From assembly GCA_947167765.1 (NCBI GenBank), contig CAMVJI010000010.1, positions 1 to 36,106 of the forward strand: DNA of 36,106 nucleotides, in the 5' to 3' direction. Every line of letters begins with the position of its first letter. Position 1 is the first letter of the stretch. A program made the translations under genes and the position numbers. The notes beneath the pieces are model-generated. The model worked only from the letters and a program-made list of their open reading frames with translations, had not been told where the DNA came from and ran no database searches. This document shows, piece by piece, positions 1-36,106 of this stretch. The stretch comes from an uncultured Butyrivibrio sp. (GTDB lineage: Bacteria; Bacillota; Clostridia; Lachnospirales; Lachnospiraceae).

Positions 1-10
1 TAATGTAATA

Positions 11-63
11 CCGGTCAGGGCAGTCACGGGGACGGGAAGTCACGGGGACGGTTCCGTTGGAAC
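11..63. repeat. Short GC-rich direct repeat, REP-like
   Basis: The 14-mer agtcacggggacgg occurs at 22-35 and again at 39-52, followed by a small hairpin gttcc-gtt-ggaac (51-63). Its GC-rich composition contrasts with the AT-rich DNA around it. The agtcacggggacggttc wording resembles repeats often seen beside IS200-like (Y1) transposases in Firmicutes, so it may be a remnant of a REP-type element. No transposase is present. A weaker relative (cagtcaggtgggac) lies near 34932. Confidence 0.4.
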
Positions 64-83
64 ATAAAATTAGAATATAACCC

Positions 84-103
84 TTCCAATTTATAACACG
101 GAA
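84..103. other. Candidate recombinase site (dif-like), copy 1
   Basis: The sequence TTCC-N12-GGAA with an AT-rich core lies about 10 bp inside the outer boundary of the inverted repeat, upstream of the XerS-like gene. In streptococci the XerS target (difSL) lies next to xerS, which makes this position suggestive. The inverted mate is at 3091-3110. Assignment as a crossover site is inference from position and symmetry only. Confidence 0.25.
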
Positions 104-220
104 AATTTTTAAAAGATTAGGGTTTAAATCTTAGAATTATACCTTTAGAATTTTGAAAACGCAATACAGCGCTTTTATTAACAAACACTCAGAACTATAC
201 AACTGCATATCAGAGACACG

Positions 221-252
221 GGCGGAGCAGAAGAATTGATATTTTGTTCCGC
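221..252. other. GGCGGA/TCCGCC inverted repeat upstream of recombinase 1
   Basis: A 6-bp GC stem (GGCGGA...TCCGCC) encloses about 20 AT-rich bases between the candidate recombination site and the recombinase promoter. It is repeated identically in the other arm (about 2942-2973). It could be a protein-binding site or an RNA hairpin that ends incoming transcription. Its role is unknown. Confidence 0.3.
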
Positions 253-274
253 CTTGCTTTATACCCAAATATCA

Positions 275-316
275 TTGCACAAAATTCCTCTTTTGTGATA
301 TGCTATCTATAGGAGG
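275..316 (+). promoter_or_regulatory. Promoter and operator-like palindrome of recombinase 1
   Basis: A -35 TTGCAC (275-280) and -10 TATGCT (299-304) are separated by 18 bp. An inverted repeat CACAAAA/TTTTGTG (278-284 and 291-297) fills the spacer and overlaps the -35, suggesting repressor or self control. The start would lie close to the AGGAGG ribosome binding site (311-316), leaving a very short leader before ATG at 323. Confidence 0.5.
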
Positions 317-322
317 CGCAAA

Positions 323-1411
323 ATGGGTGAGAATTCAGCATATTACAATTCCTTGAAACAAAAACGCAGGAAGGACACAGAGAATATTAAATCATCATTA
401 CCTCAGCATGTGCACGGTTTTGTAGACGAATGCCTATTGAGATATCAGCCAAGTACTGCATTTAACTATGCTCAGGACATTCTGTTTTTCTATCAATATC
501 TGAAAGAAAAGAATCCCATCTGCAAAAAGTTAGAATTAAGAAGTATTCCTTTTGAAGTAGTTGAAAATCTAAGGCCACAGGATATCAATGAATTCCAGAA
601 TTATGTTGCATCAGGCCATAAACCGGACAAAAATGGTAATATCAAACCAGCCAATGAGCGTGCAATTGCCAGGAAAATGGCTGCTGTAAGGAATTATTAC
701 AGATACCTTGTCAAATACGATTATCTTAAGACAGATCCAACGCTTAAAGCCGTCGTAAAAAAGAAGGATCCAGAGAAAAAAGATATCAGAAGGCTCAACT
801 CTGATCAGGTACAGATGCTTATTGATTCCGTAGAAAATGTTAATTCTGCAAGCTACCATTCAAGAGTAATGTCTGAGATTACTGCAAAAAGAGACCTGGC
901 TATTGTGACACTTCTTTTAAATACCGGAATCCGTGTGTCAGAGTGCGCTGGTCTTGATCTTACAGATGTAAACTTTGGTGAGAATTCCATTACGATTGTC
1001 AGAAAAGGTGGCTATGAAGATCATCTTTATATAAATGAAATAATAAGAAATACTTTAAAGGATTATATCAAAAACGAGCGCCCTACCCTGCTTGAAAATG
1101 CTGAAGATCCAGCTCTTTTTATATCCTTAAAACATAGACGAATGTCAATAAGAAGCATTCAACATATGATAGAAAAATACGGTAAGAATACTGGCCTTTC
1201 GCAGAAACTGACGCCACATAAGCTTCGCAGGACCTATGGTACAGCGCTTTATAACAAAACAAGCGATATTTATATGGTGGCTGATGTATTGGGACATAAA
1301 GATGTTAACACTACAGTAAAACACTATGCTGCAATTGAGGAAGAACATAAGAGACAGGCATCACAGGTCGATGTTTATGCTCCAGATCCGGATGAAAAAA
1401 GTCGACTATGA
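323..1411 (+). CDS. XerS-like tyrosine recombinase, copy 1
   Basis: Tyrosine site-specific recombinase of 362 aa, about the length of the XerS family (~356 aa). The N-terminal half (about 30-145) is a SAM-like core-binding domain. The catalytic half has R204 (GIRVSE), K228, H299-x-x-R302 (HKLRR), H325 (LGH) and the nucleophile Y335 (KHYA), so it looks active. AGGAGG stands seven bases before ATG. The last six residues (DEKSRL) differ from copy 2 and are encoded by sequence belonging to the adjacent Tn7-like right-end array; the stop abuts the first TTGGCAAAA box at 1412. Likely role: integration, excision, inversion or cointegrate/dimer resolution at its own site. XerS-like rather than XerC/D is a family-level judgement from length and N-terminus. 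Confidence 0.88.
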   Translation: MGENSAYYNSLKQKRRKDTENIKSSLPQHVHGFVDECLLRYQPSTAFNYAQDILFFYQYLKEKNPICKKLELRSIPFEVVENLRPQDINEFQNYVASGHKPDKNGNIKPANERAIARKMAAVRNYYRYLVKYDYLKTDPTLKAVVKKKDPEKKDIRRLNSDQVQMLIDSVENVNSASYHSRVMSEITAKRDLAIVTLLLNTGIRVSECAGLDLTDVNFGENSITIVRKGGYEDHLYINEIIRNTLKDYIKNERPTLLENAEDPALFISLKHRRMSIRSIQHMIEKYGKNTGLSQKLTPHKLRRTYGTALYNKTSDIYMVADVLGHKDVNTTVKHYAAIEEEHKRQASQVDVYAPDPDEKSRL

Positions 1412-1624
1412 TTGGCAAAAGTGCTGTAAAAACGCCTATGGTTGGCAAAATCCATGAATAAAATACGCTCATCATTGGCAAAAACAATGATAATTCTCCC
1501 ATCGTTGGCAATATAGATGAAAAAAATTAGCACTCTTCAGATTAAAAATGTCATCTGAGAGTGCTTTTCTACTCTATTGGCAAACTTCTTGTAAAGGTGT
1601 TGGCAAAAGTTATGTAAATGGACA
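1391..1624 (+). mobile_element. Tn7-like right end 1 (orphan)
   Basis: TTGGCA boxes start at 1412, 1442, 1475, 1505, 1577 and 1600. The inner four are spaced 30, 33 and 30 bp and have the form TTGGCAAAA-N2-CATG-N-AAA-N-CGCCTAT. The array ends at ATGGACA (1618-1624), i.e. TGTCCAT read from outside, the TGT terminus typical of Tn7-like elements. Layout and orientation match the ends at 27825-27998 and 32492-32665. A gatgaaaaaagtcgac segment (1391-1406) already resembles the linker of the other arrays, so the end begins inside the recombinase gene. No tns genes are adjacent. Confidence 0.75.
1529..1565 (+). terminator. Terminator inside right end 1
   Basis: AGCACTCTTCAGAT pairs with ATCTGAGAGTGCT (one bulge) and is followed by TTTTCT. 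It would end transcription of recombinase 1. An A-tract on the other side makes it weakly bidirectional. It sits between the inner box array and the two terminal boxes, the same place as the terminators of the other two right ends, though its sequence is unrelated. Confidence 0.75.
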
Positions 1625-1788
1625 CCATTTCCTGTAACGTCGGAATTATCAGGCGTTAGACGGGCAGCACACTCCTCATACGCGCAAACTATTCGCAAAA
1701 CCTAAGAAATATATACTACATGACCGTACAAAACGTGATATTGACTAAGGGTTATTGAATTGTATATAGCCAATACGATAATAATTTT
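1625..1788. other. Unassigned spacer between right end 1 and recombinase 2
   Basis: This 164-bp stretch lies immediately outside the transposon terminus and downstream of recombinase 2. It has no ORF of note, no TTTGCCAA boxes of a left end, and no strong hairpin. A T-run after the recombinase 2 stop (around 1782-1797, minus sense A/T rich) is the only terminator-like feature. Confidence 0.5.
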
Positions 1789-2871
1789 TTATTTTTCCGG
1801 ATTCGGATCCGGAGCATAAACATCAACCTGGGAAGCCTGTTTTTTATGTTCTTCCTCAATTGCCGCATAATGTTTGACTGTGGTATTAACATCATTGTGA
1901 CCAAGGACATCAGCTACCATATATATATCGCTTGTTTTGTTATAAAGCGCAGTACCGTAGGTTCTGCGGAGCTTATGAGGTGTGAGCTTTTGGGAAAGCC
2001 CGGTATTCTTGCCATATTTCTCGATCATATGCTGGATGCTTCTTACAGACATACGCCTGTGTTTTAGGGAAATGAATAGAGCAGGATCTTCAGCCCCTTC
2101 AAGCAGGCTAGTGCGTTCGTTTTTGATATAATCTTTTAAGGTATTTCGTATCAATTCATTTATGTAAAGATGATCTTCATAACCACCTTTTCTTACAATC
2201 GTAATGGAATTCTCATTAAAATTGACATCTGCAAGATCTAGTCCGGCACACTCTGACACACGGATTCCGGTATTTAAAAGAAGAGTTACGATAGCCAAGT
2301 CTCTCTTTGCGGTGATTTCAGACATTACTCTTGAGTGATAGCTGGCAGAATTAACATTTTCTACAGAATCAATAAGCTTCTGTACCTGTTCTGAATCGAG
2401 CCTCCGAATATCTTTTTTCTCGGGATCTTTCTTTTTTACAACGGCTTTAATCGTTGGATCTGCATTAAGATAGTCGTATTTAACCAGATATTTGAAGTAA
2501 TTCCTAACAGCAGCCATTTTTCTGGCAATTGCACGCTCATTAGCTGGCTTTATATTGCCTGTTTTGTCCGGTTTATGGCCTGAAGCAACATAATTTTGAA
2601 ATTCATTGATATCCTGCGGTCTAAGATTTTCAATTACTTCAAAAGGAATGTTTCGCAGTTCAAGATTTCTACAGATAGGATTCTTTTCTTTCAAATATTT
2701 ATAGAAAAACAGAATATCCTGTGCATAGTTAAATGCAGTACTTGGCTGATATTTCAACAGGCATTCGTCTACAAAACCGTGCACATGCTGAGGTAATGAT
2801 GATTTAATATTCTCTGTGTCCTTCCTGCGTTTTTGTTTCAAGGAATTGTAATATGCTGAATTCTCACCCAT
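1789..2871 (-). CDS. XerS-like tyrosine recombinase, copy 2
   Basis: Tyrosine recombinase of 360 aa, about 93% identical to copy 1 and convergent with it. All catalytic residues are kept: R204, K228, H299-x-x-R302, H325 and Y335. Residues 1-39 and the upstream 250 bp are identical to copy 1 apart from one base; the differences are spread over the rest. It ends in NPEK, probably the unaltered C-terminus, because copy 1 runs into a transposon end there. Start, AGGAGG site and promoter mirror copy 1. Two active, slightly different recombinases facing each other across inverted sites could flip the DNA between them. Whether they act as homo- or hetero-oligomers cannot be told. Confidence 0.88.
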   Translation of the reverse strand: MGENSAYYNSLKQKRRKDTENIKSSLPQHVHGFVDECLLKYQPSTAFNYAQDILFFYKYLKEKNPICRNLELRNIPFEVIENLRPQDINEFQNYVASGHKPDKTGNIKPANERAIARKMAAVRNYFKYLVKYDYLNADPTIKAVVKKKDPEKKDIRRLDSEQVQKLIDSVENVNSASYHSRVMSEITAKRDLAIVTLLLNTGIRVSECAGLDLADVNFNENSITIVRKGGYEDHLYINELIRNTLKDYIKNERTSLLEGAEDPALFISLKHRRMSVRSIQHMIEKYGKNTGLSQKLTPHKLRRTYGTALYNKTSDIYMVADVLGHNDVNTTVKHYAAIEEEHKKQASQVDVYAPDPNPEK

Positions 2872-2877
2872 TTTGCG

Positions 2878-2919
2878 CCTCCTATAGATAGCATATCACA
2901 AAAGAGGAATTTTGTGCAA
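2878..2919 (-). promoter_or_regulatory. Promoter and operator-like palindrome of recombinase 2
   Basis: Mirror image of the recombinase 1 promoter: -35 TTGCAC (2914-2919), -10 TATGCT (2890-2895), CACAAAA/TTTTGTG inverted repeat in the spacer, AGGAGG at 2878-2883. Being identical, both promoters should answer to the same regulator. Confidence 0.5.
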
Positions 2920-3090
2920 TGATATTTGGGTATAAAGCAAGGCGGAACAAAATATCAATTCTTCTGCTCCGCCCGTGTCTCTGATATGCAGTTGTATAGT
3001 TCTGAGTGTTTGTTAATAAAAGCGCTGTATTGCGTTTTCAAAATTCTAAAGGTATAATTCTAAGATTTAAACCCTAATCTTTTAAAGATT

Positions 3091-3110
3091 TTCCGTGTTA
3101 TAAATTGGAA
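3091..3110. other. Candidate recombinase site (dif-like), copy 2
   Basis: Inverted mate of 84-103 (TTCC-N12-GGAA core). Recombination between the two would invert the roughly 3-kb segment between them. This is inferred from symmetry and position. Confidence 0.25.
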
Positions 3111-3122
3111 GGGTTATATTCT

Positions 3123-3224
3123 GGTATAATTGACGTTCCAGCCTTTATTCAACTTGTCTATATTTTTATTTTAGTCATATTTTGCGAATAAATATACGAT
3201 GTAGCTTATAGAATCCTTATTGCC
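3123..3224. other. Spacer after the M14 gene; possible degenerate transposon left end
   Basis: A 102-bp AT-rich stretch. TGTCTAT at 3155 is followed by TTTTA-N6-TTTTGC-N-AA (about 3168-3187), which has the spacing of an inverted TnsB box and matches it at 13 of 20 positions. There is one box only and the background is AT-rich, so it may be chance. No clear terminator for the preceding operon is visible. Confidence 0.15.
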
Positions 3225-4145
3225 TCATATCATCTTTATTACTCCTGTTTCCGCATATGTAATCGGGTCTGAATGCATAAAGAAAAGCGTACCATTTTTA
3301 GGAGCATACAGGGTTTCCATTACCAATCCGTCATATGGATTTATGATCTCAGCTAGTGGAGTTCCCTCTTCCACACTGTCGCCAACTTTTACAAGTGGCT
3401 CAAATATACCCGATTTTGCAGTTCTGACACTGATCAGTTCCTTATCACTTATAACTTTGGACGGATGATCTCCATTTTCCTGGTATTTTACAAATCCAAG
3501 GCTCTTACAGAATCTAAGGATTGACAACACTGCCTGACCAGCACTCTTTTTATCAATTCTGCTCGTTGTTGATGTATAAAGGCTGTATGCCTTTGTGTTC
3601 CAGACCTGCCAGTTATAGTTCAGCGTTGCTGTATCATATGGCCTTACTGTTCTTTTTACCACGTAGGGTAGTCCAAACTTCAATGCCGTTACAACATCTG
3701 AATATCCTTCATCCATCAGCCTCACATGCGGGATGAAATCGCCAGGCATATAAAATGATGTAAACTGGATACCATACTCATAATCCTTTATCTGGGAAAA
3801 GATGCCGTCGGCAATTCTCTGGGTTGTCTCACCAAGGTCATACCCGGGGAACATCCTGTTTATATCGGTATTATCAATAGTCCAGAAGCGTTTCTGGGTA
3901 TTCATTGAATATGGGTTGCAGCACGGAATAATAAGAATCTTGATCCCCTCGCTGATGCGTCCTTCTTCCTCAAGCTGTTTAAATTTCTTTACAAGCTGAG
4001 AACAGCAATATAACTGCTGGACTTCATTGCCTCTCATACTCCCCACAATGCAGAGTGACTTTTTACCTTTTCCAAATTCAAAACCGGTTATCCTGAAGCT
4101 GTCCCTGTACAGCCCTTTGATCTCATAAATAGTCTTCTTTTTCAT
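3225..4145 (-). CDS. M14 AstE/AspA-like protein, catalytic residues lost (pseudoenzyme)
   Basis: This 306-aa protein aligns over its length with the preceding gene product and belongs to the succinylglutamate desuccinylase/aspartoacylase family of zinc carboxypeptidases. The zinc site GxHGxE is GSMRGNE (R38 for His, E41 kept), the second zinc His of DIHAS is replaced (QFTS, T129), and the catalytic Glu position is T191. Hydrolysis is therefore unlikely. The C-terminal 80 residues (PLVKVGDSVEEGTPLAEI) form the barrel-sandwich-like tail of this family. It overlaps the active paralogue by 4 nt (ATGA), so the two are probably co-translated. It may be a regulatory or structural partner of the active enzyme. 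It ends the operon. Confidence 0.85.
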   Translation of the reverse strand: MKKKTIYEIKGLYRDSFRITGFEFGKGKKSLCIVGSMRGNEVQQLYCCSQLVKKFKQLEEEGRISEGIKILIIPCCNPYSMNTQKRFWTIDNTDINRMFPGYDLGETTQRIADGIFSQIKDYEYGIQFTSFYMPGDFIPHVRLMDEGYSDVVTALKFGLPYVVKRTVRPYDTATLNYNWQVWNTKAYSLYTSTTSRIDKKSAGQAVLSILRFCKSLGFVKYQENGDHPSKVISDKELISVRTAKSGIFEPLVKVGDSVEEGTPLAEIINPYDGLVMETLYAPKNGTLFFMHSDPITYAETGVIKMI

Positions 4146-5089
4146 ACAGCCATGACTTCCTTTTTCAAAAGCCTCCCAATAAGTGATCCTTCATCGACAA
4201 TCGGGTATTCCCTTATCGTAAAAAGTATTCCATCTACGGGACTTTCAACATTCTGCAAAACCTGCCCGGAAAGAGGGTCAATTATCCTTCCTATCCTGTC
4301 TCTCCTCTTAAGCTTCTCCCAGTGCTTAACGTCAGGGATAAAGAGTCCGCCTGCTGCAGCATTGAGAAAGCAGACATCCTCTACATTTTCAGAGACAATT
4401 GACTTTCTTGGAGTTTTCGTTTTTCCAATCCACATCCCCAGGGAATGCATAAGACTAAATATCCCATCCACAAGCTGGTCGCCGTATTCTTTCGTAATAC
4501 GCATACCTACACCCATCTCAACAACAAGGCATGGTGTCCCGGTACTGTTTAAGCTGTATGCAAATGTAGATTCAAGTACGGTACTCGCTTCATGTACCCA
4601 TACAAAATCAACATTACAGTGCTCTGCAAGCGGTATCAGTTCCTCTTTATGAAGCCTGTTTATCCTAATCTGCGGGATCTCAGTCAGATAGATATTACTT
4701 GCATGGATGTCCAACACCACATCAGAGCCTGCTACATCCTTTAAGATATTTGCAGCAAGCAGTTCAGTCATATTGCCTTCAGAATTTCCCGGAAATATCC
4801 TGTTCATATCCAGGTCAAAAGCTGGAATCCCACGGGTTATTGAATCTATTCCCAAGGGGTTCATGGCGGGATAGATATCTACTATGCCCTTGAGGCATTT
4901 TTTGTTTTCCTCAATCCGCCTTGCCAGCTCAAAGCAAACATATTGCCCCTCAAGTTCATCACCATGTATTCCGGTAACAATGCTGATACGCTTTGAGGCG
5001 TCATCAGAGCCATCAGGCATTATGCGCCTTTTCTTTATCCTTAATACCTCGTCAACAGGTAGTGCAACCTCTGCTACTGTTTTTATCAT
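4142..5089 (-). CDS. M14 AstE/AspA-like zinc deacylase/carboxypeptidase, active form
   Basis: A 315-aa member of the succinylglutamate desuccinylase/aspartoacylase family (M14). The zinc ligands are intact: H42 and E45 in GIHGDE, and H129 in DIHAS; the catalytic Glu is probably E191 (VVEMG). The family removes acyl groups or hydrolyses amide bonds at the alpha-amino or carboxyl side of amino acids. Next to an ATP-grasp ligase and a transglutaminase-like protease it probably trims or recycles a small peptide-like product; the substrate is unknown. Its start overlaps the upstream stop by one base. No signal peptide is seen, so it should be cytoplasmic. Confidence 0.88.
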   Translation of the reverse strand: MIKTVAEVALPVDEVLRIKKRRIMPDGSDDASKRISIVTGIHGDELEGQYVCFELARRIEENKKCLKGIVDIYPAMNPLGIDSITRGIPAFDLDMNRIFPGNSEGNMTELLAANILKDVAGSDVVLDIHASNIYLTEIPQIRINRLHKEELIPLAEHCNVDFVWVHEASTVLESTFAYSLNSTGTPCLVVEMGVGMRITKEYGDQLVDGIFSLMHSLGMWIGKTKTPRKSIVSENVEDVCFLNAAAGGLFIPDVKHWEKLKRRDRIGRIIDPLSGQVLQNVESPVDGILFTIREYPIVDEGSLIGRLLKKEVMAV

Positions 5090-5925
5090 CAGAATAATGC
5101 TCCTCTGCTTATAATGCTCTGTCCGGGACTTATCTCGGACACATTCACATATATATCCTGTGTCTGCTCTCCTCCACCATGCATGATTCCCCTGTTAATC
5201 TGACACTCAGCGGCATCCCTGCCACAGCCTATCTTTATGTGCGAGTCTTGTACGAGAGTATTATTTGTCGGGTCAAGGCCATACCATTTTCCATCATCTA
5301 CAACTTCCACCCATGCATGAGATTCACCCTCTCCTATGATGAGTCCGGTTACGTATCTGGCAGAACATCCTGACATATTAAGGAGTGCGATCATGATATG
5401 GGAATAATCCTGGCATACTCCCCTTCCAATCGAAAAAGCTTCCTCAGCCCCTGTGCCTATGCCGGTGCAGCCCTTTTCATAAACAAGAAAGCCGTGCAGC
5501 TTTTCCATTATCTGCTTTGCCTTATCAAGTGATCTCAAATCATCAAAAGAAGGCATAGAAGCCCTTATGGATTCCATATACTCCCTAAGCCTTTCTCCAG
5601 GATCAGTGAGTCCATGACTATGCCTGTATATCATCTCTTCAGTTTCAGTTGCAACAGATTCATGCACAGCACATCCGCATTCTGCATCGCCTTTAATGTG
5701 ATATTTAAAATATGAATGCGGTATCTCATTGCTGCCATATATGTATCTGTTTCCGTGGGAATCGGTAGCCCATTCTGCTTTTGTTTCAGGTATCATATCG
5801 ATCTTTATATTCGAAATCTTCTGCCTGTCATTATCCTTCGGGATGCACTTTATGGTATAGCAACACCAGGAAACATCAGCAGAATAGCGGATCTCCATGC
5901 AATAATCAAAATGAAGTTTTTTCAC
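5089..5925 (-). CDS. Transglutaminase-like cysteine protease
   Basis: A 278-aa bacterial transglutaminase-like protein. The N-terminal 90 residues fit the beta-rich domain that precedes the core in this family. The core carries the papain-like triad C171 (GVCQDYSH), H203 (ESHAW) and D218 (GLDPTNN). Such proteins recur beside circularly permuted ATP-grasp and alpha-E genes in many bacteria (Iyer and colleagues' amidoligase neighbourhoods). There they are predicted to cleave or transfer peptide bonds made by the ligase. Here it lies between alpha-E (18 bp upstream) and the M14 pair (1-base overlap), giving the same linkage. No signal peptide. Confidence 0.9.
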   Translation of the reverse strand: MKKLHFDYCMEIRYSADVSWCCYTIKCIPKDNDRQKISNIKIDMIPETKAEWATDSHGNRYIYGSNEIPHSYFKYHIKGDAECGCAVHESVATETEEMIYRHSHGLTDPGERLREYMESIRASMPSFDDLRSLDKAKQIMEKLHGFLVYEKGCTGIGTGAEEAFSIGRGVCQDYSHIMIALLNMSGCSARYVTGLIIGEGESHAWVEVVDDGKWYGLDPTNNTLVQDSHIKIGCGRDAAECQINRGIMHGGGEQTQDIYVNVSEISPGQSIISRGALF

Positions 5926-5943
5926 GACATCACATCCTTAAAA

Positions 5944-6609
5944 TCAGGCAATCAGTGCCTCCACCATTTTTATCACGCCATAATAATCTACTTCCTGTTC
6001 CTCAACAGCCCTTCTGATTTCCAGGAGCTTCTCCTTTTTTACGTCCATTCCACTCTTTTCAATCCTGGGGATCATCCGGTTCACTTCTCTAATCAGCACC
6101 TCTCTACCAAGTCCGAGCCTTGCGTACAGATCAAATCGTTCAATCCTTTTACCGGATTTTATGATGTTTCTTATGTGATCATCATCCAGCTTGTCGTCAA
6201 TCATCCCCCAGAATGCAAGAATATCATCTATCACAAGCTGCAGCTCAATAAGTGGAGCATCGCTGAGCTTTGCCTTGTTCATCTCATATATAGCAAGCTG
6301 GATATAGGAAAGGGATTCAGAACCGATGCTCTCCCTGAGCACAATGGCATTATCATAAGCTCTTATGAGATTGCTGATTATCGAGTCAGGATTGTCCTCA
6401 TCAAAGGGATAATACTTCATGAAATCCTGCTTGTCCTCATAAATATCAGGTATGTCGATCATCTGGCAAAATTCATGATAGCTGTCGCGGATCTCATCGA
6501 TCATGGTGTCATAGCTCTTAAAATAACATCTTACCAGCGTATACACACGCTCCGCATATCTTCCCAGCCAGTATAGTCTATTTGTCTGTTCTACTGAGAT
6601 AATACCCAT
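5944..6609 (-). CDS. Alpha-E domain protein (DUF403)
   Basis: A 221-aa, almost all-helical protein whose start (SVEQTNRLYWLGRYAERV) is the hallmark of the alpha-E family (COG2307). The family has no known enzyme activity but is nearly always encoded next to, or fused with, a circularly permuted ATP-grasp ligase, as here (19-bp overlap with that gene). A role as partner or substrate carrier of the ligase is inferred. The length is somewhat short for the family (often ~300 aa), with the C-terminal helices compact. Confidence 0.9.
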   Translation of the reverse strand: MGIISVEQTNRLYWLGRYAERVYTLVRCYFKSYDTMIDEIRDSYHEFCQMIDIPDIYEDKQDFMKYYPFDEDNPDSIISNLIRAYDNAIVLRESIGSESLSYIQLAIYEMNKAKLSDAPLIELQLVIDDILAFWGMIDDKLDDDHIRNIIKSGKRIERFDLYARLGLGREVLIREVNRMIPRIEKSGMDVKKEKLLEIRRAVEEQEVDYYGVIKMVEALIA

Positions 6610-7910
6610 GTATCCTTAAATCCCCCTCCCTGTGAAGAATTAACAATGAACGAATCAGGATTCCTTGAAAAGCGCGTAAGGCCGCTCTTCCAGACAAGTG
6701 GCTCATCAGCCATAAGCACAAATGCCCTTAGGTCTGCTTTCCTCGGAACCATCTCTCCTCCTTCAAGAATATCCAGATCCTGGAAGTCTATTACTTCCTG
6801 CGCTATAAACCTTCTTGGCTCTGCCTTTAGAAGGCTTATAAAGTTCTTCTTCTGTTCTTTTGTCATGGAACTGCCAAATACAACTCCATAACCGCCTGCC
6901 TCAGCTACATCCTTGAGCACCAGGCTGTCAAACTTATCCAGCACGTACTTCATATCTTCTTCATAGAAAGGCAGATATGTCGGTGCATTATTAAGGATAG
7001 GCTCTTCTCCCAGATAATAACTGATCATTTTAGGAACAAAATAGTAGATTCCCTTATCATCAGCTATTCCATTTCCTGGAGCGTTTATCAGTGCAACATT
7101 TCCTTTTCTATAAACATCAAAGATATGCGGTATTCCTATGACAGACTCAGGATTGAAATTCATTGGATCAAGGTATTCATCCGAAATCCTTCTGTAAACA
7201 GCCCCGACCCTTTCATGCTTCCCATCAGCAGTGATAAAGTACAGCTTGTCATTTTCCACAATAAGTTCCGAGCCATTGGCGAGATGTGCCCTTGTCTGCT
7301 CTGCCAGATAGGAATGTTCAAAATACGCCGCATTATACCTTCCCGGAGTAAGGATAACCGTATGTCCTCCCACATTGACGTTATCCATGGTTCTTCTAAG
7401 GAGCTTTGCATAATTCCTGTTATCCTCAAGCCTTACATCGTTGAATGTCCCAGGCGAGCTTCTTCTGCATAACTCTCTTGCTATCATGGGATAGGAGGCT
7501 CCTGAAGGGACACGCAGATTGTCCTCCAGTATATACCACTGCCCATCCTTGCCTTTTACAAGGTCGATCCCGGATATGTGGGAATAAATCCCCTTTACTG
7601 GGCACACTCCCTCGCACTCAACCATGTAGCCACTGGAAGCAAAGATAAAATCCTCAGGCACAACGCCGTCCTTTACTATCTTCTTGCCACTGTATATATC
7701 CTTAAGAAAAAGATTCAATGCAGTAACACGCTGTTTTAGCCCCTTTTCAAGGTATTCAAATTCATCGTGTTCTATAACCCTTGGTATGGCATCAAAGGGA
7801 AAAAGCTGCTCCTTAAACTCATTATTCTTATAGATTCCAAATTTCACTCCATACCTTGCCAGCAGTGCATTGACATCATCTGTATGCTTTAGCAGGTTTA
7901 CATTGTTCAT
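6591..7910 (-). CDS. Circularly permuted ATP-grasp amidoligase (COG2308)
   Basis: A 439-aa protein of the circularly permuted ATP-grasp family (DUF404/DUF407). Recognisable stretches are LEDNLRVPSGASYP (about 145-165), the nucleotide-binding FDSLVLKDVAEAGGYG (about 330-345) and ADLRAFVLM near the C-terminus. The family is predicted to form amide bonds between amino acids or between a peptide and an amine, using ATP. The start at 7910 overlaps the membrane-protein gene by 35 bp, indicating tight coupling. With alpha-E, transglutaminase and M14 proteins downstream and an amino-acid importer upstream, it is the likely synthetic enzyme of the cluster. The product is unknown. Confidence 0.9.
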   Translation of the reverse strand: MNNVNLLKHTDDVNALLARYGVKFGIYKNNEFKEQLFPFDAIPRVIEHDEFEYLEKGLKQRVTALNLFLKDIYSGKKIVKDGVVPEDFIFASSGYMVECEGVCPVKGIYSHISGIDLVKGKDGQWYILEDNLRVPSGASYPMIARELCRRSSPGTFNDVRLEDNRNYAKLLRRTMDNVNVGGHTVILTPGRYNAAYFEHSYLAEQTRAHLANGSELIVENDKLYFITADGKHERVGAVYRRISDEYLDPMNFNPESVIGIPHIFDVYRKGNVALINAPGNGIADDKGIYYFVPKMISYYLGEEPILNNAPTYLPFYEEDMKYVLDKFDSLVLKDVAEAGGYGVVFGSSMTKEQKKNFISLLKAEPRRFIAQEVIDFQDLDILEGGEMVPRKADLRAFVLMADEPLVWKSGLTRFSRNPDSFIVNSSQGGGFKDTWVLSQ

Positions 7911-9186
7911 AGGCCTTTTCCCTTCTCTTGAAATAAAACTGATGGTGTAGTTTGCGCACTATCTGGTCGCACTCTGTGTAACAGTAATCCGTTTTGTTCC
8001 TGTCGTTATCGCCAAACGTAAGTGTTTCTTCCGCGCCTGTCATATTTCGCAGGTAGTCTGTCATATTCTGTACGGAGGCGTTCTTGCTATAGATTTTTAT
8101 ATATGAATATCCTTTGTAATCATCAGACGGATACGAAAGGATCTTAAGTTCTTCGTAGATATCGCTTCTTTTTATATCCTCTACCAGCTGCTCTATCTTT
8201 CTGGTCTCATCGACACACATCATGTATACTACCGGATGATCCTTTGGCCTTTCCTTGTTCAGGTAATTACGGTAGGGAGACTTATGCATTTTCCCATATA
8301 TATCTTTTTCTGCAGTATTCTTTAGCTCGTCATAATAGATGATAAGTACGTCTTCAAGAATTATTGTCGTAAAGATATTGACCCCCCTGCTTCTGATAAA
8401 GCTTTCTATGTTGCAGGCATGCTCTGCGGATATAACATATACCTTCGGGTACCTGTTTTCTTTTATGTCATAAAGGATTGCCCCATCCATCGCTATTATT
8501 GGTAGCTTCGGTTTTATATCAGGCATCCCCTCCAAAAATCCGGCTGGTGTCCGCAATGTCATGAATGTAAGCTGCATACCTTTTTCAAGCATGTTCTTTA
8601 TCATGATCTGACTAAATGGCGTTATTCCTGTCGAAAGACCATCCATAGCCCTATCAACATCTGCAATAAAGAGTGTGTCCCTGTCATATTCACCATGAAT
8701 ACATACTGAGTTCAGGACAAGTCCCACAAATATGCCTATAAGAGTATCCAGAGATCTGTTAGCAACGAATATGTATGGGTTTTCATCCATAAGATGATTT
8801 ACGACTATGCTCAGAAAAACAACACATGAAAAATACGATGCTTTCTTCTGCTTTATAACAACAGTTGTATAAATTATGGGGATCAATGCTAGTGATATGA
8901 TGCAGTAATGAAGAAAGCTATCACCAAGTTGCGGGACTCTTTGTTTTATCAAGATATATATCAGCCCATATGCTGCTCCTATGCCCGTCCCAACTGTTCT
9001 TTGAAGTGCGTTTTGAACTGTGTTTTTTGTCTGGTTCTGTATGCACCATAAAACTGCCAGTGCTGAATAAAACGGTGCTCCCTGTTTTCCACTCATGAAA
9101 TAAATAGCAAAGCAGATAAGCACTCCTAGTGCTGATTTTATAATCCGCATCCCTATACGCGGAACATATACCATGCCCTTTTCCAT
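7876..9186 (-). CDS. FUSC/aromatic-acid-exporter-like membrane domain fused to a Cof-type HAD domain
   Basis: This 436-aa fusion begins with about six membrane segments (residues ~12-170) resembling the FUSC/aromatic acid exporter family, including APFYSALAVLWCIQNQT and RTVGTGIGAAYG. The cytoplasmic part (~175-436) resembles a Cof/sucrose-phosphatase HAD fold: DVDRAMDG in the DxD motif place, PIIAMDGAILYD for the substrate cap entry, and a C-terminal FGDNDRNKTDY like GDxxND. Motif I keeps both Asp residues, but the usual DGT is changed, so phosphatase activity is uncertain. It may export the cluster's product or sense a metabolite. It lies between the cytidylate-kinase-like gene (3 bp away) and the ligase. 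Confidence 0.8.
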   Translation of the reverse strand: MEKGMVYVPRIGMRIIKSALGVLICFAIYFMSGKQGAPFYSALAVLWCIQNQTKNTVQNALQRTVGTGIGAAYGLIYILIKQRVPQLGDSFLHYCIISLALIPIIYTTVVIKQKKASYFSCVVFLSIVVNHLMDENPYIFVANRSLDTLIGIFVGLVLNSVCIHGEYDRDTLFIADVDRAMDGLSTGITPFSQIMIKNMLEKGMQLTFMTLRTPAGFLEGMPDIKPKLPIIAMDGAILYDIKENRYPKVYVISAEHACNIESFIRSRGVNIFTTIILEDVLIIYYDELKNTAEKDIYGKMHKSPYRNYLNKERPKDHPVVYMMCVDETRKIEQLVEDIKRSDIYEELKILSYPSDDYKGYSYIKIYSKNASVQNMTDYLRNMTGAEETLTFGDNDRNKTDYCYTECDQIVRKLHHQFYFKRREKAYEQCKPAKAYR

Positions 9187-9189
9187 ATA

Positions 9190-9783
9190 TCAGTCAAAAA
9201 CACTCCTCACAACTCCACACAGAATATCGGCGCTTGTATCAGCTCCAAACTTTCCGGAATCTATGCATATATCTCTGTTGTCAAAGATTCCTGCTATATC
9301 CTTACAATATTTACGCCTGTAATTCTCGCGGGCTTTATCGACATCCTGTATCATTCCCCTTGCAGTTTTTTCATCCATCCCCAGTATTGAAATGCAATTT
9401 TCAACCCTTTTCTCAATCGGCGCATATACATATATATCAAGCACACGCTCCATATCTCGCAAGCAGTAATCACCACACCTGCCGACTATAATACATGATT
9501 CTTTAGATGCAAAATCCCTTATTATGTTTGTCTGAACCTGAAATAATTCTTCCTGCATACTTACAGGCCCCATTCCAAGGGGATATCTTCTCTCTGCAAA
9601 GAAGCCTCCTGCGCGTTCTTCCTCTTTACTTATTTCAGAAACTGGAAGTCCCATGCGTTTTGCAGTATGTTCAACAATATCCCTGTCATAAAATTCTATT
9701 CCCAGTTCAGCAGCCATCTTCTGAGCTATTGTTCTTCCCATCGCGCCAAACTGCCTGGAAATCGTAATTACATATTTATCCAT
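9190..9783 (-). CDS. Cytidylate-kinase-like protein
   Basis: A 197-aa P-loop protein of the cytidylate kinase-like family common in Clostridia. The phosphate-binding loop is SRQFGAMGRTIA (residues ~9-20), and CIIVGRCGDYCL and YVYAPIEKRVE follow as in nucleoside monophosphate kinases. It differs from true Cmk by the variant P-loop and short lid, so the substrate is uncertain. Its start overlaps the permease stop by 8 bp, which places it firmly in the transporter/ligase operon. Confidence 0.82.
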   Translation of the reverse strand: MDKYVITISRQFGAMGRTIAQKMAAELGIEFYDRDIVEHTAKRMGLPVSEISKEEERAGGFFAERRYPLGMGPVSMQEELFQVQTNIIRDFASKESCIIVGRCGDYCLRDMERVLDIYVYAPIEKRVENCISILGMDEKTARGMIQDVDKARENYRRKYCKDIAGIFDNRDICIDSGKFGADTSADILCGVVRSVFD

Positions 9784-10582
9784 TGTACGCCCACCCTGTC
9801 TGCCTTCTCTCCTCCAATGCCAGAGTTTTTTTCACTTTTACACTCATCTTCCTTTTCTGTAGATTCCTAACTGTCATGGAAATCGAAAAATTGATCACAA
9901 AGTAAATGGTTGCAGCCAGACCAAACAGTACAAATACGTCAGATACATTTATTGAATTAAGCCCGTTATACCTGTTAGCTGCTGACAGAACCTGTTTGGT
10001 TCTTGCCATAAGCTCAATGACTGCAACATTTGCAAGAAATGAGCTGTCCTTGATAGTCGTTATTACCTGGCTTAAAAGTGTAGGAACAATAGCTCTGAAT
10101 GTCTGAGGCAACACGATATACCACATTATCTGAAGCATGGAGAATCCCTGCGATTGCCCGGCTTCAATCTGTCCATGAGAAACGGAATTCAATCCGCCCC
10201 TCACTATTTCAGCAATAACACCTGACGTATATAAAATAAGTGCCACAGCAGCCTTAAACAAAAGCTTGTTGTTCACTGAAGAAAGCCCGAACATCTGCCT
10301 GTCTACAAATCCCGGTGCAGGACAGAATACAACACATATGAAGATCCAGAATAACAATGGTGTGTTTCTGAACACTTCTATGTATATTACGGAAAGAGCC
10401 TTCAGTACTCCTGTCTGTTTACCTGTACAATAATTCCTCATAAGTGCCAGTACAGTTCCTATCACTATACTGAAAAGTACTGCAGCAACAGATATTATCA
10501 GTGTAAAGAGCACCCCCTGAAGTATGAATTTTATAATTGCAGGATTTCTCAGCATTGAAAGGCTGCCATCCAATGTGTTCAT
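9776..10582 (-). CDS. Polar amino-acid ABC transporter permease 2
   Basis: A 268-aa inner-membrane permease of the His/Glu/Gln/Arg ABC family (HisM/GlnP type), with five or more membrane segments and the EAA loop GQIEAGQSQGFSMLQIMWYIVLPQ (about 135-160) that contacts the ATPase. It pairs with the permease gene one base upstream, as in two-permease polar amino-acid importers. The substrate (glutamate, glutamine or cystine-like) cannot be decided from sequence. Confidence 0.9.
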   Translation of the reverse strand: MNTLDGSLSMLRNPAIIKFILQGVLFTLIISVAAVLFSIVIGTVLALMRNYCTGKQTGVLKALSVIYIEVFRNTPLLFWIFICVVFCPAPGFVDRQMFGLSSVNNKLLFKAAVALILYTSGVIAEIVRGGLNSVSHGQIEAGQSQGFSMLQIMWYIVLPQTFRAIVPTLLSQVITTIKDSSFLANVAVIELMARTKQVLSAANRYNGLNSINVSDVFVLFGLAATIYFVINFSISMTVRNLQKRKMSVKVKKTLALEERRQTGWAYNG

Positions 10583-10583
10583 A

Positions 10584-11300
10584 TCACGCCTCCTTTGGTG
10601 TGCCGTTCTGGAATACTTTCTGATCCCTCTTCTTTAATGATGTCTCCCACATCGATGCAAAGGATGAAAGAGGGAAACAGATAAGGAAGAATATTACTCC
10701 ACATACGATATATGCTGGAGCATACGAGCCACCTGTGTTTTCTCCTGTAACAAAGCTATACGTAAGCGATAAAAGATCTGCTCCACCCACTATGTATAAA
10801 CAGGAAGTATTTTTAATCATGTTCACAATTACATTTGTCATCGGTGGCAAAATCACTTTTATACTCTGTGGGATTATGATGTAAAACATCTGTCCTGCAT
10901 ACCCAAATCCCTGGGACTGGGCTGCTTCGAACTGGCCCTTCGGCACCGACTCTATCCCTGCCCTTATAACTTCTGCCATGTATGCTCCGGTATATATACC
11001 AAGTGCCAGGAATCCAGTGACTATAATTCCAGGACTGTGACCAGAAAAAGCCAGTGCATAGTATAGAAAGCACATCTGTAAAAGGACCGGTGTATTCTGA
11101 ATCACCTCAACATACACTCTGCTGATACTCTTCAGTATTTTTCTATTACTTGTTGCCATAAGTCCAAATATGATTCCAAGCAAAAGAGCTATCAGGAGCG
11201 CCACCACAGCTGTTTTCAATGTATTTGTAAGCCCGAGGAGGAATGTCCCCCGATAAATCCATATTTTATTCCATGCTCTTGGTGAGAATAATCCAGACAT
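10584..11300 (-). CDS. Polar amino-acid ABC transporter permease 1
   Basis: A 238-aa permease of the same family. The N-terminal membrane segment is followed by TLKTAVVALLIALLLG, the EAA-type loop GQFEAAQSQGFGYAGQMFYI (about 125-145) and FYIIIPQSIKVILPP. It forms the heteromeric channel with permease 2 and lies 17 bp after the binding-protein gene. Confidence 0.9.
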   Translation of the reverse strand: MSGLFSPRAWNKIWIYRGTFLLGLTNTLKTAVVALLIALLLGIIFGLMATSNRKILKSISRVYVEVIQNTPVLLQMCFLYYALAFSGHSPGIIVTGFLALGIYTGAYMAEVIRAGIESVPKGQFEAAQSQGFGYAGQMFYIIIPQSIKVILPPMTNVIVNMIKNTSCLYIVGGADLLSLTYSFVTGENTGGSYAPAYIVCGVIFFLICFPLSSFASMWETSLKKRDQKVFQNGTPKEA

Positions 11301-11317
11301 TGCCGGTCCTCCGTTAC

Positions 11318-12232
11318 TTAATCAAGTCCATTTTCTGAAACAAGTTTAGCAATTGTTCCATTATCAAAGCTCTCGGTTACAAGATCCTCTGCAACCTTTG
11401 AAAGGCCTGATCCCTTCGTGGTTGCGATACCATAATTCTGTGGTGAGAACTCTGCATCGATATATGATCTTCCCTCTGTCTTGTATATAGCAAGTATGGA
11501 CTTATCGACACAGAACGCATCAACTTCACCGGCACTAAGTGCTGTAGAGATTGTTGGATAATCATCATACAGCTGGAACTTTATACCATCAGTCCAGGTG
11601 GCCGGATCAAAGCTTTCTTCATCAAAGCCATCACCACTTATAAGACCTTTTTCAATCATTGCTTTTACAAGAGCCTTAGCTGATGTTGATCCGGAAGAGA
11701 CACCTACAGTTGCATCAGCCAAATCATCAAGTGTCTTAATTCCTTTTGAATCCTCAACAAGAACGCTTACATAATCTGTATAATACGGTGTTGTGAAATC
11801 CCAGCTCTCTTTTCTTTCATCAGTGATTGTGAATGTAGCGAGTACACAATCAATATCTCCTGAATCAAGAAGTTCCGTTCTTGTTGCTGCTGTTACAGCC
11901 GTAAATTCAACATCAACTCCAAGTTTGTCTGCCAAAGCCTTTGCAAGCTCAATTTCCAATCCGGTATACTCCCCTGTAAGAGGGTCTTCATATCCAAATC
12001 CCATTACAGCATTCTTAACACCGACCTTTAGAACTCCTCTGTCGACAATTGCCTTTACATCTTCTTCCAGGCTGTCATCTGCCGGCTGCTCTGCTAAAGG
12101 CGCCTCCTGAGCTGAATCTGTTATCTCTGATACTTCTGCAGGCTCGGAAGCGCTTCCGCATGCAACGAGCAATGCTCCCATCATCCCTGCTGCCACTGCG
12201 CTTAATGATCTCCTCATGATCTTTTTCTTCAT
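11318..12232 (-). CDS. Amino-acid ABC transporter substrate-binding lipoprotein
   Basis: A 304-aa periplasmic-binding-protein family 3 member. It has a lipoprotein signal peptide with lipobox LVAC (Cys25), so it should be anchored outside the membrane. An acidic linker (about 30-62) is followed by the SBP_bac_3 fold: LKVGVKNAVMGFGYEDPLTGEYTGLEIELAKALADKLG, the hinge region DYVSVLV, and VDAFCVDKSIL. The acidic/aromatic pocket implies a polar amino acid ligand. It delivers substrate to the two permeases and the ATPase encoded around it. Confidence 0.92.
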   Translation of the reverse strand: MKKKIMRRSLSAVAAGMMGALLVACGSASEPAEVSEITDSAQEAPLAEQPADDSLEEDVKAIVDRGVLKVGVKNAVMGFGYEDPLTGEYTGLEIELAKALADKLGVDVEFTAVTAATRTELLDSGDIDCVLATFTITDERKESWDFTTPYYTDYVSVLVEDSKGIKTLDDLADATVGVSSGSTSAKALVKAMIEKGLISGDGFDEESFDPATWTDGIKFQLYDDYPTISTALSAGEVDAFCVDKSILAIYKTEGRSYIDAEFSPQNYGIATTKGSGLSKVAEDLVTESFDNGTIAKLVSENGLD

Positions 12233-12294
12233 AATTTTTTCCTCCTCGTGTTTTCTATAGACAGTACAGCTACTTTAGTCTGTACGTTGTCATC

Positions 12295-13023
12295 TCATCT
12301 GATGATCTTTCCCAGGAATTGTTTTACTCTTTCACTCTCCGGATTATTGAAAAAGTGTTCCGGTGTTCCGGATTCTATGATCTGCCCATCTTCCATGAAA
12401 ATCACCCGGTCGGCTACCTGCCTCGCAAATCCCATTTCATGGGTGACTACCACCATTGTTATGTTTTCCTTAGCCAGCTTGATCATTACATCAAGCACTT
12501 CCTGAATGGTCTCGGGATCAAGCGCTGATGTTGGTTCATCAAACAAAATGATCTTACTTTGTGAGCAAAGAGCCCTGGCAATTGCTATTCTCTGTTGTTG
12601 TCCCCCGGAAAGTGTCGTCGGATATACATCTGCTTTATCCTTTAATCCCACGATATCCAGATAATGGTATGCCAGCTCCTCAGCTTCTTTCTTGGATTTA
12701 TGATGAAGCTTCATAGGTGCAAGTGTAAGGTTTTTAAGAACAGTCATATGTGGATAGAGATTAAACTGCTGGAATACCATCGAAGTACTTTCGCGAACCA
12801 CTTTGGTTTTATTCTTTGAAGTCAACTCAGTCCCGTCTATATAAACATGTCCACTACTTGGTGCCTCCAGAAAATTCATGCAGCGAACTGTTGTGGATTT
12901 TCCTGATCCGGACGGACCAATAATTACCAATTTTTCTCCCTCTTCAACCTCAAGATTCACATCTTTTAATACGTGAAGATCCCCAAAGCTTTTATTTACA
13001 TTTTCCAGCTTGATCATTGCCAT
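12295..13023 (-). CDS. glnQ: Amino-acid ABC transporter ATPase (GlnQ/HisP type)
   Basis: A 242-aa ATPase with Walker [10 protein letters not shown] (~36-44), Q-loop [13 protein letters not shown], signature LSGGQQQR, Walker [13 protein letters not shown] and H-loop VVTHEMGFA. The polar amino-acid transporter subfamily is clear (FNLYPH after the Q-loop). It is the first gene of the transporter/ligase operon. AGGAAAGG lies 12 bp before the ATG at 13023 (a second ATG is two codons on). The symbol is a family label; the amino acid is not proven. Confidence 0.9.
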
Positions 13024-13210
13024 AGCTTATTTTTTCCTTTCCTAAATGCAAAGATGGCGCTCCGGTATCAAGCCGAAACGCCATTGTCTCATTGCACTTA
13101 TATAGGATTAGTTATAATGAAAAAGAATAAAAAAAGGCGCTCCGAAACACTGTGTGAATCAAAACGCCTTTGTTTGTATACAAGTATACGGTTTGTATTT
13201 ATTTTGACAA
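13024..13210 (-). promoter_or_regulatory. Promoter, operator and two-hairpin leader of the transporter/ligase operon
   Basis: Minus-strand -35 TTGTCA (13205-13210) and -10 TATACT (13183-13188) are 16 bp apart. The perfect palindrome TTGTATACAA (13174-13183) touches the -10; this wording is typical of GntR-type operators. The leader (~150 nt) holds hairpin 1 (13133-13171, AAAGGCG/CGCCTTT) followed by a U-run, so it is a terminator or attenuator. Hairpin 2 (13054-13084, ATGGCG/CGCCAT with an inner CGG/CCG stem) follows. Both hairpins have GGCGTTT on the 5' side and CGGAGCGCC on the 3' side. The matching ends suggest a duplicated regulatory RNA element; no known riboswitch was recognised. Confidence 0.5.
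13133..13171 (-). terminator. Attenuator-like terminator in the glnQ leader
   Basis: Stem AAAGGCG/CGCCTTT with an inner ACAC/GTGT pairing, followed on the minus strand by TTTTTTT. It stands about 5 nt after the predicted transcription start and 110 bases before glnQ, so it could end most transcripts early unless prevented. Confidence 0.55.
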
Positions 13211-13270
13211 TTGCCATTTTATACAAAAATTTTGCGATAATATCCTGGTCTTATCATTATTTTTGCCAAA

Positions 13271-13981
13271 TCAAAGCTCCTGACAATGTTTCACAAACTC
13301 CCTGAATATCAGCTTGCTGTTATCATCCACTCTATATGAAAACTCCGGATGCCACTGTACAGCCCAAACAAACCTCTTTTCTGGTAGTTCCACTGCTTCC
13401 ACCAGTCCATCTTCTGATACTGCCATGACCTTCAATTCATCAGCAACATCTTTTACTGCCTGATGATGATAGCTGTTTACGCCAATGACATCCTTCCGTA
13501 GCAGTCCGTAAAGCTTTGAATCAGATATAAGCTTCACTTTATGAACCGGGACATCATAAGGCGGTTTCTGATGATGTTCTGTCTCAGATCGATGCTGCTT
13601 CCCCAAGTCCTGATAGAGTGTTCCGCCAAGAAACGCATTTAAAAACTGTATTCCTCTGCATATTCCCAGGATAGGAACATCTTTTTCAAGAGCCTGTTTA
13701 AGCAGTTCTTTTTCCATGCTATCCCTGGCTGCGTTGCAGACAACTGTATCGTCAAGCTTCTTTTCTCCATATATGCCTGGTGATACATCATGGCCACCCG
13801 TCATCAGAATTCCATCCACGGTATCAAGAAGCTGATGAATAGTGGCTTTATCTGCAGTCATGGGTAACATTATCGGCATTCCGCCGGCTTCCGCTATTCC
13901 ATCCATATACCCTGGGAGCATCCACAGGCTTTCCTTTTCATCATCAAATAATGGAACAAGTCCAATAATAGGTTTTTTCAT
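13271..13981 (-). CDS. Class I glutamine amidotransferase-like gamma-glutamyl hydrolase (PuuD-like, C26)
   Basis: A 236-aa protein of the peptidase C26 family. Nucleophile C108 sits in the elbow ILGICRG, and the partners are H211 and E213 in VQWHPEF. The family includes gamma-glutamyl-GABA hydrolase (PuuD) and related gamma-glutamyl amide hydrolases. TGGHDVSPGIYGE (61-73) also fits. It starts 4 bp into the end of the NAD synthetase gene (overlap), so it is the last gene of the upstream operon, just before the transporter/ligase promoter. It may hydrolyse a gamma-glutamyl product related to the ATP-grasp pathway (inference). Confidence 0.87.
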   Translation of the reverse strand: MKKPIIGLVPLFDDEKESLWMLPGYMDGIAEAGGMPIMLPMTADKATIHQLLDTVDGILMTGGHDVSPGIYGEKKLDDTVVCNAARDSMEKELLKQALEKDVPILGICRGIQFLNAFLGGTLYQDLGKQHRSETEHHQKPPYDVPVHKVKLISDSKLYGLLRKDVIGVNSYHHQAVKDVADELKVMAVSEDGLVEAVELPEKRFVWAVQWHPEFSYRVDDNSKLIFREFVKHCQEL

Positions 13982-15888
13982 AGGTTATCAAGTTCCTCCA
14001 GCCATGTATTCACGCAAGCATCGGATGGCATCCTAAGATCGCCTCTGGGCGAAACAGCCACAGAGCCGACTTTTGGTCCGTCTGGGAGGCAGCTCCTCTT
14101 AAACTGCTGCGCAAAGAATCTTCTATAAAATGTCTTTTCCCATTTCAGAATAACGTCATCCGAATATTCACCGGTGAAAGCGATTTTTGCCAATCTGTAT
14201 ATCTTGCCGGGACTTTGCGAAAGCCTTAGCATATGATAGAGGAAAAAGTCGTGAAGTTCGTACGGTCCGACTAAATCTTCAGTCTTCTGCGTGATTTCAC
14301 CTCCATCTGGTGGCAATAACTCTGGCGATACAGGTGTATCTAAAATATCATATAAAATTTCTCTGAGCCTTCTGTCATCAGTAGTATCCGCGTAGTACTG
14401 TACAAGATATCTAACCAGAGTCTTCGGCACTGAAGAATTCACCGCATACATCGACATATGGTCACCATTGTAAGTAGCCCATCCGAGCGCAAGCTCAGAT
14501 AAATCCCCCGTACCAATTACTATGCCGTTTTCCTTATTGGCAATATCCATCAGAATCTTGGTCCTCTCGCGGGCCTGGCTGTTTTCATAGGTAACGTCAT
14601 GAACATTTTCATCATGACAAATATCAGCAAAATGCTGTTTAACAGCCTTACTTATATTAACTTCCCTAAATGATGCACCTATCTCTTTTATGAGCCTTAC
14701 TGCATTTTCATATGTCCTGTCTGTAGTACCAAAGCCCGGCATTGTGACTGCTATAATTCCATTTCGATCGAAGGTCAGATAGTCAAATGCCTTTGCAATA
14801 ACAAGAAATGCAAGTGTCGAGTCAAGGCCGCCTGATATACCAATGACTGCTGTCTTACATCCGATATGATCAAGTCTTTTTCTTAATCCCATTGCCTGTA
14901 TGGTAAGGATCTCATTACATCGCATGTCGCGTTCCTGTTCCAAAGCAGGTACAAACGGATTGGGATCAATATATCTTGTCAGTTCTGCATGTTCCTTATT
15001 CAGTGAGAATACCACGCGGGTATACTTGATGCTGGAGTCTGCCTCATATGTTGTCATACGTCTTCTTTCAGCTTCAAGATATTCCAGATCAATCTCTGAT
15101 ACGATCATATTTTCAGAGAAACGTTCCGATTCACACAAAACATTTCCATTTTCTGCTATTATATTATGCCCGGAATAAACAACATCCTGAGTGGATTCTC
15201 CAGGTCCTGCTGAAGCGTACAGATACGCACAGACCAGCCTTGCAGACTGGGCACTCACAAGATTTCTGCGATATCTGCTCTTGCCGATTATCTCATTGGA
15301 AGCAGAAAGATTGGCTATTACTGTCGCTCCAGCCAGACAGTGTGCAGTACTTGGCGGATCCGGCACCCACAAATCTTCACAAAGCTCAGATGCAACTCTA
15401 AATGACGGCATCTCATTGCACTCAAACAGGATATTTCTGCTTATTTCTACAGCTCGCCCACCAATATTGATAACTGTATCTAATTCTCTTCCAGAATAGA
15501 AGTGCCTTGCTTCGTAGAACTCGTTATAATTTGGCAAGAATGTCTTTGGCACAATTCCCAATATTTCTCCATTACATAAAGCTGCTGCAACATTGTATAG
15601 TTTTGCATCAACCGAGAGTGGCAATCCCACAAAAATCAGTGCATCCACGCCCTGACTATGCTTAGCTATTTTGAGCAGAGCTTCCTTTGTTGCTTCCAAT
15701 AATCTGTCCTGAAAAAACAAATCCTGGCAGGTATAACCCGTTATACACAGTTCCGGAAATACCATCAGCTTTACTTTTTCCCCAGCAGCTTCTTTTATGC
15801 ATTTGCATATTTCATTACAGTTAAACTCTACATCTGCAACCCTTACATTTGGAGTAATAGCTGCAACTTTTAAATATCCGTCTATCAT
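13978..15888 (-). CDS. nadE: Glutamine-dependent NAD+ synthetase
   Basis: A 636-aa two-domain enzyme. The N-terminal nitrilase-type glutaminase has E46 (FPELCITGY), K115 (VPKTFLPNY) and C170 (ASELCEDLW). The C-terminal synthetase has the ATP pyrophosphatase loop SGGLDS (~350) and the conserved GTGDLSELALGWATYNGDH. It makes NAD+ from deamido-NAD+, glutamine and ATP in the cytoplasm. Length and motif order match glutamine-dependent NadE of the long type. It lies 13 bp after the GNAT gene. Confidence 0.95.
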   Translation of the reverse strand: MIDGYLKVAAITPNVRVADVEFNCNEICKCIKEAAGEKVKLMVFPELCITGYTCQDLFFQDRLLEATKEALLKIAKHSQGVDALIFVGLPLSVDAKLYNVAAALCNGEILGIVPKTFLPNYNEFYEARHFYSGRELDTVINIGGRAVEISRNILFECNEMPSFRVASELCEDLWVPDPPSTAHCLAGATVIANLSASNEIIGKSRYRRNLVSAQSARLVCAYLYASAGPGESTQDVVYSGHNIIAENGNVLCESERFSENMIVSEIDLEYLEAERRRMTTYEADSSIKYTRVVFSLNKEHAELTRYIDPNPFVPALEQERDMRCNEILTIQAMGLRKRLDHIGCKTAVIGISGGLDSTLAFLVIAKAFDYLTFDRNGIIAVTMPGFGTTDRTYENAVRLIKEIGASFREVNISKAVKQHFADICHDENVHDVTYENSQARERTKILMDIANKENGIVIGTGDLSELALGWATYNGDHMSMYAVNSSVPKTLVRYLVQYYADTTDDRRLREILYDILDTPVSPELLPPDGGEITQKTEDLVGPYELHDFFLYHMLRLSQSPGKIYRLAKIAFTGEYSDDVILKWEKTFYRRFFAQQFKRSCLPDGPKVGSVAVSPRGDLRMPSDACVNTWLEELDNL

Positions 15889-15901
15889 TTCCCTATCTTC
15901 C

Positions 15902-16369
15902 TTATATTCTTAGTTGTTTTTGAAAACATATTGCCCCTTCCAATTTGTCATATGGAGGATAATTAGGCATTCTGGTATAACCAAGCCTGGCATACAATCC
16001 AACAGCATCCTTCATGGAATCTCTTGTCTGAAGTATTGCAAAGTCGTATCCATCCATTATCGCCTTATGCTCTATACGATGCATCATTTCTTCTGCTATA
16101 CGCCTTCTGCGATGACTTTCTTCGACCCATACACGCTTTATTTCAACAGCAACAGATGAATACCTTTTAAGTCCGGCACATCCAACCGGAATCCCGTTGT
16201 CAAAGGCAATTATGACCGCATAAATTTTGCCAGACGCATTATATTGCACAAATGCTGTTCTGTTTGTAAGTCCACCGGCAATCTGATTATAGTACTCTTC
16301 AGTTTTTATGTGGAATCGATGAAAGTCTTCATCATTCCCATCTGTCCACCTGTATACTATGTCACCCAC
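15902..16369 (-). CDS. GNAT family N-acetyltransferase
   Basis: A 155-aa acetyltransferase. The acetyl-CoA binding region appears as VEIKRVWVEESHRRRRIAEEMMHRIEHKA (motif A, about 70-100), followed by AVGLYARLGYTR. Substrate unknown. In a neighbourhood of amide-forming and deacylating enzymes, acylation of an amino acid or peptide is possible, though many GNATs modify unrelated targets. Confidence 0.85.
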   Translation of the reverse strand: MGDIVYRWTDGNDEDFHRFHIKTEEYYNQIAGGLTNRTAFVQYNASGKIYAVIIAFDNGIPVGCAGLKRYSSVAVEIKRVWVEESHRRRRIAEEMMHRIEHKAIMDGYDFAILQTRDSMKDAVGLYARLGYTRMPNYPPYDKLEGAICFQKQLRI

Positions 16370-16396
16370 TTAATATCCTCGATCCATATGCAATTA

Positions 16397-16633
16397 CTAT
16401 ACAACCATGAATTGTTCTATTTCTTTAATCAGTGCGTTAGTAGCATCTTCATCACCATATATCCTTAATCTGGCTGGAGAATTAGACACAATAGATAACG
16501 CACCAAATAATGATTTAGCATCTACGTGTCTGCTTCCCTGACTTAGATCCGCATCTGCTTCACTTTTTTCAATGATATCTACAAAGCTTCTTATTTTTTC
16601 AACGCTATCAAGCAAAACACTCACCTGTTTCAT
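16397..16633 (-). CDS. HPr/Crh-like protein lacking the phosphorylatable His
   Basis: A 78-aa protein that aligns over its length with HPr. The active-site His15 position is K13 (DSVEKIR versus DSGIHAR), whereas the regulatory Ser46 context is kept as KSLFG (S41). This is the pattern of Crh, the HPr paralogue that cannot carry PEP-derived phosphate but can be phosphorylated by HPr kinase and act in catabolite control. It sits between the alarmone synthetase and GNAT genes, with the PEP/pyruvate-binding gene upstream, suggesting a regulatory function. HPr family assignment is by alignment by eye. Confidence 0.75.
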   Translation of the reverse strand: MKQVSVLLDSVEKIRSFVDIIEKSEADADLSQGSRHVDAKSLFGALSIVSNSPARLRIYGDEDATNALIKEIEQFMVV

Positions 16634-16653
16634 TACTATAATTCCTTCATATT

Positions 16654-17643
16654 TTAATCTATAATGTCATTCTGAAACCTTGACAGATGCTCATATGGCA
16701 AGATAAGCCTTCCCCTGTATAATCCACATCCGTCATTTACAAGCTGATTATTTACCGCCCCAAACATATTTACATCCACCTTGGCCAGATCAAGCCCCTG
16801 CAACAGAATTCCCCTCTCATAAGCCTCGTCAAAATACGTGCATTCCCCTGAAGGTACAGCATCCCTGCGACTCCTTTCTTTGTCCTGTCTCTTTTCATAT
16901 CCCAGATGATGTGCAGGTCCAATTTCAGCGTAATCGTCCATCTGCTTGGTACGCATCTGTACTTCAAGATACGATCTGGACTGGTTGTCGTAAAACGTGA
17001 TGTGAAGGGACTGATATCCATAGGGACTGGGATTCTTAATATAGTCCCTGTAATATGGTCTTAACGATTCTGTTATCATCTCGGAAGGTTCTTTCCCCGG
17101 CATTCCATAAATCTCTGCTGTAAAGCCTTTCTCTTCCAGAAATCCGGGGATCGCATTGGCAATCTCATAGAGGTACTTAAGTTCTATCTCTTCACGATTT
17201 TCTCCATCCTTCAGATGACAGGCAGGCATGGATATAACTATTCGGTATGCAATAAGATCCCTTATGGCTCCCATCTGTTGTTTCAACTCAGTAATGTTGG
17301 GAAAAGAGCTGTTTTTCCCATAATAGTCATACACATGCTCTACTATGTTCCCGTTGAACTTCTGCTCTGCCCTTATCAGGGATTTTATCCTCCCCTTGAA
17401 AGTAAAAGCAAGAAACGGATACTCGGCAGACATGTATTTATAAAACTCCCTCAGCCGCTGTGACTGAGATGTAAGGAAGTCATTATGCTCCAGTAATTCC
17501 ATGAGCTGCAGAAGAAAATTGCAGTGTATTATGTCTACTCCATTTTCAGTGCGCTTTGCATCTTCCTTAAGATCGTTTTGAAACCTCTGAATAATCTTAA
17601 GAACTGTATCGCCTGAATATAAATAATCATTGAGCGTTACCAT
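16654..17643 (-). CDS. RelA/SpoT-type alarmone synthetase (synthetase domain only)
   Basis: GTP/GDP pyrophosphokinase-like protein without HD hydrolase, TGS or ACT domains, so a small alarmone synthetase, though longer (about 329 aa) than typical ones (~210-260). Family motifs visible are KGRIKS, RDLIAYRIV, NPSPYGYQSLH and LEVQMRTKQMDDYAE, followed by GPAHHLGYEK. I start at 17643, where GGGGGA stands six bases upstream; an open frame to 17712 would overlap the preceding gene by 52 bp. It makes ppGpp/pppGpp-type signals from ATP. Operonic with the PEP/pyruvate-binding and Crh-like genes. Confidence 0.88.
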   Translation of the reverse strand: MVTLNDYLYSGDTVLKIIQRFQNDLKEDAKRTENGVDIIHCNFLLQLMELLEHNDFLTSQSQRLREFYKYMSAEYPFLAFTFKGRIKSLIRAEQKFNGNIVEHVYDYYGKNSSFPNITELKQQMGAIRDLIAYRIVISMPACHLKDGENREEIELKYLYEIANAIPGFLEEKGFTAEIYGMPGKEPSEMITESLRPYYRDYIKNPSPYGYQSLHITFYDNQSRSYLEVQMRTKQMDDYAEIGPAHHLGYEKRQDKERSRRDAVPSGECTYFDEAYERGILLQGLDLAKVDVNMFGAVNNQLVNDGCGLYRGRLILPYEHLSRFQNDIID

Positions 17644-17660
17644 TCCCATCCCCCATTTCT

Positions 17661-20231
17661 TCATGTTTTTAGCAACAGGTGATTCTTTTCCAAATCGTAG
17701 AAAAGAGTGCATTCAGCATATTTCATGTCAAAGACCTTTACGATGTCTGCATCGCTGTCCGTATCCGTAAAATCTGCGGTAATATTTCTAAAAGCTGAGA
17801 GCTTATCCGGTGAGAAATGCAGAGTATTCTCGTTTGCAAAAACAGCGGTATATAGAATATCTGCTTCTACAAGATCCTGGAAAATGTGGCTTCCATAGGA
17901 CAGCTCCGGGTTATAGCCAGCCTCCTTTTCCTCAACTTCACATACCGCCTCAAATTCACTGATATCCGCAAAGGTTGTAGGTACCCCAAGTTCAGGAGAT
18001 GAAGTACCTATACGCCCTGGAACGACCAACATCATGTGCCTGCCCTGTTCTCTGAATGTCCAGTTTACCTTGCCTATGATCCTTGCAATCCGGGTCTTAT
18101 CAGCGTATGGCATTTCATAGTATGCCTTGGGATAAACATAGACTATCAGGTCAATAGGAACACTCCTCGAGAGCCCCATTGAAGAGCCTATGCTTTCAAG
18201 GATGATGTTATCCTCCGGTACACTTTCGGGAACAACTACTTGTGCTGTATCCTTGAATACCTGAAGCGGCCTGCATTGCAGGAGGTTTATGGAATACTCA
18301 CCGTTTTCCGAAAGGTTCATTGTAAACTCTATATCTACAGGATGCTCATATTCCTTCTGGATTATCTGCATAAGCTGCTGCATCTGTGTCATTATGGTCT
18401 GCTTTTTCACAAGGCCTCTACAGGATATGAATCTCACATCCCGGTATATACCACGCTCTTTTAAAGAATCCTCCACTTCATAATCGTGTTCGAGAAGTGT
18501 GTTTATCAGATACATCGGAAGCTTGCCTTCAATATCTCTAAGCTCCAATCGTTTCAATGCATGCTCGCTCACGTCCATGGCTTCTACCGCCCGCTGAGAA
18601 AACTGGTGCTTTTCAGCTACGGTGACTGATGAAGTTGCCTCCGGCATATCAAGGCTTACAAGACGGGGATATGAGCCCATAGTCCTGTCCACAGCTGATG
18701 TACCAAGACCCATGACAAGCCTTAACATTCCAGCCTTTGGTTCGATGTCCGCAAGGAATTTGTATGGACTGTAGGAATAGCCAACACCAGCAGCACAGGG
18801 CATATAATAAGGGCCATAATAAGACCCTGAAACTCTCTGTATTAGCAGTGCCATCTGCTCATCCCTTTTATCAAGTCCACGTCTCTTTCTGTAATCAAGG
18901 GCAGACAGGCTCATGGTGCTGGCATATACTGTTCTGATGGCATTCTCAAATTCTTCAAGTCTCTCCTCTAAGGTGCCCCTGTTTGCACAGAATACCGATT
19001 CATACTTTCCGGCAAAAGCATTTCCAAATCCATCCTCGAGGATACTGCTTGACCTTACAATAAACGGATCCTGCCCATAGTATTCCAGGATATGCTTAAA
19101 CTGAGTCCTTAGTTCTTCTGAAAAAGAGCCCTGCTTCAGCTTTGTTGCAAACTCATCGGCAAGTGAAAAATACTCTTCGTCAGTCCTTTGGCGAATCCGC
19201 AGATCCCAGAACTCATTGTCAACGATATAAGTATAATAAACATCCGAGCCCATAAAGAATGAATCGTGGGGTTCCAACACTTCGTTTATCTCAGGATTCT
19301 CGTTGCGGATGATAGCCCTGGCAAGAAGCATTCCGCAGGCCTTTCCTCCTATGAGTCCTGTCCCTATCATATGATTCCTGACAGCAAAATAGTCCTCAGG
19401 CTCAAAATGCTTTTTTACCATCTGTCTCATCTTCTCATCCCTGGTCATCATGATATTGCACATCATGTTGCAGGACTCTGTCATATCCATATGGCTGTCA
19501 TACTGGAGCTTTGCCGTATTAAAAAACTTATCCCAGAAATCAACATACTGATCCTCCCCAGGTCTCTGGAAATTATCAAGAAGCTGATAGAAACGGCTGG
19601 ACTGGACGCCATCAAGGATTGGCCTGAAGGTTCCTTCATCTTTTTTATAAATATGCGGAAGGAACATAGTCTCTGAATCCCTGTTCCAGACCTTCTCAGG
19701 GCGTACATAAACATTTTTAGAATCAGAATATACATCAAGAAAAAGCTGCGTTGTATTGAGGATTTTATTGACTGCGTGAAAAGAATGCTTTCCCCGTATT
19801 ATCGGAAAAAACGCAACAGTGTCGAGAATAAAGAGGAACGGACACGTAACCCTAAAGAAATTCCCCATCATGAGGTCAGTAGCCCAGCGTATCTGCAGCT
19901 CTGACAAGCAGTCAAAAACATAGAAGGCATCCTTTCCTTCTTTTTCAATGATATTATGTATATCTACGGTGAACGTCTCAAAGCGGTGTGTTAGCGGTAC
20001 CTGATATATCTTTACCTCAGGACAGTCTTCCACAAGCGGCTCGTGGCTAGCAAATCTGAAGTAGATTATGTTCCTCCCATCCTTCTTCGCCTGCTCAACG
20101 TAAGGATCAACAAACATTCTAAACTCCGAAAGGTCAGAAACCCTGAAAACAACGTTGTCACCAAGCCTGATGTTATCAAGCGCTTTATCCATTTCCGGTA
20201 TCCCGGACAATACACGTTCAAATGCTGCCAT
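17661..20231 (-). CDS. PEP/pyruvate-binding (PPDK-type ATP-grasp) protein with degenerate KaiC-like N-terminus
   Basis: An 856-aa protein. Residues ~1-190 resemble a KaiC/RecA fold (SGIPEMDKAL, then FYVFDCLSEL at the Walker B place), but the Walker A loop is lost (FRVSDLSEF). Residues ~285-650 form the ATP-grasp domain of PEP synthase/PPDK: LIGGKACGM, FIVRSSSILEDGFGNAFAGKYESV and INLLQCRPLQ. The phosphohistidine swivel and PEP-binding domains are absent, so it is not a full PEP synthase. The C-terminal ~200 residues (GRIGTSSPELGVP, GSHIFQDL) match the tail of related clostridial and archaeal proteins. It heads the operon. Possible role: ATP-dependent phosphotransfer or sensing. AGGAGG precedes ATG 20231. 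Confidence 0.85.
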   Translation of the reverse strand: MAAFERVLSGIPEMDKALDNIRLGDNVVFRVSDLSEFRMFVDPYVEQAKKDGRNIIYFRFASHEPLVEDCPEVKIYQVPLTHRFETFTVDIHNIIEKEGKDAFYVFDCLSELQIRWATDLMMGNFFRVTCPFLFILDTVAFFPIIRGKHSFHAVNKILNTTQLFLDVYSDSKNVYVRPEKVWNRDSETMFLPHIYKKDEGTFRPILDGVQSSRFYQLLDNFQRPGEDQYVDFWDKFFNTAKLQYDSHMDMTESCNMMCNIMMTRDEKMRQMVKKHFEPEDYFAVRNHMIGTGLIGGKACGMLLARAIIRNENPEINEVLEPHDSFFMGSDVYYTYIVDNEFWDLRIRQRTDEEYFSLADEFATKLKQGSFSEELRTQFKHILEYYGQDPFIVRSSSILEDGFGNAFAGKYESVFCANRGTLEERLEEFENAIRTVYASTMSLSALDYRKRRGLDKRDEQMALLIQRVSGSYYGPYYMPCAAGVGYSYSPYKFLADIEPKAGMLRLVMGLGTSAVDRTMGSYPRLVSLDMPEATSSVTVAEKHQFSQRAVEAMDVSEHALKRLELRDIEGKLPMYLINTLLEHDYEVEDSLKERGIYRDVRFISCRGLVKKQTIMTQMQQLMQIIQKEYEHPVDIEFTMNLSENGEYSINLLQCRPLQVFKDTAQVVVPESVPEDNIILESIGSSMGLSRSVPIDLIVYVYPKAYYEMPYADKTRIARIIGKVNWTFREQGRHMMLVVPGRIGTSSPELGVPTTFADISEFEAVCEVEEKEAGYNPELSYGSHIFQDLVEADILYTAVFANENTLHFSPDKLSAFRNITADFTDTDSDADIVKVFDMKYAECTLFYDLEKNHLLLKT

Positions 20232-20292
20232 ACCTACAACCTCCTATTGCATTTACAGCCATACAAAAGAAAAAAGCAAAGTCTGCCAACAT
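20218..20292 (-). CDS. Possible 24-codon upstream ORF overlapping the PEP/pyruvate-binding gene start
   Basis: ATG at 20292 is preceded by AAAGGAG nine bases away and opens a 24-codon frame, Phe-rich at the start (MLADFAFFFC), that runs through the leader terminator. It ends at TGA 20218-20220, past the main start at 20231. Translation would interfere with both the hairpin and main initiation. The Phe codons partly arise from the U-run, so this may be chance. Confidence 0.35.
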   Translation of the reverse strand: MLADFAFFFCMAVNAIGGCRYGSI

Positions 20293-20350
20293 TTCTGTAA
20301 GCTCCTTTGCTTCTTTATTTATAATAGCACATTCTTTTTCCTTCAACACT
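20274..20350 (-). promoter_or_regulatory. Promoter and attenuator hairpin of the PEP/pyruvate-binding operon
   Basis: On the minus strand a -35 TTGAAG and -10 TATAAA are separated by 17 bp (about 20320-20350). The transcript would start directly before hairpin AAGCAAAG/CTTTGCTT (20274-20312), which is followed by TTTTTTC. A terminator at the very 5' end, before the AGGAGG and start at 20231, indicates attenuation. The loop contains the Shine-Dalgarno and ATG of the short upstream ORF. Confidence 0.45.
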
Positions 20351-20402
20351 CTTTTTCACAATAGGATGCAAGTCTACTTATATTCATCAGAGCTTTTTTA
20401 TC

Positions 20403-21116
20403 TCATTCCTTAGATTCTCTGACCCTCTTTCTTTTTGCAGCCTCCAAAACGCTTGCAAGATTACCTTCGTTAAGCAGCTTCGGATAATTATCATCGATAT
20501 CCTTGAGGATTACCCGGTTATCAGACTCTGACGATCTGGTACTGTCATATAGCTCCTCCAGATTGTCCGCAGAAAAGATACTATCAAGAAGCTTTCTTGC
20601 TTCTTCAGGATGAGAAAGATTTTCAAAGCTCTCATAAAAATTCACAACAGCTTTCTCTATTAGCTCTCTCGTGATATTCTCTGACTTTATGATGCCGACA
20701 GCATCTGATATATCATACTTGTATGGCCTCATTGAAGCCAGTTTCATTGCAACATCGTACTCTGATGGGAGCATCCTTACTTCAAGTATGTTTGCAAACA
20801 TTTTATAATGCTTGGAATACTGCCGAATCTTTTCAGTATATGAGCTGGTTTTTCTAAATTCCTCGTTGATCCATCCAGTCGGAAGTCCGTTTCTGTCGCC
20901 CACGATGTTTATGGCATCTTTCATAGAAGATGATGCAAAAATCAGACTATCGATATCCGTTGTAGATGGACGAAATCCATATTTTGAAACTATTGCTGCA
21001 CCGCCTATAATTACAATCTCTGCTGGAATGTTCTTTCTATTAAGCTTTTTATACTCTTTTGCCAGCTGAAACAACAGATTGTCTATATTTTCTTTTGTAA
21101 ATAAAACCTTATCCAT
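20403..21116 (-). CDS. Nucleotidyltransferase-fold protein (DUF6036-like), probable toxin-side partner
   Basis: A 237-aa protein with the nucleotidyltransferase signature IIGGAAIVSKYGFRPSTTDIDSLIF (~36-60): a GG motif followed by DxD. This fits DUF6036/AbiEii-like proteins, many of which are toxins or partners of HTH antitoxins that transfer nucleotides to RNA. The C-terminal half is helical and charged. It overlaps the upstream HTH gene by 8 bp. A toxin role is inferred from fold and pairing. Confidence 0.7.
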   Translation of the reverse strand: MDKVLFTKENIDNLLFQLAKEYKKLNRKNIPAEIVIIGGAAIVSKYGFRPSTTDIDSLIFASSSMKDAINIVGDRNGLPTGWINEEFRKTSSYTEKIRQYSKHYKMFANILEVRMLPSEYDVAMKLASMRPYKYDISDAVGIIKSENITRELIEKAVVNFYESFENLSHPEEARKLLDSIFSADNLEELYDSTRSSESDNRVILKDIDDNYPKLLNEGNLASVLEAAKRKRVRESKE

Positions 21117-21669
21117 TTATAATCTCACATTCTACTATATTAAAATTAAGAAACTCAGGAATAGCGTGATCCATAGCCTCTTTGTGTGCATCTTTTCCCA
21201 AGAGTTTTTCTGACAATTCTGTATCAGCAGGGAATACAGGCTTCTCCAGTTTATAGCGCCTTATTTCTTCATATTCATTACACTTTGGAAGTCCGTTACG
21301 CTTACTTAGATAATCCAGCATTGCAAGAAGATAAAATGCCTCAGCCTTCATATCCAGTTTCCAGTAATAATTTATTTTTTTCTTTTCCAGGAGGTCGATC
21401 ACATAATCAATTTCGCCCATCCGATTTACCAAATGACACTGCTCGCTTCTGAACAAATTGAAAGAATGATTCTTGTCACACAGTGTAAGAAGTTCATCTA
21501 TTGTAAGATTAAGTGCGTCCGCTATCTTTTTCACAACACCAAGGGCACAGTTAAGGATATCCACCTTGCCATTAACGATGTTAAAGACCGTAGGATACGC
21601 TACCAGAGCGCTATTAGCAACTTTATATATCGATATTCTGTTGTCTTCCAGGTATTGCTTAATGTACAT
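21109..21669 (-). CDS. HTH (Xre-type) regulator, probable antitoxin
   Basis: A 186-aa protein whose first ~65 residues form an Xre-like helix-turn-helix (KVANSALVAYPTVFNIVNGK, then IADALNLTIDELL). The C-terminal 110 residues are unassigned. It starts 8 bp before the nucleotidyltransferase gene ends its overlap, as in antitoxin-first operons. Upstream, an inverted repeat (21696-21703 and 21722-21729) is a plausible self-operator. Confidence 0.7.
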   Translation of the reverse strand: MYIKQYLEDNRISIYKVANSALVAYPTVFNIVNGKVDILNCALGVVKKIADALNLTIDELLTLCDKNHSFNLFRSEQCHLVNRMGEIDYVIDLLEKKKINYYWKLDMKAEAFYLLAMLDYLSKRNGLPKCNEYEEIRRYKLEKPVFPADTELSEKLLGKDAHKEAMDHAIPEFLNFNIVECEIING

Positions 21670-21695
21670 AGTTGGCTCCTCCTTCTGCTTAAATT

Positions 21696-21729
21696 ATATA
21701 CTCATAATTATATATACGCAAGAGTATAT
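21696..21729. promoter_or_regulatory. Operator-like inverted repeat upstream of the HTH/nucleotidyltransferase pair
   Basis: ATATACTC (21696-21703) and GAGTATAT (21722-21729) form an 8-bp inverted repeat, 18 bp apart, 27 bp before the HTH gene start. The position suits autoregulation. Confidence 0.4.
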
Positions 21730-21799
21730 ATAATTCTAAAAATAATCCGAACCAGAACAGTAACCTGGCAGTTATATATTCCAAGGATCCAAAAAGCTA

Positions 21800-21828
21800 T
21801 TGTATATCTAATCGATATACATTAGAAT
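21800..21828 (+). promoter_or_regulatory. Promoter and operator of the RelBE-like pair
   Basis: TGTATATC (21801-21808) and GATATACA (21814-21821) form a perfect 8-bp inverted repeat with a 5-bp centre. It overlies a -35-like TTGTAT (21800-21805) and the spacer before -10 TAGAAT (21823-21828; 17 bp). A binding site for the RelB/DinJ-type antitoxin is likely. GAAAGG (21835-21840) is the ribosome binding site. Confidence 0.55.
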
Positions 21829-21840
21829 ATAAGTGAAAGG

Positions 21841-22167
21841 ATGGTGATGACCATGGCAACTAAAACAGCAAACGTTCTTGCAAGAGTAGAACCTGAAGTT
21901 AAGGAAGAAGCAGAAAGCATCCTCAATCAGCTTGGAATCCCGGCTTCTGTAGTAATAAACATGCTTTACAAGCAGATCATAATGACAAAAGGAATTCCCT
22001 TTTCTCTGACTCTTCACAAGGCTCCTACTGCTGTGGATGAAATGAGCAAAGACGAATTTGATTCCATGATGGCCAAGGGACTGGCACAGGCAAAAGCAAA
22101 CGAAAGCCGCCCTGCTTCTGATGTGCTCTCAGACATAAGAAACAACATCAAGGAGTGGACTAAATGA
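21841..22167 (+). CDS. RelB/DinJ-type antitoxin
   Basis: A 108-aa antitoxin with an N-terminal ribbon-helix-helix (ANVLARVEPEVKEEAESILNQLGIPASVVINMLYKQI, about 8-45) typical of RelB/DinJ, and a disordered acidic tail that would wrap the toxin. Three in-frame ATGs occur at 21841, 21847 and 21853; with GAAAGG ending at 21840, the second or third is the more likely start. It overlaps the toxin start by 4 bp. Confidence 0.85.
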   Translation: MVMTMATKTANVLARVEPEVKEEAESILNQLGIPASVVINMLYKQIIMTKGIPFSLTLHKAPTAVDEMSKDEFDSMMAKGLAQAKANESRPASDVLSDIRNNIKEWTK

Positions 22168-22496
22168 ATGTTTATGATGTAAGAGTCACCACTCAGGCAC
22201 AGGAGCAGATAAGAGATATTGCCTACTATATTGCAGTAACGCTTCATGCCCCAGATGCAGCTCAGGCCATGGTGGATGATCTGGATGAAGTATTTGAAAC
22301 AATCTCACAGAATCCCGAAAGGCAGTTCCTTGTTGAGCAAGAGCCCTGGCACAGTGAAGGCGTCAGAAAGATCAAGGTAAAGAATTACCTGGTCTATTTC
22401 TGGATCGATGTAGAGAACGCTGCAGTACAGGTGATCGGTGTATGTTATGCAAAACGGGATCAGAAAAAATTTCTAAATGGGATAGATATAGAATGA
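22164..22496 (+). CDS. RelE/ParE-family toxin
   Basis: A 110-aa toxin of the RelE/ParE superfamily, with VRVTTQAQEQIRDIAYYIA and the C-terminal strands VKNYLVYFWIDVENAAVQVIGVCYAKRDQ. The set of residues (no clear RelE catalytic Arg/Tyr trio) looks closer to the ParE type. Co-translated with the antitoxin (ATGA overlap). It converges with tniQ, the two sharing a bidirectional terminator. Confidence 0.82.
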   Translation: MNVYDVRVTTQAQEQIRDIAYYIAVTLHAPDAAQAMVDDLDEVFETISQNPERQFLVEQEPWHSEGVRKIKVKNYLVYFWIDVENAAVQVIGVCYAKRDQKKFLNGIDIE

Positions 22497-22498
22497 TG

Positions 22499-22523
22499 AA
22501 AAGCAGCCACTACGGCTGCTTTT
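22499..22523. terminator. Bidirectional terminator between toxin gene and tniQ
   Basis: AAAAGCAGCC / GGCTGCTTTT around a 5-base loop forms a perfect 10-bp stem with A and T runs on both sides, able to end transcription from the toxin gene (+) and the tns operon (-). Confidence 0.85.
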
Positions 22524-22530
22524 CAAAATA

Positions 22531-23913
22531 TCACTCTTCTTTGTAAATGTAAATCTGTCCACCCTTTTCTTCGGTGAAATATGTTGGAACCTGGAATAGT
22601 TCAAGTTCATCCTTCATTCCGACTCCGTTTCTATTCCATTTCAATTCATAGGACAAATTCCTGAAAAACGCGAAATAACAGAATTTGAAATGATCTTCCA
22701 ATATGTGCATGGCGGCTGCTAATCCATATTTACGAATAAAGGATGGTGACAGGAGATTCTGAGCGCAGTACCTTTTTTCCAAAGCATATTTATTATCTTC
22801 AACATTGAAGTCATCAAAGCTTCTCATGGACAAAAATCCATGAAGGTGTTCGCAGCCAATATAATCCCACAGGAACATAACTTTGGCATCCTTACTGCTG
22901 GCCTTTAGTATCTTACCTCCCATTATCAAAAAACCCTCGGATCTTCTTACTTCATCAAGCGTCATCCCTTCAATAAATCTTCTGGCAATGGTGTAAAGTA
23001 TCAGGTTTTCTAATACTCTGTAATGATCAAACCGATACCTGACATTGTACTCAATGTCATCAGTTTCTATCCCATAAAGATCACACTCATTTATCAGATT
23101 GCTCCAGGATTGTAAGTCAACGGACTGCCTTTCATAGATGGCTACAAAAGGCTTTTGTCGGGCACCCTCAATAAAGAATCGTCCTCCGGATATGTCTGAA
23201 TTAATAAATGGTGACGAAGAAGATGCGGCTACCAAGCTCTCATATTCATCATAAATCTTGATGCTGCCCATCTCCTCATATAATTTCGACGACATTTTCC
23301 AGTGTATTGGAAGCTGGCCTGCTTCTAGACTTTTTTCATTAGTAGGTTCATATCCAGCAGACATGGTGACGATACGCTCTAGATACACCCTATCTTTAAA
23401 ATCATAATTAAAACGCTCATCTTCTCCCCATATATATGTTTGGCGATAGTCCATGATCAGTTTTTCTTCACGATGAAACGGACATCTGCTTATTCCTGAC
23501 AATTGATGCAGATATGAGTGATAGCCTGATTTCATACATTCCGGGCAATAAAAGAATTTCCGTGTAATAAGCCTTGGCGCATATTTCATAAGTTTTGATA
23601 ATGGAGCCATATCTTCGTGATAATCCTCTGGCAGAAGCATCTTGTTTATATTGTCTCTCCAGTTATCTTTAATAGTATATCTGGAATAGATGACAAACTC
23701 ACCATCTGGTTGGAAATCCTGCTTTCTGGATGTAAGTGGGCCAATGTCCAGAAGATTCAGAGCTTCTTTGTAGCTGCATTGGCCGTTTACTATCCTGAAA
23801 TTTCTCATAACTGACCACAGGGATTCATGCGGCCTCACCCATTCTTTCTTCCACATGTATTTAGGCTTACATGCCGGATCCGGAATATCTTTTATCATGG
23901 TCATATTACTCAT
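22531..23913 (-). CDS. tniQ: TniQ/TnsD-family target selector
   Basis: A 460-aa member of the TniQ family. The N-terminal domain (ESLWSVMRNFRIVNG) is followed by a zinc-binding stretch with C123, C126, H132, C144 and H147 (YCPECMKSGYHSYL, SRCPFHREEKL). The length lies between short TniQ (~400) and TnsD (~500). Such proteins recognise the target and recruit TnsC. The target cannot be read from the sequence. GGGAGG lies 10 bases before ATG, inside the end of tnsC; the genes overlap by 8 bp. Last gene of the tns operon. Confidence 0.88.
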   Translation of the reverse strand: MSNMTMIKDIPDPACKPKYMWKKEWVRPHESLWSVMRNFRIVNGQCSYKEALNLLDIGPLTSRKQDFQPDGEFVIYSRYTIKDNWRDNINKMLLPEDYHEDMAPLSKLMKYAPRLITRKFFYCPECMKSGYHSYLHQLSGISRCPFHREEKLIMDYRQTYIWGEDERFNYDFKDRVYLERIVTMSAGYEPTNEKSLEAGQLPIHWKMSSKLYEEMGSIKIYDEYESLVAASSSSPFINSDISGGRFFIEGARQKPFVAIYERQSVDLQSWSNLINECDLYGIETDDIEYNVRYRFDHYRVLENLILYTIARRFIEGMTLDEVRRSEGFLIMGGKILKASSKDAKVMFLWDYIGCEHLHGFLSMRSFDDFNVEDNKYALEKRYCAQNLLSPSFIRKYGLAAAMHILEDHFKFCYFAFFRNLSYELKWNRNGVGMKDELELFQVPTYFTEEKGGQIYIYKEE

Positions 23914-24913
23914 CTGAACTTATCCTCCCATATCCTGTGACTTCTATCGCAAGTGCGATATCCTTCTTTCTAAGGAAATACTGTGGCCCTATACCGCCTG
24001 TGCCGTATGAAATGAGACATTGCAGGAACGACTGCATGAAATACTGCATAGGTATGTCCTCAACGCTGATAGAATATTTGATCTTCACATCATTGAATGC
24101 ATCCCAGTAGTCTCCAGCTATACTAAGGAATGTTGCCTTTTTGTCAGCATATGCGTATGGGAAGAAGAATTCCGCAAGCCCTACGTTGCTGTCAATAGGG
24201 AGTGCTTCGTGGATCTTGATCTTATCCAGTTCCGCAAGGCAGTATGACAGCTCTTCGCAGTTTCTTATTCCGCAGAACTTATATTCGTTGAGGAAGAACC
24301 GCTCTACTATCTGGTTCTTTTTCTGAAGTATGAAAGCATTCTTTGTGCTGAGCATCTCCTGAGGAGTGCCAACAAAGAAGATCGACAGCTGTACCTGGTG
24401 CTGAAGACGCAGGGTGTTGTATATATCCATCAGCCAGTAATACTCATCACCATCCAGCTTATATGCCTCATCAATTATAAGGACCGCCTTAAAGAACGGC
24501 GTTTCTGCAGCCTTTATGGCAATGTAATTGATGACCTTTATCTTCAGTTCCAGTGCTGTTATGCGGTTATACTTTCCGATATCTATCCCAAGAACATTGA
24601 GTATACCGGCATAGAATGCTTTATCAGTGGCCTTGGTGCCATGTTCTGTAAGCGACCATACGATTATTGGGAATTCCTTGCCGTATCTTACGTGGAGTGC
24701 GTCCACAATATATGCAATGGCTGATGTCTTGCCTATTCGTGACCTGCCATATATCATTGCTCCGCACACACCGGATAATAGCCATCCGTTTATCTTGTAC
24801 AAAAGCTCAAAGATACTGTTTGTTGCTATATGGAAGCTTGCAGACTGCATGTAGGAAATCGTTGCCGCAGCTGTGATGGCCTGCTGGTCTTCGTAGATAC
24901 TCTCGGTTATCAT
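23906..24913 (-). CDS. tnsC: TnsC/TniB-family AAA+ ATPase
   Basis: A 335-aa AAA+ regulator. Walker A is GRSRIGKTS (56-64), Walker B AVLIIDEAYKL (~150), and FFVGTPQEM is the sensor region. TnsC-type proteins polymerise on target DNA, bridging TniQ with the TnsAB transposase. The short length resembles TniB and compact TnsC proteins, without the long Tn7 TnsC extensions. AGGAGG precedes ATG by about 5 bases, and the gene overlaps the tnsB end by 4 bp. Confidence 0.88.
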   Translation of the reverse strand: MITESIYEDQQAITAAATISYMQSASFHIATNSIFELLYKINGWLLSGVCGAMIYGRSRIGKTSAIAYIVDALHVRYGKEFPIIVWSLTEHGTKATDKAFYAGILNVLGIDIGKYNRITALELKIKVINYIAIKAAETPFFKAVLIIDEAYKLDGDEYYWLMDIYNTLRLQHQVQLSIFFVGTPQEMLSTKNAFILQKKNQIVERFFLNEYKFCGIRNCEELSYCLAELDKIKIHEALPIDSNVGLAEFFFPYAYADKKATFLSIAGDYWDAFNDVKIKYSISVEDIPMQYFMQSFLQCLISYGTGGIGPQYFLRKKDIALAIEVTGYGRISSDE

Positions 24914-26853
24914 AGGGACCTCCTTTCCTTATTGCTCAGCATATGTATCCAGGTCTCTTCTGACGTCATGTCCTGTACTTTTGGATCGAGAGCCCTGTCT
25001 TTTTCCCGGGCCTTTGGATCAATCGGTATAAGCTCTGCCTTCTTTTTTCTGCCTGGGCCTTTCTTTTTGGCATCCTGCTCCCGCTGCATTATATCCACTC
25101 TCGTTCTGGCTTTTTTGCTCTTTGCCGCCCTCTTTTTAAGACTCTGTTCCAGATCAGTCAGCGGGGTTTCAAAGTCCGAATGTTCTTTCTTATTTGCGTT
25201 TGCGTACTTTATGGCCAGCTTTCTGGTGACGATCGAGTGTTTCTTATGCCCATACTCTCCTACGGCCCGTATCTTTTCGATATAATCACAATCTTCGCTG
25301 TATGCCTCAATGCTGGATATATCATCGGGATCGATCCTAAGAAAGAGTTTCTTTCCCAGAAACTCATAGTTCACAGATAAAATATCCCCGCGGTATCTGG
25401 CACCAAGATAGTTTATATGTGGCCTCTTTCCACTCTTTATGCTGCCGCGTACAGTAACCTCTTTGTCAAAAAAGAGCATCCTGTCAGCTTCCTTCTTTTC
25501 CATGTCCGAAGCTATATGGGGCAGCATCCCCTGTTCCAGACGCTCTCCCATTACCTCCAGCGGAGTCCTGTTGAGGAGCGCACTATGAGGAGTATTGTTA
25601 TACTCACAGATGAGGTACTCCATGATCTGGCATACTTCATCAAATGTGATGCCATATTTTATTGCCTGCTTCCTGGCATCTTTAGCCTTGATATCCCTGC
25701 TGTTACTGCCGGTTGTCCCGGGAAGTGTATGAAACCCCTTTATTTCTATGGTCTTAAAGAATCTCTCGACTATACCCCGGGTCTCAGGCGTTGAAACTGC
25801 TCCATAGTTTAATGTAATGCCCAGCTTTTCAGTAAATGTATCCATTACATGATCAGTCAGGTGGGACTTCGCATTATCAAGCATGATCTCATCAAACATG
25901 GCATACTCAAGCTCCGGATATCTTGATGATGGGAATCCGTCCATATCCTTATTTTCAAGATCTTTAAGGGTATAATTCATCTTCCTGTGAGGGAGGATAG
26001 TATTTTTTACAGCTTTACAGATGTCGTGCTGGTTATAGTTTGTCTCCTGGCTCATGTGATAGCCGACGATACATCTGGTCGCCACGTCTATAACAGGCAG
26101 AAACCAGCATCTTTCACACACATCATTTACTTATGTTCCATCGTCCAGCTCTATCTGGGTAATATATAAAAGATCGATCTTATGCCCGTCTATCTGGCCG
26201 CAGGAAAAAGGAGCAACAGGAGACGGACTGTAATTCTCACCATATCCGGTACTGGCGGCTTTCCTTGCTGAGTCCTCATCAGTCCTTCTGTTCGCAAGTT
26301 TTACGCACCCCGCCTCAAGTGATTTTACATAACGCCTCAATGCCTGGTATCCTTTAGACGCCGTATTTAAGGGATAATCATCAGGCCCTATGCCGATCTT
26401 AAGACACTCAGACACGAACCTGCCGTGGAGCCTTGTAAGGCTCATGTTCTTTTCAAGGGTATATTTTTCATATCCAAAATAGTTTCCCTCAATGAAAGGA
26501 ATCAGTTCCTCATGGCATTCAAGGAGCTTTAAAAATCTTCCGTTCGAAGCCACACCTTCCTTATCGCCTGTTCCCTTTGTTTTTTTCCAGGGGCAGAGAG
26601 CTGCATAGCCAGTAAAATTGCCGTTTCCGTCCCTTGAGTAGCACTTAGAGACATATTTGACGATATGGCTCTTATCTATCCCGGTCTTGCTGTTGATTTC
26701 CTCAAGCGTCTCACCATCTATGTACATGTCAACGGCTCTTTTACGGGCTTCATACAGAGCTTTTCTTTCCGCAGACATTGCTTCCGCCAAAGGCTCCGGC
26801 CATATCACCCTGATATCCATGAGCTCTGTGCGGTCAAATTTTCTGTTCGCCAT
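24910..26853 (-). pseudogene. tnsB: TnsB-type DDE transposase split by an in-frame TAA
   Basis: The frame encodes 646 residues plus one internal stop, TAA at 26131-26133 (codon 241). The N-terminal part has a HTH region (RKRAVDMYIDGETLEEINSKTGIDKSHI). The first catalytic Asp D222 (QIDGHKIDLL) comes 19 codons before the stop; the second Asp (MLDNAKSH) and the Glu (RGIVERFF), 37 residues apart, come after it, followed by a Mu-type C-terminal barrel and a basic tail. No single piece holds the triad. The downstream part could start at GTG 26121. I take ATG 26853 as the start (GGAGG nine bases upstream); a longer frame to 26946 overlaps tnsA more. Everything else is intact, so the mutation is recent, read through, or a sequencing error. 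Confidence 0.82.
26131..26133 (-). other. Premature stop codon (TAA) in tnsB
   Basis: The context is GGA ACA TAA GTA AAT GAT GTG. Frame is kept on both sides and the flanking protein sequence is contiguous with the family. One base change from AAA, GAA or CAA explains it. No slippery sequence or obvious readthrough signal is seen. Confidence 0.8.
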
Positions 26854-27490
26854 TACAATGCACCTCCGTTTTATACGAGATCTGTTTGTCCTCAATACCG
26901 GTAAAAGAAATGGCTCCCCTAAAATAGAGGTCTGCCAGATAGTCAAATCCTGATGAGGATGTGATCCTTCCTGCTGTTATGAGCTGGCCTATGGTCATGG
27001 GGCCTTTTATGGACAGGTACCTTAGAAAAGCATCATCTGCACCTGCATCGATACCATGTACGCGTCTGGCCTTTCCAAGCAGATATGATATATTCCGCAT
27101 CCAGAATGGTCCCTTATAGATATCCTTATGACCAAGGATCTCAATGTGTTCATTAGCGCTCACTCCCCACAGGCTGAATTCATCAACTGCTTTGCTCTCA
27201 TCCGGCTTTGAGATGACAAGCTGGAATGCATCCGTTCCATCCGCATAAACAACATAGACCGACGGGCAGACTGTTATCCCTCTGCCATCAACATGGTATT
27301 TCTGCTTCAGCGGCCTTTCGCAGTACCACAGCACACGGTGGTCCATCTCAAGGCATAACAGGTTGTCAAACTGGAGCTGCCCAAGCGCAGAGATTTTGCG
27401 TGCAAGCTTTCTGCTGAAGCATACATGATAGCTCTTCATGTACGATTTGCCTCTTGGTTCTTCTAAAGGTACAGTAAACCTATACTTCAC
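26834..27490 (-). CDS. tnsA: TnsA-like protein with degenerate endonuclease site
   Basis: A 218-aa protein that aligns with TnsA. In Tn7 TnsA the nuclease uses E63, D114 and K132. Here the equivalents are Q40 (LGQLQFDNLLCLEMD), S77 (CPSVYVVYADG) and K95 (VISK), with exactly the same 18-residue spacing between the last two. Strand cutting is thus unlikely, while the C-terminal part (about 120-218) that in Tn7 contacts TnsC is retained. GTG start at 27490 with GAGGAGG seven bases upstream. First gene of the tns operon. It could be a structural adaptor. Gene identification is by synteny and alignment by eye. Confidence 0.78.
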   Translation of the reverse strand: MKYRFTVPLEEPRGKSYMKSYHVCFSRKLARKISALGQLQFDNLLCLEMDHRVLWYCERPLKQKYHVDGRGITVCPSVYVVYADGTDAFQLVISKPDESKAVDEFSLWGVSANEHIEILGHKDIYKGPFWMRNISYLLGKARRVHGIDAGADDAFLRYLSIKGPMTIGQLITAGRITSSSGFDYLADLYFRGAISFTGIEDKQISYKTEVHCNGEQKI

Positions 27491-27824
27491 AAAGACCTCC
27501 TCTATTCTGTTTTTAGCTTTTATTTATCCAGGAAAAGACGGAATATACCCCAAAAGACGTTATAACAATTAAATATTCGTTATATCTCGTAGATTTGATT
27601 GAAAAATAACCTGGGGTATGGTACGATTTGTGTACAGAAAGTGGTCACAGCCATTTGTCAGATGGCTGCAACTCTACTGTAACCTGGCATCACAAATTGC
27701 TGCGCGTCCGTCAAAACATGCTGCAATAGGTGGTGCTTTTCTTTTCCCATAAATCGAGATTAACATAATATTGATATTTAATCTACGTATTTATGTATAA
27801 AAGTTTATTTATTTTCGCCCATCA
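27491..27824. promoter_or_regulatory. Upstream region of the tns operon
   Basis: This gene-free stretch holds a minus-strand -35-like TTGTTA (27563-27568) with a weak -10 (TATTCC or TATATT near 27540-27547). A 7-bp inverted repeat TACCCCA (27546-27552) / TGGGGTA (27612-27618) brackets the promoter, 59 bp apart, and could bind a regulator. A small hairpin CAGCCAT/ATGGCTG (about 27648-27668) lies further out. The rest, up to the TnsB-box array, is AT-rich without ORFs. Confidence 0.35.
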
Positions 27825-27998
27825 TTGGCAAAACTCATGTAAAATCTCCTATCGTTGGCAAACTCCATGAAAAATCGACCATAAATGGCAAGCTGAGTGA
27901 AAAATTTTTACATCAAGGTTGCCAATGTACAAAAAAGGAAGCCCGGAAAATCGGGCTCCCGAAAGATCATTTATTGGCATCATTTATGAAAATGGACA
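27820..27998 (-). mobile_element. Tn7-like right end A (adjacent to tnsA)
   Basis: TTGGCA boxes at 27825 and 27855 and a variant ATGGCA at 27885 are spaced exactly 30 bp, in the form TTGGCAAAA-N2-CATG-N-AAA. An inverted TTGCCAA (27919-27925) follows, then a terminator, then a terminal TTGGCA (27974) and ATGGACA (27992-27998). Read from outside, the terminus is TGTCCATTTTCAT. The position 330 bp before tnsA is that of the Tn7 right end. Confidence 0.8.
27934..27960 (-). terminator. Insulating terminator inside right end A
   Basis: GGAGCCCG/CGGGCTTCC-type stem (AGCCCG 27940-27945, CGGGCT 27952-27957) followed on the minus strand by TTTTTT. It faces inward and would stop transcription entering the element from the histidine kinase side. 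Confidence 0.75.
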
Positions 27999-28008
27999 AT
28001 CTCCAATA

Positions 28009-28047
28009 CAAAGAAATGAAAAAGGAAGCCAGGAGCCTAGGCTCCTG
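28009..28047 (-). terminator. Second terminator just outside right end A
   Basis: The perfect palindrome caggagcctaggctcctg (28030-28047) is followed on the minus strand by GCTTCC-TTTTT, the same flanking sequence (AAAAAGGAAGCC) as the terminators inside ends A and B. It may be a remnant of another element end lying tandem to end A. Confidence 0.6.
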
Positions 28048-28148
28048 CCTCTGAATAAAGGGCCAGCCGTAGCACTGCGGAGGTCGAGCTTCCATTCATG
28101 CATAAAGCCCACCAACTTGAACGCGTAACGTGCATCTGTGAAATATAT

Positions 28149-28191
28149 AAAAGTCCTGTAATCCGCTTACAGAGCGGGCTACGGGACTTTT
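28149..28191. terminator. Terminator of the histidine kinase gene
   Basis: Long stem AAAGTCC...GGACTTT with inner GTA/TAC and CCGCT/AGCGG pairings, followed by TTTT on the minus strand (and TTTTTC on the plus strand). It lies 31 bp beyond the histidine kinase stop. Confidence 0.75.
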
Positions 28192-28221
28192 TCTTTCAAA
28201 ACGCTGTCAAAAACAGGAATA

Positions 28222-30552
28222 TTACACTTGATTCAGTACATCCGACAAGGTCTTCTTCATCTGCTCAATGTCAAGGGGCTTGGAAATATGCCCATTCATA
28301 CCTGCCTTTTCAGCTTTCAGAACATCTTCACTGAAAGCGTTGGCTGTCATGGCAATTATAGGTATCGATGAAAGCCCGGTGTTTTCAAGACTTCTGATTC
28401 TCCTCGCAGCCTCATAGCCATCCATCTCAGGCATCTGGATGTCCATCAGGACAAGGTCATAGTCTCCGGGACGCGAAGTCTCAACTTTTTCCACTGCTTC
28501 TTTTCCGTTTTCAGCGGTGTCAAGAGTAAAGCCCATCCTGCGAAGTATCGCAGATGCGATCTCACGGTTAACCCTTATATCCTCAACAAGAAGTACATGT
28601 TTTGATGAGAAGTCAACTTCCGTTTTCTTTTCAAATGTGTTTTTTTCAGCTTCTGCAAGGGCATCAGCATCGTCACATACCGGAAGTGACAGGCGCACTG
28701 TGAACTCGGTTCCTATACCGGGCTGCGTATCAACAGATATACTGCCTCCCATGAGCTCAACTATGTTCTTGGTGATGGCCATTCCAAGTCCGGTACCCTG
28801 AATTCCGCTGACTGTGCTGGTACGCTCCCTCTCAAAGGCATCAAAGACATGCTCTGCAAACTCTTTTTTCATGCCGATTCCGGTGTCCCTGACAGAGAGT
28901 TCATACTCTCCGAATCCCGCCTTACGATCTTCAAGCTGATTGATGGTCACAAACACCTTTCCCTCACGTGGGGTAAACTTATAGGCATTTGAAAGGAGGT
29001 TCAGGAGCACGCGGTTAAGCCTGTTCTCGTCGCACATAACTACAGGATTTCTTATCCCAGAGCAGGATACGATAAACTCTATATGTTTCTCACTCATCTG
29101 GGATGAGAACATATCGCGTATCTCAGAGAGTATCTTCCTGAGATTAACAACAACAGGCTCAAGCTCTACCTTGCCGCTCTCAATCCTGCTCATCTCAAGA
29201 ATATCGTTTATGAGTGCCAGAAGAAACTGACTTGATGAATCTATCTTATCAAGGTACTCCTTTACCTGCGAAGGTCCTGCATCATCCTGCTTTGCCAGGT
29301 TTATATACCCGATTATGGCGTTCATTGGCGTCCTTATATCATGGGACATATTTGACAAAAAAGTTGTCTTGGCACTGCTGGCACGCTTTGCTTCCTCAAG
29401 AGCTTCCTGAAGCCTCCTGCTTCTTTCTGCTTCTTCTTTCCTTGTGTCCGTGGTATCAGATTTTAGAAGAAGATAGAAATGTGCTCTTGGATCAACTGTG
29501 TAAAATACAAATCGCTTATGGTATACCTCACCATCTGTCTTTGTTGCAAAGTTAACTTCATAGTGATCGCTTTCCGCAAGGCGCTTTTCTATAGTCTCCT
29601 CACTGATCTCCTCAAGGAGCCTTTCTTTTTCATCAGAAGTACCGCATATTACGGGAGCGATCTGGTTATCCAGGTAATCCCTGTATACTCCTTCTCTTCT
29701 GGCAAAAGCTATATTACCTTGTCTATCAGAAACAGGATTGCTGATAACAACACCATATCGGCCATTCACAAGGTAAGCGATCATGTCGTACTGTCCCGCA
29801 AGGGCTTTGTCCATCAGCGCCTTATCAACCATCTCATCGTTGTAAAGGCTCTCTGTTATGAACGCCACTACATCTCCCGTAACCGGCTGCAGGGCAAGTG
29901 TGGCCCTGAGCTTGACAAAACGCGACTGTCCCTTGTTGCTTTTACAGAATACTATTTCCTCGGCTGCCGTGTGCCCCTGGTGAAAATACTCCAGCAGGCC
30001 CTCCCTGGTAAAGAGATTCTCTGAGTTTTTATCCCTTTCTATGAAAAGATAGTCTTTGCGCTTTCTGAGAAGTTCAGAATAGCTCATAGCAGTCCTGTCA
30101 CTCTCGTACAGCTCTGTTCCGCCCTTCTCTTCGATAACGTCCTTGGTCAGATTGACACGAAAGACAGACAGTGAGTTCTTGGTAAGATCCTCAAGGTCAT
30201 TCCTCAGTTCGCTGTACAGCATGTTGAGACGTATCTCGTTCTGTTCAAGTTTACCCACTATCCTGTACAGAAAAAACAGTACCATTGAGACATAGATACT
30301 GCCGCCGAAGAGTATCAGCGCAACAATGATATCAGGCTTCCCAAAAAAGCCCACAAAAAGATACCCTGCCAGAAACCCTATGAGCAAGGCAAGTGGAATT
30401 ACCGCAGCTTTTCGGGTTTCTCCAAGACTCTCCATCTTTTTGACATGCAAAAGAAATCTATGGTACTGGACAATATTCAGCACCATAAGTGCGCTGCCAA
30501 GACATATAAGAACAAATATAAGTATTCTCATGAAGTCATCGCTCATTAACAT
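28222..30552 (-). CDS. Hybrid sensor histidine kinase with C-terminal receiver
   Basis: A 776-aa hybrid kinase. Three membrane segments occur in the first ~105 residues (about 8-28, 46-72, 75-98). A PAS-like or linker region follows (~110-390, including [19 protein letters not shown]). HisKA has the phospho-acceptor His in [14 protein letters not shown] (~404); HATPase_c has [18 protein letters not shown] and [10 protein letters not shown]; the receiver has [14 protein letters not shown] and phospho-acceptor Asp in [14 protein letters not shown]. No separate response regulator or output gene is adjacent, so the output is unknown. It ends in a clear terminator next to transposon end A. Confidence 0.92.
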
Positions 30553-30571
30553 TTACCTGTCAGACTGGTCA

Positions 30572-30955
30572 TCAAGGCCAGTCAATGTATTTACCGTTAA
30601 CGCAGACACCTGCATATCCGTTAGCAGTCATCACTGCTTTGTCCGACTCCGAAATGGCAGGCTTGCCGTAATCAACACCTGACGAAAGCTGGAAATAAGC
30701 TGCCCCGTTATTTACAATGCCCTTCTAAATGTATGACAGCATATGTCCCTTTCCGTCCGAAAGAGAAAATGACGCCATCCCTACACCGCTCTCTTTATAG
30801 AGCATTGAAATGTTCCCGCTCTGCATAAGTGACCCGGTCTTTCCGCCTTTAATGGCTGCGGGAATACTTGTAGAAGCCGGATTGATATCCTGTACATAGA
30901 CTTCAACTATGCCGTACTTGTAAGTAAAACCTCTCACATCAATAACTTTTAAAAA
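30572..30955 (-). pseudogene. Broken small gene with internal TAG, family unknown
   Basis: The frame reads about 75 codons (from around 30955, or GTG 30937) to a TAG at 30725-30727, then continues in frame for 50 codons (KGIVNNGAAYFQLSS ... NGKYIDWP) to TGA at 30572. No convincing start or ribosome binding site is seen at the 5' end. It is probably the 3' remnant of a longer gene with a later nonsense mutation. The short Gly-rich, beta-like segments suggest a secreted or surface protein, but I do not recognise the family. Confidence 0.45.
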
Positions 30956-31119
30956 TCATGCTTACTTATATAATATAATAATTCGTTATTATATGTCCTA
31001 TATTTAATAAATACTTAATAAAATTGAAAATTATTAAAGTAAAAATGGTTGTGCTAACTTTTTCAAACTTATCGTGATGCATATGCTATTATAGATATGT
31101 TGCGAAAAGGATGGAAAAA

Positions 31120-31305
31120 ATGCGCGAACTAACACCAGAAGAAAGAAAACAATATGACAAGTTGGTCCTGGGATCCAAGCAGATCAGCTTGAACGACTTC
31201 CTAGGCACAGTTCCTAAGGTCTCAGATCCATCAACTGATAAGATCCAATTTCCATTTGAAAACAATTCAAAAATTCAATATACACAGATGGAATTATTCA
31301 AATAA
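31120..31305 (+). CDS. Small hypothetical protein (61 aa)
   Basis: A plus-strand ORF. ATG at 31120 has AAGGATGG six bases upstream (an earlier ATG at 31111 adds three residues but abuts the ribosome binding site). The protein starts LTPEERKQYDKLVLGSKQISLNDFLG and is polar, without membrane segments. It converges on the Fic gene 57 bp away. Unlike antitoxin-first Fic operons it is on the other strand, so a link to Fic is speculative. Confidence 0.5.
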   Translation: MRELTPEERKQYDKLVLGSKQISLNDFLGTVPKVSDPSTDKIQFPFENNSKIQYTQMELFK

Positions 31306-31361
31306 TCATTATCAAAACGCAATACATAGAATAATTAAAGGGACAAGGACACATGTACACC

Positions 31362-32258
31362 TCAGTCCTCATACTCCAGGCCATAATATTCCATATATTT
31401 TTTAAATCTGTCCTGACAGGAAAGCACTGTGTCTGTCAGATATCCTTTTTCACGCTTCCACTCCTTAAGACCTCTGTAATAGAACTCTTTAATATCATCT
31501 TCAATGATAAATGGAGTTATACCGTTCCTTAAACACTCCTTAAACATAATGAGTCTTCCCACACGACCATTTCCATCCTGGAATGGATGTATTTTCTCGA
31601 ATCTGCAGTGAAAATCGATTATGTCCTCAAGCTTTTTATTTTTGCTCTTGTTATATTCCTTTAAAAGAGCTTTTATTGCAGCAGCAACTTCACCTGGTGC
31701 TGTTGTTTCGATCCCACCGACCTCATTAGCAAGTCTTTTATAATCGCCAACAGCAAACCAGGGCTTTCGGCTGTCAGAGGTTCCGGACTTAAGAAGTAGA
31801 TGGAGCTGCTTAATGAAGGTCTCACTAAGTGCATAGTTTGCCTGATCAATCACTAGATCAATGCATCTGAAATGGTTTACAGTCTCAACAATGTCATCTA
31901 CATTAACAGATTCATCCTTGATTCCGATGGTATTTGTCTCAAATATGTATCGGGTCTCATCATGTGTCAGACGGCTTCCCTCGATATGGTTAGAATTATA
32001 AGTAAGTTCGATCTGAACCTTATGATAGATTCCTCCGGTTATTCCTGACTCTTTTTCCATGCGGAGTCTTGTTAAAAGATCTGTCGGGATCTTGCCAGCT
32101 CTCTGCTTACGAGCAGGTTTCATGGCATCTGTAGGAATAGCCCATGATCCTGCCTTCATAACAGCACCGGGGATTCTGCCTTCATTACAATAATTCCTGA
32201 CGCTGCGCTCGGAAAGATTCCATTTACTTGCAGCTGTGTTCACATCCATATATACCAT
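31362..32258 (-). CDS. Fic family protein with N-terminal helix-turn-helix
   Basis: About 298 aa. An excisionase/MerR-like HTH (VNTAASKWNLSERSVRNYCNEGRIP, about 5-30) is followed by the inhibitory-helix motif TYNSNHIEGS ([S/T]xxxE[G/N]) and a complete Fic motif, HPFQDGNGRVGR (~225-236). The family transfers AMP or related groups to protein hydroxyls; here the motif is intact and the protein should be self-inhibited by its own helix. I start at ATG 32258 with GAGG six bases upstream; a GTG at 32270 is an alternative. It lies just inside right end B and may be cargo of that element. Confidence 0.88.
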   Translation of the reverse strand: MVYMDVNTAASKWNLSERSVRNYCNEGRIPGAVMKAGSWAIPTDAMKPARKQRAGKIPTDLLTRLRMEKESGITGGIYHKVQIELTYNSNHIEGSRLTHDETRYIFETNTIGIKDESVNVDDIVETVNHFRCIDLVIDQANYALSETFIKQLHLLLKSGTSDSRKPWFAVGDYKRLANEVGGIETTAPGEVAAAIKALLKEYNKSKNKKLEDIIDFHCRFEKIHPFQDGNGRVGRLIMFKECLRNGITPFIIEDDIKEFYYRGLKEWKREKGYLTDTVLSCQDRFKKYMEYYGLEYED

Positions 32259-32292
32259 GACCGACCTCACTGTGACTTTTAAGTAGTTTTAT

Positions 32293-32361
32293 AGGTATAT
32301 TATATGCCATCGGTAAAATATAATCAAATTATAACAGTAATAATTGCGTTATATTTTGCCG
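32293..32361 (-). promoter_or_regulatory. Promoter of the Fic gene with inverted repeat
   Basis: -35 TTGATT (32322-32327) and -10 TATAAT (32299-32304) are separated by 17 bp. A 13-bp inverted repeat, CGGTAAAATATAA (32311-32323) / TTATATTTTGCCG (32349-32361) with one mismatch, overlaps the spacer and the -35. It is a plausible operator, perhaps for the Fic protein's own HTH. Confidence 0.55.
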
Positions 32362-32485
32362 AATATCCTATTTTTCGTGTGAGCTGCATCCTGTATGTGC
32401 ACCTGGACATTCTCGCTGTCATACATAACTTAAATTATACGCATATATGTATCACCCCCTGGAAGCTACCAACCCCCATTTTCTC

Positions 32486-32665
32486 CCATCGTTGGCAAAA
32501 TCCGTGTAAAATCGCCTATTATTGGCAAAACTCATGAAAAATTGACCATCAGTGGCAAGATCGGTGAAAACAATTTACATAAAGTTTGCTAATGCACAAA
32601 AAAGGAAGCCCTGAAAAACGGGCCTCCGAAATATTATCTATTGGCATTATTCATGAAAATGGACA
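32486..32665 (-). mobile_element. Tn7-like right end B (orphan)
   Basis: TTGGCAAAA boxes at 32492 and 32522 and a variant GTGGCAAGA at 32552 lie exactly 30 bp apart, followed by an inverted TTGCTAA (32586-32592), a terminator (32604-32627), a terminal TTGGCA (32641) and ATGGACA ending at 32665. It matches end A position by position, including the AAAAAAGGAAGCC-flanked stem, yet is clearly diverged. No tns genes lie nearby; only Fic, the small ORF and the kinase lie inward. Confidence 0.78.
32598..32630 (-). terminator. Insulating terminator inside right end B
   Basis: GGAGGCCCG/CAGGGCTTCC-type stem (32604-32627) with a minus-strand TTTTTT. It faces inward, stopping transcription from the MATE gene, as in end A. 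Confidence 0.7.
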
Positions 32666-32691
32666 GGCCCCTCAGGACCGCCTATCAGCTT

Positions 32692-34032
32692 TTATTCTTT
32701 ATTAAGACCTTTTTTTAGTACCATAAGACATATAAAGCACATCGTAATCTGGATGATTGTTGAGCAGGGGGTGGCCATTCCTATGTGAAAAAGGGATACA
32801 GGATCCTGCTTACTCATGAAATATGAAACAGGAATCCTGACCAAAAAAGCTCCAACAATGCCTTGTATCATCACAAATCTCGTATATTCCATACCATTAA
32901 AAAATCCAATAAAGCAGAATAGGAAACATGTGAAGAGGCAATCAATTGCATATGCCCTCAGATAATCCCATGATGCGGCTATGACATCTGCATCATTGGC
33001 AAAAATTCCTGATAGCATATCTCCATGGAAAAATGCTGAATAGAACATCAAAACTGCAAATATAATCGAAACTCCAATCGCATATTTTAATCCTTTAAAT
33101 GCCCTATCATATTTACAAGCTCCTCTATTCTGAGAAACAAAGGCTGACATAGATTGAGCAAAAGCTGATGGGATCAACATAATAAATCCACATACTTTTT
33201 CTGCAACGCCTACACCGGCAGAAGCTATAACCCCAAGACTATTAACAATAGCAAGAATTACAAGAAATGAGATTCCAACAAGCAGATCCTGAAGTGCTAC
33301 AGGAGCGCCAATAAATATTATCTTCTTTATGATTTCTCTATTAAATTTAAAACAAGACTTATCAAGCTTAAATGGCAATGTCTTCTTACTGATCAGTGCC
33401 AGAGATATTATAACGCTTATAAACTGAGCGGCAACAGTTGCAAGTGCAGCTCCAGTTGTGCCCATTTTGAATCCTGCAACCAGAGCAAGGTCGCCAATAA
33501 TATTGAAAATACAAGCAATTAAAACTGTTACTAACGGGGTGATTGAATCTCCAAGTCCTCTGAATATACTTCCAATAAGATTATAGGAAATTATAATAAT
33601 AGCTCCAGTACCACATATTCTGACGTAAGAAACAGTCATATCATAAGCTTCTTCAGGAGCATTCATAATGCTGGCAAGTAATCCTGAGCAAGCTGATATA
33701 AAAATAGTTAATACAATGCCTATAATAAAAAATAAGATTATACCGTTTGCAACAATTTTGCCGCCTTCTGCCGCCTTCTTTTCACCAATCTTTTGTCCTA
33801 GAAATACTGTCATTCCCATTGATAATGAACTGACAAGATTGGTCAAAGTCATCATTATCTGAGATCCTGTAGATACTCCTGACACATCTGCCGGTTCAGC
33901 AAATTTTCCAACAATCATAAGATCAACTGCACCATATAGTGATTGCAGAAACAGCGCAAATAGTACAGGCAGAGCAAATCGTAAAAGCGGTCCCAATATT
34001 TTCCCTTCAGTAAAATTCTTTTGAGCTTTCAC
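32692..34032 (-). CDS. MATE family efflux transporter
   Basis: A 446-aa inner-membrane protein with about 12 membrane segments in two homologous halves. Typical stretches are ILGPLLRFALPVLFALFLQSLYGAVDLMIVGKFA at the start and VAEKVCGFIMLIPSAFAQSMSAFVSQNRGA in the middle. These fit the DinF/NorM-type multidrug and toxin extrusion family that exchanges cations for drugs or metabolites. It lies just outside transposon end B, 26 bp from the terminus, so an insertion downstream of its 3' end is possible. Confidence 0.93.
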   Translation of the reverse strand: MKAQKNFTEGKILGPLLRFALPVLFALFLQSLYGAVDLMIVGKFAEPADVSGVSTGSQIMMTLTNLVSSLSMGMTVFLGQKIGEKKAAEGGKIVANGIILFFIIGIVLTIFISACSGLLASIMNAPEEAYDMTVSYVRICGTGAIIIISYNLIGSIFRGLGDSITPLVTVLIACIFNIIGDLALVAGFKMGTTGAALATVAAQFISVIISLALISKKTLPFKLDKSCFKFNREIIKKIIFIGAPVALQDLLVGISFLVILAIVNSLGVIASAGVGVAEKVCGFIMLIPSAFAQSMSAFVSQNRGACKYDRAFKGLKYAIGVSIIFAVLMFYSAFFHGDMLSGIFANDADVIAASWDYLRAYAIDCLFTCFLFCFIGFFNGMEYTRFVMIQGIVGAFLVRIPVSYFMSKQDPVSLFHIGMATPCSTIIQITMCFICLMVLKKGLNKE

Positions 34033-34058
34033 AAGTCATATTTCCTTTCCCATCGAAA

Positions 34059-34108
34059 AAAGCTGAATAAGTATAACTGGTGTTTCAACCAGTCATCTTA
34101 TCCAGCTT
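34059..34108 (-). terminator. Terminator of the nucleosidase gene
   Basis: Long stem AAGCTGGATAAG...CTTATTCAGCTT with an inner ACTGGT/ACCAGT stem around GAAACA, followed on the minus strand by TTTTTT. Confidence 0.85.
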
Positions 34109-34112
34109 GCTA

Positions 34113-34901
34113 TTACTTGTTTGTAATCATGTAATGCACGATGGATGCGCATCTTGCCGCTGCTTCTTTTTCAAAAGTTGGATAATCCACTGTGGCAGAG
34201 CCGTCCGCCTTATCTGAAATGGCTCTGATGATAACAAAGGGTACATTGTTCTGGTAGCAGATCTGAGCTATTGCTCCGCCTTCCATCTCACAGCATAGTC
34301 CTCCAAACTCAGATGTTATATTCCTTTTTTGCTCATCTGATGAGATGAACTGATCTCCCGTGCAGACTCTGCCCTCAAAAACATTAACTTCCGGTGCACA
34401 TTCTCTAATAGCGCTGACGGCATTTGTCATCATGGTCTCATTTGCCGGCAAAGAAACAGAGCCTATCCCATCAAGCTCTCCCTTTTGATTCCCTATGGCA
34501 GTCAGATCAAAGTCGTGCTGCACCGCATCGGTTGATACTACAAAATCTCCAATATCTATCGAAGCATCAAGTGAGCCTGCCACACCGGTATTAATAATCC
34601 TGTCCACACCAAAACTCGTAATAAGAATCTGAGCGCAAGCCCCCGCATTAACCTTACCGATTCCGCACTTAACGATAACTACATCCTCACCGTCAAGATT
34701 TCCTTCATAGAACTCCATCCAGCCAATATTTGTTACCTTTACGTTTTCCAGCTCCTGCTTAAGGGTATCCACTTCCTCATCCATAGCTCCGATAATTCCG
34801 GTTTTTACCGATGACTTAGCCTTTTCCCCGCATCCTATGAGTATGCAGCCAAGTACCATTGCAATTACTACAGACATCAGAGTAATACTTCTTTTTCTCA
34901 A
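34113..34901 (-). CDS. Exported lipoprotein MTA/SAH nucleosidase-like protein
   Basis: A 262-aa protein. A lipoprotein signal peptide with lipobox LIGC (Cys24) is followed by a complete 5'-methylthioadenosine/S-adenosylhomocysteine nucleosidase fold: GAMDEEV at the start, CGIGKVNAG, NTGVAGSLD, the substrate-binding EMEGGA and the catalytic Asp in RAISDKAD. The family cleaves adenine from MTA or SAH, normally in the cytoplasm. Here the signal places it outside the membrane, as in a few Gram-positive homologues. It may scavenge nucleosides from the medium. The intact motifs suggest an active enzyme. Confidence 0.87.
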   Translation of the reverse strand: MRKRSITLMSVVIAMVLGCILIGCGEKAKSSVKTGIIGAMDEEVDTLKQELENVKVTNIGWMEFYEGNLDGEDVVIVKCGIGKVNAGACAQILITSFGVDRIINTGVAGSLDASIDIGDFVVSTDAVQHDFDLTAIGNQKGELDGIGSVSLPANETMMTNAVSAIRECAPEVNVFEGRVCTGDQFISSDEQKRNITSEFGGLCCEMEGGAIAQICYQNNVPFVIIRAISDKADGSATVDYPTFEKEAAARCASIVHYMITNK

Positions 34902-34970
34902 ATTTAATCACCTCGTTTCCATTATCATGGGCAGTCAGGTGGGACAGCCCCCTCTTCTATTTTACTATAT

Positions 34971-34995
34971 ATTCTTGAATTTAAAATTCAAGAAT
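34971..34995 (-). terminator. AT-rich palindrome after the glycerate kinase gene
   Basis: ATTCTTGAATTT and AAATTCAAGAAT form a perfect 12-bp inverted repeat around one base, ending directly at the stop codon of the glycerate kinase gene. It is a terminator-like hairpin but AT-rich, so it is weak; an operator for the nucleosidase gene is an alternative. Confidence 0.5.
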
Positions 34996-36018
34996 TCATA
35001 CTTCAATAAGCGCCACCGAGAAGTCATTGACATTCGTGCCTGTGGGGCCTGTCTTTATGAGGCCGTCACACGCATCCAATATATGATAACAATCGTTATT
35101 CTCAAGCATCTGATTAAATCTTGCCAAAGAGATCCCGGCGTCTGCCAAACTCTTCATAGTATCTCCATCAACATATCCCCCGGCTGCATCGGTAGGGCCG
35201 TCGGTTCCGTCGGAACCCACGCTGAAAACAGCCACGTTTCCAAGGCCTGAAACAGCTTTCGCTGCGCCGCAAAGCTCTTTTACACTGCCGATCACAACGT
35301 TGGTGGCATTAGTAACTTCCTTGGGAGTCTCAGCCGCCAGCAGCTTCTCAGCCTCTGCGGAGAGACTGATCCCATACTTCCGGACAATGTCTTTTGCCAT
35401 CTCGCATGTACTGCTATCGGGAACAGTCGGCCCTGAAGCGATCATGTCAAGCGGATCACCCACAATATCAGAAAGGATAATGCTGTAAACCCTTGCAGGA
35501 GCTACCAATTCAGCAAATCGCCCTCCCTTTACACCGGAGAGTCTTTTCCTGATAGTATTTATCTCATTTATATCTGCACCACAAGCCAAGAACTGTCCTG
35601 TTATATCCTGAAGCTCAGCCAGATCCACCAAAGGCTTCTCAAACAGTGCACTTCCGCCTCCTGACAAAAGAAAAAGTACCGTATCCTCTGCATTAAGGCC
35701 CGCCACCAGCTCCATAACCTTCTCCGTTGCCTTAACGCTATTCTCATCAAGTACCGGATGTCCGGCCTCAAAGCACTCAATCCTATCCAGCTCTCCCTTA
35801 ACATGCCCGTACTTGGTGATCACAATGCCCTTCTTATATGAAACATGCTCAGAAGCTGCCTTCGCCATGCTGTAAGCCGCCTTGCCGACAGCAACAATAT
35901 AGACGTTCCCGGGCAGATCAGCCTCTGAAAGAGCGCGCACTACCGCTTCCTCCGGCATAACGGCGCTTATCGCCTGCTTTATGATCTTATCCGCATCACT
36001 TTTTAGCTTATGGTTCAT
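34996..36018 (-). CDS. Glycerate 2-kinase-like (MOFRL/DUF4147) protein, probably internally deleted
   Basis: A 340-aa relative of the type 2 glycerate kinases (usually ~410-450 aa). The N-terminal DUF4147 half is intact: VGKAAYSMAKA, EAGHPVLDENS, LLSGGGSALFEKP and IRKRLSGVKGGR. The C-terminal MOFRL ending GSDGTDGPTDAAGG and TGPTGTNVNDF is also present. Between them, after KELCGAAKA (~250), the part that normally carries the SGGET...GKGGRNQE motif is missing, about 80 residues, without frame loss. Enzyme activity is doubtful. GGGAGA lies eight bases before ATG. The family phosphorylates glycerate with ATP. Confidence 0.8.
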   Translation of the reverse strand: MNHKLKSDADKIIKQAISAVMPEEAVVRALSEADLPGNVYIVAVGKAAYSMAKAASEHVSYKKGIVITKYGHVKGELDRIECFEAGHPVLDENSVKATEKVMELVAGLNAEDTVLFLLSGGGSALFEKPLVDLAELQDITGQFLACGADINEINTIRKRLSGVKGGRFAELVAPARVYSIILSDIVGDPLDMIASGPTVPDSSTCEMAKDIVRKYGISLSAEAEKLLAAETPKEVTNATNVVIGSVKELCGAAKAVSGLGNVAVFSVGSDGTDGPTDAAGGYVDGDTMKSLADAGISLARFNQMLENNDCYHILDACDGLIKTGPTGTNVNDFSVALIEV

Positions 36019-36055
36019 CTATTCTCCCAATTCAAGTGTTATCAGCTCCATGCCG

Positions 36056-36106
36056 TCACCTCAGATATTTGTTAAGCGCAAAAAGGCTGTTCTTGGCGTC
36101 GTTGTA
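36056..36106 (-). CDS. 3' end of an unidentified gene (cut by the window edge)
   Basis: The frame open to the window edge ends at TGA 36056-36058 and encodes the last 16 residues (YNDAKNSLFALNKYLR). It precedes the glycerate kinase gene by 37 bp and may share its operon. Too short to name a family. Confidence 0.45.
   Translation of the reverse strand, partial: YNDAKNSLFALNKYLR

Follow-up and report, generated by a model that had tools for sequence, protein, structure and literature searches.

Sequence comparison indicates that the TnsA of a Tn7-like operon from an uncultured Butyrivibrio sp. is without all three catalytic residues of the nuclease, and that it is one of many altered TnsAs in its family. 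Our best reading is that pseudo-nuclease TnsA is recurrent and is kept as a scaffold in cointegrate-forming elements. The data suggest that some Tn7 relatives use TnsA as a building block, copying instead of excising. For the stretch of DNA analysed here (36,106 nt; the window), we consider it fairly probable that it holds a Tn7-like element whose pseudo-nuclease TnsA is kept as a transpososome scaffold on a cointegrate route.

The open reading frame (ORF) that a preliminary description had assigned, at 26834..27490, to the TnsA of a Tn7-like operon is real; it lies on the minus strand, running from 27490 to 26834 with a GTG start and encoding 218 aa, and is the first gene in the order tnsA–tnsB–tnsC–tniQ on that strand (Table 1). 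The tnsB ATG, placed by eye at 26853, overlaps the end of tnsA. Pfam matches to the operon are clear for TnsC and weak for TnsB and TniQ, and the Pfam search of the window TnsA gave no match. A PDB search with the TnsC profile returned nothing at 0.001, and the TniQ-like protein is without the second zinc finger that both of its aligned relatives have. In the available text of PMC11406308, a Tn7-like transposon is defined by tnsB and tnsC plus tnsA and/or tniQ in a single operon, which is the arrangement found here.

The repeat search of the window for terminal repeats with TnsB sites yielded no element ends. A TTTGCCAAYGATRGG-like motif has 11 matches at ≤3 mismatches, against 3.84 expected, and forms clusters with a spacing of about 30 bp at window 1405-1512, 27818-27862 and 32485-32559, one of them immediately upstream of tnsA and one adjoining a tyrosine-recombinase-like ORF (299-1408). 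The repeats upstream of tnsA were considered as a transposon end and rejected, because clustering at two further places in the window makes the motif no marker of the element. Among five same-genus genomes searched for an empty site, G891 alone shares the left flank and is rearranged there; homology to a same-genus genome ends at window 20329. In G891, window 17823-20329 and 8051-13233 have homologues that lie next to each other, in an order unlike that of the window. On the other side lies a histidine kinase whose best matches in the five genomes are 37-39% identical over partial length.

Table 1 Features of the Tn7-like operon and codons of the TnsA active site, in window positions
Feature	Position	Strand	Basis
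tnsA-like gene, predicted PD-(D/E)XK fold without catalytic residues	26834..27490	-	Profile, alignment, predicted fold
Q40 codon (Tn7 E63)	27371..27373	-	Alignment, profile; codon counted by eye
R59 codon (Tn7 Gln82)	27314..27316	-	Profile; codon counted by eye
S77 codon (Tn7 D114)	27260..27262	-	Alignment, profile; codon counted by eye
I93 codon (Tn7 K132)	27212..27214	-	Profile, spacing; codon counted by eye
K95 codon	27208-27206	-	Two residues beyond the catalytic Lys position
tnsB, DDE residues present, TAA in frame	24910..26853	-	ORF reading and alignment
tnsC, AAA ATPase, 335 aa	23906..24913	-	Pfam AAA_22 1.6e-9, TniB 1.6e-6
tniQ-like gene, 460 aa	22531..23913	-	Pfam TniQ E 0.09, under cut-off
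Possible element cargo: HTH and nucleotidyltransferase (DUF6036) genes (-), RelB/ParE-type pair (+)	20403..22496	- and +	

As far as comparison can tell, the 218-aa protein is a TnsA. A profile of 21 TnsAs (A5), in which the window protein is itself one of the rows, matches it at 2.6e-55 and matches Tn7 TnsA (1F1Z) at 2.4e-7. An AlphaFold2 model (pLDDT 91.0, pTM 0.87) predicts a TnsA fold, that is, a PD-(D/E)XK nuclease fold with a C-terminal domain, with Tn7 TnsA as the best match: at E ≤0.001, Foldseek returned four matches, to 1T0F (TnsA with a TnsC peptide; two chains), 9BW1 (the TnsABCD transpososome) and 1F1Z (TnsA), at modest TM-scores by query length of 0.45-0.57. For the altered Burkholderia multivorans protein (L027), too, the prediction is a TnsA (pLDDT 89.1), and its model has four matches at the same threshold (1T0F in two chains, 1F1Z and 9BW1; TM 0.41-0.59 by query length). 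The C-terminal half, which had been described as retained together with its contact to TnsC, is present as a domain and confidently modelled; the TnsC contact itself found no support. Tn7 TnsC is 555 aa long and that of the window 335 aa, so the TnsA-binding tail of Tn7 TnsC is probably absent here; the title of record 1T0F names 'TnsC(504-555)'.

One scan of the genome collection gave 24 relative loci, and identity of the window TnsA to aligned relatives is low (15-26%). Searches of viral contigs and of plasmids with the window TnsA alone gave no relatives within the limits applied. Across 397 genomes of the window's family, the only other full-length TnsA match and the only other TnsB match at 1e-20 are both in G278, whose TnsA is the same as that of [Clostridium] polysaccharolyticum (L014). 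One relative, L011, lies on a Klebsiella grimontii plasmid, where the gene is annotated TnsA. A short TnsA fragment in another genome of the window's family (L008 8232-8477) keeps CEQP, D and VKY, and no TnsB is present among the ORFs listed around it.

In the profile alignment, Tn7 E63, Gln82, D114, Q130 and K132 correspond to window Q40, R59, S77, L91 and I93, the columns of E63 and Gln82 being counted on the printed profile alignment to 1F1Z and D114, Q130 and K132 being what we take to be the Tn7 TnsA residue numbers. The catalytic triad E63, D114 and K132 is thus represented by Q40, S77 and I93, and L91 stands in place of the first residue of E-x-K (Tn7 Q130). That E63 has become Q40, as first proposed, is borne out by a 21-row family alignment, by its profile and by the profile match to 1F1Z, and the change of D114 to S77 by the alignment and its profile; a shifted E or D was not seen in the alignment. 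The proposal that K95 is the kept equivalent of K132, at a spacing of 18 residues, fails. Of 30 intact reads, which include one duplicate contig, 29 show a D-to-K spacing of 16 and one shows 15, whereas K95 lies at S77 +18, after the predicted strand 87-92, and I93 occupies the site. Because K95 is two residues past the catalytic position, the Lys is lost too. Q40 together with the 37/16 spacing therefore places S77 and I93 at the catalytic positions. The identical 37/16 spacing is given for PseCAST TnsA (E34/D71/K87) in the accessible part of a preprint (PMC13228271).

Five sites were read in each TnsA: E63, Gln82, D114, the first residue of E-x-K and K132. In a sampling led by similarity, which is not a census, 60 distinct TnsAs have all five sites readable, 29 of them intact (E, Q, D, E, K) and 31 altered. 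Every altered TnsA misses at least one of E63, D114 and K132 as well as the E of E-x-K, and in all 31 Gln82 is replaced, by Arg in 27 and by Lys in 4; it is Q in 29 of 29 intact TnsAs. Intermediates with one marker changed alone were not found among the 60. In more distant TnsA families Gln is present in 14 of 14, with D, E/Q and K (E63 is readable in 4 of the 14). Excluded before the count were loci repeating another locus in one genome, TnsA families above E 1e-22 (L059-L072) and loci with sites unread or no TnsA in the stretch (L012, L013, L018, L020, L025, L028, L033, L035, L044, L058, L089 and L127). Partial reads from the excluded loci agree with the rule: L025 has Q, D, E and K; L028 has R and D without K; L044 has K then R; L127, in two pieces, has A and R, then D; and L089 has E only. 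L013, the closest TnsB relative, is cut ahead of the TnsA nuclease domain, and its genome gave one weak match elsewhere.

In the order of the five sites, the altered states are Q R S L I in the window; N R N I E in a Bacillales element (L112); E R S K R in Paenibacillus phytorum (L026); E R N V K in Bacillus pumilus (L023); E K D x x in three Paenibacillaceae (L021, L097 and L098); and E K D K S in L104, a solo TnsA from Clostridia whose 19.9-kb stretch contains no TnsB. The remaining 23 are proteobacterial, mainly from Burkholderiales, and keep D114 but neither E63 nor K132 (L027, L029, L030, L032 (two), L038-L043, L113, L118-L126, L128 and L129). The Q/S pair of the window was seen in no other sequence. 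Because the same signature recurs in other TnsAs, a copy-specific accident is rejected as the whole explanation; with 31 of 60 family members altered, this copy is not alone in its mutations and the design is no one-off. L032 (303-2032) carries two different altered TnsA genes head to head on a gammaproteobacterial contig, each with TnsB sequence. DndB-like genes (PF14072) lie 3′ of three altered Paenibacillaceae operons (L021 13229-14251, L026 12986-13984 and L098 14689-15765).

A maximum-likelihood TnsB tree (50 rows), free of TnsA columns, gives five changes between the intact and altered states (5th-95th percentile of 200 bootstrap trees, 5-5), and strongly supported branches alone force two. 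The altered groups on it are the proteobacterial clade; L026 with L112; L021 with L097 and L098; L023 (with L020, TnsA unread); and the window alone. Among 43 rows with both traits, all three markers are changed in 18 and none is in 25; this coupling is striking but not formally proven, as significance is out of reach of a sign test with too few independent pairs.

In the large proteobacterial clade, altered tnsA is under purifying selection. Its dN/dS is 0.11-0.24 (five pairs with dS <1, all proteobacterial), and that of intact tnsA is 0.14-0.19 (three pairs with dS <1), a fourth intact pair of short fragments (L114/L115) giving 0.94. Saturated comparisons comprise six more altered pairs, five finite at 0.13-0.24 and one with infinite dS, and four more intact pairs, three finite at 0.09-0.14 and one infinite. 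The DDE residues of TnsB are present in 23 of 24 altered operons with an aligned TnsB (the exception, L041, is truncated) and in 23 of 25 intact operons (the other two are incomplete). Taken together, the dN/dS values and the DDE residues indicate that altered TnsA is maintained beside intact TnsB in this clade.

The window copy itself differs in its TnsB, in which a TAA at 26133-26131 lies in frame between the first catalytic Asp and the remaining catalytic domain, so that the DDE triad is not in one open frame as it is in the relatives. With 310 contigs and 79% completeness the assembly is fragmentary, and the stop may be an error in it. As it reads, with the TnsB frame interrupted, the copy is probably stranded and immobile by itself. 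The stop also speaks for plain decay, in which a dying element's TnsA drifted without selection, as do the long TnsB branch of the window (1.14), the single TnsA match in its genome, with no second copy, and its place on the tree: next to it stand L013, whose TnsA is unread, and L103, and all three of the nearest relatives with a readable TnsA (L103, L014 and L105) are intact. Because these relatives are intact and the Q/S pair was seen nowhere else, decay keeps some probability for the window lineage, for which no close relative was found to form a dN/dS pair. We nevertheless regard it as unlikely, given that the window tnsA, tnsC and tniQ frames are open despite the long branch, that the Gln82-to-Arg change is the same as in other altered TnsAs and that the fold is confidently predicted; decay would also leave the proteobacterial clade, with the dN/dS given above, unexplained.

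The 5′ cut might instead come from a host nuclease or from a second TnsA acting in trans, with the pseudo-TnsA serving as adaptor. Such a cutter is conceivable in that Tn7-like systems allow TnsA and TnsB to be separated, but the one TnsA match in the window genome, at the completeness given above, makes it improbable. That the active site has moved, with basic residue 82 replacing K132 in a protein that still cuts, is very improbable for the window TnsA, since this protein and L112 keep none of E63, D114 and K132, and the 23 proteobacterial TnsAs keep D114 only. It is plausible for the four Lys-82 TnsAs (L021, L097, L098 and L104), which keep E63 and D114 and have gained Lys at 82 and which we therefore treat separately from the scaffold reading, and migrated residues are noted in pseudoenzyme reviews (PMC10211241, in the sections available). 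An alignment error that hides shifted E and D residues is barely credible even at the low identity to relatives, as the alignment to L007 shows no gap between C57 and S77, the flanking invariant R31, E48, C57 and E58 fix the register, the spacing matches that of intact members and the predicted helix and strand places agree.

We also looked for recombinases of the tyrosine class near the operons, using a profile derived from nine ORFs that these loci carry, in stretches of which many are truncated by contig ends. Matches lie within 310 nt of 6 of 19 altered operons (L021, a 187-aa piece, L038, L041, L042, L043 and L112) and at 1.5 kb from altered L113; L028 and L033 (TnsA unread) have one within 70 nt. 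DUF3701 and Phage_integrase are found in L038, L041, L042 and L043 (Phage_integrase in L043 just under the cut-off), and Phage_integrase in L112. Three of 12 further plasmid loci have a match in their stretch. The intact loci (n=30, one duplicate) also have matches, two weak ones within 310 nt and seven more within 2 kb, and a clean association of altered TnsA with an adjacent recombinase was thus not established. For some of the altered elements, the pattern is in keeping with replicative transposition. Two weak matches in intact elements, L024 11238-12776 in the tnsC/tniQ gap and L096 13251-14807 between two tniQ-like ORFs, recall by our own comparison the target selector TnsF.

For the scaffold reading, we infer that 5′ cleavage does not take place, that cointegrates form and that residue 82 fills a pocket. 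TnsA would stay part of the transpososome, where it would support TnsB structurally and activate it, and the 5′ strands at the element ends would be left uncut. TnsB would cut and join the 3′ ends only, giving a branched intermediate that replication would turn into a cointegrate. Host recombination would then resolve the cointegrate, or a tyrosine recombinase encoded next to the operon would do so in some relatives. The positive charge of Arg or Lys at site 82 may take up the metal pocket left empty. A scaffold and activator in a replicative transpososome is favoured because TnsA D90A of VchCAST (V. cholerae I-F) gave >95% cointegrate reads (PMC8188705, in the text available) and because in PseCAST the TnsA N terminus, which contacts the 5′ phosphate, is required for transposition (preprint PMC13228271, accessible part). 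The suggestion that a TnsA scaffold without nuclease takes the cointegrate route therefore stands as the best reading, the loss being recurrent and, in the large proteobacterial clade, maintained; this particular copy is probably not mobile by itself.

The window resembles heteromeric Tn7 and Tn7-like systems (TnsA, TnsB, TnsC and TniQ/TnsD) in gene order, TnsA fold, TnsB DDE residues and TnsC ATPase, and differs from Tn7 in a TnsA without E63, D114 and K132 and with Arg at Gln82, and in an interrupted TnsB frame. Active-site mutants of Tn7 TnsA were reportedly the subject of work by May and Craig in 1996. Like laboratory mutants such as VchCAST D90A (PMC8188705, available text), the altered proteins would be present without cutting and are predicted to give cointegrates; unlike them, they are natural, occur in several lineages and carry the coupled Gln82 change. 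Tn5053-type elements and type V-K CASTs, which are replicative and have no TnsA, share the predicted cointegrate product; the window, by contrast, keeps a tnsA-like gene, and the profile search found no tyrosine recombinase within 19 kb of the operon that could be its own resolvase. TnsF of Tn6022, an inactivated tyrosine recombinase that acts as target selector (PMC10293859, available portion), offers a parallel, a Tn7-like element putting a dead enzyme to use, but TnsA is a different enzyme with a different role.

At E ≤0.001, PF08722 matches 28 of 29 intact TnsAs and 4 of 31 altered ones. Among 41 plasmid records listed, the annotated ones say hypothetical (some name the adjoining TnsB too) and the others are unannotated. 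The available text of Benler et al. (PMC8649781) lists Pfam TnsA models among its search models and describes branches without tnsA that gain resolvases; some branches reported as tnsA-less may carry a hidden pseudo-TnsA. No report of a natural dead TnsA was found in the accessible portions of PMC8649781, PMC10293859, PMC11406308, PMC10188703, PMC13228271, PMC8188705, PMC3384475 and PMC10702557, nor in a wider search of partly available literature with most subscription journals outside its scope.

Tentatively, these elements might form a third Tn7-like design that combines a heteromeric composition with a replicative mechanism. In it, TnsA would have turned more than once into a structural subunit without metal, locked by Arg/Lys-82; that residue would fill the old metal pocket or hold the uncut 5′ strand and so direct the transpososome to replication. 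TnsA determines whether transposition in this superfamily is cut-and-paste or copy-and-paste, a choice of practical weight for transposon-based genome tools. If the third design is true, pseudo-TnsA escapes family models that are tuned to the catalytic motif, some elements reported as tnsA-less may carry it and surveys may overcount tnsA loss. The change of Gln82 to Arg or Lys would then be a sequence signature that predicts the pathway, and natural non-cutting TnsAs would make a non-catalytic role of TnsA directly testable.
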